Origin: Scilla litardierei
Taxonomy: Eukaryota; Streptophyta; Magnoliopsida; Asparagales; Asparagaceae
Reading direction: 5' to 3'
DNA length: 64,000 nt
Assembly: GCA_030789695.1 (NCBI GenBank)
Contig: CM061142.1
Span: 148,387,266-148,451,265, forward strand
The notes beneath the pieces were generated by a model, which had not been told where the DNA came from, ran no database searches, and saw only the letters and a list, made by a program, of their open reading frames with translations. Positions 1 through 64,000 of the stretch are shown piece after piece; position 1 is the first letter of the stretch, and the number at the start of each line of letters is the position of its first letter. The translations under genes were made by a program, and so were the position numbers.

Positions 1-1363
1 AATTTTGATTGGTATAGTTGCTTTTACGGGATGTTGCATACGTGCATACCGTGAGGTATACACGACTATTGCACATCTTAATTATGTATGTGTGGATGTG
101 TTAGAATACTAATTATAGGTAGTAGGCTATGGTGTGAATATATATGTTACATGTGTGAGACTATACGATGAATACGTATGCATGTATTAGGGAGCGTATT
201 ATAATTATACGTATGTTGATGTCTATATTATTATTATTATGGTGTATAAATTGATTGAACTACGTGAGTATTGCCTGACTAAATATTAAGTGTGATTGAT
301 CTAGGGAATGTATATGGGTGTATTGGTAGACGTATAAATATTGGAATGGTATTGGTATAGGTATGAATGCCGTGCTACGTGTATAGAATATCCTGATATG
401 TGTATTGAGTCTCACTCAAGCTTGAGTGAGTATACTCTAAGTATATTGAATGTATGATTGTAGTTTGAATATAGAAATGCTTGATGTATGTATGGTGATA
501 GAATTGTTGGTGCCTGGTTGTGCTACGCACATGATTGTGGGTCGCTACGCCAGTATATAGTTATAGGTGTTGGTCTTGTGATATAGCTAAATACTAAGGA
601 CTTGTTATGTGAACGTATGTGTACTAGCTGAAACTAGGTATGTATGTGTGCTAGTTATATAATGGTATGATTGGTGTATGTAAATGAAATGTTAGCGTGT
701 ATGGGTGTGCACCATGCACGGGTAAGTATGTGCTTAGTTATAGGTTTTGATGACTATGGTATATGTGGCGTGTCGTAAATACAGTTATAGGACCGTACGT
801 GATGTGAATACATGGTGAACTATTTGCATGTATTTGAATGACTATATATTGTGAAATTATAGTAGCGGTGAATGTATATTAGATATAGTGAACTTGACTT
901 AATTATAGTATGGTGTGACTACATGTGTTGATGTGTTTGGTGTTGGATGAATACTAGGGATTATTAGAGGGTAGTATACCCTTGATGTTTGTGCATAGGT
1001 AGCTACATATAGGTAGAGCGATGATTGTATTGGCTAAGCGTGAAACTATCTTTATATAAGTATCTGAAATATTGTTTTGTGTTTAGGTAAGTAGTAGCAG
1101 TTATATAAGGGATGAATGTTTGTATACCTGATTGAAATACATGTATGAAGTTGACGGACTATAATAGGTATAAGTGTATACGTACGTGAATGTATATATA
1201 TACGTGTTGGTAATAATAATGTTTGACTACCTAGTGCATATATGAGCACTTGTAATGACTATACTTGGTTTGAAATATAATGTGACTTGATTTGGGTTAG
1301 TTACTAGAGCGACTAGCTATATTAGAAAGTCCGAGGAAGGACTTTATTCTAAGGTGGGGAGGA
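1..1363 (+). other. AT-rich non-coding DNA, probably 3' internal region of a gypsy element
   Basis: No recognisable protein is encoded here on either strand. The stretch is AT-rich with many irregular GTATGTG/TATACGT-like words. It ends in a purine-rich tract directly before a TGTAACGACC LTR start, so I infer it is the 3' untranslated internal part of the gypsy element whose 3' LTR follows. The rest of that element would lie left of the window. Confidence 0.45.
1351..1363 (+). other. Polypurine tract of the gypsy element
   Basis: AAGGTGGGGAGGA lies immediately before the TG that opens the LTR. This is the expected position and composition for the plus-strand primer of an LTR retrotransposon. 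Confidence 0.55.
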
Positions 1364-1929
1364 TGTAACGACCACTTTTCGTTGTACGTTGTTCGTGCAC
1401 GTGCTTTTGGCCGTGCACGTGTTTGTGAACACTTTCGTGTGTTATGCCGTTGTGAACGTCTCTGAAAGTATTAAATAGTGGCACTATTTTGGAACGACGT
1501 TTCTCGAGTCGTTTTCCCACAATTTAAACTTACTCGATGAGACGTGACGATTCTCACTCTTGACGGGAGACGTTTCTATTTTTAGTTTCGTCGTCCGACG
1601 TCGAATTTGAGATCCGTCTTCTTAGTTAGCTCACATTCGTCGCCACGATCACCACAATATTTACTTTATAATTTTTGGAGTTTATTTGACCACTTTTATA
1701 ATTTTTACAAGTTTTATATTATTTTTAATAATTTATTTTTAAATTAATTTCGGCCAAATAAAATTTATTTGAATTTTAAACGTTTTAAAGAATTTTTGAG
1801 CCAATTTCCAGCTCATTTGGACCAGGTCAAATCCTAGATTGGGTTGGAGAAGTTTAAATTCAAATTTCAAATCTTTTTGAATTCTAATCCTATTAGATTT
1901 AGCCCTAGACCAAGTCAACCCACCTATAC

Positions 1930-1937
1930 TATATAAG
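1930..1937 (+). promoter_or_regulatory. TATA box of the gypsy LTR
   Basis: TATATAAG lies about 570 bp into the LTR, within ACTATATAAGCAACCCC, a context like that of other plant LTR promoters. Transcription would begin about 30 bp downstream, just before the GC-rich half-site cluster. Confidence 0.5.
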
Positions 1938-2740
1938 CAACCCCTAGCAAGTCCTATTTTCCAAAGAAATTAGCCCTAGCCCCTTCCAAACTCATTTTGG
2001 ACGTTGCGACGATTCGTCGCAACGTTGCGACGTCGCAGCCCCCGCATTCACAGCGCACGACCGAGGGTTTCTCCCGCATTGGAGGGGTACGACCGACGGC
2101 CACTTGTCGCAACCCCGCACCCGTCGCACCGCTTGCCACCGTGGGCCCCCCAAGTTCTCCAGAGTTATTGTGGGTCCCCCAAAGGCCCCTAGGAGTACTG
2201 TGGGCCCCACCAAGGTGCTTGCTCTTCGAGGATTCGTCGCGTACGACGTCGTCGCACGTCGTAGCCCGTCGTCGCACGTGCGAGCTTTGGAATCTGGAAT
2301 CGTCGCCCGGGTTGATGCTCTGAACCTTCCAGCAAGGAAACTATATTGGAATCAGGACTTGGAGCGCGTTCTATTATTCCAACCCCCGGCGTCGCTACCC
2401 GACGCCGGTGTAGCTTTCGCGTCGTGTTGAGGTAACGTTTTGCACCCCTAGGACCCCCAACCCAATTGCATGCTAATCAAGACTAAAAATCAGTATTTTT
2501 AAAGTATTTTAAATGTTTTAGAAATCACTAATCAAGATTAATAAAACGGATGTAGGCCGGTGGACTTGTGCACGTAGGAATCGTGACCTTGGACTCGTTG
2601 GACGGTGTTTTCTTGACGTGATAATTGCAGGCAAGTGAAACTTGCCAACTCTTGTGTAGGGCCATGTTTTTAGGCCACTTCCTTGCTTCTAGCGTAAAAG
2701 AGACTAGTCAGTGAAATGATAGCTGGCTAGACGCCTACTT

Positions 2741-2806
2741 GATCTAGTTTGACAACGAAACTAGATCCGTCACCTAATTGATCTAGCTTGACAACGAAGC
2801 TAGATC
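2741..2806 (+). other. Two tandem hairpins with identical loop and compensating stem changes
   Basis: Hairpin 1 pairs GATCTAGTTT (2741-2750) with AAACTAGATC (2758-2767) across the loop GACAACG. Hairpin 2 pairs GATCTAGCTT (2780-2789) with AAGCTAGATC (2797-2806) across the same loop. The single difference between the stems is a T-A pair against a C-G pair, changed on both arms. The pair lies downstream of the TATA box, so it would be in the LTR transcript. Confidence 0.6.
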
Positions 2807-3827
2807 CAACCCTTTAAACTTGTTGTTCATGCATACTAAACTGTCACGTTTACTTTTCTTATCTGTACGCACTTTTAACTGCCATGCATTGCATCTTACA
2901 TGTCATCCAAATTGATTGTTGCATCGTAGCACACGCTACAAAATACTTGTACAATCCGTGTTTCCGTGTTTACGGCTAGGTGCACCCCTATGCCATACTT
3001 GTTAAAAACACTTCCTGGCTCGTGATCCAGAAGCGAGCATTCCCGTTCGGGGGTAAGGCCCTGGCTCGACACACGTGGAGGGGTAGGGATAAACGGTTAC
3101 TTGAGCTTAGGAGTTGGCCCGTACAGCCACTCTAGCCAAAAGACGGAATCTCTGTGCACGAGGTGCTTACTTTTCTTGTCTTGTACTTGTCTTGTGAATG
3201 CCATGCCATGCTCGTACTGTACTTTACTTTACTTTACCTGTTGCACTCATACTTTAAACTGCCATGTCATCGCATTCATACTAGAACTGCTAGGTTGCTC
3301 TTACTTGTACTTTCAGTTTCACTTGCACAAGTCTTCCAGACTTGCTGACATGTGCCCCTTGCTCTTTTGGGTGTCACATGTTGAGACCTGAGCCAGAGAC
3401 GTTGCTGAGTACGTGAGGTTTTGCTGACGCTGAGTCTGAGTCCATGGCTGCCCAGGAGGATTTTGGTGGACCCGGTGACCATTCTTTGAGTCTTTGTGGA
3501 GCTTTATGTTGTTTTAGGCCTTTTGTTAGTTGTTGGTGCGTAGCACCGTTGTTTTGTACTTTGTACTTTTGTTGGCCATGTTTGGGCCTTTAGTCTCCTT
3601 CCTTTTAGCCTGATGGCTTTTCTGCGATGTTGGAAACTTATTTTATGGATATTCTGAGATGTTTCTTTTGTCTCATTTAATTATTATTATCTTTGTTTCG
3701 TTAGCATTGCAAGGACCTGTAGTTTTAAACTTGATCGACGCTTATCGGACTTGCAGCTTTGTAGCTTCAAGTCTGAGCGGACCTTCTCACGCTTCGCCTC
3801 CACGTTTTTGGGAAGCGGGGCGTGACA

Positions 3828-3865
3828 CCCCTTCTAGTGTTTTCCCCATAGACAGGGTCCTTACA
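3828..3865 (+). repeat. 3'-terminal stub of a Sirevirus LTR
   Basis: The 38 bases CCCCTTCTAGTG...CAGGGTCCTTACA match the last bases of the outer Sirevirus LTR (33049-33086 and 56155-56192) almost exactly. They are followed not by a primer-binding site but by unrelated DNA, so this is the end of a 3' LTR or solo LTR. The rest was displaced leftwards by the gypsy insertion ending at 3827. Confidence 0.75.
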
Positions 3866-4483
3866 TTTAAATCTCACTATAATTCCATTTTATTTTTATG
3901 GAGCTTGGTGGCGTCACATAAGATATTAAGACGGATTAGTATGTAAATTATGTGTTTCATTCATATGCCTTTATTTAAATTTGTTATTATTTGTTTGTTT
4001 GTTTTGACTTGGAGATTTCTTTTGATTATACACTAGATATGATGTAATGGAGCATCATTTTCGGTTCATGTTGCGATCTTTATCATGTCTATGCTTGTAG
4101 TTCATTTAGCTTATAACTTCTTCTGCTTGTGATGATGTTATGTTAGTTCTTTAAGATGTTAAAAAATTTAGTAGATGGAGCTTCAATTTTATTGTGTCAG
4201 TTCTACACTACTAGGCGTGTGATGAAGTATTAGTTCTATTGACTCTAATAGATATAATAGTGCATATGTCTTCTTCAATTTTAAGTTTATGTAACATGAA
4301 TTCATATTTTAGTTCTTCAAGATATCACTGCATATCAAAAAAATCATTTTTACATAACTGTCATGAAAAGGTTTATACAGGTAAAAAATAAAGATTTTAT
4401 AGGGTACCCAGAAACTTCTCGAAACCTTTTGAGTACAGGGTCCAACATGATATGTTTAGGTTCTAAATTTTAGAAATGGTTCC
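3866..4483. other. AT-rich DNA without recognised features
   Basis: This is about 620 bp between the copia LTR stub and the Tat-type element. I see no gene, no RNA gene and no clear repeat. It may be a remnant of older inserted DNA. The short word AGGGTACCCAGA near 4403 also occurs just right of the Tat element, near 26326. Confidence 0.5.
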
Positions 4484-5544
4484 TGTTACGACCTAAAGAT
4501 TGTGACGATCCGACCTTCCACCACGATCCACCAAAGCGCCTCGTAGACACGCCTCCCTTGACAGAAGCGTGTCACCGTTCTCGCTCGGTCTGCCAGGATC
4601 AGTGCGCTCGAGGCACACCCGGACAGCGCGGCCTCGGATGTTTACGGAGATACACCCATCTCCCCCCGGCGATCCAGGGCCCCTGCCCGAAAGGGCACGG
4701 CCGGAACGCACGTCCGTTGCCTAGATCGGCCCAGAGGATCTTCAGAGGGCCCTGCCACCGACGAACGTCCCGCAGGACCCTTGGCTCATCAGACACGACA
4801 AACAACCTAATATAAGGACGCGACTGACACTTACGCCACCCGACCATCTGACAAAGCACCCCCTGGCCGTTGCGCCCCCTGACATTTAATACTTTCGGCC
4901 CTGACACCCTGACAAAAGCGCCCCTGGCAGTTGCGTCGTCTGACAAAAGCCTGGCTGACACTCCTGTTCCTGACATCCTCGTCCAAAGCTTCCACTAACA
5001 GCCGGGCCAGCTCAGCACGTCGAGTCAGCACACAATGTCAGCTCCACCTAACCGCCTCCCATCAGGTATAAATACCCCCTCACTTCTTACGGTGAGGGGG
5101 TTGGCAAATTCACTCTCAATCCCATTATTCATACACGAGAGCATAGGTCGTCCATATCTTTGTTCTCCCACTCATAGCTCGTCACGTACGGTCGACTCAC
5201 CCTTAGTCCGACCTGCGTGCCTAGCCCCCGCTTTAAGCCCAATTACTAACTTAGGCATCGGAGAGGCTAAGGGTTGGATCCCAACCCGGCCTTTCTGACA
5301 AGTTTCTCATTGCGCAGGATAGCTCGTCCCCTGGCTTGAGTTCGCCTTCGACTCCCGTAGTCTGATCTTCCTCAACTGCATCATGTGGGATTCGACTCCG
5401 TGGTCTGCTCCAACGACAAGCTTAGCCTCATCACCTCTCTAATCACATGTCAAATAGCCTACCCTAATCTCTTCATCAACATAACCACCGTACCCTTGGT
5501 TCCCCCAATACAAATTCAATGTACACGAGCTCTAGCCCGCAACA
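4484..5544 (+). repeat. 5' LTR of the Tat-type gypsy element
   Basis: The 1061-bp LTR starts TGTTACGACC and ends GCCCGCAACA, and matches 25291-26289. It contains many CTGACA words between about 4820 and 4975. A TATAAATA box lies at 5067, followed at once by a 9-bp hairpin. The 3' copy is about 60 bp shorter because the segment near 4590-4665 is replaced there by a C-run. Confidence 0.9.
5067..5100 (+). promoter_or_regulatory. TATA box with abutting G/C hairpin in the Tat LTR
   Basis: TATAAATA (5067-5074) is followed without gap by CCCCCTCAC (5075-5083) and, after an 8-base loop, by GTGAGGGGG (5092-5100), a perfect 9-bp stem. The 3' LTR keeps the same arrangement from 25811, with a change only in the loop. 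The hairpin would lie at or just before the RNA 5' end. Confidence 0.6.
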
Positions 5545-5546
5545 AT

Positions 5547-5564
5547 TGGCACCGTCTGTGGGAA
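5547..5564 (+). other. Primer-binding site of the Tat-type element
   Basis: TGGCACCGTCTGTGGGAA starts three bases after the LTR end. It has the TGG start expected for pairing with a tRNA CCA end. Closely similar sites occur in plant Tat-type gypsy elements. I could not assign the tRNA with certainty from memory. Confidence 0.7.
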
Positions 5565-5580
5565 CCGAAGGGTCACACCC

Positions 5581-7725
5581 ATGTCAGACCCCATACCGAT
5601 CGCCTGGAACCCTGACCACGGCAAGGATCCCATGGATCAGGAACCCCTCTCTCAACCAATTACTCCTGCGACTGACCCCCCTCCAGTGGTAGAGGCCGAG
5701 ACAGTCCATGCATCAGCCCGTGCGATACAACAAAGCTTCGAGGCCTTCACTAAGGCGATGGGGGGCTGCGCAGCAACAGGGACGGGGGCACCTCCCGGCC
5801 CCTATGAGCCCACGAACATGAGACGGGATCTTCACCCTCAGTTCAAGGAGGAGGGGGAGACCAGGGGCTCGCCAAGGAGATTGCGGCCCAGCGGAAGCTC
5901 CTGGAGGAGGAAAGGGAGGTCACGCGGCTGCGTAGGTGCCGGGAGGAGGTGGCCACCATGCAAAGGCATTTGGACAGAGCGGTCGAGACCGCCCGGCAGG
6001 CCTACCTGGACGACGAGACCGCCCGACGCCAGCTCCGCTTATTATTGTGGAACGCGAAAGGCTCCGGGGGGAGAACGAAGAGAACCGGGGGATTCTGGAG
6101 ATGTCAGTGATGGGCCGGCGACACCTGGATGGGCACGACCCGCTGCTCGCCAAGTCTCCACAGTGGGGGCGAAGTCCGCCTCGTCAACATATTTCCCCCG
6201 ATCGTCTGGACGAGGAAGCCGTTCGCCGACAACTCCGCTTCCTCACCGCCGAACGCGAAAGGCTCCTGAGGGAGAATCAGAAGCGGAGAGAGGTCCGAGG
6301 GGAGACGGCCGGGGGACGATGGCACTGGGATGACCGTAGCCCATCGCCTGTCGAATCATCTACCCACGGAAGGAGTCCTCCCAGGCGACCGTTTCGTTAT
6401 TCCCCGGGGGACGACGACTGGCAGCAACCGAGGCGTGACCGGAGCCAAACCCTGGAATGGCGAAGAGGGCACGCGCCTGAGCGCTCTACCTACCCGGAGG
6501 AGGCCACGCCGTTGGCACGATGGATCACGTCCACCCCGAGACCCATTAGGTTCAAACCCCCCCTGGCCACCTACAACGGAAGAGGCGACCCTCTCACGCA
6601 CGTGCCACAATACCGGGGGGGCAATGGAGGCTAAGGATGTGGATGATGCGTTCCTATGCCGGCTCTTCTAGCAAAGTCTGAGGGACACAGCGTTGGATTG
6701 GTACTTCGGCCTACCCGCAAGATCCATTGGGAGCTTTGGAGAACTGTCCCACAAGTTCTGCCAGGAGTTTCGGGTCGGGTGAACGAAGAAGAAGCCCCTG
6801 GACTACCTCAGCACAATAGTCCAAGGGGAAGGAGAGACGACAAGGAAATACCTGCGCCGTTTCCAGGATGAGAGACGGGTGGTGGTGACCTACGGCGACG
6901 AGGTGCTCATGCTGGCTTTCAAGACGGGGCTGTGGACTCGGAGCCTCCACAAATCCCTGCTCCAAGATCCGCCGGCCGACTACGAGGCCCTAGTCTCTAT
7001 GGTAGAGAGGCATGCATTGGCCAAGGAGACTCTCGGTACGAAGAAACTGTTCCCCCTGGTGAAGCCGCCCCAAGGCGGGCCTCGATCGGACCCACGACCA
7101 AGGCAGGAAGACGGGCCTCGCGGGTGCGACAACAGGCCCAACTAAGGCGCGACCCAACGGGACGTCGCCCGCAAGATCGCCCTGGCCTGGCCCGAGACTT
7201 CACCCCGGCCCGAGAGCCCGCCCGCTCCGTCCCGAGGCAGGACGGACCCCTGCGGGCCCATTACACGCAGCTCAACGCCCCCATGTTAGAGGTGTTGGCC
7301 GCAGCGACGAGGGCCGGACTGCTTCTGGAGCCGCCCCGGGAGGTGAGGACGGACCCAGCAAAGCGGGATCTCCGAGAGTACTGCCAGTATCACCGAGACC
7401 ACGGTCATGACACCGACAATTGCTACACTCTCAAGAGGGAGATCGAGCGGTTGGTCCAGGCGGGCCACTTGGGAGGCTTCGTGGGAAACATGCAGGCGAT
7501 CCGAGGAGAAAGGGCCCCACGAGAAGCACGGAGGCCAGAGCCTCTGGCAGGCCATGGTCAGGAGGAGCCACGCCCCCCAAGGGCGATCATGTGCATAGAC
7601 GTGATAAGCGGGGGGGCGCTCTCAGGTGGGGCGACGCCCGCGGGCATGGAGGTACGTGCCCGGCAGGTGATGGCGGCGGGCGCCAGCAGCAAGTCGAAGC
7701 AGAGAAGGGTAAGTCGACCCCCCAT
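5581..7725 (+). pseudogene. Tat-type gag, frameshifted
   Basis: A capsid/nucleocapsid precursor spread over several frames. The N-terminal part opens at 5581 (MSDPIPIAWNPD). A Glu/Arg-rich coiled-coil-like part runs at about 5936-6634 in another frame. The capsid-like part around FLCRLF and ALDWYFGLP (6640-7140) is in a third frame and has in-frame stops near 6669 and 6780. The zinc-binding segment EYCQYHRDHGHDTDNCYTLK near 7377-7435 matches the Cys/His finger of plant gypsy Gag. The first ATG after the primer site is the likely start. The gene is broken, and the functional role is inferred from the family. Confidence 0.75.
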
Positions 7726-8846
7726 CACTTTCACCGATGAAGATCTGGGGGGAGTCGAGTACCCGCATGATGACGCCATCGTCATCAAGGCTCAGGTCAG
7801 AACGGTAATCATCAGTTGGCTCCTGATTGACACCGGGAGCTCCTGCGACATCCTGTTTCTATCAACGGCCGAGAAGATGGGGTGGAAGATGGCTGACCTA
7901 TGGCCTTGCACAGGGCCCATCGTCGGCTTCTTCGGCCATGCGATCCCCATTATAGGGGTGATCACCCTGCCGGTGACTCTGGGGGAGGAGCCGAGGGTCT
8001 TCACCCGGGGACGCAATTCGTCATCGTCGACATCGCGTCGGCGTACAACAGGATCATTGGGTGCCCATACATGATGGCTATAGAGGCGATCCCCAGCCTG
8101 CTACACCAGATGGTAAAATTTCGGACTCCGCGAGGGGTGGGGCTGGTACGGGGAAACCAGGTGCTGTCCAGAAGCTGCAGTGAGGGGCCGACCAGGCACC
8201 AGAGCCCGAAGCAGGCCTTGTCTGTCCACATTCCCGACGAGAGGGAGGACTTCTGCGACCAACAGCCGACCCCTACCGAGGAGGTCAAAGAGGTGCCCGT
8301 GGCCACAGAGGATGGCAAAACTGTCTCCATCGGGACGAAGCTCCCGGCCACTCTAAGGGCGGCCCTCGTCAACTTGCTCTGGGAAAACGTGGACATATTC
8401 GCTTGGTCGCCTACGTACATGCCAGGGGTCGACCCAACGGTGATCTCCCACAGGTTGAATGCGGACCCAGGAGCTCGACCGGTCCGGTAGAAGAAGAGGA
8501 GCGCCGGGGGTGAAAAGAAGAGGGCAGTCGAGGAGGAGGTGGAACGGCTTCTCAAGGCCAATTTTATCAGGCCGGTGGACTACCCAGTCTGGCTCACCAA
8601 CGTCGTCTTGGTGAAGAAGGCCAACGGAAAATGGCGCATGAGCGTCGACTTCACAGACCTTAACAAGGTGTGTCTGAAGAACAGTTTCCCCCTCCTGCAG
8701 ATCGACCACTTGGTAGAACAGGCGTCTGGCTACGAGTTGCTGAGCTTTATCGATGCCTTCTCAGGCTACAACCAGATCTCGATGGCAGAAGAGGATGAAG
8801 AGAAAACGTCCTTCGTCACCGATAGAGGCACCTTCTATTACACAAA
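7726..8846 (+). pseudogene. Tat-type protease and N-terminal half of reverse transcriptase
   Basis: The aspartic protease is recognised by LLIDTGSSCDILF near 7822, the D-T-G-S active-site loop. A frameshift follows near 8010, and an in-frame TAG near 8488 precedes the reverse transcriptase. The RT fingers and palm are clear: WLTNVVLVKKANGKWRM near 8590, VDFTDLNKVC, then SFIDAFSGYNQI near 8745 with the first catalytic Asp. The reading frame runs to FYYTK and is cut at 8851 by a retrotransposon insertion. It resumes at 18724 once one copy of the 5-bp duplication GATGC is discounted. Confidence 0.85.
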
Positions 8847-8851
8847 GATGC

Positions 8852-8938
8852 TGATCGTGTCCAAAATGCAACCCAAGAGCACAACCTAGTATGGCGCAAA
8901 CACACGGAGATAAATCCCCGGCAACGGCGCCAAAAACT
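8852..8938 (-). other. Extra primer-site/leader segment outside the 3' LTR
   Basis: Between the target duplication and the left LTR lie 87 bp that, on the minus strand, read as a second complete tRNA-Asp primer site (8915-8932) plus about 63 bases ending CGATCA. A normal element ends at its LTR. The bases beyond the primer site differ from those after the real one at 16553. The segment lies inside the GATGC duplication, so it was part of the integrated DNA. Confidence 0.7.
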
Positions 8939-10043
8939 TGATCGGCCCCTGATATACACCCGAAGAACGATTGTAGTTTTACTGCAAGCGCACGGTCAAG
9001 TGGCGAGCGGGTATCGAACACGAGGAGGTGGTGTCGGTTCCAATCTATCCTAGGTTGGTTTGACTACGAATGTTTTATTGGTGGAGATGGCTATGGTATG
9101 ATATAATGGAAATGGTGGTGGATGTCGGTGTCGGTGATAAAGAAATCGGTCAAATATCGATTCAAATACAATAAATAAAAGTGTCTAGGGCTAGGGAATT
9201 CCCACTACGGATCGTCATACATCATCGTAAATAGTGAATCTCAATATTACTAGACTTGCATTGAGGTGAACTAGTCGTAACTGAATATAGAACCAAGCTC
9301 ACGCTCTCGCGCTATTGCCGGTCTATAGCAACCTAGATTAGAGCCCAATCTCTTGCAAACCCTAACCTAAGCCACTAGCATGAAGATCGACGTCATCGTT
9401 CAATCGCTCCTCGAGCCCACTCTCGCGCAAACTCGAGTTACGATCTAGGTTGTGATAGTTCATATTCGTCCAATCTCTTGCAAACGAATATGGATATAGA
9501 TTTACAATTAAAAATCCTAGCTTTGGTTCAATCTCTTGCAAACCAAATCTAGAGAAACCCAATTGTAAACCTAAATCGAATATCTAGGCCTTCCCATCGA
9601 TTAGAATCCAATCTCTTGCAAACCCCAATCGATGGAAATCCCTAGCTATCCGTAATAAATCAATCACAACCTAACCTCCTAGCAATTCTAGCAATTTAGA
9701 AATTCATTCATCACAAATCTGAAATTAGATCCATAGGGTTCATCCACATGCCCTAGAACAACAAATCTACTCTAGCATAGCAATAAGGATATAAGAATCA
9801 ATAAAAACCATAGCTTGCATACAAAAAGATATCAAATCAAAGATTCAAAGAATAAGAACAAAGATACTTAGCTTTGATGAAGAATTCCAATCCAAATACA
9901 AGCTTTTTAATCCAAGAGGGGGCCTAGGGCATGGCCTAACCTCTAAAATAATCAATAAGAAAACATCTTGGAACTCTAAAAAACATATTGGGAACCTAAG
10001 AAAACATAATGGGGATCCTCCCTAATGGTGGCTACAAAAACCC

Positions 10044-10051
10044 CTTTTATA
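10044..10051 (-). promoter_or_regulatory. TATA-like box of non-autonomous element 1
   Basis: The minus strand reads TATAAAAG within GATATAAAAGGGG, downstream of the palindrome array. The right LTR has the same sequence near 17683. Confidence 0.5.
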
Positions 10052-10144
10052 TCCCCCCAAAACCCAAGCAAATAACCCTAGAAAACCCCTCAAATTCATG
10101 CCCAAAACAGCCCAAACCGCAACTTAAAATCTGGGCCCGCCGTC

Positions 10145-10775
10145 GACTCGGCCGAGTGGGAAAATGTGACTCGGCCGAGTGGAAATTCCAGTACTGTAGC
10201 GTCAACTTGCAGAAATTCTCCAGATTTCATCCGACCTTTGATTGGCGCGTTCTTGGCGGCGTTGGAACCGTCATGAAGTCTACTATCCATAAAAAATATG
10301 AGAAAAATACTTTGATTGCTGGAATGATAGCAAATTTCAAAAGAGTGGGAGGCTATCTGAAAATCTGGGCGCTGCATGTCCTCGGCGTCACTCGGCCGAG
10401 TTGACTTCTCTACTCGGCCGAGTGGGATTCTCTACTCGGCCGAGTGACAGACCTTGTAGAAAAACAGTAACTTCGAGGTCCTCAGGGGTCTGTCTCCGGG
10501 GGTGGCTCGGTCGAGTGGCTTTACTCACTCGGCCGAGGGGCATTTCTTGCTCGGCCGAGTCGAAACCGTCAAAAGCCTGTACATTTCCAGTAAGTCGGCC
10601 TCTTTTGATGGTGGATTTCTCATGCCACTCGGGCGATGCAATCTTCTTACTCGGCCGAGTGGGATATCAACCCTCGGCTGAGTGCACGCCCAATTCCTTC
10701 TGTTGGAGCATGTCCGGTCGGGTCGGCCGAGCGGTCTTCTTGCTCGGCCGAGTGAGTGCTCCACTCGGCCGAGTG
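10145..10775 (-). promoter_or_regulatory. Array of ACTCGGCCGAGT palindromes in the LTR
   Basis: About a dozen full or near-full copies of the 12-bp palindrome ACTCGGCCGAGT lie between 10145 and 10775, irregularly spaced in otherwise non-repetitive DNA. The right LTR has the same array at about 17783-18415 with a few decayed sites. The cluster lies upstream of the minus-strand TATA-like box, where a promoter-proximal control region is expected. Binding of a factor is inferred. Confidence 0.75.
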
Positions 10776-11080
10776 GCATGCTGTAAATGCCCAATCTTCT
10801 CTGTTTCTCCTCCTCGTCGCTTCTACAGAGTTTCTTCTTCTTCCACCCGTCTCCCATCGTCGAATAGCCCTCAAAAGAGCCTTGGGTGACGCTCCGGAGT
10901 GGGTGCAAGTCCCTTAAGCTCATTTTTGCTCCCGATCGCTCCATATTTCCTGAAATCTGACAAAAACAAGAAATAGTGAAAAGTAACGCAATATCGTCGA
11001 ATAATCGTAAAAATCGCAATATGAGCAATCGAAATGGCGTGAAAATATGCAGAAAAAAGTTGTAAAATATGGACCGATCA

Positions 11081-11741
11081 AAATCCCCCAAGCTTACCTC
11101 TTACTCGTCCTCGAGGAAGATAAGTAGAGAGACGAACTCGGGAGATGAAAATAAAGAAAATGAAATGAAAAAAAAAGAACACGAGGTGGAAGGGGTCGCT
11201 AGATTCTTCTCTCAGATCTCAAGCCATAAGCTACACATCACGATAACTTGGAAAATACAAATCACATGCTATAAGAATTTCATATCTTACTTAGACATGA
11301 TACTTGCAAGCTTTTAAGAATAACAAAAGGGACTCTCTAAATTCATACGATCAATTCATATCGACATCACGTATTTCATAGAATTTAATATACAATTCAT
11401 TGGCGATGCACTTTTCAATCTAAAGTTATAAATGAAGCATATAAGATACACACCAAGCATGCAATAGAGAATAGAATAAGAGTCAAGTCATTCACATATT
11501 TATTTCAAATCATGAAAAATCTCCATATCTAATATATTTTGCAAAGTCTAAGCATTATCGAATATTCACATTCATGCACGTCTCCACTCTAATGTCATAC
11601 TCACTCATATGGTCAAATGAATTCACCCCCCAAGCTTAGCTTGAGGCATCACATCTAAAGGAATATGATAGTGGAAATTGAGATTTTTGCCTTGGTTTTC
11701 CCAAGTATTTTGTGGCTCCAATAATGAGATAGAGAAATATC
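11081..11741 (-). other. Polypurine tract and 3' non-coding part of non-autonomous element 1
   Basis: The minus strand reads AAGCTTGGGGGATTT just before the left LTR, a polypurine tract. A second AAGCTTGGGGG word occurs at 11627-11637. No coding region is seen. The stretch is cut at 11741 by the solo LTR insertion and resumes at 13467. Confidence 0.7.
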
Positions 11742-13466
11742 TGTTGTGATTTGATTCCCCGGATTGGTTTTGGATGATGAGCAAACATAAATAATGTATA
11801 CTAACTTATTTGTGAGCGCAGTTATGGAGATCGTCGCCAAAATACCACGTTCATCAAAAGCGACTTCTCAAGACTTCTCAATACGCGTGATCGTGTGCCT
11901 GGAGCTTCGTTGAAGCTCAAGGAGCAATATGGAAGTCAAGAGGAATGAAGATTGAAGCTTTGAAGACGGCTCGTAAGGTTTATTTTATAGTCTTCTAGCT
12001 TCATAGATTAGAATGTTAAGCCTTGAGTAGGACTTACTTTATAATCTTCATTTCGCTCATATCTTAGAGCTAGGATATTCATTGAAGCCATTAGAAACTT
12101 TCCCGAAGCCTATCGCTTCTTCCCTCGGCTTCGAGTGCATGTTAGTTGGTTCAAGAAGAGTCACCAACCGACTAGATGACGATCTAGTCGGTCGGCAACT
12201 CTACATGAACCGACTAGTTTGCCTTCTCTATATTCAGCTCTTTCCATGACTACAGTTAGTCGGTCAAAGAAGAGTCACCGACCGACTAGATGACGATCTA
12301 GTCGGCCAGGAGTCCTTCTCAGACCGACTAGTTGTGTACAGTCATTTTCAGCCTGAGCTACTGTTTCGAGTTAGTCGGTCAAAGAACGTTTACCGACCGA
12401 CTAGTTGAGAAACTAGTCGGTCAGCATTTGTTCTTAAACCGACTAAGTCATCTTGAAGTCAACCTATTCTATTTCGACGTTAGTCGGTCAAAGAACATTC
12501 ACCGACCGACTAGTTGTGAAACTAGTCGGTCGGCAAGTCTTCTTAGACCGACTAGTTGTCTTTGCCTGTACTTCGACTTCTTGGCTGTTCTATCGTTAGT
12601 CGGTCTACGTTGTATCACCGACCGACTAGTTGATGAACTAGTCGGTCAGTGATCCTTCTTTGACCGACTAGTCTGCTTCAGAATAGAGCCGTTGGGATTC
12701 TTCCAAACTCGATTTCTCTTGCCCCTTTAAATAGAATCCTGATTCGTTTGAAGAGGGGTTAGAGGTCCTATTTCCAAGCAATTTCAGACCTAAGAGAAGA
12801 GCTCTCCCAAGCTATTTAAAAGCTCTCTCTCCCTCACAAGAATCTCTCCCTTCACTCTTTGAGCCATCTTCCTCAAGAGAGATTCTCTCTATTGTGAGCT
12901 TCTCAAGCCAAGAGCTTGATCCTAGTCATCATACTCCTCCCTAGGCTTCCATTGCTGGTCATCTTCTTGAAGCTAGGGTTTGGTGACATCCTCTTCCTCA
13001 AAATCCATCATTGCCCTAATTTGGTAAGTATACTCAAGGCATAGGATTTTGTAAGGTAAGAGTTTATTTCATTTCATATTTGAATTGTAAGTTTATCTCT
13101 CGGTTGTGAGAGAGGTTGTGATCCCGGTTTGTGGGAGTCACATGTCTTTTGTATGATTTGACTTGTGAAGGTTTTTCACAAGTATTTCATAGTGGAAATC
13201 TTGAGTTAGGGTTGCTAACTCAAGTATCCGGAGGGGATCCGGGTGGTTGGGACGTATGATCACCGGGAACAAGTCGGGGAGACTTGGGTGGATCCGAACC
13301 CAGTAATATTGTTTGTTTGCGTATGTTTTAATTCTTGTTGATAGTTGTTTAATTCCGCATTGTCGTTTGTTTCTTGCACAATAATTAGGAATAACTATCT
13401 TGATTATTTTAAGTACTATTCACCCCCCCTCTAGTACGTGTGCAGTAGCTACCACATGGCACTACA
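11742..13466 (+). mobile_element. Solo LTR of the inner Sirevirus family
   Basis: The 1725-bp segment starts TGTTGTGATTTG, ends GGCACTACA, and is flanked by the 5-bp duplication ATATC (11737-11741 and 13467-13471). From 11758 on it aligns with the LTRs at 40566 and 51302. It has the same GAGCAAACATAAATAAT start region, the same TAGTCGGTC/GACCGACTA modules (about 12145-12675), a TTTAAATA box at 12726, and the same hairpin series before its end. No internal region is present. This is the usual product of recombination between two LTRs. Confidence 0.92.
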
Positions 13467-15175
13467 ATATCTTTTTTTTCTTTTGGACTTTTTGTTTCTC
13501 ATTTTTCTTTTTGGACTTTTGTAGGAGCTATATGATTTGCATTTTTTTGTTTTTGGCTCCTTTTTGGCTTTTTGGACTTTTTGGAGCAACTTTTTCTTTT
13601 GTGGGGATTTTTGGGAAATAGATGCGATATAAGTAGCTTTAGGAGGTGAACTCAAGTGACATGTAGAGAATAAAAAGATATATGTGGAGAAAGAAATAAT
13701 GTAGCACTCGGTTCACTCTAAGATGTGCACGAACGTTTCAATGAAATAATACTTCAACTAAAACTCATATGTAAGCATGGATATTCTCAATCATCTCAAT
13801 AAAAAGCGAAGTCAAGCGGTAAAGTTTACAACCATATCAGGCATGCAACAGAAGGTGAATAAGACAAAAAAACTGATGCTTCAGATATACTAATGATGCG
13901 TGAATCTCGGTGCATTTCCAACAAAAGCAGACCAAACACTAATCCATACATTCAGCTTCAATTAATATCATGCATTCATGTAGAGGAATCATCAAAAGAA
14001 ATAGATTTGCAAGCATATGTGAATAGCAAGACTATGGAATACTCTAAATAGCATGGCAAGGAATAATAAGCATCGTGATGGTTGCTAAAGCAATAAGAGA
14101 TATCATCATAAGGAACAAATCTAGCAAGAGGAGGAAAAGAAAATAAAGATATAAAAATAGAAGAGAGGAAAGAAAAGAAAAACAAGCACACAACTTGATG
14201 CATGAACACACATAAAAAGAAAATAAGATGGAAAATTCAAAAAGATGATGCAAAATTTTGAAAAATTCTAAAAAAACCCTAACATAAAGTAAAAATGCAA
14301 CTAATGCATCTAAATGGCATGTAAATGCACTCCCCCAAGCTTAAACTTCACATTGTCCTCAATGTGATCATAATGAAAGAATATGAGGAACAACGATAAT
14401 AATAAGGGGGTGAATGAAAAATGATGAAATGAATGACATGAAATCATAATGCAACTACATGCACATACAATGATGCATGAGAGCGCTTTCCCCCAAGCTT
14501 ATACCAAACAATCCTATTCAAGTAACTCAATCAAAAATGTCATGGCTTTGCAAAGCGTGATCAAGTCAAATGAATAAGAAAGTGAGTATTCACTTGAAAG
14601 AAATGCTCGATGGTGGTGAGCAAAAGGATGTGGCGTATCAAAATATGGAGAGGGGAATTAATATATATAATGGGTTTGGGGTGTAAAAGATTTTTGTTGC
14701 CATCATATGAGGTGATATTTATTCAAGCAAATCTATACGGTCTTCTCGTTGTCGATAGAATTCGTGTTTATTCAAACCATAAAAATTTCTACACTACTGG
14801 ATTGATATCACCTATAACAAAAGGCGGATCCAGTATCTTTGCCGGTGCAGGCAATTGCTCCAACTGCTCCTTCCGTGGCTCCGCCAGACGCGTGTGTCCA
14901 CGGACTCCATCAGACTCCAGCAATGCATCCTCCAGCATTCCAACAAGGACTCCACTTGTACCCTGTAGAGAATATGATGCATCAGTTCGCTGCAAAAAAT
15001 TTACCCTCGTAATAAAAGTATCCCAAAGAGGATCGTCTATAGAAATATATGGAATAAATGATGGTGGACGATACTTCCCTGGAAATAATCCAATATCCTC
15101 ACGTGCCGTGATAGCTGTCTCTATGGTATCCTCTCTCAGCTGCTCAGGTAAATCTAGATCATAGGTGTGGACCTC
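13467..15175 (-). other. Internal non-coding region of non-autonomous element 1
   Basis: A T-rich stretch at 13471-13620 is followed by AT-rich DNA. AAGCTTGGGGG words (minus strand) lie at 14332-14342 and 14490-14500, the first beside an ATTGTCCTCAATG dyad. The part at about 14770-15130 is recognisably similar to 59950-60330 in the second non-autonomous element, which shows common descent. Short ORFs here do not correspond between the two and are not called. Confidence 0.6.
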
Positions 15176-16387
15176 TTAGATAGGCTCGTCAAACTGTGAC
15201 ACGTCCAAGCATACCTCCGATCCATAATCGTACGTGCACTGCAAAAGGTATGACGTGTCAAAAATATCTGAATCAAAGTAAACATCTAATGGAATACATG
15301 ATTCAGAAATGGAATGGGTAAAAATATCTCCCTGAGTGGGAGCAGTAAGCTCTGTGGGATAGTCCTCGACGTCAGTGGAAGGATGAGGTGGTTGCGGGAG
15401 CTCTAATGGAGGAGAATAGTGCTCGGGATCATCATGAATGGCTATGTCCTCATCCCGATGTACGACCTCCTCGATGATAAGCTCTGGCTCTGTATGTAAG
15501 GCCTCCTCAAAAGCATGCTCGGGCTCCGCATGTGAGGCCTCCTCGTCAATATGCTCTGGCTCGACAGTGTGCTCCTTTGCCTTCTCATCAACTATCAATG
15601 TGGGCTCTCTCTGGAATGGTGATGTTGGCTGCTCAAGTGTGTCAGCTTGTGGGGATGCATCATGTAGAGGAGAATGCCCGCAAGCAATCCGAAAATATAG
15701 TCTATCCCCCTCAAGACTGACATGGATGTCCTCCTCAATTGTTCCTACAGCTGAAACACGGTTCATAACAAAATCTACAAATCGTAGCTCAAATGCATCA
15801 CCTGCTGTAATGCTCTCTGAACCGGTGAACCTCACTGACTCCAAGAGACCCTCCAATAATCTCTGAAATCCATCCTCCTTTGGCTGCGCTGGTGGCTCAA
15901 TTTCTGCTTCCTCCACTGTACCTTCGTCCATCCAATCTTCATATGCAACAGCTGTATTGTAGGATGTGGGATCGACGGCTGCACATTTTGGCTCTGGTAA
16001 TATGATTGGAGATGCTTCTTGCCCATAAGATGAAGGAACAGAACTGATATCTTTGGGAATCATCGCAACCTTAAACATGAGCGCATTCATTTCAGGTTGC
16101 CTCTTCACCCGTTCCAATAGAAGGTTACTCTTTTCAATCCCGGCTTGCATTTCAACCTGGTGTGCATGCATCTCATCAAAAAAGATCCTTTGTCTCTCAT
16201 CAAGCTCGGGCCAGTGCATCTCCTCAAAAAAGTATTCTCCTATCTGAGCACTCTGATCAAAATAGTATTCTCCTGTCTGAGCACTCTGATCATAATAGTA
16301 TTCTCCCATCTGAGCACTCTGATCAAAATAGTAATCTCCCATCTGAGCACTCTGATCAAAATCTGTGTTCCACGTAGTATAATCCAT
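15176..16387 (-). CDS. Unrecognised acidic protein of a non-autonomous retrotransposon (403 aa)
   Basis: A 403-residue ORF on the element's sense strand, starting soon after the primer site with MDYTTWNTDF. Residues about 9-53 are four to five tandem 11-residue units of the type FDQSAQMGEYY (33-bp DNA units at about 16225-16370). The rest is rich in Glu and Asp, with a second repetitive zone of EPEHxxEEA-like units around residues 260-310. I see no Gag zinc finger, protease, RT, integrase, signal peptide or clear membrane segment. A related, broken ORF occupies the same place in the second non-autonomous element (60641-61126), which argues that the ORF is real. Function unknown; a Gag-like or packaging role would be speculation. 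Confidence 0.6.
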   Translation of the reverse strand: MDYTTWNTDFDQSAQMGDYYFDQSAQMGEYYYDQSAQTGEYYFDQSAQIGEYFFEEMHWPELDERQRIFFDEMHAHQVEMQAGIEKSNLLLERVKRQPEMNALMFKVAMIPKDISSVPSSYGQEASPIILPEPKCAAVDPTSYNTAVAYEDWMDEGTVEEAEIEPPAQPKEDGFQRLLEGLLESVRFTGSESITAGDAFELRFVDFVMNRVSAVGTIEEDIHVSLEGDRLYFRIACGHSPLHDASPQADTLEQPTSPFQREPTLIVDEKAKEHTVEPEHIDEEASHAEPEHAFEEALHTEPELIIEEVVHRDEDIAIHDDPEHYSPPLELPQPPHPSTDVEDYPTELTAPTQGDIFTHSISESCIPLDVYFDSDIFDTSYLLQCTYDYGSEVCLDVSQFDEPI

Positions 16388-16552
16388 ATCACCTGATCAA
16401 CAAAGATAAATACCTGGAGAAAAGATATCAGTGGCACAGAAGAATATAGAAATGATAATAATGGTGGCGGGGGTGAAAATTTCCTTTTGTTAGTTTTTTT
16501 TCGTAGTCTAATCAACCTAATTGTGACAAATTGGCACCCAACAGAAAACACC

Positions 16553-16570
16553 TCCCCGGCAACGGCGCCA
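16553..16570 (-). other. Primer-binding site for tRNA-Asp
   Basis: The minus strand reads TGGCGCCGTTGCCGGGGA, an exact complement of the 3' end of plant tRNA-Asp (GTC) including CCA. It lies six bases from the LTR end. Confidence 0.9.
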
Positions 16571-16576
16571 AAAACT

Positions 16577-18718
16577 TGATCGGCACCGGATATACACCCG
16601 AAGAACGATTGTAGTTTTACCGCAAGCGCACGATCAAGTGGCGAGCGGGTATCGAACACGAGGAGGTGGTGTCGGTTCCAATCTATGCTAGGTTGGTTTG
16701 ACTACGAATGTTTTATTGGTGGAGATGGCTATGGTATGATATAATGGAAATGGTGGTGGATGTCGGTGTCGGTGATAAAGAAATCGGTCAAATATCGATT
16801 CAAATACAATATAATAAAAGTGTCTAGGGCTAGGGAATTCCCACTACGGATCGTCATACATCATCGTAAATAGTGAATCTCAATATTACTAGACTTGCAT
16901 TGAGGTGAACTAGTCGTAACTGAATATAGAACCAAGCTCACGCTCTCGCGCTGTTGCCGGTCTATAGCAACCTAGATTAGAGCCCAATCTCTTGCAAACC
17001 CTAACCTAAGCCACTAGCATGAAGATCGACGTCATCGTTCAATCGCTCCTCGAGCCCACTCTCGTGCAAACTCGAGTTACGATCTAGGTTGTGATAGTTC
17101 GTATTCGTCCAATCTCTTGCAAACAAATATGTGTATAGATTTACAATTAAAAATCCTAGCTTTGGTCCAATCTCTTGCAAACCAAATCTAGAGAAACCCA
17201 ATTGTAAACCTAAATCGAATATCTAGGCCTTCCCATCGATTAGAATCCAATCTCTTGCAAACCCCAATCGATGGAAATCCCTAGCTATCCATAATAAATC
17301 AATCACAACCTAACCTCCTAGCAATTCTAGCAATTTAGAAATTCATTCATCACAAATCTGAAATTAGATTTATAGGGTTCATCCACATGCCCTAGAACAA
17401 CAAATCTACTCTAGCATAGCAATAAGGATATAAGAATCAATAAAAACCATAGCTTGCATACAAAAAGATATCAAATCAAAGATTCAAAGAATAAGAACAA
17501 AGATACTTAGCTTTGATGAAGAATTCCAATCCAAATACAAGATTTTTAATCCAAGAGGGGGCCTAGGGCATGGCCTAACCTCTAAAATAATCAATAAGAA
17601 AACATCTTGGAACTCTAAAAAACATATTGGGAACCTAAGAAAACATAATGGGGATCCTCCCTAATGGTGGCTACAAAAACCCCTTTTATATCCCCCCAAA
17701 ACCCAAGCAAATAACCCTAGAAAACCCCTCAAATTCATGCCCAAAACAGCCCAAACTGCAACTTAAAATCTGGGCCCGCCGTCGACTCGGCCGAGTGGGA
17801 AAATGTGACTCGGCCGAGTGGAAATTCCAGCACTGCTGCGTCAACTTGCAGAAATTCTCCAGATTTCATCCGACCTCCGATTGGCGCGTTCTTGGCGGCG
17901 TTGGAACCGTCATGAAGTATACTATCCATAAAAAATATGAGAAAAATACTTTGATTACTGAAATGATAGCAGATTTCAAAAGAGTGGGAGGCTGTCTGAA
18001 AATCTGGGCGCTGCATGTCCTCGGCGTCACTCGGCCGAGTTGACTTCTCTACTCGGCCGAGTGGGATTCTCTACTCGGCCGATTGATAGACCCTGTAGAA
18101 AAACAGTAACTTCGACGTCCTCAGGGGTCTGTCTCGGGGGTGGCTCGGCCGAGTGGCTTTACTCACTCGGTGGAGGGGCATTTCTTGCTCGGCCGAGTCG
18201 AAACCGTCAAAAGCCTGTACATTTCCAGTAAGTCGGCCTCTTTTGATGGTGGATTTCTCATGCCACTCGGGTGATGCGATCTTCTTACTCGGCCGAGTGG
18301 GATATCAACCCTCGGCCGAGTGCACGCCCAATTCCTTCTGTTGGAGCATGTCCGGTCGGGTCGGCCGAGCGGTCTTCTTGCTCGGCCGAGTGAGTGCTCC
18401 ACTCGGCCGAGTGGCATGCTGTAAATGCCCAATCTTCTTCGTTTCTCCTCCTCGTCGCTTCTACAGAGTTTCTTCTTCTTCCACCCGTCTCCCATCGTCG
18501 AATAGCCCTCAAAAGAGCCTTGGGTGACGCTCCGGAGTGGGTGCAAGTCCCTTAAGCTCATTTTTGCTCCCGATCGCTCCATATTTCCTGAAATCCGACA
18601 AAAACAAGAAATAGTGAAAAGTAACGCAATATCTTCGAATACTCGTGAAAATCGCAATATGAGCAATCGAAATGGCGTGAAAACAAGCAGAAAAAAGGTG
18701 TAAAATATGGACCGATCA
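16577..18718 (-). repeat. 5' LTR (right copy) of non-autonomous element 1
   Basis: The 2142-bp copy of 8939-11080 carries the promoter for the minus-strand transcript. Its ACTCGGCCGAGT array lies at about 17783-18415 and its TATA-like box near 17683. It ends against the GATGC duplication at 18719. A long minus-strand ORF that runs out of this LTR into the Tat pol sequence is a chance junction. Confidence 0.92.
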
Positions 18719-19741
18719 GATGCCCTTTGGATTGAAGAACGCCGGGGCGACCTATCAGCGGATGGTGGACCAGATATTCTGCCCACAGGTCGGGCGAAAC
18801 TTAGAGGTCTACATCGACGACATGCTGGTAAAGAGTAGGAGAGCCCCAGACCACCTTGCCGATTTATAGGAGACGTTCCGAAGGGTTCGTCAATACGGCT
18901 TGAGGCTGAACCCGGCGAAGTGCGTCTTCGGCGTGCAATCAGGGAGTTCCTAGGCTTAAAGATAACAAACCGATGGATTGAAGCGAACCCCGACAATGTG
19001 ACGGCCCTCGTCAATATGGTGGAACCGCGGACGATCCGGGACTTGCAACGCCTAAATGGCCGGATCACCGCTCTAGGGCGGTTCCTGTCAAAATCTGCGG
19101 AGAGATCGCTCCCCTTCTTTAGGGTCTTGCGCATTGCCTTCGGTGAAGCAAAGGATAAAAGGAAGGTGATCCCATGGGACGACGATTGTGTTCGAGCATT
19201 CGCAGACCTGAGGGCCTACCTGCAAAGCCCGCTGCTTCTCGCCAGGCCGGAAGAAGGAGAACCGCTAAGGTTGTACTTGGTGACCAATGAAGAGGCCGTC
19301 AGCTCTGTCCTAATCAAAGAGGAAGGGGGCATGCAGCGCCCTGTATATTACACCAGCCGGATTCTCTGGGAGGCGGAGACTCGCTACAGTCCCATCGAGA
19401 GGACCGCCTACTGCTTGGTCACAATGGAAAGGAAGCTCCGACCATACTTCTAGGCCCATCCCATTGCCGTCCACACTGACCTGCCCCTCGAGAAGAACCT
19501 GAAGAGGTTGGAGCGATCGGGAAGGATGCTCAACTGGAGCGTCGAGCTCAGGGAGTTTGACATAACATACAAGGCCCGGACGACGATTGAGGGCCATGCA
19601 TTGGCGGACTTCGTGGTAGAATGCACCACTGGGGACGCCCCGGGGGACCCACCAGACGTACCATCGGTGACCATACCCCCGCAAGTGGCGGGGGTGGCGG
19701 AACCTTCGGAGCCCTCCCAGGGAGACCTGGACGAATTATAG
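18719..19741 (+). pseudogene. Tat-type reverse transcriptase (C-terminal half) and RNase H
   Basis: The sequence resumes with [15 protein letters not shown] and the catalytic box YIDDML near 18810. A TAG at 18867 and a frameshift near 18930 break the frame. The connection and first RNase H domain follow at about 18920-19741 in another frame (RDLQRLNGRITAL, YYTSRIL, YSPIERTAYCL), with a TAG at 19451-19453. Together with 7726-8846 this is one polyprotein, split only by the insertion at 8852-18718. Confidence 0.88.
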
Positions 19742-20061
19742 ACCATCAACGTCGATGGCTCAATGACGGGATCTGGGACGGGGGCGGGAATCGTCATTCA
19801 AACCCCCGACAGATGCTCGTTGGAATACGCCTTGTGCTTCAACTTCCCGGCGACCAACAATGTCGCGAGTATGAGGCCGCGGTCAACGGGCTTAAGCTCA
19901 GTAGGGCGGTGGGTGTGACGAACGTGTTGCTCCTCAGTGACTCACGGCTCGTCATCTAACAGATCCAAGGGAGCTTCGAGGCCCGAGAAGAAACGATGAA
20001 GCGCTACCTTAAGCGCATCCAAGCTGAGCTCTGAAATTTCAAGAGAGCGGAGGTCCGGCAC
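19742..20061 (+). pseudogene. Second RNase H domain (Tat hallmark)
   Basis: VDGSMTGSGTGAGIVI near 19750, EYEAAVNGLKLSRA near 19870, LLSDSRLVI near 19930 and NNLWADALSKLAS near 20080 give the D-E-D-D catalytic series of an RNase HI domain. It lies between the first RNase H and integrase. A frameshift near 19860 and TAA/TGA codons near 19957 and 20032 make it defective. A duplicated RNase H at this place is known for the Tat lineage. Confidence 0.8.
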
Positions 20062-21459
20062 ATGCCCCGTTCCAACAACCTCTGGGCGGATGCCCTATCC
20101 AAGCTGGCATCTTCCTCTACGGCCGAGATCGGGAAGGCCATCTATGTCGAAAGCCTGCTGACACCCACTATTGACGAAGAAGAACTAATGTGTGTCGGCT
20201 CGGTGACGACATGGATGACCCCCATCGTGAAATACCTGGAGACGTGGGCCCTACCTGAGGAGCAGATGCTGGCTAAGAAGGTGGAGAGGCAGGCCCTATC
20301 ATTCGTACTCCTCGACAGAGTATTATACCGACGACGTCGTGCCAACTTCGATGTACTGTCGTACCTGAAGTGCCTGGGGCCTGAGCAGTCGGAGCAAGTC
20401 ATCCGTGAAGTGCACAAGGGCTTCTGCAAGAACCACCACGACGGTCACACCATCACCCACAAAATAATGCACCAGGGGTATTACTGGCCGATAATGATCC
20501 AGTACACGGCTCAGTATGTCAAAAGATGTGAGGCGTGCCAGAAATTCGACCGACATACGGCGGCGCCTCTGGCCAACTTGGTGCCCATCGTGACCCCGAT
20601 CCCGTTCGCCAAGTGGGGGCCCGACATCCTTGGGCCTTTCCCAAAGGCCTCCGGTGGAAAGAAATATCTAGTCGTTGCCGTGGACTACTTCACAAAGTGG
20701 GTGGAGGCCGAGCCGCTGGCATGCATCACGTGGACGGACATGAAGGGTTTTATCTGGCAGTCTGTTATATGTCGCTTTGGAATACCCCGCTCTATAGTCA
20801 CGGATAACAGAAGACAGTTCGATTGCGAAGGCTTTCGCGACTTCTGTTCGAGCTGGGGGATCAAGCTCCATTTTGCGTCGGTTGCCCACCCCCAGTGCAA
20901 CGGAATGGCGGAGGCTGCGAACAAATGCATCTTAAATCCTATGAAGAAGAAGGTAGATGCCGCTCTCGGGGCATGGGTCGACGAGCTACCAGGAATCCTC
21001 TGGTCCTACCGTACCACCCACAAGGCCTTGACCGGAGAAAGCCCGTTCATGCTGGCATACGGATCGGAAGCGGTCGTTCCTGTGGAAATTGGAGAAGAGA
21101 CACTCCGGTTGAAACTCTTCGATGAGGATATCAATGGTGAGGTGCTTGGCCTCAGTCTCGAACTAGTGGATGAGGTAAGGGACCGAGCCCTAACGAGCCT
21201 CGTCCGGCACAGCCAGAGGATGGCCCGACACTACGACTCCAGGGTGAAGAAGTGAACCTTCAGAATCGGTGACCTGGTCCTCAGAGACGCCACCTTTAGA
21301 CCCGAGACCGCCCGTCGAGGGAAGTTGGCTGCCAAATGGGAAGGGCCCTACAAGGTCATCGACATCATCGGACCGGCCACATACATCCTGGCGAACCAGG
21401 ACGGAAGCGAGCAAGCCCACCCTTGGAATGAGGAACACATGCTAAAGTTTTACCAATAA
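20062..21459 (+). pseudogene. Tat-type integrase
   Basis: An HHCC zinc domain (HKGFCKNHH ... CEACQK, about 20410-20545) is followed by the catalytic core: GPDILGPFPKASGGKKYLVV with the first Asp near 20620, IVTDNRRQF with the second near 20795, and AEAANKCIL for the Glu region near 20910. A GPY-type tail (GKLAAKWEGPYKVI) lies near 21320, ending at TAA 21457-21459. A TGA at 21253-21255 interrupts the otherwise open frame. No chromodomain is seen, in line with Tat. Confidence 0.88.
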
Positions 21460-21547
21460 TGGTGAGTCTTTTTAATGAAAGATCTTCATTCATACGCTTT
21501 TCCAAACTCTATTGTCTCCACGTGAGTATTTCAGTTTGAACGATTAA

Positions 21548-23215
21548 GACCTCTGGGGCAGGGCCAACCCTTGCCACCCAAACCAGAGAAGGGCACGGGC
21601 CGAGCTACGAGTTTTCTCCACCCCTCAAGACCTCTGGGGTAGGGCCAACCTTCGCCACCCAAACCAGAGAAGGGCACGGGCCGAGCTACGTGCTCGCTCC
21701 CCCCCCCCCCCCCCCCCCCCTCAAGACCTATGGGGCAGGGTCAACCCTCGCCACCTAAACCAGAGAAGGGCAAGGGCCGAGCTACGCGCTCGCTCCCCCC
21801 CTCAAGACCTCTAGGGCAGGGCCAACCCTCGCCACCCAAACCAGAGAAGGGCACGGGCCGAGCTACGTGCTCGCTCCCCCCCCCCCCCTCAAGACCTATG
21901 GGGCAGGGTCAACCCTCGCCACCTAAACCAGAGAAGGGCAAGGGCCGAGCTACGCGCTCGCTCCCCCCCTCAAGACCTCTAGGGCAGGGCCAACCCTCGC
22001 CACCCAAACCAGAGAAGGGCACGTGCCGAGCTACGTGCTCGCTCCCCCCTCAAGACCTCTGGGGCAGGGCCAACCCTCGCCACCCAAACCAGAGAAGGGC
22101 ACGGGCCGAGCTACGTGCTTGCTCCCCCCTCAAGCCTCTGGGGCAGGGCCAACCCTCGCCACCCAAACCAGAGAAGGGCACGGGCCGAGCTACGCGCTCA
22201 TTCCCCCCCTCAAGACCTCTGGGGCAGGGCCAACCCTCGCCACCCAAACCAGAGAAGGGCACGGGCCGAGCTACGCGCTCGCTCCCCCCTCAAGACCTCT
22301 GGGGCAGGGCCAACCCTCGCCACCCAAATCAGAGAAGGGAATGGGCTAAGCTACGCGCTCGCTCCCCCTCAATACCTCTGGGGCAGGGCCAACCCTCGCC
22401 ACCCAAACCAGAGAAGGGCACGGGCCGAGCTACGCGCTCGCTCCCCCCTCAAGACCTCTGGGGTAGGGCCAACCCTCGCCACCCAAACCAGAGAAGGGCA
22501 CGGGCTTAGCTACGCGCTCGCTCCCCCCCTCAAGACCTCTGGGTCAGGGCCAACCCTCGCCACCCAAACCAGAGAAGGGCACGGGCCGAGCTACGCGCTC
22601 GCTCCCCCCCCCCCCCTCAAGACCTCTGGGGCAGGGCCAACCCTCGCCACCCAAACCAGAGAAGGGCACGGGCCGAGCTACGTGCTCGCTCCCCCCTCAA
22701 TACCTCGGGGGTAGGGTCAACCCTCGCCACCCAAACCAGAGAAGGGCACGAGACGAGCTACGCGCTCGCTTCCCCCTTAAGACCTCTGGGGCAGGGCCAA
22801 CCCTCGCCACCCAAACCAGAGAAGGGCACGGGCCGAGCTACGCGCTCGCTCCCCCCCTCAAGACCTCTGGGGCAGGGCCAACCCTCTCCACCCAAACCAG
22901 AGAAGGGCATGGGCCGAGCTACGTGCTCGCTCCCCTCCTCAAGACCTCTGGGGCAGGGCCAACCCTCGCCACCCAAACCAGAGAAGGGCACGGGCCGAGC
23001 TACGCGCTCGCTTCCCTCCCCCCTCAAGACCTCTGGGACAGGGCCAACCCTTGCCACCCAAACCAGAGAAGGCACAGGCCGAGCTACGCGCTCGCTCCCC
23101 CCCTCAAGACCTCTGGGACATGGCCAACCCTCGTCACCCAAACCAGAGAAGGGCACGGGCCGAGCTACATGCTCGCTCCCCCCTCAAGACCTTCGGGGAA
23201 GGACCAGCCCCCCAA
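21548..23215 (+). repeat. 80-bp minisatellite in the 3' non-coding region of the Tat element
   Basis: About 21 tandem copies of a roughly 78-82-bp unit run from 21548 to 23215. The unit begins GACCTCTGGGGCAGGGCCAA and passes through CCAAACCAGAGAAGGGCACG. The unit ends in a C-run of variable length, up to 22 Cs at 21699-21720, which accounts for most of the length variation. Open frames through it are a by-product of low stop density. Tandem repeats in the 3' non-coding region are known for Tat/Ogre-type elements. Confidence 0.95.
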
Positions 23216-25290
23216 GGGTTTGATGGACCCCGACCAACCAGGCCAAACAGGAGCGCATGATGAAATAACCGCATGCTCACCACCTCACCCCCACGCGGAC
23301 CCATGATCCTCGAAATCTCGAGCCTAGGGGAGAGGACAAGGGCACGTGAACTGGGGGACACAAACCAGTGGACGAAAATCGGGGCAGACCGGACGCAGCC
23401 CGAGGACCGCCAAACAATGCCTGCTGGGTAAACACCGGGTCCCGATAAAGTGGATCCCTGAGGCGACCCATCGAAGCTGAAGGATGCTCGGGAAATGCAC
23501 CAATAATGACGAAACGCCCCCCGAAGAGACTGGGACTGATGAATCGCCACAGGCACCACCGGGAAAAAGCGGTTCCCAAAGGGCATGATTCTGAGAAGCC
23601 CATTAATAATGCCAGCTCATCGCATTAATTAGGTGGGAAACCGTCAACAACATCCCCCTATAAATAGCCCCCTCACCCTCCCGAAGGAAAGAAAAAAGAA
23701 AAAAGATTAAGAAAATATGAGAAACCGGCCCAAGCACCCTCCACCAACTAGGAAAAGGGCCAAGACACCTCACCCGAACAAAAGGGAGGCCACTGGCCAC
23801 CAATGGATCCCGCCTCCCCGATCGGCGACGCGCTTCCTAACGACCCACCTGCTCGCCGTCGACCTTCCCCGCAAACCCAAACCGCAAGGCATGGAGGGAT
23901 ATGACAGAGCAATGGAGGAGAGGGAGGGATGCCCGTTGGACAGGGATTCGCTCACCTGGACAAAGGTCACAGCGAGACAGCTTCCCTGGTGAATCCAACC
24001 AGCCGAAGAGACCTTCCAACATTTCAGCACGGAGTGCGCACACCGGGACGCCACAAGAAATGGAAGACAAAGAGGCCTGCCCCCAAGATGATAATCCGCC
24101 CGTCCTGATGTTGTTTACAGCATGAGGGAACAGCTCTACAGCCCACCTACAGGTCGGGTCGCACTCGCCTAACTACCGAAGACCCTACCAACACCTCATG
24201 TACAAACCAAAGTTGATTCTTGTAAAATTGAATGAAAAAGACTATCCCAAGCGAATCCACAATAACTATCCGAGCATGCTCAACCTTGGGAACAATCCCC
24301 CGACTAATTGCGGGGCGAGCTCACGAATCGGGGCCACCCGTCCCGGCGGAGAAAAAAGGGGCCGAGCAACGTACTCCCCACATAGGAATAACTTGGATCG
24401 TCACCAAACAAAATATGGCGCAACCAACAGAAATTACGTATACATAGTTCAAACCCTAAGATAGTAGCAAGGGCCGACGCTTCAAAACGAGACCTCCCTC
24501 AAACCAAACCCACCATTACCTTCCAACAAAAAGGGGGGTGAGATAAGACCTATCTTGTCGGGCCACCTCCGCCTGAAGCTCCGCCGCTCGACACGGAAAC
24601 CATGGGGTCGACCGGACTATCGATAGCCCCTACCCTCGCAACGCTTCGAATTCCGCCTCTTTTTCATCAAAATGATCGTGCCAAGCCAAAACAACTTCAC
24701 ACCCAGCCTCGTCCGCCACCTGGGTCCAAAAAAACCCCGTCATCTCTGTGGCGGCCAGGGTCATTAGGCTTCACATTTTCGGGCCCAGACTGTGACAACG
24801 ACCCCCCAACCCAGACCAGTGGTCCTCCGGCCCACCCGAAGCTCACGAGTCGGCCATCAACATCCCCTCCCCCAGACCTAGTGCTCTCGGACAAGGTAAT
24901 GTTGGGGCAATTATACCCTCGCAAGAAGACAAAACAAAGGTAAGATCAACCCAACTAGTTTATTTCAAATAGCGAGACCATTCATGGAGAACACCAAGAG
25001 TACAACATTGCCTCGACCAGCACCCCCCCGGGGGGCGACACGCTCATCATGGTAACGCTGGACAAGGGCACGCCCAGTTTGGACCATACACTGACCAGCT
25101 ACCCAGGGCTAGCTACACGACCTGCATCAAGATTCTCCCACCGGCGGTGCGCCTGGGGCAGGCCCTCCAAAACCCGTGCCACCACTCCCAAGCACGAACC
25201 AAAATCCGATCCATCGGTTCAAAGGGAAGTAGAATTACGTCATCCGAGCCGAGTCGGGCTCCCGACTCGAACTCGAATGCTGGGGGCAAT
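23216..25290 (+). other. 3' non-coding region of the Tat element
   Basis: About 2 kb of GC-richer DNA without recognisable coding sequence lies between the minisatellite and the 3' LTR. It contains a promoter-like module at 23659. It ends in the polypurine tract GCTGGGGGCAAT directly before the 3' LTR start. Confidence 0.7.
23659..23685 (+). promoter_or_regulatory. LTR-promoter-like TATA module in the 3' non-coding region
   Basis: CCTATAAATAGCCCCCTCACCCTCCC resembles the LTR promoter, where TATAAATA is followed at once by CCCCCTCAC. The surrounding bases differ from the LTR, and the downstream arm of the LTR hairpin is missing. Either it descends from an old LTR piece or it arose separately. 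Confidence 0.4.
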
Positions 25291-26289
25291 TGTTACGACC
25301 TAAAGATCGTGATGATCTGACCTTGTGCCACGATCTGCCAAAGCGCCTCGTAGACATGCCCCTTGACAGAAGCGTGTCACCATTCTCGCTCCCATCTCCC
25401 CCCCCCCCCCCGCGATCCAGGGCCCCTGACTAAAAGGGCGCGGCCGAAACGTACGTCTGTTGCCCAGATTGGCCCAGAGGATTGTCAGAAGGCCCCCGCC
25501 ACCGACGAACGTCCCGCAGGACCCTTGGCTCATCGGACACGACAAACAACCTAATATAAGGACGTGACTGACACTTACACCGCCCGACCATCTGACAAGG
25601 CACCCCCTGGTCGCTACGCCCCCTGACATTTAATGCTTTCGGCCCTGACACCCTGAAAAAAGCGCCCATGGTCGTTGCACCGTCTGACAAAAGCGTGGCT
25701 GACACTCCTGTTCCTGACATCCTCGTCCGAAGCTTCCGCTGACAGCCATGCCAGATCAGCACGTCGAGTCAGCACGGCAGGTCAGCTCCACCTAACCGCC
25801 TTCCATCAGGTATAAATACCCCCTCACTTCTTACAGTGAGGGGGTTGGCAAATTCACACTCAATCCCATTATTCACACGCGAGAGCAAAGGTCGTCCATA
25901 TCTTTGTTCTCCCACTCATAGCTCGTCACGTACGGTCGACTCACCCTTAGTCCGACCTACGTGCCTAGCCCCCGCTTTAAGCCCAATTACTGACTTAGGC
26001 ATCGGAGAGGCTAAGGGTTGGACCCCAACCTGGCCTTTCTGACGAGTTGCTCATTGCGCAGGATAGCTCGTCCCCTGGCTCGAGTTCGCCTTCGACTCCC
26101 GCAGTCCGATCTTCCTCAACTGCATCTTGTGGGATTCGACTCTGTGGTCTGCTCCAATGACAAGCTTAGCCTTATCACCCCTCTAATCACCTGTCAAATA
26201 GCCTACCCTAATCCCTTCATTAACATAACCACCGTGCCCTTGGCTCCCCCTAATACAAATTCATTATACGCGAGCTCTAGCCCGCAACA
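25291..26289 (+). repeat. 3' LTR of the Tat-type gypsy element
   Basis: The 999-bp copy of 4484-5544 follows a polypurine tract. Relative to the 5' copy it lacks roughly 60 bp near 25390, where a run of Cs stands instead. TATAAATA at 25811-25818 and its hairpin are kept. It ends GCCCGCAACA at 26289. Confidence 0.9.
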
Positions 26290-26385
26290 GGTCCCTTACA
26301 GGGTAAGGTCCAAGTACCATAAAAACAGGGTACCCAGACCTACTCGCACCTAATGAATTATATAACCAAACTTTAGGGGCATTCT

Positions 26386-27623
26386 TGTAGGATCTACATG
26401 TAATACTATGCAACACACTAGAGAGGTGGTGAATAGAGTAATGGTAACATAAGGAAAATTAATAAATTTCTTGCAATGCGGACTATAATGAGCAAGACAA
26501 TTAGCAAACACACAATGAGATCAACACATAGCATCCAGACATCTGGAGTTCAACACTTAGTCGTTTGGGACATAGTTTAGGCGTCTAACACATGAGCTTC
26601 AGACGTCTGATATAGGCTATGCATAGGGGTGGAAAAAGGGTCGGGTCGGGTTCGGGTTGGGTCAGGTTTGACCCGACCCGGATAAGAGTAAACACGAACC
26701 CGACCCGAATTAAATTTGGGTCAGGTTTCGGATACTTGTACTCAACCCGATTGTAAATCGGGTCACCCGTACCCGACCCGATTTAGCTTGCGGGTCGGGG
26801 TTGGTCGAAGAGTAAAATTAAATTACAACAAAATGGGGGAGTTGCAGGCCGCGAACGTGCAACCTCTTGCTTGGAAACCTTACGACATTACCAGCAAGCT
26901 ACAAATGTTGGTGTTAACTTTCTATTTTTAATTAATTTATAGATATCAAGCATTCCTATCATTTAAAATTTGAGAAAAAACCATTAAAGTTATTGAAACC
27001 AGCACGCCTCAATCCCATGGCATCCTCCACCATGAAGAGAAGTGCCCAACCCAGGTATCAAACTTTTAAAGTGGTGCTATTGTGGGTGTCTTGCATTATA
27101 TTTAGTATATATATGTATAATCTTATGTGGGTGGTATTCGGGTCAATCGGGTTGATGGGTCAAACCTGTACCTGACCCGGATTTTATTCGGGTCGGCCGG
27201 GTCGACCAGTTTCCTATCCAACCCAGATTGGCCCCTATCCATACCCGGCCCATGAGACCGGGTTCGGGTCGGGTTCATTTTTCCACCCCTAGCTGTGCAT
27301 GTCCAAATGAAAGACAGACATACCAGAAGTCTGGAATAGCTAGAAGTCTGGACGAGCTTCTCCAGTCATCTAGTCCTGGTCCAAAAACACCAATAAGCGT
27401 GTTTTAGCTATGGATTGTATTGGAAAGGTCTCTAGGCTTCTCCTATGGGTTTTTAGGATATTAAATGATACCAATGTGTGTGTGTGTGACCATCTAATCA
27501 AGGCTTACATGTATTCTACAAAATAAAGAGCAAAATACCTAAAGAATCAAAATAAAAAACTCTTCAAGCTTCTTGATTCTTCATGACATCTATGCTCCTA
27601 TGCTCCAAGCCTTGATGCCAACA
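26386..27623 (-). repeat. Copia-type LTR, minus strand, holding a hAT MITE
   Basis: The plus strand reads TGTAGGATC at the left edge and GATGCCAACA at the right. Beyond the right edge the minus strand reads AAAGGGGAGTT, like a polypurine tract before TGTTGGCATC. Near the left edge the minus strand has a CACCACCTCTCTAGTG word, like the CACCCCCTCTAG near the ends of the Sirevirus LTRs here. CAGACGTCTG-like dyads flank the MITE. Without the MITE it would be about 560 bp. It is called from termini alone. A TG dinucleotide run lies at 27475-27488. Confidence 0.5.
26624..27291. mobile_element. hAT-type MITE
   Basis: The 668-bp element has terminal inverted repeats TAGGGGTGGAAAAA and TTTTTCCACCCCTA, flanked by an 8-bp duplication with one mismatch (GCTATGCA at 26616-26623, GCTGTGCA at 27292-27299). 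Subterminal DNA is packed with CGGGTCGGGT and its complement, a pattern common in hAT elements. No transposase is present; the single 71-codon ORF inside is not recognisable. An 8-bp duplication and these ends fit hAT. Confidence 0.85.
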
Positions 27624-30600
27624 AACTCCCCTTTGATTCATCATCCTAAGCATCACAATGTTTTAATGAAGATACCAATATCATAATATCATACTGCTAA
27701 TTACATCCAACTTTCGCTCTTACGCCAGAATATTCAAGAAACCTTTTTGATGAATATGTGACTAAAACAAGTAGATTCATTAGTAACAACATAATGTGAT
27801 ATACGGTTCCAAACTAATTTCAAATCTTTTGAGCTTATTTGGATATCTATACATAATAATTACCCTTATTTCACCTCTCACTTTATGTAGGGCATTGAAG
27901 TGAACCCAAAATGAGATACAGGGGTGAACCCAAAATGTATGCCATTGGGTGAAACCAAAACGAGCCCGCATATGATGAATCAAGTACTTAAGAGTCCAAC
28001 AAAATCGTTAACGGTGTCCATCTTAGATGAACCCAATATCTCGAGTCAAGCATGCCAAGCAGAGCCCTAACAACATTGTCTTCAAGGGTCTATGTCCTCT
28101 TATCATCCTCTAGATTGTTATGAGATTTGAAGTCCAGACTTTTTAATCCAATCCAACAGTTGTCCTCGTTAGGTGTGCCTACGATGCACCTCACATTTAA
28201 GAGGCATGCTCATAAGATCCCCCTGGATATGACCCAATCATTATGCTTGACAAATTGCATGTGGCCAGTTCATCATGAGCTAGTGATTTCATTCATGTCA
28301 TTTTCTAATAATCTTGCCACGTGGCATGAGATTAGTGGCCTAGTGCAGGTGCTTTGTGAGATGTGCTGAAGCTTCATGAAATGTGCTAATGTGTGAAAAT
28401 TAACCCCGAGGCAATCTCAAATTGAAGCAGAGCGGGCGAAGTAGGCAATCCTCCAGGACACATGGCAGCACATGGCACGATCCCACCTTTGATGAACGGT
28501 CAGGAATTGCTACATATAGCTGGTGCGGGATTAACTTGGATTGAATACAGATCCGTAATCTGCCAACCGACATACCCACAACCTATACTGTACCACGGGG
28601 TATTCTAGGGTATTCTGGGTTGTATTCAAAACATATTTTGGGGTTTCTTGGCTTATTTTTACATAAATTTTGGAGGCTATGGAGACAGAGGCAAATGCAC
28701 ATCTGTGAATAAGATCTAGGGTCCAATTGGAGAGATTTGGTGATAAATTTCCTATCTTTTGCTTTGTATTTGAGTTTTATACCATGTATTTTGGGCTAAA
28801 GATGATGTAATTTGTCTGTGAATATTGATTCTTTTTTCTCCATGCTTAACTAAAACTCACATGTGTTGGTTGTGATGTAGTTATGGCTATGTAATCTCTG
28901 GTTTTGATGTCTTTTTGCCATATTTCTCATATGTTATATCGAGTATTTTATTATTTTATACACGTATTATTCGAGTCTGATCAATGTTGGGGTACTTAAA
29001 TCAAATATGATCTTGAGGACTTATTCGTGGCGTGATCCTTGCAGATATTGGTGTGACCCTTACAGACACATAAGCTTAAATTTTTCATGAGACTAATGAT
29101 TTACTTGATTACTTATGGCACGTTTTCATGATCATTATCGTTATATCTTCTGACGTTCGCATACCCTTGTGGGATGAAATGTTGAGTTATAGAAAGGACA
29201 TTAATAATCATTAATTGCAGACACCCTAATGAAATCACTATGGACACATACTCTCTTTATTGGTATCATAGTATCGACTTCCCCATAGTTATCTTTGGAT
29301 TGCTTTTAGTATTTAAAACTCTTGACACCATTGTTTCATCTTCGATGGGTGGTAATTGTTTTATCAAATTAATACTTTTTATAAATTGAAATTCGAGGTT
29401 TTACAGGTCAGTTGTCCCGTGGATTCGACCAAGTACTCACCAGGACTTTATTACTTGTTCGATCTCCTATACTTGGAAGTAGCGCTTACATATTTTGAGA
29501 CAAGTCAATGGGCAAGCCTTAGCTTTCTTTCCTTTCTGCAGATCAATGTTTTCTACCTCCTTAGAGCCTGAGCTTTTTGCTACATTGCCATGACTGTTCT
29601 TAGTAAATATTATCACTGATGAATCTCTCATCCAACTTTGTTGACACTGGTAAGTTTCTATTTTCACTCCTTACCTTTTCAATGTCTTCCCTCTCCAGTA
29701 TGTCTTGAAGCCAGTATGATGCTACCATTGTTAGCTCATTACGAGACATGACAATAGATATTAATATCAGTAAACTCCAGAAATAAGTCAGCTCACTTAA
29801 ATCCAAAAATAATCAATTCATATCCTCCCTAATACGAATCCTAAAGTGGATATGACTAACACCGCCCCACCAAAGAGAAGGAAAGATGGTCAGCTGCTCT
29901 TATGGATAGGTCACCCCTCTAAGTCACTCTATGAAGGTGACATTACTATCGATGAGTCATGCTATAAAGCATGTACTATTGTCAATGTTGACTCACCTAA
30001 GGTGAAGAGATTCAAGAAGGATGATATGCATCTTAGGGATATCATGGTCAATATGCGTCTTTGACTTAGATGAAATCAAGGCATTAATTTGTTTTCCTCC
30101 TAACCAAGTCACCAGATTCCCTTGATTAGCCACACAATCTTTGACTGCAGTAATAATAAGATCTTAGTCTACCAATAGTTTCTATATGATATGCTCCATT
30201 TCCCACTGATGGGATATATATGTCCTTAAGACAATTATTGTAATTGATACATCTCGTTAAAAATAATAGTAACCTATTTGGTACATCTTTATCTGTGTGA
30301 TTTCTTAATATATGCATAGAGTTATGTGATTACTGCATGGATAAAGTCCTTGTATTATGTGAGAACATCAGGATCATGATGAGATCATGATAATAAGGCC
30401 TAATATATCCACTTAAGCATAAATGTAAAATGTTCTTAGTCCTAGGAATATCAATAAGGCATATTAATATTTCAGATAGACCGGTGTGCACTGATTTTTA
30501 TCATATCGATGGTAATAGCTAGTCTCATAGCCATTTGATGTGGAAAAATCATGAGATAGAGTGCATGTGCTCGTTGGAGAAAATGTCTCAGAATGGCTTA

Positions 30601-31097
30601 CCAAAAGGCTTCTACATGGTAAACATACTCTGACTGTTAATATAAGCACTTGCAAGAAAATACTATTAGGGTTCAAATCAAAGGACAAACGCGTATAAAA
30701 GTCAAATGTTTCTAAAGCCTAGCAATAACAGCTAAGATCAACTACAAAATATGAATATAAATGCTAAAAATAAAAACTCACCTTGGCACAGATATTCTTT
30801 CATGAACATGTGGGTCCTAATCTCTTTCAATGAAGACCCTAAGATTTTCCACCAACCAGGCATAATAGGATATTTACCCTTATGATGTATCCCCTTCATG
30901 ATCCACGAACACTCCAAGAACTCAAACTCAACACCCCACGCATTGCTAGTGCGTGGGAGAAAGAGAAAGACACAACTTTTATTTTTGAAGAGAAAAATTC
31001 TTTCTTGAAAAGGCTTAAAATTTTCATCTCAAGAAATTTTGGATGCTAATGAATTATTATGGGAATTTTGGTGCATTGAGAGGGGAGAAGATGATCC
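27624..31097. other. AT-rich intergenic or degraded repeat DNA
   Basis: About 3.5 kb without a recognisable gene. A 72-codon ORF at 29846-30064 has no recognisable domain. The stretch 29395-29470 (CCCGTGGATTCGACC... and TATACTTGG) recalls leader sequences of Athila-like elements, but I cannot define an element. The leftmost part may belong to the copia element whose LTR ends at 27623. Confidence 0.4.
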
Positions 31098-31268
31098 TGA
31101 TGTGAGTTTTTCATTTATACCGCAAGCGCACTGCGTCGTTATAGCTTACGGGTCAAACACATGGAGGTGTTTGACAGAGTACTAGCTGATCCTAGCTTAT
31201 AGTTAGCTACATGGATATTTTTATAAATGGAAAAATAAAGATAAAAGAAAAACTCTAGGACAAGGTAT
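31098..31268 (-). repeat. Left LTR of non-autonomous element 2, first part
   Basis: Starts TGATGTGAG and matches 61728 onward. It ends at the target copy GGTAT (31264-31268), after which the outer Sirevirus begins. The LTR continues at 56198. Confidence 0.85.
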
Positions 31269-31662
31269 TGTTGAGTATTGGACTTCTCCCTACTTGGTGT
31301 TAATGATGAGCAAACATAAATACTTGTGACTAATCCCCTATTTTGCAGTTAATCCATTGTCTAAGCTTACTATGAAGATCAACTAGCAATGGATGACTCA
31401 CAAACGTGATTGAAGGCAAATGATATGAATTGGATGATCATAGATTGATGATTGAAGCTCCGTAAAGACTTCAAGCTCATACGATGGAAAGAAGAGATTA
31501 TTCGTCAATGTAATTTTTCTTTTATCTCTTCTAGTATGTAGCTTAGAAGTAGAACTATGATGGAGCACTCACACACATCTACTTTCGGTCATAGGACACC
31601 GCTAGACCTTTGTCCTTTGATCGCAATTCAATTCTCTTTTGTTTGTGCTAGGATTGTTTATA

Positions 31663-32330
31663 ACAGCCGACTGCTTAACAGTTTGCAGTCGCCTGTCTCA
31701 AAAACAGTCGACTGTGTTTTGTTCTACAGTCGCCTGTTATGCACAGACTATTACAATGCAGTTTTTGGGTCCTCTCTGATTATCTCGCACAGGCTACTGT
31801 TGAACGTTTATCAGGTGCCTGTCTTAGCGACAGTCGACTGTGAATGGTTCATCAGTCGCATGTCTCTCCTTGTCCAAACTCTGTTTGATCCGATTTCTAC
31901 GGCCAGTCGACTTATGCTGTATATACAGTCGACTGTATATTAGATCAGTCGACTGTCTATGCTGCAACAGTCGCTTGTCTGTAAGTCTATTCTTTGACGT
32001 AGCTCTCTGGAAATTTCTCCTGTCTGTGACAGTTGTCTGTTTAAGGTTATACAGTCGCCTGTTCTGATTAATAGTCGACTGTGTTCCTTGCATCAGTCGT
32101 CTGTCCTGTATCTTGTGAGATTTCCAGTATTTCATCTAACTTACTCTTCTCTCGGCCAGTCGCCTGTCGAAGTATGTACAGTCGCCTGTTGGTTTTACAG
32201 ACGACAGTCTTGGCTTCATCAGTCGACTGTCCACGTGGTAAGTTACTGTTATGAATTCTCACCTACCCTTGCTGACTGTGCAGCAGTCGACTGTGGTTTG
32301 TTCATCAGTCGCCTGTCGCAAGTTCAGATT
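31663..32330 (+). promoter_or_regulatory. Array of ACAGTCGACTGT-type palindromes in the outer LTR
   Basis: Around twenty copies of CAGTCGACTG or the near-palindrome CAGTCGCCTG lie at irregular spacing upstream of the TATA box. The same array is in the 3' LTR (about 54770-55430), and the same motif family recurs inside the element at 38870-39225. It contributes to several shadow ORFs that are not genes. Confidence 0.85.
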
Positions 32331-32402
32331 ATATCCGTTGAGATTTTTCTCACGGATTTTTATTGGGTTTTTGCCTAAACTGTTTTATGGATTTGAGAGA
32401 GC

Positions 32403-32410
32403 TATAAATA
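32403..32410 (+). promoter_or_regulatory. TATA box of the outer Sirevirus LTR
   Basis: TATAAATA lies within AGCTATAAATAGAGC, about 75 bp after the palindrome array. The 3' LTR has it at 55510-55517. Confidence 0.7.
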
Positions 32411-32715
32411 GAGCTTCTATTGTTTCATTGGTAGGTTACTCATTCATTGCAAAATATTTCAAGCTTTCATTTCCAAAGATCAAAGCTTTCAAATCCAAAG
32501 CCCTAAGTATTTCCAAATCTGATTCTCTTGCTCTCCAACCTAGAACCAAAGATTGATCCTCTAGGCATTTGGTGCAGTCAAGAGAAAGGGCTTTCCTCCT
32601 CTCTTCCAAGAGAGTTCTTCAACACACATCACACTTCTCCTTCAAGTTCTACTTCAAGGCATAGGTGATTGTAAGTGTTGCTTTCAGATTTCATAACTTC
32701 ATTATTTGAATTGTG

Positions 32716-32920
32716 CTCTCGGTTGTGAGAGTGGTTTTTGCTTGCTCCCTGGTTGTGGGAGTCAAGGACATCGATTGTATTCGATTGCACTTGTAGGGTT
32801 GCTACAAGTGGGTTTTTAAGGAAACCTCAAGTTAGGGTTCTAACTTGAGTATCCGGTGGTATCCGGGTGGTAGGGACGTAGGATTACCGGGAACAAGTCG
32901 GGAGTTGACTTGGGTAATCC
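32716..32920 (+). other. Structured RNA leader of the outer Sirevirus
   Basis: Downstream of the TATA box and before the primer site lie successive inverted repeats. They are CTCTC/GAGAG (32716-32720, 32727-32731); TTGCTCCC/GGGAGTCAA (32742, 32757); CACTTGTAG/CTACAAGTG (32788, 32802); CTCAAGTTAG/CTAACTTGAG (32826, 32840); and a nested GGATTACC/GGTAATCC (32881, 32913) enclosing AAGTC/GACTT (32895, 32907). The inner family keeps the same order with paired changes in the stems. RNA folding is inferred. Confidence 0.7.
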
Positions 32921-33088
32921 GAACCCTTGAAACATAACTGCGTTTGCGTGTGTTTCTCTTTGGGTTGTTTTCTATTCCATACTATTTGTTGGATTGCATT
33001 TTATTTGCCGTAAATTCCTATTAAATTTGCATAAACACTATGCAACCCCCCCTTCTAGTGTTTTCCCCATAGACAGGATCCTTACAAT

Positions 33089-33100
33089 TGGTATCAGAGC
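33089..33100 (+). other. Primer-binding site for initiator Met-tRNA (outer element)
   Basis: TGGTATCAGAGC lies two bases after the LTR end, the standard copia primer site complementary to the 3' end of tRNA-iMet. Confidence 0.92.
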
Positions 33101-33114
33101 TCAAGGTTTTATCT

Positions 33115-35451
33115 ATGGCATCCAATAACAACAACGTTCCTCCGCTGCCTACCTACAACAATCATGACCGTGATGGAGCGTCCACACTTTTCGAAGGTCA
33201 ATCTACGGTACGTCCTCCACGTTTCAATGGTACTAACTTTGGTTATTGGAAGTGTAGGATGGAGACATTCCTTAGGAGTGCTTCTCTTTGGAGAACTCTC
33301 CACAAGGAGTATGTCGAGCCCTCCGAAGATGATTTCGAGAAATGGACGACTTCCGAAAAGTCTGCCGAAGTCAACAACGCTAAAGCAATGAATGCTCTTC
33401 ATTGTGCGTTGGACCCAAATGAGTTCAAGAAGATATGCACATGTAAGAGTGCATATCAAATTTGGAACCATCTCATCGTTACCCATGAAGGAACGAATAA
33501 GGTAAAGCTTTCAAAGTTATATGTTGCCGTACAAAACTTCGACTTGTTCCACATGCAGGAAAATGAGAGCATTGCGTTGATGTACGGACGCTTTACCGAC
33601 ATCACAAACGAATTGGAAGCCCTTGGCCAAATCTACACCGAACCTGAAAAGGTAAGGAAGATTATCATGGGGATGACCTCCAAATGGGAAAGACAAGCAA
33701 TCGCCATTGAAGAGGTCAATGACTTGAAGAACTACACCGTGGTGAATCTCATCGGGACTCTTATATCTTACGAAGTAAGACGGGATAACCGATTGAAGAT
33801 TCGAGCCATGATGAATCCCTCAGAGGCCAAGAAGAAAGCTTTGGCGTTCAACGCCAATTCGTCATCCTCCGAAAGTGATGAATCCGAGAACGAGATGGAT
33901 TTGGGTGAAATGGCCCAAATGGCGAAGAAGTTCCAACGCTTCTTCCGCAAAGGTAAATTTCCCTCCAACGAATGTTTTGAATCCACTAATGCTACTTCCT
34001 CTCTTTGTTATAAGTGTAATAAGCCAGGGCACATCAAGAGGGATTGCCCGATGCTAAACAACAAAGAAAAGTGGAAGGCACCAAAGTACCACAAGTCTAA
34101 CAAGAACAAGAAAGACAAGAAGAAAGGACTCGTCGGTACCTTTGATGACTCAAGTGATGACTCATCAAGCGATTCCGATGATGAGCAGGGTGAGAGCGCC
34201 CACATGTGCTTCATGGCACTTGAAGACCCACTCTCGGATGAGAGTGATTCTGATACGGATAACACCGAGGTAACAATGGATGAACTTCGCATTGCTAATG
34301 AAGAACTATTTGCTAAATACCAATCTTTAATGCTTAGATATTCTAGCTTAAAGAAATCAAAAGTTAGCAAGTCATCCATTCCATGCATTATCAACAATGA
34401 CACCATTGTTGATACTTTAACCCTTGAGAAAGCAAACTTAGCTTCTCAAAATGTCACATTGAGAAATGAGGTGAATTCCCTCAAATCTCAACTAGATCAA
34501 ACACATCCCATGGATAATAATGATCTAGTTACACTCCACACACAATTGGGATTATAGAATGATTTTCTTAAAACCCAAGTGCACGAGCTCAAAGCACGGG
34601 TGTCCACCTTGGATACCAACATTTCTTCTTTAAAGGAGAAATATGAGCTCATGTCCTCCTGTATTGTGAGATTCAATAAGGGACAAGGACAATTGGATGA
34701 TTTGCTTGCAAATCAATTTCCGGCCACACATCATGTTGGCCTTGGATTTGTTAAAGCGAATGCATCTAATGATCGCACCTCCTATAGTGGTGTCACTACA
34801 GATTTTGTGAGGCCTTCCTCCGGTGCATCCACAAGTGGTGTCAAAGACACTATAGGTAGCAATCCTACCCAGAATGTCACCACATCACTTTCTCTTCCTT
34901 TTGGCAAGAAACCCACTAAGGGTGGAAACCAAAAGCAAGGCCATGCTTATATGTACACTAATACTCATCCACGTAGGAAACATCCTACTTCACAAGTGGA
35001 TAATCATGACACATTTTATGCTCCGCACCCACGGACACGTACACAACCACACATGAGAAATACTCATGTACGTGCTCCCACACACCCATATGCTCATACG
35101 CATCATTCTTTCATATATGCTAATTCTCCACATGTCATGCATGATCAATATCCTTCATATAATATGCATGCTCCCAAGAATTCATATCATTCAAGAATGT
35201 ACAATGCATATCCTCCACCTCATATATATGCTAGAAATCATGTTCCTAAGAAGCATGCACCACATAGAAATCCAACTCATATGCATGCAACTAGGAATAG
35301 GACTCCTAAGATGTACATTATTTGGGGTCCTAAGAACACTAGTCTAAATGTTAGGAATGCTTATGTTGATTCCTACTTTCATGATGTAATAAGAAATAGT
35401 AACTATGTTGGGAAGCGGAAGTCCACTTGGACTTGGCTTCCAAAGGGCTAA
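33115..35451 (+). pseudogene. Sirevirus Gag (outer), one premature stop
   Basis: Starts MASNNNNVPPLP at the first ATG after the primer site. The N-terminal capsid part includes RPPRFNGTNFGYWKCRM (about residue 37 on) and KICTCKSAYQIWN. The CCHC zinc knuckle CYKCNKPGHIKRDC lies near 34006. After it come a Lys-rich patch, an acidic Ser/Asp zone, a coiled-coil-like region and a His/Tyr/Pro-rich tail ending WTWLPKG. A TAG at 34555-34557, absent from the inner copy, cuts the frame. The terminal TAA (35449) matches the inner copy and is the natural end. Confidence 0.9.
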
Positions 35452-35505
35452 TCCCTTTGGACCCAACAAACATTGGGTACCATAAGCTTATGGTATAATA
35501 TATAG

Positions 35506-38500
35506 GTACCCAAGAGAAAGAAGAAGAGCAATAAATGCCTTATTAGCTCTAAAGGGAAAGGATGGATTCTTGATAGCGGTTGCTCCAAACACATGACGGG
35601 AGATCCCTCATTGCTCTCCGAAGTGATTAGCATCAAAGATGGTGCAACGGTCACTTTTGGAGGTAATCAAAAGGGAACCATCATTGGAGTAGGTATCGTT
35701 GGTAATCCTTCCAAACCCCTAATTACTAATGTTTATCTTGTTAGTGGTTTATGTCACAACCTCATTTCCATAAGTCAACTTTGTGACAAAGGTTACAAGG
35801 TTAACTTCGGAGAAGGATTGTGTACTATTGTTGATTGTGATTCAAATGTTTTATTTTCCGGTATTAGGCGTAAAAATATTTATTATTTAAGCTTGCCTAA
35901 AACTGTAGAACATTGCTTAGTTGCTAACACAAGTGAACAACTATTATGGCATCGCCGTTTTGGTCATGTTCACTTCAAGCACTTATATAAGTTAGCTAAG
36001 CATGATCTAGTCAAAGGTTTTCCTAAGATTGTTTTTAATAAGAAAAACTTTTGTGATTCATGTCAAAGAGGTAAACTAAGTAAATCTTCATTTAAGCTTA
36101 AAGAAGGGATTACTTCTAAGAGGCCCCTAGAACTTCTACATCTAGATTTGTTTAGGCCAACTAGAACCGCTTCTTTAGGTAATGCTCATTATGGACTAGT
36201 TGTCGTTGACGACTTTTCTAGATTTACTTGGGTTTCATTCTTAACTAAAAAGAATGAAGCTCATGAAGAGTTTACCAAATTTGCAAAGAAGATTCAGAAT
36301 CTTTTAGGATCCACCATTATCACTATTCGTAGTGATCATGGAGGAGAATTTGAGAATGAGTCTTTTACTAAGTTTTGTGATGACTCCGGGATAACTCATA
36401 ACTTTTCCTTTCCTCGTGCACCACCACAAAATGGTGTTGTAGAAAGAAAGAATATGACTCTTATTGAGTGTGCTCGCACTATGCTCCATGATAGTCATTT
36501 AAGACTACAATTTTGGGCAGAAGCGATGCACACGGCATGTTATGTGCTCAATAGAATCCTAGTGAGACCCCAAACAAACAAAACTTGTTTTGAGTTGTTT
36601 TACGATAAAAAGCCTCAAGTGAAATATTTTCATGTCTTTGGTTCAAAATGTTTTATAAAGAACACCTTTGGAAATTTAGACAAATTTGAGCCAAGATCCG
36701 ATGAAGGAATTTTTGTTGGATATTCCACACGTAGCAAAGCCTACCGGATATACAACAAAACTTCTTCAACGATTGAGGAATCACTTCACGTATCTTTTTA
36801 TGAAGATTTTGATTTTCCTCATGTTGATGATGATGATGTAGATATTCTTTGTGATTCTCTTAATAATGTTAAGATTAATGATAATATTGTTGAAACTAAC
36901 ATTTCTAACGAAGTTGTTGAAGTTGTTCCTAGTGATCCAGGTTTACCCAAAGCTTGTCCAACCGTTCGCAACCATCCCCATAACCAAATCATTGGAGATA
37001 TTGGTGTGGGTGTTCGAACGAGATCAAGAATTGAAGAATTCTCCCATTGCGCATTCGTCTCTACCATTGAGCCAAAGAACATTCAAGAAGCATGTGAGGA
37101 TAGTTCTTGGATAGTTGCAATGGAAGAAGAACTAGCGCAATTCGAGAGAAATGAAGTTTGGGAACTTGTACCTCTTCCAAGTGGTCACCAAGCTATTGGG
37201 ACCAAATGGATCTTCAAGAACAAGACGGATGAAAACGAGGTAATCACACATAACAAAGCAAGGTTAGTAGCTCAAGGCTATCAGTAAGAGGAAGGTATTG
37301 ATTTCGAAGAATCCTTTGCCCCCGTAGATAGATTAGAAGCTATTAGGTTGCGTTTATCTTTTGCATCCCATAAGAATTTTAAACTATTTCAAATGGATGT
37401 TAAAAGTGCATTTTTAAATGGATTTGTAAATGAAGACGTCTATGTTTCTCAACCTCCCGGTTTTATTCATGAGAAATTTCCAAACCATGTTTTCAAACTT
37501 AAGAAAGCGGTGTATGGATTGAGACAAGCTCCTAGAGCTTGGTATGATCGCCTTAAGACCTTTCTTTTGAATTTAGGTTTTAAAATGGGAGAAGTTGATT
37601 CTACACTTTTCATTAAAGATTATGAAAATGACATTCTTTTGATTCAAGTTTATGTAGATGACATTATTTTCGGTTCTACTAACTTTCATCTTTGTCAAGA
37701 ATTTTCCAATTCTATGAAGGATGAGTTTGAGATGAGCCACATGGGATAGCTCACCTATTTCCTTGGATTGCAAATTCGACAAATGGAGAATGTCATTTTC
37801 ATACATCAGACAAAGTACACAGGGGAGCTTATTAAGCGATTCGTGATGGAATCGTCTTCATGCAAAAGGACTCCCATGAGTACTACTACTCATCTACACA
37901 AGGATGAAAGCGAAAAAGATGTAGACGTTCGTCTATATCGAGGTATGATCGGTAGCTTACTTTAGTTAACCGCTAGTAGGCCCGATATCATGTTTTCCGT
38001 ATGTATTTGTGCTAGATATCAAGCAAGACCTAAGGAGTCACACTTGATTGCGGTTAAACGAATATTTTGTTATCTCAATCAATCCCTAGATTATGGGTTA
38101 CTTTACCCTAAGTCTAGCACATATGAGTTAATCTCATATAGTGATGCCGACTTTGCCGGATGCAAGTCCGACAGGAAAAGTACTAGTGGCATATGCCATT
38201 TCTTAGGAAATTCCTTAGTTTCTTGGTTCTCTAAGAAACAGAATTCGGTGTCATTGTCCACGACTGAAGCGGAATATATTGCCGCGGGTATTGCATCTGC
38301 ACAAGTTCTTTGGATGAGACACACTCTTAGTGACTATGGTGTCAATTGTGATACTTGCCCTATCATGGTTGATAATCAAAGTGCTATTTGTCTTTCCAAG
38401 AATCCGGTACACCACTCATGTACCAAACACATAGACGTGAGACACCATTTTATAAATGATCATGTAGCTAAGAAGGACATCATCTTAGAGTACATTGAAA

Positions 38501-38601
38501 CCCAAAAACAAATCGTCGATATCTTCACTAAACCTCTTAAAGAAGATTCATTTGTGAGGTTGCGTGGAGAATTGGGAATTATGGGTGAATCTGAAATCTA
38601 G
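35506..38601 (+). pseudogene. Sirevirus Pol (outer), three in-frame stops
   Basis: The domain order is copia-like. The protease has [13 protein letters not shown] near 35563. Integrase has the HHCC domain (LWHRRFGHV ... CDSCQRGK, 35945-36075), [20 protein letters not shown] near 36325 and GVVERKN for the catalytic Glu. RT has [12 protein letters not shown] near 37387 and YVDDIIFG near 37650. RNase H has [19 protein letters not shown] and DNQSAIC, ending MGESEI. Stops at 37285, 37747 and 37963 break it; the frame is otherwise open and in phase with gag. The intact relative is 44642-47692. Confidence 0.92.
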
Positions 38602-38869
38602 AAGCTCAATTTTCATGCTATAACTCCTTATTGAGCTCATATATTTGTGATTGTCTTTCTTCATGTGCTTTATTGTTTTATGAGATTAAGAAAGACAATT
38701 GTGACTTATTTGATTTCATGAGTTTTCGAAGTTGATTGGAATAATTTGTGTTTCAATAGATTTATTATTTTCATAATGATTTTAAGATGTATTTGTGATT
38801 AGAGTATAGGTCCTAGGGTGAGTGTTCTTATTCTCTGGAATTCTATCTCACTGTGCATTTTTGGACCAG

Positions 38870-39225
38870 GACAGACGACTGCGTTTCTTTTGACAGTTGA
38901 CTGCCCTACTCTATATCCTCCATATGAAAATTGATATCTTTCGCTTAGCCGACTGCTGACTGTTTTACAGTCGACTGTTAGTGTAACAGGCGACTGCAAT
39001 TTAGTCATCAGGCGACTGTTCTCTCTGTCAATTTTTTACAGTGTTCTCTGTCTTTCTTGTGATATGTATTAATTCTCGGCCAGCCGACTGTTGAGTATAT
39101 GTCAGTCGACTGTCCAGCGGACAGGCGACTGCATTATACTTGCCAGTCGACTGCCCATCTCTCTGAGATTTAATTTTATCACTTCTTACAGTCGACTGAC
39201 TTTTGTTCTCCAGTCGACTGTCTCC
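38870..39225 (+). promoter_or_regulatory. Internal copy of the palindrome array, upstream of the outer accessory gene
   Basis: About ten CAGTCGACTG and CAGGCGACTG sites occur between the end of pol and the accessory gene, the same motif family as in the LTR. The intervening bases are not LTR sequence, so this is not a duplicated LTR piece. The position suggests a separate control region for the accessory gene; this is inference. Confidence 0.75.
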
Positions 39226-39570
39226 TGTTGTGTCGGTTCATTTGATTTAATCCGAGCCGTCGAATCGTTGATCCAACGGCTCAGATTGATTTTCCCTAAT
39301 CTATATTCAATCGACGCGATCACTCTCCACGTCGTTTTTCTCTCTCCTCCGCATCGACCGTTCATCTTCCCGCTCGATTCTCTCTACAAAATCAATCGAT
39401 TTCGTGTCTTCAACCGTCGATCTCCTCCTAAACGTCGCTGTCGATCATGGCCTTCCGTCGTCTTTGATCTTCATCTTCGCGATCGTCTGTCTTCCCTCTG
39501 TTGGTGTGTTTTCTCTCTCTTGACCGTCGTTGTTTCCGTTTGTTGCGTTTGTTCTTCCTCTCTTGTTTCC
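39226..39570 (+). promoter_or_regulatory. Gene-like 5' leader region of the outer accessory gene
   Basis: After the array comes GAGCCGT...ACGGCTC, an inverted repeat containing GATCCAACGGCTCAGAT, a word that I recall as common upstream of plant genes. A pyrimidine-rich stretch (CTCTCTCCTCC-like) follows up to the ATG at 39571. No sharp TATA box is visible. It resembles a cellular-gene 5' leader more than retrotransposon sequence. Confidence is limited. Confidence 0.4.
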
Positions 39571-40565
39571 ATGGCTCCTAAACCTAAAGGAAAAGAGAAG
39601 ATCATTGCTTCTAAACAACCTAGGGCACCTAAGAAACTCATAGCCAAGAGAAATAAACCCTATAAAGCTCGAACCAAGCATGCCCAGTCTCCTATACGTT
39701 CATCTTCGCCGGGTTATTCCCCTTCTTCTTCGTCGAGCGATGCTCAGCCCTTGATTCGTCGTCAGCGCAAGCCTACTGGTGTTCAAATCAGTGAGCCTGC
39801 AGCTGAGATTCCTCATGTGTCTCCTTCTGCATCCAGTTCGTCTGAAGAAACTCCTGATGTACCCCCATCTGATCCCCTGGTTCCCGTTTGCAGAGACGAT
39901 CTTTGTCTGGCAAAGTTTCACTCTCTCCTTGGGATCAATCTGCTTAGGGAGCGGTACATTGCTTTTCCCGCATTCACTACCGAGAGACTTTCTGTCATTC
40001 TGTCTGCTACTCACCTGGCCGATCCTTTTCGCTTCTCTCAGAGCGAGTCCCCCAGAGCCTACCCATTTCTGGTGAAGCTCTTCTATGCGAACCGCATTCG
40101 CGGTGAGTATTCGACTACTGGCATCCTTGATACTGTCGTCCAGGGAACCCACATTCATCTCACTCCCTCTCTTTTAGGGACTATCCTTAGGATTCCTTCT
40201 GTCGGTTCCCTCCCCACTGATATCAGCTTTTTTGAGATTGACGATCTTGATCAGTCTGTTCTCCGGGATATGTTTCGATAGGTTCCTTTAGCTCTTGATT
40301 CGGGTGTCAGATCATCCATGTTCTCTGCACGGGGTTGGGCTGTTCACCTAGTGGTGAAGTCCAACATTCTGCCGAGATATGGATCGTCCGATCAGCCGTC
40401 TCAGGATATACTAAAGTGTATGTATGTTATTCTCTCTGGCATGCCCGTGAACTGGGCCGGTGTCCTCCTTGACAGGATGGACAAGGTTGAGTTCACGTCC
40501 TCCTCATCTCACATTCCCTTTGGTGGTCTTTTGACTCGTGTCTTCCGTCACTTTGGTATTGACCT
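39571..40565 (+). pseudogene. Accessory protein of the outer Sirevirus, N-terminal part
   Basis: Starts MAPKPKGKEKIIA with a basic, Ser/Pro-rich leader. The conserved part follows: VCRDDLCLAKF near 39890 and PFLVKLFYANRIRG near 40066, both shared with the inner element's accessory protein at 48680. A TAG at 40279-40281 interrupts the frame, which otherwise continues to the nested insertion at 40566. The second half is 53061-53511 in the same frame. The conserved part looks like the domain family known as 'putative plant transposon protein'; from memory, not searched. No membrane segment or signal peptide is evident. Confidence 0.75.
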
Positions 40566-40976
40566 TGTTGAATATTGGACTCCCCGGATTTGGTTTTGAT
40601 GATGAGCAAACATAAATAATCCATTAACTAACAATTTGTGAGCGCAGTATTGGAGATCGTCGCCAAATTCACGAGAACATTCAAAGCGACATCTCAACAC
40701 TTCTCAAAGCTCGTATTCATGCCTAAAGCTTCGTTGAAGCTCTTGCGCCATTTCGGAAGTAATGAAGATTCAATCGAAGCTTTCGAAGACCGTTCTTTAA
40801 GGTTTATTTATAGTCTTTTAAGCTTCGATCTATAGAATATTAAGCCTTGAGTATATCTTACGTTTCTATCTTCATAACGCTCATGTCGTAGCTCTAGGAT
40901 CTTAGTACAAGTTCATTCTAACTTCCTCGAAGCGTCGCGCTTCGATTCGGACTTGTTTGTGCATGTTAGTTGGTAC

Positions 40977-41505
40977 AAGAAGAAGTACTGACCAACTAGA
41001 TGGTGATCTAGTCGGTCAGCAACTCTTCTTGGACAGACTAGTTTGATTCCTTAATTTCTTGTTCAGTACTGTTTACAGTTAGTCGGTCTACGTTGACTCA
41101 CCGACCGACTAGTTTGTGAACTAGTCGGTCAGTGATGCTTCTTTGACCGACTAGTTGTGACTTACTGTTCATACTAAATTTCTCCTAAGCTACTGTTTAT
41201 CGTTAGTCGGTCTAATAACGTTTGGTGACCGACTAGTTGACAATCTAGTCGGTCCACTTTTGTTCTTGGACCGACTAAGTCAATTTGTATTCAGACTATT
41301 TCACTTTGCCTCTTAGTCGGTCTACGTTCACTGACTGACCGACTAGTTGTGAAACTAGTCGGTCAGAATGTCTTCTTGGACCGACTAGATTTCTAGGTCT
41401 TAATTTCTATCTCTTCTCAGTTCCTCTCTTAGTCGGTCCATGTTGTTTGACTGACCGACTAGTTGATGAACTAGTCGGTCAGTGGTTGTTCTTTGACTGA
41501 CTAAT
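40977..41505 (+). promoter_or_regulatory. Array of TAGTCGGTC/GACCGACTA dyads in the inner LTR
   Basis: About five modules, each with a fixed grammar. AGTCGGTC is followed, after about 14 bases, by a tight inverted pair (GACCGACTAGT, short loop, ACTAGTCGGTC), then after about 14 bases by GACCGACTA. Each module is thus a roughly 75-bp dyad with four half-sites. Spacer sequences differ while half-sites and spacing are kept, which suggests selection on the sites. The array ends about 55 bp upstream of the TATA box. The same modules recur inside the element at 47990-48370. Confidence 0.88.
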
Positions 41506-41558
41506 TGTCTCAGATTTCTATCCGTTGGAAATTGACCTAACTTGTTTTTATGGGACCC

Positions 41559-41566
41559 TATAAATA
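41559..41566 (+). promoter_or_regulatory. TATA box of the inner Sirevirus LTR
   Basis: TATAAATA lies within ACCCTATAAATATGAAC; the 3' LTR has it at 52295-52302. The transcript would start near 41590. Confidence 0.7.
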
Positions 41567-41936
41567 TGAACCTAGGTCATTTCTATCTAGGTTAGAGCTG
41601 CCATTAAGAGATTCATTGAGATCAAAAGAGATAGCCATTCTCACTCTTTTCCAAAGCTCTCTTCCTCACAAGAAACCCATTCTCTCTCATTCTAGATCTA
41701 GAATCCATCTTGAGAGAAGCTTGTTCTTGGTGAGCCCTTCAAGCTCTAGCTTGAATCAAGTCTCCAAATCTCTCCTAGGCACCTATTGCTGGTCATTTCC
41801 TTGGTGCTAGGTCTTGGTGACTTCATCTTCCTTAAATCCTTCATTTCACCTATTTGGGTAAGAAAAACTCAAGGTATATGATTTTGTGGTAAGATTGTTT
41901 ATTTCATTATAAACTCATTTATATTGCTTGTTGATT

Positions 41937-42142
41937 CTCTCGGTTGTGAGAGAAGGTTGTGATCCCGGGTTGTGGGATTCACTATTGCCATTGCATGTAT
42001 GATTTGATCTTGTGAAGGTTTTTCACAAGATATTCATAGTGGAAATCTTGGGTTAGGGTTTCTAACCTAAGTATCCGGAGGGGATCCGCGTGGTTGGGAC
42101 GTAGGATCACCGGGAACAAGTCGGGGAGACTTGGGTGGATCC
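41937..42142 (+). other. Structured RNA leader of the inner Sirevirus
   Basis: Inverted repeats run in the same order as in the outer family. They are CTCTC/GAGAG (41937, 41948); GTGATCCC/GGGATTCAC with one bulge (41959, 41974); ATCTTGTGAA/TTCACAAGAT (42007, 42022); CTTGGGTTAG/CTAACCTAAG (42047, 42062); and nested GGATCACC/GGTGGATCC (42104, 42134) around AAGTC/GACTT (42118, 42128). Stem sequences differ from the outer family on both arms. This lies in the transcribed part of the LTR, about 180-380 bases before the primer site. Confidence 0.7.
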
Positions 42143-42321
42143 GAACCCATTAACATATTTTGTTAACATTGTTAAATTTGTTGTTGTCATTCAATTTAAG
42201 CTTCCGCAAATTGATTTGGTAGTTGTTTGCACTATAATTTGGAATTATACTCCTTGTTATTTTTAAAGTACTATTCACCCCCCCTCTAGTACTTGTGCAG
42301 TAGCTTGTAGGGCATTACATT

Positions 42322-42334
42322 TGGTATCAGAGCC
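42322..42334 (+). other. Primer-binding site for initiator Met-tRNA (inner element)
   Basis: TGGTATCAGAGCC lies two bases after the LTR end, the standard copia site for tRNA-iMet. Confidence 0.93.
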
Positions 42335-42346
42335 AGATACTTAGCT

Positions 42347-44587
42347 ATGTCTGCCAACGACAACAAGACAGTGCGTCCACCTTCCAACTATGACACCTTC
42401 AGGAACCGTGAAGGAGCATCTTCGGTGATGGAAGTACATTCCTCTACGAGGCCTCCATTCTTCAACGGTACCAACTACGGGTACTGGAAATGCCGGATGG
42501 AAACCTTCCTCCGGAGTGCATCTTTATGGAGGACTACAATGAAGGAGTACATCGAGCCCGAAGAAGAAGACTTTGAGAAATGGACTACCGCGGAGGTCGC
42601 CGCGGAGGTAAGCAATGCCAAGGCAATGAACGCCTTGCAATGCGCATTGGAGCCCGAGGACTTCAATAAGATATGCACATGTAAGAGTGCATATCAAATT
42701 TGGAACTCCCTCCTCATACTACATGAAGGAACGAGTAGGGTAAGAGACTCTAAACTCGTAGTCGTAAACAAAGATTACGAAATGTTTCATATGCAACAGG
42801 GCGAGAAGATGAAGGAATATTACGCTCGCTTCGTTGACATAATAAATGAGTTAGAGGCCCTCGGCAAGTCCTACACTCAAAAGGAGAAGTGCTCAAAGCT
42901 TATCGAAGGACTTCCTTCTTCTTGGGAGAAACGTACCTTCGCCATCGAGGAAGGTAATGACATGAATAAGTATACCGTAGTTCAATTGATGGGTACTTTG
43001 ATGTCATACGAGGTACGCAAAGATAGCAAGGTGAAGTTACAAGAAAAGATGAAGTCCTATTTGAACCAAGACGTGCCTAAGAAAAAGGCAATTGCATTCA
43101 AGGCGGCTTCATCCACCTCTACCGATGATGAGGACTCGGAAGAAGAAATGGACATGGAATCCATTGCACTCATGGCAAAGAAGTTCAATCGCTTCTTCCG
43201 AAAGGGTAACTTCAAACAAAAATCTAAATTTACTTCTACTAACGCCTCTCCACCTTTGTGTTTTAAATGCAATAAGCCAGGACACATCAAAGCAGATTGT
43301 CCTCAAAACAAGCAAAATGAGAAGTGGAAGGTGCCGAAGTTCGACAAGTCAAAGAAGTACAAAAAGGGGTACAAAAAGGGACTTGTCGGAGCAACATTCA
43401 CCGACTCCGAGGATTCCTCAAGCGGAGAATCGGACGATGAGAAAGTGGAGCAAGCGCACATGTGCTTCATGGCAAGAGAGGAGCATGATCAAGGATCTTC
43501 CTCCTCCGATGATAGCGACGACGAAGGCGATGAGGTAACTATGGATGATCTTAGGGATGCTAACTCTCATTTATGGTCTAAATACACTAAGTTAGTAAAT
43601 AGATATACTAAAGTAAAAGATGACCTAGCTAGCATTCAAACCTCGCCTAAGACTATCATCACCAACAACGACACCGTTGTTGAAGAGTTAAGAAATGAGA
43701 TTGTCAATCTCAAATCTAAACTTGAACATGTTAGCATTGATGATCCGGAAGAACATAGGATAGCGGATTTAACTTCTCAAAACTCGACTTTGAGTATTGA
43801 AAACGAGAATCTTAAATCTCGTGTTTATGTGCTCACATCGGAAGTATCCACTTTGGATACTTCTATGCGTTCTCTCAAAGAGAAATATGAGAACACATTA
43901 GGCCGAATTAATAAATTCAATAAGGGTAAGGACCATTTGGATAAAATCCTAAGTGACTTACTTCCGGCCAATCACCACATTGGTTTGGGGTATACGATGG
44001 GATGTCCATCCAAAGCGGCCACTACTTTTGTTAGGCCAACTTCCGGTGACTCTACGAGTGGTAGCAAACACTCTATTGGTAGTTCATCTACCAATGGTGC
44101 TTCCACCTCGTCCACACCCTCTTTTGGAAAGAAACCCACTTTGGGTGGACCTCCAAAGAAGGGGCATGCTTATATGTACACCAATACCATGCCACGTAGG
44201 AACACACGTCCTACTCCACCGTCTCACACATATGATGATTTTTATGCAACACATTCTCGGGCACGTGCACACCATGTGAGACACCCTCACGCACGTGTTC
44301 CCACACATGCATATGTTCACCCACCTCATCATATGAATAATTCTCGTCGTGCACCATTCCATCATGTTCCTTATGCCTATCCACGACATGCATCACGTAG
44401 AAACCAACAACGCATGCATGCACCCAATAGGATGATGGCTCCCAAAATTTTCACTATTTGGAGCCCAAAGGACACAAGCATGGATGAAAAACAAGTATAT
44501 ATGAATGCTTACTTTTCGGATGTTGTGTATAGTAGAAATTATGTGGGGAAGTCTAAGTCCAATTGGACTTGGCTTCCAAAGGTCTAA
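42347..44587 (+). CDS. Sirevirus Gag (746 aa)
   Basis: Forms the virus-like particle and binds the RNA, by family. The first ATG after the primer site gives MSANDNKTVR. The capsid part carries TRPPFFNGTNYGYWKCRM near residue 32 and KICTCKSAYQIWN near 110. The zinc knuckle CFKCNKPGHIKADC lies at about residues 305-318, followed by a Lys-rich patch, an acidic Ser/Asp zone and a coiled-coil-like stretch at about 400-540. A His/Arg/Tyr/Pro-rich tail near 610-700 ends in WTWLPKV. The frame is fully open, longer than many copia Gags but usual for Sireviruses. Pol follows in the same frame after several stops. Confidence 0.95.
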   Translation: MSANDNKTVRPPSNYDTFRNREGASSVMEVHSSTRPPFFNGTNYGYWKCRMETFLRSASLWRTTMKEYIEPEEEDFEKWTTAEVAAEVSNAKAMNALQCALEPEDFNKICTCKSAYQIWNSLLILHEGTSRVRDSKLVVVNKDYEMFHMQQGEKMKEYYARFVDIINELEALGKSYTQKEKCSKLIEGLPSSWEKRTFAIEEGNDMNKYTVVQLMGTLMSYEVRKDSKVKLQEKMKSYLNQDVPKKKAIAFKAASSTSTDDEDSEEEMDMESIALMAKKFNRFFRKGNFKQKSKFTSTNASPPLCFKCNKPGHIKADCPQNKQNEKWKVPKFDKSKKYKKGYKKGLVGATFTDSEDSSSGESDDEKVEQAHMCFMAREEHDQGSSSSDDSDDEGDEVTMDDLRDANSHLWSKYTKLVNRYTKVKDDLASIQTSPKTIITNNDTVVEELRNEIVNLKSKLEHVSIDDPEEHRIADLTSQNSTLSIENENLKSRVYVLTSEVSTLDTSMRSLKEKYENTLGRINKFNKGKDHLDKILSDLLPANHHIGLGYTMGCPSKAATTFVRPTSGDSTSGSKHSIGSSSTNGASTSSTPSFGKKPTLGGPPKKGHAYMYTNTMPRRNTRPTPPSHTYDDFYATHSRARAHHVRHPHARVPTHAYVHPPHHMNNSRRAPFHHVPYAYPRHASRRNQQRMHAPNRMMAPKIFTIWSPKDTSMDEKQVYMNAYFSDVVYSRNYVGKSKSNWTWLPKV

Positions 44588-44641
44588 CTTTTAAGGACCC
44601 AATGACCTTGGGTACCATGATATGAAAGTTTCTATCTTTAG
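44588..44641 (+). other. Gag-pol junction with clustered stops
   Basis: Gag ends TAA at 44585-44587. The same frame then meets TGA, TGA and TAG (44639-44641) before pol opens with GTA CTC AAG. The outer copy has TAA and TAG at the matching places, also followed by GTA-x-AAG, so the block is conserved. Simple read-through of one stop cannot make Pol here. The TTTCTATCTTTAG before GTA looks like a splice acceptor. Internal initiation, shifting or splicing are all possible. Confidence 0.55.
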
Positions 44642-47600
44642 GTACTCAAGGAAAAGAAAAAGAAAAGGAGCAACAAATTTAAATTTAGCTCCAAAGGGAA
44701 TTGGATACTCGATAGCGGGTGTTCAAAACACATGACGGGTGACGCTCAATTGCTCTCCGGAGTGGTTCCCATTGCAAATGGAAATCGCGTCGTATTTGGA
44801 GGCAATGAGAGCGAAACAATCGTCGGTGTTGGTAAAGTGGGTAACCCTTCTAAACCCTTAATTAGTGATGTGTATCTAGTTAATGGTTTGAATCATAATC
44901 TTATTTCAATAAGCCAACTTTGTGACAAAGGTTACAAAGTTAGATTTGCGAAAGGATTATGTCATATTTCAAATGATGATAATAAATTATTATTTTCCGG
45001 CACACGTCATAAAGATATTTATATTTTGGATCTTCCTAAGTCATATGAACAATGTCTCGTTGCCAACACAAGTGAACAACACTTATGGCATCGACGATTT
45101 GGACATGTGAACTTTGGAACACTTTATAAGCTTTCAAAATTAAATTCCATTAAAGGTTTTCCGAAGCTCGTTTTTGAAAAGAAAAGTTTTTGCGATTCTT
45201 GTCAACGTGGCAAGCTTCCTAAATCTTCATTTAAACCTAAGAAAAGCATTTCTACGAAACGGCCACTAGAGCTTTTACATCTAGATTTATTTGGGCCAAC
45301 TAGAGTTGCTTCCTTAGGAAATGCAAGATATGGACTAGTCATCGTTGATGATTATTCAAGATTTACATGGGTATTTTTCTTATGTAATAAAAATGAAGCT
45401 TTTGAAAACTTCACAATATTTGTGAAGAAAGTACAAAATCTCATCGGAACCACCATTGTCACTATTCGTAGTGATCATGGGGGTGAATTTGAGAATGAGT
45501 CTTTCTCAAATTTTTGTGATGATCTTGGAATTACTCACACGTTTTCTTTCCCTCGCGCACCTCCTCAAAATGGTGTTGTTGAGAGGAAGAATAGAACGCT
45601 TGTGGAGTGTGCTCGCACTATGCTCGAAGATAGTCAACTTGGTTATCAATTTTGGGCGGAAGCGGTACACACCGCTTGCTATGTGTTTAATAGAATACTT
45701 TTGAGGCCCGGCACCAAACAAACTTGCTATGAATTGTTGTTTGGTAGATTGCCTCAAGTTAAACATTTTCGTGTTTTCGGCGCAAAATGTTTTATTAAAA
45801 ACACATATGATAATTTGGACAAGTTTGATCCGAGATCGGATAAGGGGATATTTGTTGGGTATTCCTCACGTAGCAAAGCCTACCGGATATACAACAAAAG
45901 ATCCTCTACGATCGAGGAATCACTTCATGTCTCTTTTAATGAGAACTTTACTACTTCTAGAATTTCAAATGATAATGATTCTATGGATGTTTTATGTGAT
46001 TCGTTTGAAAATTCTAAGTCTATTGATTCAATTGATTCTATTGAGACTAACCCGACTAATGAAGTTGTTGAGAATGTGCCTAGTGATCAAGGTATTCCCA
46101 AGCAGCTTCATACCGTTCGCGACCATCCCCATGAGCAAGTCATTGGCAATATTCATGATAGTGTCAAGACGAGATCGCAAGTCCACCACTTCGCCAATAG
46201 TGCCTTTGTCTCATCAATAGAGCCAAAGAATATAGTTGAAGCTTGCGAAGATAATGCTTGGATCCTTGCCATGGAGGAGGAACTCATTCAATTCGAGAGG
46301 AATGAGGTATGGGAGCTTGTTCCTTTGCCATCGAAGAACCACACCGTCATAGGGACAAAGTGGATCTTCAAGAACAAATCCGACGAAAATCAAGCCGTCG
46401 TCCGGAACAAAGCTCGGTTAGTTGCTCAAGGCTATCGCCAAGAGGAAGGTATCGATTTCGAAGAATCCTTCGCTCCGGTAGCTAGATTAGAATCAATTAG
46501 ACTATTATTGTCTTATGCATGCCATAAAAATTTTAAATTATTTCAAATGGATGTTAAAAGTGCATTTTTAAACGGAGATGTTGTAGAGGAAGTTTACGTT
46601 TCTCAACCTCCGGGCTTCATAAATGAAAAATTTCCAAATCATGTTTTTAAACTAAAGAAAGCTCTTTATGGTTTGAGACAAGCTCCTCGAGCTTGGTATG
46701 ATCGCCTAAAGAATTTTCTTTTGGATTTGAATTTTAAAATGGGCGAAGCCGATTCTACACTTTTTGTTAAGCATGCGAATAATGATATTTTATTAGTTCA
46801 AATTTATGTTGATGATATCATTTTCGGTGCTACTAACTTCACTCTTTGCGAAGAGTTTTCTAATGTTATGAAGGAACAATTTGAGATGAGCCACATGGGC
46901 GAACTCAAATATTTCTTAGGTCTCCAAATTCGCCAAATGAACGATGCAATCTTTATCCACCAAACGAAGTATACGGTGGAGTTGCTTAAGCGATTTGGAA
47001 TGGAGAGTGCTTCCGGGAAAAAGACTCCAATGAGCACGACTACGCATCTTGACAAGGATACGGGCGGTAAGGATGTAGACATTCATCTATATCGAGGTAT
47101 GATAGGTAGTTTACTCTATCTTACCGCAAGTTGGCCTGATATTATGTTTGCCGTATGCATATGTGCTTGTTATCAGTCTCAACCTAAGGAGTCTCACTTA
47201 GTAGCGGTAAAACGTATTTTCCGTTATCTAAGTTATACACTTGATTTTGGATTACTTTATCCAAAATCTATCACGTATGAGTTAGTCTCATACAGTGATG
47301 CCGATTATGCGGGATGCAAATCCGACAGGAAAAGTACTAGTGGCACTTGCCATTTTCTAGGAAATTCTCTTGTCTCTTGGTTTTCCAAGAAGCAAAATTC
47401 CGTATCACTTTCAACCACCGAGGCGGAATATATTGCCGCCGGTGCCGCTTGTGCCCAGGTTCTTTGGATGAGACACACTTTGAAGGACTTTGGTATTCAT
47501 TGTGATACTAGCCCTATCATGGTGGATAACCAAAGTGCTATCTGTCTTTCAAAGAATCCGGTGCACCATTCCCGATCAAAACACATAGATGTCCGACACC

Positions 47601-47692
47601 ATTTTTTAGATGATCATGTTGCTAAAAAGGACATCATTTTAGTGTACGTTGAAACCCAAAAGCAAATCGCCGATATTTTCACGAAACCCTAA
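44642..47692 (+). CDS. Sirevirus Pol: protease, integrase, reverse transcriptase, RNase H
   Basis: About 1016 residues are open from just after the TAG at 44639; the true start codon is unknown. The protease has [13 protein letters not shown]. Integrase has HHCC (LWHRRFGHV ... CDSCQRGK), [25 protein letters not shown] and [12 protein letters not shown] has [21 protein letters not shown] and YVDDIIFGA with the catalytic Asp pair. RNase H has [20 protein letters not shown] and [10 protein letters not shown]. All key residues are present. The frame ends early at DIFTKP because one C is missing from a C-run at about 47687. The lost tail is about 20 residues and would have ended near 47754, as in the outer copy. 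The catalytic domains are unaffected. Confidence 0.95.
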
Positions 47693-47989
47693 AGGAGGAC
47701 TCCTTTGTGCGGTTGCGTCGAGAATTGGGGATTATGGGTGAATCCGAGATATAGGATTCATATCTCATTCAATTATCTTGCATGCTATTAGATTTCGCGA
47801 TATTTCGTTCATGCTAGATTTATTGAATTTTTGGGATTTTATGTGATATGTTTGAATTTGTGCTCGAATTCATATTTGTATGTCGTATTTAAGATTTCGA
47901 CGTTTTATGGGGTAATTTAGATTACTAATGAGAGAGTTAAGATGTTTCATCCAAGTGGTTTGTGAAGAGAACTCAATTATCAATTTTTG

Positions 47990-48370
47990 GACTCTTCTAG
48001 TCGGTTTCAGTTCATTAGTCAACCGACTAGATGCTCATCTAGTCGGTCAGCTAGTGAACTCAGACCGACTAGATCAAGCTTTAATCTAACTCTTATCATT
48101 TTCTTTCTTTAGTCGGTCACAGTACACTTACCGACCGACTAGATTGAAAACTAGTCGGTCAGTGAGTATACTGCGACCGACTAATTCTAGCCCTAAAATT
48201 TTCCTGTTTGCCTCTGTTTCGACTTAGTCGGTTCAAGCTCATTGACAGACCGACTAGATCGTAATCTAGTCGGTCAGTGCTTGAACTGTGACCGACTAAG
48301 TGTGTTAGGGCAAACGTGTCTTTTTGCTTCCAGACCGACTTAACTCTATTTTCATCCGACTAAAGTTCAT
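47990..48370 (+). promoter_or_regulatory. Internal copy of the TAGTCGGTC dyad array, upstream of the inner accessory gene
   Basis: Three complete modules with the LTR grammar lie at about 47998-48075, 48111-48185 and 48222-48300, followed by scattered half-sites to 48370. Arms are the same as in the LTR, and spacers are unrelated to it. In the second module even the spacers are nearly complementary, making a long imperfect hairpin. The array sits between pol and the accessory gene. A shared factor acting on both the LTR and this region is inferred. Confidence 0.85.
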
Positions 48371-48379
48371 TTTAGTCGG

Positions 48380-48679
48380 TCTTCTACTCTTCTCCAGCCC
48401 GCAAAAACCCAAAACCCCTTCGAGACCCTTCGACTTCCGACGTCTTTCCGGCCATCTTTCCGACCATCCCCGCCGTCCGTCGCCGTCGACCCTCTCTCCT
48501 AGGTATAACCCCTCTCCTAGATCTCTTTTTCCTACTCTAGGGTTTGATTTAGATCTCTTCTAGCTTCTAGGGTTTCGAATTTCATCTAGGGCTTGATTAT
48601 TTCGGATTTCCTATCTTAGGGCTGTGTGCTTAGGGTTGTTCAATCTTCGTCGCTTGCTTGTTCTTGTCGTGCCACGATC
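48380..48679 (+). promoter_or_regulatory. Gene-like 5' leader of the inner accessory gene
   Basis: A C/T-rich stretch with many CTAGGGTTT words (related to the plant telo-box AAACCCTA) runs to the ATG at 48680. CCTAGGTATAACC at 48498 resembles a 5' splice site, so a leader intron is possible. Similar features are typical of the leaders of plant cellular genes. No clear TATA box is seen. Confidence 0.45.
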
Positions 48680-50341
48680 ATGGCAAAGACGAGGATCCCT
48701 ATCACTTCATCTGGGGCTTCCCCAATGACTGTAGAGCCTTCTAACCCTAGGAATCCATCTAAGCCCAAGCGCCGTGCTAAATCTACCCAAGCTTCTTCGT
48801 CTTCGCCTCCTCTGAAGAAGCAGAGGACGACGACGGTCAAACCCCGAAATTCTACGTCTAAAAAGCCCATACTCCACACTCCCTCTACTCCTCCTGATAC
48901 AGATTCTGAGTTTATTCCTAAGGATGACTCTGGCCTTAGGGAACCTACTCCTCCACTTCATCCTAGGACTCGCCAGCCTAAGGGAAAGGGCCCAATGCCA
49001 GCGGGTGGTGTTGACATATCGTTGTGTCGCGACGACCCTATGTGTCTAGCGGCCTACAACCGTATTGAACACTGCCCGATGCTATTGGAGCACTATGTTC
49101 AGTTTTCAGATTTCCTTGGCTTAGCTGATCTTCTCTCCTATAGTGGCCTATTGGATTATCTTCGCTATGACCCCAAGGCGAACCCCAGACCATATCCTCG
49201 CCTGGTCAAATTATTCTACGCCAATCGTGTTCGGGGCCTGTACGACGAGAGTCACTCTATCGAGACTACTGTCTTGGGAACTCCTATAGTTCTCACGGCA
49301 GAAATCTTGGGGGAGATTCTTGGTTGTTCGTCGTCTGGTGTCCTTCCTTCGGATATTTCTGTTGATGATATCACTTCCTTGGATCAGTCCGTTCTTTCTG
49401 ATATCTTCCATGTGATCCCTCCTACCCTCATTGGTGTTCCTTTGAAGTCGTTCAAACCTAATGCATGGGTGCTTAATCTCATTCTGAAGTCGTGCTTGCT
49501 TCCCAAGTACGGCTCATCTTCTCTGCCATCCCAGCCTTTTCTCAAGCTGATTTACACTCTTTTCTTGGGTTGCGAGATTAATTGGGCTCGCGTTATACTC
49601 GATAAGATGGACTTTTTCGAGTGTATTCGCAAGACCAATAAATCTGCGCATATCCCTTACCCGTGTCTGTTGACCCTGGTTTTCCGTCATTTCCGTGTCC
49701 CTCTCCCTCCTGACGATGAGCGTCCTTTGGGTCCTCTTCTGAACGCGACGGCCGTTAAGAAATCTTTTGCGGCGCTTCGTCACGTGCAGAGGTCGACCAC
49801 ATCTGCTTCCCAGGCCACTCCCTCAGCTGTTGCAGCCCCCACTCCTCCTGCTACATTAGATGATGTCGTACGCCTTCTTCGTCGGCACGAGTCGTGTTTG
49901 GCTCGTACCGAGGAGGTCGTCTGCCGTATGGCTTGTATGATGGGCTTTGATCTTCCTCCTTCCGTTTCTGAGGCCGAGGAGATGGACGATGAGGAGATTG
50001 ACGAGCTTGTCACTTCCTTGGCTCGTGGCGATGAGGCCACTGCCACTGCTGCTGCTGCTGCTACCACATCTGCTCCTGGAGTTGGCACCACTTCCGGTGC
50101 TCCAGAGACTTCTGCATCAGTTGTTCAGACTTCTGAGGCTGTTGATGTCCCTGTTGACGAGCCTGCTCCTATCTTACCTGCTGATATTCCTGTTGATACT
50201 TCTGCCGTCGAGCCTATCGTCGACGTCACGACTCCTGCCCCGACGATCCCGTCTGTTGAGACACCTCTACTCCCTGTAGAGCCTGAGTCCACTCCGTCGA
50301 CTGGACCCACGGAGACTGCAGATCCATCCACTTCCTCGTGA
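48680..50341 (+). CDS. Accessory protein of the inner Sirevirus (553 aa, intact)
   Basis: An open frame from MAKTRIPITS. Residues 1-110 are basic and Ser/Pro/Lys-rich with nuclear-localisation-like patches (KPKRRAK, KKQR). The conserved core at about 113-370 contains CRDDPMCLAAYNRI, PRLVKLFYANRVRG, a DISVDDITSLDQSVL segment and CLLPKYGSSSLPSQP, all matched in the outer element's protein. The C-terminal third is Thr/Ala/Pro/Ser-rich and acidic. It resembles the uncharacterised 'putative plant transposon protein' family (from memory). It occupies the place of the env-like gene of some Sireviruses, but I see no signal peptide or membrane segment. A nuclear, DNA-related role would fit the basic N-terminus and adjacent palindromes, but is unproven. 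Confidence 0.85.
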   Translation: MAKTRIPITSSGASPMTVEPSNPRNPSKPKRRAKSTQASSSSPPLKKQRTTTVKPRNSTSKKPILHTPSTPPDTDSEFIPKDDSGLREPTPPLHPRTRQPKGKGPMPAGGVDISLCRDDPMCLAAYNRIEHCPMLLEHYVQFSDFLGLADLLSYSGLLDYLRYDPKANPRPYPRLVKLFYANRVRGLYDESHSIETTVLGTPIVLTAEILGEILGCSSSGVLPSDISVDDITSLDQSVLSDIFHVIPPTLIGVPLKSFKPNAWVLNLILKSCLLPKYGSSSLPSQPFLKLIYTLFLGCEINWARVILDKMDFFECIRKTNKSAHIPYPCLLTLVFRHFRVPLPPDDERPLGPLLNATAVKKSFAALRHVQRSTTSASQATPSAVAAPTPPATLDDVVRLLRRHESCLARTEEVVCRMACMMGFDLPPSVSEAEEMDDEEIDELVTSLARGDEATATAAAAATTSAPGVGTTSGAPETSASVVQTSEAVDVPVDEPAPILPADIPVDTSAVEPIVDVTTPAPTIPSVETPLLPVEPESTPSTGPTETADPSTSS

Positions 50342-51301
50342 TCGTCAGTATCGAGGACTCTCCACTGCTCATTGGATGATATATCTTATTGAGAGTATTT
50401 TGGGTTAGGATGGAGTTTGGCTGTTCTTTTGATGTATTTTGATATGTTGGTTTGACGGTGTATGTGTTGTATTTTTATTTTGGATGTTGATGATGTTGTT
50501 CTGATGATGATGTTGTATATTTTGATGTTTATATCCATGGTATGTTGTATTCGATGTCCTCGATGTGATATCTTTTTGGATATACTCATGATGTTTCTAT
50601 ATATATATACATCGATGTTCGCTTTGTTTTTTTCTTCGCCGTGCACATTAATTCTCATTCAATGTCCATGCTATGTGAAATCGTCGCTCGACGATTGAAA
50701 AACTTGGTTAAATAGATTGAAATTCTATAACTGTATAGAATTGTTTTCCATGCACCAATTTAACCAAGAATATTGAATATTGAAGAGCATGTTTCTTTAT
50801 TCAAGAAATGAATAATTATTTTGTATTTTTGATGATTTTGATTATCGCTTTTTGATAATGGACATTTTGGCACACCTTGATTTGATTTCCACATTTTTCC
50901 CTTGGTGTCAATTAGTTCCATCGTCATTGTCTACGACTCCCGATGTTGGATTTCCCATTTCCTTGTTGTTGTCGTTGTATGCCCCCCATTTTTGGGATAA
51001 TGCCAAAGGGGGAGAGATAATGATAATAAATAGGGCAAATGAAAATTTAACTCAATTTCCAAGAATCTAATTTGATGTGTTAGATTCAGGGGGAGTTAAG
51101 ATATATATAAGGATTTTTCAAAATCCGATATTTCAAAAATCGATTCTCTTTATATATCTTACTCGTCTGATTGATGCAATTCATATATATTCATTTTGGA
51201 ATTAACTTGTCATCAATGCAGGGGGAGTAAGTATTTTACATTTGAATCATTATTTTTGATTATTATTTATGTTGGTTTGTCATCACCAAAAAGGGGGAGA
51301 A
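50342..51301 (+). other. 3' non-coding region and polypurine tracts of the inner Sirevirus
   Basis: AT-rich DNA without genes. GGGGGAG occurs at 51008, 51089, 51221 and 51293; the last is within the true polypurine tract AAAAAGGGGGAGAA (51288-51301). Repeated tracts of this kind before the 3' LTR are a known Sirevirus feature. Confidence 0.85.
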
Positions 51302-53055
51302 TGTTGAATATTGGACTCCCCGGATTTGGTTTTGATGATGAGCAAACATAAATAATCCATGAACTAACAATTTGTGAGCGCAGTATTGGAGATCGTCGCC
51401 AAATTCACGAGAACATTCAAAGCGACATCTCAACACTTCTCAAAGCTCGTATTCATGCCTAAAGCTTCGTTGAAGCTCTTGCGCCGTTTCGGAAGTAATG
51501 AAGATTCAATCGAAGCTTTCGAAGACCGTTCTTTAAGGTTTATTTATAGTCTTTTAAGCTTCGATCTATAGAATGTTAAGCCTTGAGTATATCTTACGTT
51601 TCTATCTTCATAACGCTCATGTCGTAGCTCTAGGATCTTAGTACAAGTTCATTCTAACTTCCTCGAAGCGTCGCGCTTCGATTCGGACTTGTTTGTGCAT
51701 GTTAGTTGGTACAAGAAGAAGTACTGACCGACTAGATGGTGATCTAGTCGGTCAACAACTCTTCTTGGACAGACTAGTTTGATTCCTTAATTTCTTGTTC
51801 AGTACTGTTTACAGTTAGTCGGTCTACGTTGACTCACCGACCGACTAGTTTGTGAACTAGTCGGTCAGTGATGCTTCTTTGACCGACTAGTTGTGACTTA
51901 CTGTTCATACTAAATTTCTCCTAAGCTACTGTTTATCGTTAGTCGGTCTAATAACGTTTGGTGACCGACTAGTTGACAATCTAGTCGGTCAACTTTTGTT
52001 CTTGGACCGACTAAGTCAATTTGTATTCAGACTATTTCACTTTGCCTCTTAGTCGGTCTACGTTCACTGAATGACCGACTAGTTGTGAAACTAGTCGGTC
52101 AGAATGTCTTCTTGGACCGACTAGATTTCTAGGTCTGAATTTCTATCTCTTCTCAGTTCCTCTCTTAGTCGGTCCATGTTGTTTGACTGACCGACTAGTT
52201 GATGAACTAGTCGGTTAGTGGTTGTTCTTTGACCGACTAATTGTCTCAGATTTCTATCCGTTGGAAATTGACCTAACTTGTTTTTATGGGACCCTATAAA
52301 TACGAACCTAGGTCATTTCTATCTAGGTTAGAGCTGCCATTAAGAGATTCATTGAGATCAAAAGAGATAGCCATTCTCACTCTTTTCCAAAGCTCTCTTC
52401 CTCACAAGAAACCCATTCTCTCTCATTCTAGATCTAGAATCCATCTTGAGAGAAGCTTGTTCTTGGTGAGCCCTTCAAGCTCTAGCTTGAATCAAGTCTC
52501 CAAATCTCTCCTAGGCACCTATTGCTGGTCATTTCCTTGGTGCTAGGTCTTGGTGACTTCATCTTCCTCAAATCCTTCATTTCACCTATTTGGGTAAGAA
52601 AAACTCAAGGTATATGATTTTGTGGTAAGATTGTTTATTTCATTATAAACTCATTTATATTGCTTGTTGATTCTCTCGGTTGTGAGAGAAGGTTGTGATC
52701 CCGGGTTGTGGGATTCACTATTGCCATTGCATGTATGATTTGATCTTGTGAAGGTTTTTCACAAGATATTCATAGTGGAAATCTTGGGTTAGGGTTTCTA
52801 ACCTAAGTATCCGGAGGGGATCCGCGTGGTTGGGACGTAGGATCACCGGGAACAAGTCGGGGAGACTTGGGTGGATCCGAACCCATTAACATCTTTTGTT
52901 AGCATTGTTAATTTTGTTGTTGTCATTCAATTTAAGCTTCCGCAAATTGATTTGGTAGTTGTTTGCACTATAATTTGGAATTATACTCCTTGTTATTTTT
53001 AAAGTACTATTCACCCACCCTCTAGTACTTGTGCAGTAGCTTGTAGGGCATTACA
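51302..53055 (+). repeat. 3' LTR of the inner Sirevirus
   Basis: The 1754-bp LTR is the same length as the 5' copy, with about 16 base differences by eye and no indels. Many differences are C/T or A/G. It ends at the GACCT duplication, after which the outer accessory gene resumes. Confidence 0.96.
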
Positions 53056-53060
53056 GACCT

Positions 53061-53511
53061 GACCCGTTACGAGCCCATGCCCTTTGGCCCTCTCCTCGAC
53101 GCTTCTGTGAAGTCAAAGTCCTCTTTGGCTCTGCAGACTACCTCGAAGAAGAGGAAGACTACTTCAGCTCCATCCTCATCCACTGTGCCTCCAGCTGATT
53201 TGCCTTCATCATCATCTGCTCCACCGTCTCAGGATACTATTTTGTTGATGATCTCTGGTATTTACCAGCTGCTGTCTCTCTCTCTCCTCCATCAGGGAAT
53301 TCCCTTCCCTGAGGATTTGAGACAGTATCTTCCTCAGACCCATGTGCCTCCTCAGCCTTCTGGTACCGTTGAGCCTCCTGGTGTTACCTCTACACAGGAT
53401 GATGCTGCTGATGTTGCTTCTGTTGCTCTGTCTGATCCTTCTCCAGAGGACACTCCTGCTGCGTCAGAGCCTGCTTCCTCGTCCGCAGACCCTGGAGACG
53501 CTCACCCTTAG
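53061..53511 (+). pseudogene. Accessory protein of the outer Sirevirus, C-terminal part
   Basis: Continues the frame interrupted at 40565: MPFGPLLDASVK near 53077 matches RPLGPLLNATAVK of the inner protein. A Ser/Thr/Pro/Ala-rich tail follows and ends at a natural TAG (53509-53511). With 39571-40565 it would give about 480 residues, were it not for the TAG at 40279. Confidence 0.85.
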
Positions 53512-54375
53512 ATCGATATTTTTGAGTGATGTTATATGTTTTGTCATTGTATGATGGATGATGCTGTATGCGACACTTTTTATATATATAGTCTTTGATG
53601 TCGTCATGATGTAGCTATTTTTTTGTTGCTCATGATGTACCTTTTTGGGATGGCCATGTTGATGACCATCCGTTGATGTACTCAGCTGCTTTATATTATA
53701 TATATATGATGTTGCATCTCTCTATTGTGTCACATTATGCTATATTGATTAACTTCTGTGTGATGTATGATATATTGTCTCTATGTATGCTTCACTCTTC
53801 TTGCTATGTTTTTGAGACAATACAAGAATTTGATATTGGATAATTCATGCTCTTTCCTTGATGTGATGAATATGTGAAAATTATTTTCATTTCGAATATC
53901 TAATATGTTGATATTTGATTTCAGTTCCTTTACTCACATATGTATATGATTAGACTTTATGAGTTTTTGATTCGATATATCTTTATACTCCTTGATTGTT
54001 GTTAGATCGTATTTTAGCACTATTATTGTTGTTGTTATTTGCTCCCACCTTTTTTGGATAATGCTATAGGGGGAGAGAAATAAACATACAAGATTCATAA
54101 TGGATGTGCTAAGTATGTTCTAACGCTTGAATCTAAGATTTTCGTTGCCTTAGATTCAGGGGGAGTAAGATTACAATGAATAGGGATTTTTATTTCCTAG
54201 ATTTCTTGAATTAAATTCATTCTTATCTCACTCATTTGCTTCAATTGCTATATAGATGCTCTAATATTTGTTGACTAACTTGATTGGCATCTATGTAGGG
54301 GGAGTAAGTTTTCATTACGCACAACTATTTATCTTTTTGTTTATGTTTGTTTGTCATCATCAAAAAGGGGGAGAA
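53512..54375 (+). other. 3' non-coding region and polypurine tracts of the outer Sirevirus
   Basis: AT-rich, no genes. GGGGGAG occurs at 54069, 54159, 54298 and 54367; the last is in AAAAAGGGGGAGAA (54362-54375) before the LTR. Number, order and spacing parallel the inner element. Confidence 0.85.
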
Positions 54376-56192
54376 TGTTGAGTATTGGACTTCTCCCTAC
54401 TTGGTGTTAATGATGAGCAAACATAAATACTTGTGACTAATCCCCTATTTTGCAGTTAATCCATTGTCTAAGCTTACTATGAAGATCAACTAGCAATGGA
54501 TGACTCACAAACGTGATTAAAGGCAAATGATATGAATTGGATGATCGTAGATTGATGATTGAAGCTCCGTAAAGACTTCAAGCTCATACGATGGAAAGAA
54601 GAGATTATTCGTCAATGTAATTTTTCTTTTATCTCTTCTAGTATGTAGCTTAGAAGTAGAACTATGATGGAGCACTCACACACATCTACTTTCAGTCATA
54701 GGACACCTCTAGACCTTTGTCCTTTAATCGCAATTCAATTCTCTTTTGTTTGTGCTAGGATTGTTAATAACAGCCGACTGCTTAACAGTTTGCAGTCGCT
54801 TGTCTCAAAAACAGTCGACTGTGTTTTATTCTACAGTCGCCTGTTATGCACAGACTATTACAATGCAGTTTTTGGGTCCTCTCTGATTATCTCGCACAGG
54901 CTACTATTGAACGTTTATCAGGTGCATGTCTTAGCGACAGTCGACTGTGAATGGTTCATCAGTCGCATGTCTCTCCTTGCCCAAACTCTGTTTGATCCGA
55001 TTCCTACGGCCAGTCGACTTATGCTGTATATACAGTCGACTGTATATTAGATCAGTCGACTGTCTATGCTGCAACAGTCGCCTGTCTGTAAGTCTATTCT
55101 TTGACTTAGCTCTCTGGAAATTTCTCCTGTCTGTGACAGTCGTCTGTTTAAGGTTATATAGTCGCATGCTCTGATTAACAGTCGACTGTGTTCCTTGCAT
55201 CAGTCGTCTGTCCTGTATCTTGTGAGATTTCCAGTATTTCATCTAACTTACTCTTCTCTCGGCCAGTCGCCTGTCGAAGTATGTACAGTCGCCTGTTGGT
55301 TTTACAGACGACTGTCTTGGCTTCATCAGTCGACTGTCCACGTGGTAAGTTACCGTTATGAATTCTCACCTACCCTTGCTGACTGTGCAGCAGTCGACTG
55401 TGGTTTGTTCATCAGTCTCCTGTCGCAAGTTTAGATTATAGCCGTTGAGATTTTTCTCATGGATTTCGATTGGGTTTTTGTCTAAACTGTTTTGCAGATT
55501 TGAGAAAGCTATAAATAGAGCTTCTACTGTTTCATTGGTAGGTTACTTATTCATTGCAAAATCTTTCAAGCTTTCATTTCCAAAGATCAAAGCTTTCAAA
55601 TCCAAAGCCCTAAGTATTTCCAAATCTGATTCTCTTACTCTCCAACCTAGAACCAAAGATTGATCCTCTAGGCATTTGGTGCAGTCAAGAGAAAGGGCTT
55701 TCCTCCTCTCTTCCAAGAGAGTTCTTCAACACACATCACACTTCTCCTTCAAGTTCTACTTCAAGGCATAGGTGATTGTAAGTGTTGCTTTCAGATTTCA
55801 TAACTTCATTATTTGAATTGTGCTCTCGGTTGTGAGAGTGGTTTTTGCTTGCTCCCTGGTTGTGGGAGTCAAGGACATCGATTGTATTCGATTGCACTTG
55901 TAGGGTTGCTACAAGTGGGTTTTTAAGGAACCTCAAGTTAGGGTTCTAACTTGAGTATCCGGTGGTATCCGGGTGGTAGGGACGTAGGATTACCGGGAAC
56001 AAGTCGGGAGTTGACTTGGGTAATCTGAACCCTTGAAACATAACTGCGTTTGCGTGTGTTTCTCTTTAGGTTGTTTTCTATTCTGCACTATTTGTTGGAT
56101 TGCATTTTATTTGGCGTAAATTCCTATTAAATTTGCATAAACACTATTCAACCACCACTTCTAGTGTTTTCCCCATAGACAGGATCCTTACA
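54376..56192 (+). repeat. 3' LTR of the outer Sirevirus
   Basis: The 1817-bp partner of 31269-33086 ends at the target copy GGTAT (56193-56197). Several palindrome sites differ from the 5' copy by single bases, as expected from neutral decay. Confidence 0.95.
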
Positions 56193-57824
56193 GGTATCCC
56201 CTCTACTGCGAGTTGTATATGGAAATGAACTCTTTTGTCTAGTTATTGAATTAATCATAGGGTGAGGTTTTGCACCGGATGTGGACACATATCCCCTACC
56301 GTCATTGTGCATGATAGGACTACCAATCGTGTGGAAAAAAACCAACTGTCGTTGTGACTCAATATACGACAGGTGCAAGATGCACAACAATATGTCGCCA
56401 ACCTTCCTTCATGACACTATCATGGATAGAAGTTAGGTCATTACCTGGAGTCTCTAATCTAGGCCCAACTGTTGTTGGTGCAATAGATAACTTAAATCAA
56501 CCCCAACAGTCATTGACTATTAAATCTAATTAACCACGAAGGGGGAGACCAATTTTATTGATAATGACATATCCAAGGCAAAACGCTAATTGATAATTCA
56601 AAGGCTAAATAAAAACAATTCATCCATACTCAAACCACAATAAGGTTGAACACATGCCCTAGATGAAAAATACTCAAACATAGAGATATGCATCATAAGA
56701 TCCATCATACAAATCATTGCACAAAAGATATTCATGAGCATCACAAAATAAATATAGAAGATACAAAACTTAGCTTCAATTGAATCAACTAAGAATCTAC
56801 AAAAAAGGCTTCAATTCGATACAAAGTTTCAATGAAGAAAGAACTAAACTAAACCCTAGAAGACGTTAGCCAAAATGGCGGTTAAAACCCCACAAAAACT
56901 CCCCTTTAATTCGTGTATAAATCAAGTATAAATACCCCCTCAAAACCATAACCAACTGGGCCAAATTTTGGCCCAGATTTAGCAGAAAAATCAGTCACAC
57001 AACCGTGTCACTATAATACAAAAAATTCTGAACTGCAGCCTTACCTTCCAGAAAATGTATAAAATTGCTCCGAGCTCAGAAAAATACAAATAAATATGCA
57101 TTGGAAAGTCACAAGATGATCTTCAACTAAAAAATAAGATAGAATAAAAATAATAATGAAATCATGAGTAGATCTTCAATCTTTGCAATTCTGTGAATTT
57201 CACTACTCGTCCTTTAGCTTTAGAGGGGACACGATCATGTGGCTCCTCCTACACGACCGTGTCACTATCTTTTCTTGGTGACATGTTCATGTGAGAGATG
57301 ACACGACCGTGTCATTGAAATTTTTAGAAGAGGAGATCCTGTTAAAACAGTCACACGGTCGTATCGGGGGCGACACTACCGTGTCGGGGCGACACGATCG
57401 TGTGACATCTCTTTAATGCTCTTCCTCCAGCACTCATACGGTTGTGTTACTTGGTTGTGTCGCTTCTTTCTTATTGTTCTCCCTCATACGACCATGTGGA
57501 ATAACATACATGGTCATGTGGCTGCTTCCAATGATTTCTGCTACCAGTGTCATGCACAGGCCATGTGTGATAGTACACACAATCGTGTAGGGTTAGTTTT
57601 CTTCAATTCTTATTTATTTTGATTCCTTTTCTTCCCCTCGCTTTGTCTCTTCACTTCTTGACTCTAAATAGCTTCAAATAGTTAGATATCAACCTAAAAT
57701 ACACAGAAAGACCCAAAGAGTGAAAAGGAACAGAAATATGATGAAATGATACAGAAAGTGGGATTTTATGTGATGTAATGCATGAATAACCCACACTATA
57801 AATGCATAAAATAAAAACTTATCA
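56193..57824 (-). repeat. Left LTR of non-autonomous element 2, second part
   Basis: Resumes after the Sirevirus with GGTATCCCCT and matches 61893 onward until the right LTR is cut at 62356. It ends AACTTATCA at 57824, next to a minus-strand polypurine tract (CCCCCCAAGCT on the plus strand). TATTTATA (minus strand) lies at 56927-56934, downstream of the palindrome array. The full LTR would be about 1.8 kb. Confidence 0.82.
57235..57600 (-). promoter_or_regulatory. Array of ACACGACCGTGT-type palindromes in the LTR
   Basis: About ten full or partial copies of ACACGAYCGTGT (for instance ACACGACCGTGTC near 57273 and GACACGATCGTGTGAC near 57402), with decayed forms such as CATACGACCATGTG. On the minus strand they lie upstream of the TATA-like box, as in element 1, but the motif is different. 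Confidence 0.7.
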
Positions 57825-60600
57825 AAATCCCCCCAAGCTAAACTCTTCCTTATACTTAAGGAAGACAAAGAGAGAGTAATGAAGGGAGATATGCATGCAA
57901 TGAATGAATGATATCAAGACAGAGAGATTAAGCATCATATACATCGGTAAGTGAAAATTTCTGATTTGAAAATAATAAACACGTCAACTACTCTCTATCA
58001 ACCAAGACATAGCCTAGAGCAGTGTTTCTCATAAAACACAACACACAATATACACAGTTACGGTTGTGTTCAAATCCTTAGACATTTCCTCTATCCCACA
58101 TTCGTTTATTGAAATGGGAATCGATGTTACGCAATAAGCAAAAGAAGAGTTAGTGTCGTGTAATGGCATATGAATCTATCAAGGAAGTGGCCCTCGCAAC
58201 ACGCTATTGTTCCATGATTTGTGGGGTTGCTAACTTCACTCATGTTTTTATATATCAGTTCATTTTTATTTCTCTCTCTTTTTTTCTTGGAATCCTAATT
58301 GGTTCGTGTATAGAGTGTTGGGTCAATGACTCCTAAATCAGACGACCTTAAGACATTGGGTCAAGAAGGACCCCTCGGACCTACTAGCTCAAACCAACTA
58401 TGAATTTTTATTTTATGCATTCCCCAAGCTAAACTTTTCAGCGTGAATCCCCAATGCTTCCTAAGGCACGAGGACTCTGCTATCAACATAGATGGAAGAA
58501 CGATGCATACTTATTCACATATTTTTTTATATTTTCTCATTTCCTAATTTTTCAAATATAAATGAGCTAGGTGAACACCACTCCTCGGCACTAGAATAAG
58601 CATGTTGTTATCCAAATCCTATCATATTACTAGCCATTACACTTAATTAAAACTTCTATGATACATGCATAAAGTGGATACCCAAGAAAAATGTAACCTA
58701 CACCATTTCCAGTACTTATAGCTTAGAGACTATGAACACAATCATAAAAGGCATATTATAATGAAGTCTTACGCTAAAATTAGACTCCATGCCTATATCA
58801 AGGTCAATGTTGAGAAATTAGACAGAAAGATATAAATATGAAAACTTGTCACAAAAAGTGCATGCATATAGAACTTGACACTCATGGAATTCTTGATATA
58901 ATGATGTGTGTGTGTGTGTATTATATATGTGTGTGATTTGAATGTATGAATGTCATGATATGCATGAGGATGCATAGGTGAATGAAAAAGAATAATGCAT
59001 GAGAAAAATTTGAAAAGGAAGTGAAAAACAAGAAAATAGGACTTAAATGCAACTAAAATGATGTGCATGAGATGCAAATGCATGGAAATTCACCTCACCC
59101 AAGCTTGAATTACCCCAATGCGATAAGAATTGGAAATTGGGGGATAGAAATGTGGGGGGGGGGGTAAGGAGAGGAAAATGGTGGATGCAAAAAAAATGGA
59201 CCTAATATAAACATGCAATGAGTATGCTTATGATGTCAGAAGGATGTACATGATGCACTCTTTATTTTTTTTTCTTGTTTTTTTTTGAATGCATGAAAGA
59301 AAAAATTAAAACAAAAATGGATGAAGTGCATGAAGGATGAAAATAAAAAAGAAATGCATGAAAAATAGAGTGAAAAGAGTGCATGGGTGCATGGGAATGA
59401 TTCTAAATGCATGAAAAATGATGATATGCATGAGGGTATCTCCCCCAAGCATGAATGAAGCACTGCCCTTAAAATGGTGAGGAGATGAATATGAGGGCTC
59501 AAGTAATGGGGGTGATAGAAGAAATATAATGAATTACTGGATATGATGAGAATGTGGCTTAATGCAAGCGAAAGATAATGCAAGAAAAATGCACATGATG
59601 AGGCGTAAAAGCATGCAATAAAAATAATAAAATGGTGAAAATGCCCTTAAATGCATCTAGTATGGTGATGCAATGAAAATGCATGATATCTCCTCCCCCA
59701 AGCTGGAATGAAACATCGCCCTAAATGAAATAGAGAATTAGAAGGTGAGGGCCTATGTGTGTGGGAGCTCTCTGGGGTGGTAGAGTCGTATATATGAGGC
59801 TAAGGCAAAGAGTGGCCAATATAGTTCATGTTAGAGTTTTGGAGTCATGATGATTTTGTTTGTCCACAGAATGAAGGGGTGGGATTTATTATTTGATTTT
59901 AATCCTAAAAATTCTAAATAATCCTAATACGTTCCCTTCACTATTGAGAGGAGACGAGTTTATTCAGGCAACTACCCTAGAAAACATATAAAATTCTACA
60001 CTACTAGATTAGAGTACACGTATTCGAAAGGCAAATCTCTGATCTTTATTGATGCAAGAATATGTTCCATCTGCACTTTTCATGGCTATGCTAACAGGTT
60101 TACTCCACGAATGCCATCGAATCCTAGCAACGCGACTCCCATTATATCTCAAATGAATCCACCTGTATCCTACAAGAAACAAGCCGCGCCAATCCAATGT
60201 GAAAATTTATTCCCTAAAATGAAACTATCCCAAAGGTAATCGTCGAAATAAATTGGAAAAATTGAAATAGGGTGATGAATACTTTCTGAGAATGATTTAC
60301 TGCTCTCTACACAAGATACGACCAAGTCCTCGATCCTCTCTTTAATGAACTGATCTCCAGGAGGTGGTACAACCCAACATACTTCTGTTAAAAGTTTTCA
60401 TGTATCCTGCGAGAGGTATGTTGTGTCAACAAAATATGAATCTAAAGGATTATGAAATAAATTATGAGAATCAAAAGTGGAGTTTGTGGAGTTCAGAAAT
60501 TCTCCCTGAGTGGGCTCGTCATGCTCAGGTGGATGCCTTGCCTATGACAAAATAGATAGGGCTACAGAGGCAACTGTGGAGGTGAAAAATGCTTCGAGCC
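57825..60600 (-). other. Internal non-coding region of non-autonomous element 2
   Basis: It has no gag or pol. Words of the form CCCCCAAGCT (AGCTTGGGGG on the sense strand) occur near 57830, 58422, 59098, 59442 and 59695, the first being the polypurine tract. Low-complexity stretches rich in ATGCATGA lie at about 59260-59660. A TG run near 58905 and a G-run near 59153-59163 are simple repeats. The stretch 59950-60330 is similar to 14770-15130 of element 1. Confidence 0.6.
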
Positions 60601-60640
60601 CTCTGAAATTAATTGTCATATTCATGCTTGCATGCACATC

Positions 60641-61126
60641 CTACTCATCAATGTGCACAAGCTCTATGGTCTCCTCGATGCTCTCACATAGCTCGTAATG
60701 GGGAATCCCATCAAAAGAAAAGGGTGTTGTGTGCTCTTCAATGTCAGAAATCATGCTCTCGTCCAAGTACACCTCACACATGTCTTTGTCAGAATAGAAG
60801 CACATCATGTTTCCCATAAGCCTAACAGATGTCACACTATCCATATCATCGTCATTTGAGGTGTAGCAGTGGATGGGGTCGTCGACGTGACGTGCTTCAG
60901 TGGTATCACCCGCATAAGAGGAGGAATCTATATCAGAATCAACAAAGTGTTGTTTAAATAGAATACCTTCCATGATGCAAGTGGCCGGTGATGCATTAGA
61001 TGTAGCAACATCTTCCATTGTAGAATTAGATTCTCCTTCGCCATACCATGGAAGGATGGTAGAAGTATGTATCGAGCCAAATGGTCCTTCTAGATGTCCA
61101 AATGGTCTTTCCAGATTCTCTCCCAT
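60641..61126 (-). pseudogene. Degraded relative of the acidic ORF of element 1 (161 aa to stop)
   Basis: An acidic ORF starting MGENLERPFG in the same position as the 403-residue ORF of element 1. It ends in TAG where element 1 has GAG: the words around it are HIDE-stop-DVHAS here and TIEEDIHVS there. Similarity continues past the stop, so I take it as a nonsense mutation. The N-terminal DQSAQ repeats of element 1 are absent. Downstream DNA shares the CTCCCTGAGTGGG stretch with element 1. Function unknown. Confidence 0.5.
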
Positions 61127-61699
61127 GTCGGTGTAATCTTAGAGATCTAACCCCATGGATTCTGTTCAGGCTGCCCTTGTAGTTGGGAATCTAGCTCAAA
61201 TTGTGGGTAGTCTATTTAAGGTGGGTATCGATCAATGTGGTGGAGAAGGAGTATTGTATGGCCTTGTGTTGAAAGGAAATTTTCTAAAAGAAGTTCAAGG
61301 CTTGATTTTTCTAGAGGAAGTGGAGGTGTATATGTTCGGGGGTATTGATAGGAGGGGTCGGGGCAGTGGTTGTGGGTATATGAAAATGGGTGGTATGAGT
61401 GGGTATTGTATTAGCAATAAATGGACATGTGCCCCTGCATCCCACAGATCTCACAACTTGCTACAACCTGCGAAAATAGTAATATCCTCCCATCTGAGCG
61501 ATGTGTGGCATCAAGGCATCGAAATTTGGCATCCACATTGTAATTCCAAATGCACCTGGTAACTCAAATAAGAGAACTTGGAAGTGATCGTCAGTAAAAC
61601 AAATAAGTAGCAAAAATGTGGAGGGGGTTGTCTTTTATTATTATTATTTTAATTTTTTTTGTAGTCTAACAAACCTAGGGATAAGCTAATATCAATAAA
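61127..61699 (-). other. 5' internal leader of non-autonomous element 2
   Basis: Lies between the primer site and the acidic ORF on the minus strand. A plus-strand ORF (61155-61562) has no recognisable domain and is antisense to the element. TTATTATTATTTT-rich DNA near 61637 resembles the corresponding place in element 1. Confidence 0.45.
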
Positions 61700-61727
61700 A
61701 AACCTCCATGGCAAAACGCTAAAAAAT
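61700..61727 (-). other. Decayed tRNA-Asp primer site
   Basis: The minus strand reads TTTTTTAGCGTTTTGCCATGGAGG next to the LTR. Compared with the intact site of element 1 (TTTTTGGCGCCGTTGCCGGGGAGG), most differences are G-to-A or C-to-T, the direction expected from methyl-cytosine loss. Confidence 0.65.
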
Positions 61728-62356
61728 TGATGTGAGTTTTACATTTATACTGCAAGCATACGTTGTTGTAGTAGCTTACGAGTCAAACACATGGAGGTGT
61801 CTGACTGAGTGCTAGCTGATCATATGGTATATTTAGCTACGCATGTATGTTTATAAAGGGAAAATAAAGCTGAAAGAAAAGCTCTAGGACCAGGTATCCC
61901 CTAGACTATGAGTTGAATATGGAAATGAACTCTTTTGTCTAGTTATTGAATTAATCCTAGGGTAAGGTTGTTGCACCTGATGTAGACACATATCCCCTAC
62001 CGTCATAACACATGATAGAACTACCTATCGTATGGCAAAACCAACTGTCGTTGTGAATCGACATACGCCAGGTGCTTGACACACAAAAATATCTCCACAA
62101 CCTTCCTTCATGCCACTATAGTGAATATAAGTTAGTCATTGCCTGAGGCTCTAATCTAGGCCCAACTATCGTTTGGATCAATAAAGATATTGAAAACCCT
62201 AGATCAACCCCAACTGTCGTTGGCCATTAGATCTAATTAACCATGAAGGGGAAGACCAATGTTTATGGGTAATGACATATCCAAGGAAAAAACCTAATTG
62301 ATAATTCAAAGGCTAAACAAAAACAATTCATCCATACTCAAACCACAATAGGGTTC
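61728..62356 (-). repeat. Right LTR of non-autonomous element 2, truncated by an insertion
   Basis: Starts TGATGTGAG like 31098. It shows the uninterrupted form of the Sirevirus target (CTAGGACCAGGTATCCCCT near 61885) and follows the left LTR until ACCACAATAGGGTTC, where another LTR begins. The remainder should lie beyond the window. Confidence 0.82.
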
Positions 62357-63704
62357 TGTTGGATCTCCTGTCACACCAAATACACTAGAGGGGGTGAATA
62401 GTGTATATCACGACGAAATTGCAAAATTAAAAGTAACTAAAAATTGCAATAAGAGTGCGGAAGTAAATAACACAATCCACAAAATATCAAACACAACCAC
62501 AGAGATTTATCCTACTTGGGATCATTGTGATCCTACGTCCAGTGCTCTACCCCGTAGAGATTTCATTCCACTATAGCACTTGATCCCCTGCCATCAATCA
62601 ACATATAAAGATGCCAACACTTCCCGTATTGCAAACTTGTACAATCTCTTCAATAAGAGATTCATCACATAAAAAAGAAAGAGTATGAAACAATATAACT
62701 TATTGCCTTGATAATGTGGGAATTATAGCTCAAGGATGGTGATGGAATCTCCAAGGTTCTTGATATGAATTGTGGTAGAACACTCTTGGAAATTGGACTT
62801 TCTAAAGGGGCAAAATTTCTGCAGAGGTTTCCCAATGAAAATCTGAAAATCACACACTTTCTATATAGAGAAAATAAACTTAAGAAAAGATAATGTGAGT
62901 GAAATTTCGTGTTTTTAGACAGAAGTCTTGGGGTATATTTATAGCCCCTTGGGGTATATTTATAGCCCAAAAAGTTAGTTTTTAAACGTTTAACAACTGT
63001 TCAAATTTTCAAAAAACTCTGATAAATTTTTGTCAAAAGTACTTGACTAATGGATGGTACTGGTCGACTAATTGTTGTGCTACTTGGAATTTTGACTGTT
63101 GAGTCAACCATTCACGAAAGGTCACTAGAAACTGCCAAAAACTGACAAACGGTCAAATTTTTGTCCGTTTGTGGTAGTTTAACTACCTTTGGATGGTTAT
63201 AGAAGTTGAATTTAAATTTGAAAAAAATAGCTGTTGGAATAACTATTTAAATAATTCACTAGCGGACTAACAACTTCTATTGGTCAACTAAAAATTTGAA
63301 ATTTAGGAATTTGTGAAATAATGATCCCGATGACCTAAAAATAAGTTTGAAAAATTTTTGGAATTTTCTGAATATTTAAATAATTAAACTATTCGACTAA
63401 TTTGGTCATTGAGTTCATTTTTTTAGAACGGACCCTAAATAATTAAGATAGCTCATCATCAAGGCTTTTACATTCTAAGTATATGCAAGAGAAAAGATAA
63501 ATATTACATCTCCTTTTATAAGATACAAAACCTCATCGATATGCTTCTTAAAGTAGATGCTTCTTGCAATATGTAGTCTTGAGGATTGTCTTTATCAAAA
63601 TGTGTAATATTTTGAGCTATAAAATCTGCATAGATAAAGTTAGTACACATAGAATAATATATGTGTATAATCAAAACCTTTTGAGGAGTTGTGAGTTTCC
63701 AACA
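62357..63704 (-). repeat. 3' LTR of a minus-strand copia (Sirevirus-like) element
   Basis: The 1348-bp segment has TGTTGGATC at the left edge and TTTCCAACA at the right. On the minus strand a polypurine tract (AAAAATGGGGAGAA) precedes TGTTGGAAAC, and the LTR ends in CACCCCCTCTAGTG...GATCCAACA, a Sirevirus-type end. GACGTAGGATCAC near 62540 (minus strand) matches a word in the leader hairpins of the other Sireviruses. GGTCGACTAA and GGTCAACTAA sites lie at 63060-63420. The presumed target copy is GGTTC (62352-62356); its partner is outside the window. Confidence 0.7.
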
Positions 63705-64000
63705 TTCTCCCCATTTTTGAAGATTTTACAAATATTGAATATAATATGAGAAATTATGATAAGATGATTCCCCCCCAGTATATGTGTAATACCCAGTATC
63801 CCTATATACATATATATGTAGGTATTTTTGGGCGTAGATAAGTTCGTATGATTTTTAGGGAGTATGCCCGTATTTTTCTTAAATTATTTTGGTCTAGGAA
63901 TTTATTTTAAAATATTTTAAAATCATTACTTGAATTTAGTATATGTGAGTATTTGGAGAAATACATGTATTTGGAGTGTATGAAGTATTTCTTCATGTAT
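63705..64000. other. Right edge: polypurine tract, then a possible further LTR start
   Basis: 63705-63718 is the polypurine tract of the copia element on the minus strand. TGTAATACCCAGTA at 63786 looks like the start of a gypsy LTR, but no end, primer site or partner is visible, so this is weak. Confidence 0.3.

Follow-up and report, generated by a model that had tools for sequence, protein, structure and literature searches.

Sirevirus retrotransposons carry RM boxes, palindromic and mostly CGG-CCG motifs that occur in high copy number upstream of the LTR TATA box (Bousios 2010, PMC2829016; this and the other papers are cited from parts of their text). In the parts cited, nine elements also had RM boxes ahead of the ENV-like gene, four ENV-less elements had no linker copies, and six ENV-containing Sireviruses without RM boxes were mentioned. 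A regulatory role and an internal promoter were suggested for the boxes, and the role of the Sirevirus ENV gene was called highly controversial (PMC2829016). The two-place array pattern analysed here is already published under that name. The initial annotation of this DNA did not mention the prior publication.

We analysed a window of 64,000 nt from Scilla litardierei (CM061142.1, 148,387,266-148,451,265), and all positions are window coordinates. The window holds an inner and an outer Sirevirus and a related solo LTR (Table 1). The sequences on either side of the inner element show the target duplication GACCT, and a domain scan found Retrotran_gag_2, gag_pre-integrs, rve and RVT_2 in copia order; the two outer ORFs scanned gave the same domain set. 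The PPT octamer AGGGGGAG occurs four times after the env-like gene in each Sirevirus and is absent from gag-pol of both, its last copy lying 10 bp before the 3' LTR (inner 51292, LTR 51302; outer 54366, LTR 54376). The TATA box is mid-LTR in both elements (inner 41559, outer 32403), with C-runs near both LTR ends. The attachment site after the terminal PPT is AA/TG in both, against AT/TG in 20 of 21 Sirevirus elements (PMC2829016), a minor departure, the other Sirevirus hallmarks tested being present. Both elements have at least eight palindromic copies, situated in the LTR upstream of the TATA box with extra copies before the ENV-like gene, as RM boxes do.

Table 1. Features of the two Sireviruses and the solo LTR (window coordinates).
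Feature	Position	Strand	Remark
Solo LTR, related; 5 tetrads at 12143-12670	11741..13464	+	5-bp target duplication ATATC
Outer Sirevirus 5' LTR	31269..33095	+	97.3% identical with 3' LTR
Outer 5' LTR array, 5 tetrads and one pair of ACAGTCGACTGT-type sites	31663..32316	.	22-19/20-22 bp
Outer internal array: pair, two tetrads (38945, 39080), pair	38871..39221	.	
Outer accessory gene, first piece	39571..40281	+	In-frame stop at end
Inner Sirevirus 5' LTR	40566..42319	+	Self-alignment against 51302-53055, 99.1%
Inner 5' LTR array, 5 tetrads of TAGTCGGTC/GACCGACTA half-sites	40967..41503	.	Upstream of TATA box
TATA box TATAAATA, inner 5' LTR	41559..41566	+	56 bp past end of last LTR site
Inner gag and pol ORFs	42347..47692	+	Ty1/copia domains
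Inner internal array, 3 tetrads and one remnant	47998..48381	.	Between pol and accessory ORF
CT-rich leader, array to accessory ATG	48382..48679	+	Putative promoter/5' UTR
Inner accessory ('env-like') gene, 553 aa, PF20167 Transposase_32	48680..50341	+	Profile match
Inner Sirevirus 3' LTR	51302..53055	+	Self-alignment with 5' LTR
Inner 3' LTR array, same 5 tetrads	51703..52239	.	
Outer Sirevirus 3' LTR	54376-56198		

With at most one mismatch, TAGTCGGTC matched 76 times in the window against 8.3 expected (maximum of 100 shuffles, 19). The sites form modules of 74 bp, each a single site, a tight inverted pair and a single site at +0, +23(-), +42(+) and +65(-), and this plan was the same in the 18 modules laid out. 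Modules start at 40967, 41080, 41204, 41314 and 41430 in the inner 5' LTR and at 47998, 48110 and 48225 in the internal array, where a partial module ends at 48381; full tetrads contribute 20 half-sites per LTR and 12 internally. The initial annotation had described five modules of about 75 bp upstream of the LTR TATA box, in agreement with these positions, and three internal modules, which we also found along with the remnant. Its placement of the internal array right before the ORF did not stand, as the array ends about 300 bp before the ATG at 48680. The annotation missed the degeneracy of the first inner LTR module and the third array, in the solo LTR. Three tetrad sites were placed by spacing: 40967 and 12143, each the first site of a first LTR module with two mismatches, and 38945 in the outer element, with four.

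The inner sites carry CGG and CCG, but 14- and 10-bp spacers separate the half-sites. The outer sites (CAGTCGACTG; 22 in the LTR, 12 internal) are mostly without CGG. As had been noted initially, the outer element repeats the two-place pattern with another palindrome, ACAGTCGACTGT/ACAGTCGCCTGT; both families keep the 22-19/20-22 bp tetrad spacing despite their different site sequence. The outer accessory gene is additionally interrupted by the inner element, inserted at 40566, and its core pieces are 46-47% identical to the inner ones.

Half-sites and spacers have diverged to very different extents. Against an LTR of about 75% identity, 172 of 180 half-site positions were identical and 94 of 140 spacer positions, with no indels inside tetrads in this comparison. 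Inner LTR and internal modules shared 94.8% of half-site positions and 46.4% of the 14-bp spacers (random expectation 26%), which bears out the earlier claim that spacers differ while half-sites and spacing are kept; neutral evolution of the sites, which had been named as evidence against the initial interpretation, is contradicted by the half-site conservation. In the outer element, LTR and internal sites were 77% alike at equal spacing, with spacers near random (36.5% against 30.5%). The internal array might nevertheless be a by-product of template switching or recombination that moved LTR DNA, with no regulatory role. The excess similarity of the inner spacers and the apparent movement of arrays between element types are in its favour, but the outer spacers, the self-alignment, which reported no LTR match beyond the array at the internal site, and the presence of the internal array with the accessory gene in sampled elements make it very improbable. 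Simple copying of LTR DNA, already doubted in the initial annotation, is unlikely for the outer element, given its near-random spacers, and weakened for the inner.

The tetrad could instead be used as a palindrome of about 75 bp, an RNA hairpin or DNA cruciform serving the element or feeding small-RNA silencing, a role already proposed for the LTR palindromes of maize Sireviruses. RNA folds of 11 tetrads (four of five inner LTR, three inner internal, two of five outer LTR, two outer internal) gave z-scores of -3.1 to -12.7. Spacer arms of the same tetrad were complementary beyond swapped arms in the outer element (39/70 against 28.3, P = 0.0006) and in inner-type tetrads (103/182, P = 0.012), in permutation tests that treat related tetrads as exchangeable. 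Pair counts exceeded nearly all shuffles, with 2/500 and 7/500 reaching the observed percentage paired, and the palindromes of maize Sireviruses are known targets of small RNAs (PMC5311732, PMC10760457). However, the inner arm signal weakened under within-array permutation (P = 0.03; 0.15 with G-U pairs), and arm symmetry may be left over from inverted duplication. It is the half-site letters that are conserved, not pairing alone, and spacer length was constant across the compared tetrads, where a hairpin could have tolerated bulges. Structure also leaves the switch of motif at constant spacing unexplained, and we consider this reading improbable.

The 3.68-Gb genome contains 195,862 exact three-site matches, a count of matches and not of elements. 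We sampled 12 array-bearing elements, hand-chosen among 100 places listed for the opening 1.1 Mb of a single contig; some of them are near copies of each other (L010/L013/L016; L012/L015). In this small sample the internal array was present in 4/4 accessory-bearing elements and, within the stretches fetched, in 0/8 accessory-less elements, the distribution reported for RM boxes, whose linker copies occur only with ENV. Elements were fetched in part, the side from pol to the 3' LTR being covered in five of the eight (L010 with L024, L012, L015 with L025, L020, L021) and the gag side only in the L010 copies L013 and L016. An accessory gene without an internal array, which had been named as evidence against the initial reading, was seen in 0/4 elements here, but Bousios 2010 mentions the six ENV elements without RM boxes.

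Half-site conservation, fixed spacing and the association of the internal array with the accessory gene together give good support to the simpler proposal of the initial annotation, and LTR and accessory gene probably share cis-regulation by one factor. We propose that a multimeric DNA-binding factor with sequence specificity uses the arrays as its binding platforms. The unit would be a tetrad whose four site centres are separated by 22, 19-20 and 22 bp, each step amounting to two helical turns. Because such tetrads precede both the LTR TATA box and the accessory gene, full-length and accessory transcription would answer to the same factor. The inner leader may supply an internal promoter; it contains CTAGGGTTT motifs at 48537 and 48567 and no TATA by the words scanned. 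A sigma-70 promoter scan was discarded, as that model does not apply to plants.

The array extends beyond Sireviruses. Six of the eight accessory-less carriers were Ty3/gypsy elements, and the similarity of their LTRs to those of Sireviruses is confined almost entirely to the array; in four of them only 82-97 bp separate the end of the integrase match from the LTR, too little for a gene. Another carrier, L011, had no recognised coding. Among 16 arbitrary 10-kb windows, TAGTCGGTC tetrads occurred in one (L040, gypsy), and no array was seen in the gypsy relatives of windows L026 (69-76%) and L037 (85-89%). Transfer of whole LTRs between superfamilies was rejected, since the best matches with arrays masked were 17-57 bp (E 0.003-0.47); the unmasked L011 match begins about 97 bp before the first tetrad of the solo LTR. 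The site pair was found in one viral contig (L001), and the accessory protein and part of pol had no matches in viral contigs. The gypsy carriers contradict a strictly cis-acting, element-private reader, and they require either a reader acting in trans or a host factor.

A host factor reading the arrays would make the LTRs and the accessory promoter stress-responsive, Sireviruses and gypsy elements having converged on or exchanged an enhancer. The inner half-site GACCGACTA includes ACCGAC, which we take to be the DREB/CBF (DRE/CRT) core, and the counts of RCCGAC are 17 for the inner LTR array, 15 for its internal counterpart and 25 for the array at 12 kb, against 0-2 for three other inner-element stretches. 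A database comparison of such boxes found mainly stress-related factor sites (Bousios 2010, PMC2829016), and gypsy elements without the accessory gene bear the same array. However, the two arrays of the outer family, at the same spacing, hold just one and two copies of RCCGAC, which weakens DREB as the sole explanation. E2 uses another palindrome, and a fixed host factor leaves the joint change of sites within a family at constant spacing unexplained. We regard a host factor as rather unlikely.

The most likely factor would be the accessory (PF20167, 'env-like') protein, as a nuclear, DNA-binding protein. It would open or activate the promoters of its element, including its own, as VANC does for VANDAL transposons, and Ty3/gypsy elements that have the array but lack the gene would exploit it in trans. 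The N-terminus is basic, and hydropathy gave no clear transmembrane stretch, as a retroviral-type envelope would have, in the inner protein (best 19-residue value 1.59; 0.96 in the outer first piece). PF20167 was its sole Pfam family at E up to 10, in a search whose HMMER filters discard most matches weaker than E 0.1; DUF1985 and DUF287 were not found in it, and sequence comparison revealed no homology to VANC. A whole-protein homolog search gave no matches, and the 120 of 376 matches listed from an alignment-based search were all from Cephalotus. A moderate-confidence model of the PF20167 family ranked VANC21-DNA (9lnj) first of 350,542 PDB chains, with alignment to residues 304-563 of VANC21; this match was weak (E 0.28, TM 0.17), and VANC had been named before the fold search. 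A low-confidence model of the inner protein gave no VANC21 match, AlphaFold2 on the inner core with a 3-row alignment was unusable (pLDDT 41), and BFVD gave no match at E 0.001; absence of a family from such fold lists does not exclude it.

The bolder initial suggestion, that the accessory protein is a VANC-like reader of the array, gains an independent though weak hint from the fold match and is opposed by the missing VANC homology, the inner-only model and the gypsy carriers without the gene. We lowered our estimate because of the TM-score and the ENV elements without RM boxes, and on sequence and model grounds we judge such a reader plausible, at somewhat less than an even chance. The two Sirevirus site types give n = 2 for co-variation of site and protein. 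More tentatively still, Sirevirus PF20167 proteins may be VANC-class anti-silencing or activating factors, each family with its own site in a fixed helical tetrad, placed in the LTR for the element as a whole and before the gene for its own regulation, the gypsy elements having adopted the array so as to exploit the factor in trans. If so, an anti-silencing system known from VANDALs, which are DNA transposons (MULEs), would also operate in abundant LTR retrotransposons, with a DNA code common to superfamilies in a 3.7-Gb genome. The defined site and spacing, candidate reader, possible DNA-bound structural relative and gypsy carriers make the question testable in vitro.

RM boxes were described as short palindromes with a consensus of 10-20 nt; fixed-spacing tetrads common to two families with different sites are new with respect to that account. 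RM boxes were also reported absent from classic retrotransposons, whereas the arrays here occur in Ty3/gypsy LTRs too, and in the parts cited Bousios 2010 proposed no element-encoded reader, for which the accessory protein is now a candidate. Maize Sirevirus palindromes (Bousios 2016, cited in PMC10760457, PMC5311732) are likewise clustered in the LTR cis-regulatory region with strong predicted structure, but their motif is CACCGGACNNNGTCCGGTG, their context is silencing, and the parts cited mention neither tetrad spacing nor an accessory-promoter array. Grande gene23 and Retand TRP28 are also extra genes between pol and the 3' LTR of plant LTR retrotransposons, the former with its own promoter and a nuclear protein, the latter with tandem arrays in that region and a product predicted to bind DNA (PMC7264820, PMC11963269). 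Unlike the accessory gene, they are antisense and belong to protein families other than PF20167, and the parts cited do not describe sites common to the LTR and the promoter of the gene. The VANC/VANDAL system resembles this one in its element-specific short motifs, dense non-coding arrays and fast-evolving accessory gene (PMC5735166, PMC10398659). It differs in that VANC21 motifs are arrayed in one orientation and not as palindromic tetrads, and in that VANC carries DUF1985 and DUF287 where the accessory protein carries PF20167. The unrelated element AT9TSD1 bears VANC6 motifs (PMC5735166, PMC10398659), a parallel to the gypsy elements that bear the Sirevirus array.

Sites resembling TAGTCGGTC occurred 76 times in the window, compared with 8.3 expected. 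We mapped 18 inner-type tetrads (a single site, a tight inverted pair and a single site, with site starts at +0, +23(-), +42(+) and +65(-)): five in each LTR of the inner Sirevirus, five in a solo LTR and three in the internal array, upstream of the accessory ('env-like', ENV) gene. This type comprised 13 distinct tetrads, all with a centre-to-centre (CpG) spacing of 22-20-22 bp. The initial annotation had claimed the same two-place pattern with another palindrome in the outer element, and we found it there: tetrads built of ACAGTCGACTGT/ACAGTCGCCTGT, five in the 5' LTR and two internal, spaced 22-19/20-22 bp in 7/7, with additional site pairs at 22 bp. Three degenerate sites (40967, 12143 and 38945) fell below scan detection and were positioned from the spacing. 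On average a step measures 21 bp, or two turns of the helix. By motif-free 7-mer autocorrelation, 22 or 42 bp was the top direct spacing in the two internal regions and in LTRs of inner, outer, solo and E2 type; a control gypsy LTR and two gag-pol regions did not show this. Positions 4-6 of the 14-bp spacer were often GAA or GTT by eye (tetrads of 12143-12670 and of genomic stretches L010-L020), perhaps a second contact point.

Coordinates of the LTR elements, TATA boxes and accessory ORF
Feature	Position	Remarks
Inner Sirevirus LTR pair	40566-42319 and 51302-53055	99.1% identical to each other
Outer Sirevirus LTR pair	31269-33095 and 54376-56198	97.3% identical to each other
TATA boxes	41559 (inner LTR), 32403 (outer LTR)	
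Inner accessory ORF	48680-50341	PF20167 Transposase_32, E 3e-15
E2, third LTR element	8915-11080 and 16553-18718	minus strand
Solo LTR of Sirevirus	11741-13464	~75% identical to inner LTR; TSD ATATC on each side

In E2, triplets of a 12-bp palindrome, ACTCGGCCGAGT with 0-3 mismatches, have their members 21-23 bp apart and precede, on the minus strand, a TATA at 10051; E2 shares the spacing of the Sirevirus arrays but not the site. Its PBS-like sequence resembles what we take to be the tRNA-Asp type, suggesting Ty3/gypsy. Read on the minus strand, the first ORF past its 5' LTR (403 aa, 15176-16387) had no Pfam match. Similar palindrome pairs were present in two other genomic stretches (L032, L040). 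E2 is nested inside a gypsy-type element with an apparent 0.9-kb LTR pair (4662-5544 and 25405-26289, 92%), which also contains 80-bp GC-rich tandem repeats (21546-23210).

Between inner and solo LTRs, identical positions numbered 172/180 in half-sites, 94/140 in 14-bp spacers, 41/50 in central spacers and 107/155 in linkers, with no gap events within tetrads and eight within linkers. As initially annotated, spacers differ while half-sites are kept: between inner LTR and internal array, half-sites were 94.8% and spacers 46.4% alike (random 26%), and the corresponding outer values were 77% and 36.5% (random 30.5%). Because half-sites were conserved while spacers diverged, the internal arrays do not appear to be fresh copies of LTR DNA, as had also been claimed, and the sites are under constraint. 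Between its two LTRs, the inner copy showed 16 differences, 3 of them in the 180 half-site positions (of 1754 LTR positions), as expected of post-insertion decay.

Entire tetrads form inverted repeats of ~75 bp, and action through structure or small RNAs would agree with RNA-fold z-scores of -3.1 to -12.7 (11 tetrads) and with arm pairing above that of swapped partners: 39/70 positions versus 28.3 in the outer spacer arms (P = 0.0006), and 103/182 in 13 inner-type tetrads (P = 0.012; weaker under within-array permutation, P = 0.03, or 0.15 with G-U pairs included). We consider such action improbable, however, as constant spacer length and conserved half-site letters better fit protein binding than a structural role.

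It is likely that a single putative factor reads both the LTR and the accessory promoter. That this factor is the accessory protein is a tentative proposal, if a serious one; a host factor is a somewhat unlikely alternative. The two Sireviruses of the window, one nested in the other, both had copia-type domains (Pfam) and four copies each of the PPT octamer AGGGGGAG, the last exactly 10 bp upstream of the 3' LTR. Two events disrupt the outer accessory gene, an in-frame stop and the insertion of the inner element. Inner/outer identity was 46-47% in the accessory core (two outer pieces), 55% in gag, 71% in an integrase/RT piece and 85% in RNase H, making the accessory gene the most diverged among the pieces compared. 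At 48500-48620, the leader of the inner accessory gene contains telo-box-like CTAGGGTTT motifs and what may be a 5' splice site (TAG/GTATAA).

The pattern TAGTCGGTC-N12-16-GACCGACTA-N8-12-TAGTCGGTC had 195,862 forward matches across the 3.68-Gb genome, and its reversed control had none; by hand count, 99/100 of the matches listed spanned 51 bp, i.e. 14/10 spacing. Within the initial 1.1 Mb of contig C1 we sampled 12 array-bearing elements, as partial stretches. Four (L014, L017, L018, L019) combined Sirevirus pol with an accessory core that matched the inner one at 84-94% identity. The expectation that the internal array accompanies the accessory gene held in these 4/4 carriers, where it lay between RNase H and the gene, but not in six ENV-containing Sireviruses without RM boxes mentioned in the available part of Bousios 2010 (PMC2829016), which count against an obligatory box-ENV link.

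The other 8/12 had LTR arrays, with both accessory gene and internal array absent from the fetched stretches (pol-3'LTR side covered in 5/8). Six of them encoded Ty3/gypsy proteins: L010, L012 and L020 by Pfam (RVP_2, RVT_1, RT_RNaseH, Integrase_H2C2, SH3_Tf2-1 and Retrotrans_gag among their ORFs), and L013, L015 and L016 by tblastn with proteins of those three. L021 was a gag-only Sirevirus element and L011 had no recognised coding. The gypsy arrays lay within LTRs (four LTR pairs mapped). With arrays masked, gypsy and Sirevirus LTRs shared only 17-57-bp stretches (E 0.003-0.47). Since gypsy/Sirevirus spacers were 54.6% alike, compared with 58.8% among Sirevirus tetrads and 30% when shuffled, the array was probably exchanged between these elements, or the spacers are constrained too. 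One of 16 arbitrary 10-kb windows contained such tetrads, in a gypsy element (L040) that carries an array at either end. In two further windows of this set, gypsy relatives of an array carrier (L026 and L037; pol proteins 69-76% and 85-89% identical) had no array detected in their 10 kb, so there may have been array gain or loss inside one gypsy lineage. No evidence speaks more strongly against a private, cis-acting system than the gypsy carriers; if the accessory protein acts like VANC, the anti-silencing proteins of Arabidopsis VANDAL transposons, these carriers are the clearest sign of freeloading.

The two-place pattern is not new, because the available text of Bousios 2010 (PMC2829016) already describes RM boxes of Sireviruses, which are palindromic and lie upstream of TATA in the LTR and, in nine elements, also upstream of ENV; it reports none in the linker of four ENV-less Sireviruses and suggests an internal promoter. 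That text describes no tetrad spacing, gypsy carrier or element-encoded reader; the spacing and gypsy carriers were observed here. A sunflower Athila element has an ORF with partial PF20167 similarity, according to the portion available (PMC11728184). Among the titles and abstract openings listed by our searches of open-licence papers, none proposed that the env-like proteins of Sireviruses act like VANC, which does not prove that no such proposal exists. According to a 2026 meeting report, available in part (PMC12859917), structures of VANC with DNA, as yet unpublished, suggest coevolution. In the accessible sections of PMC5735166, VANC21 binds arrays of YAGTATTAY and VANC6 binds other motifs, which are also carried by an unrelated element.
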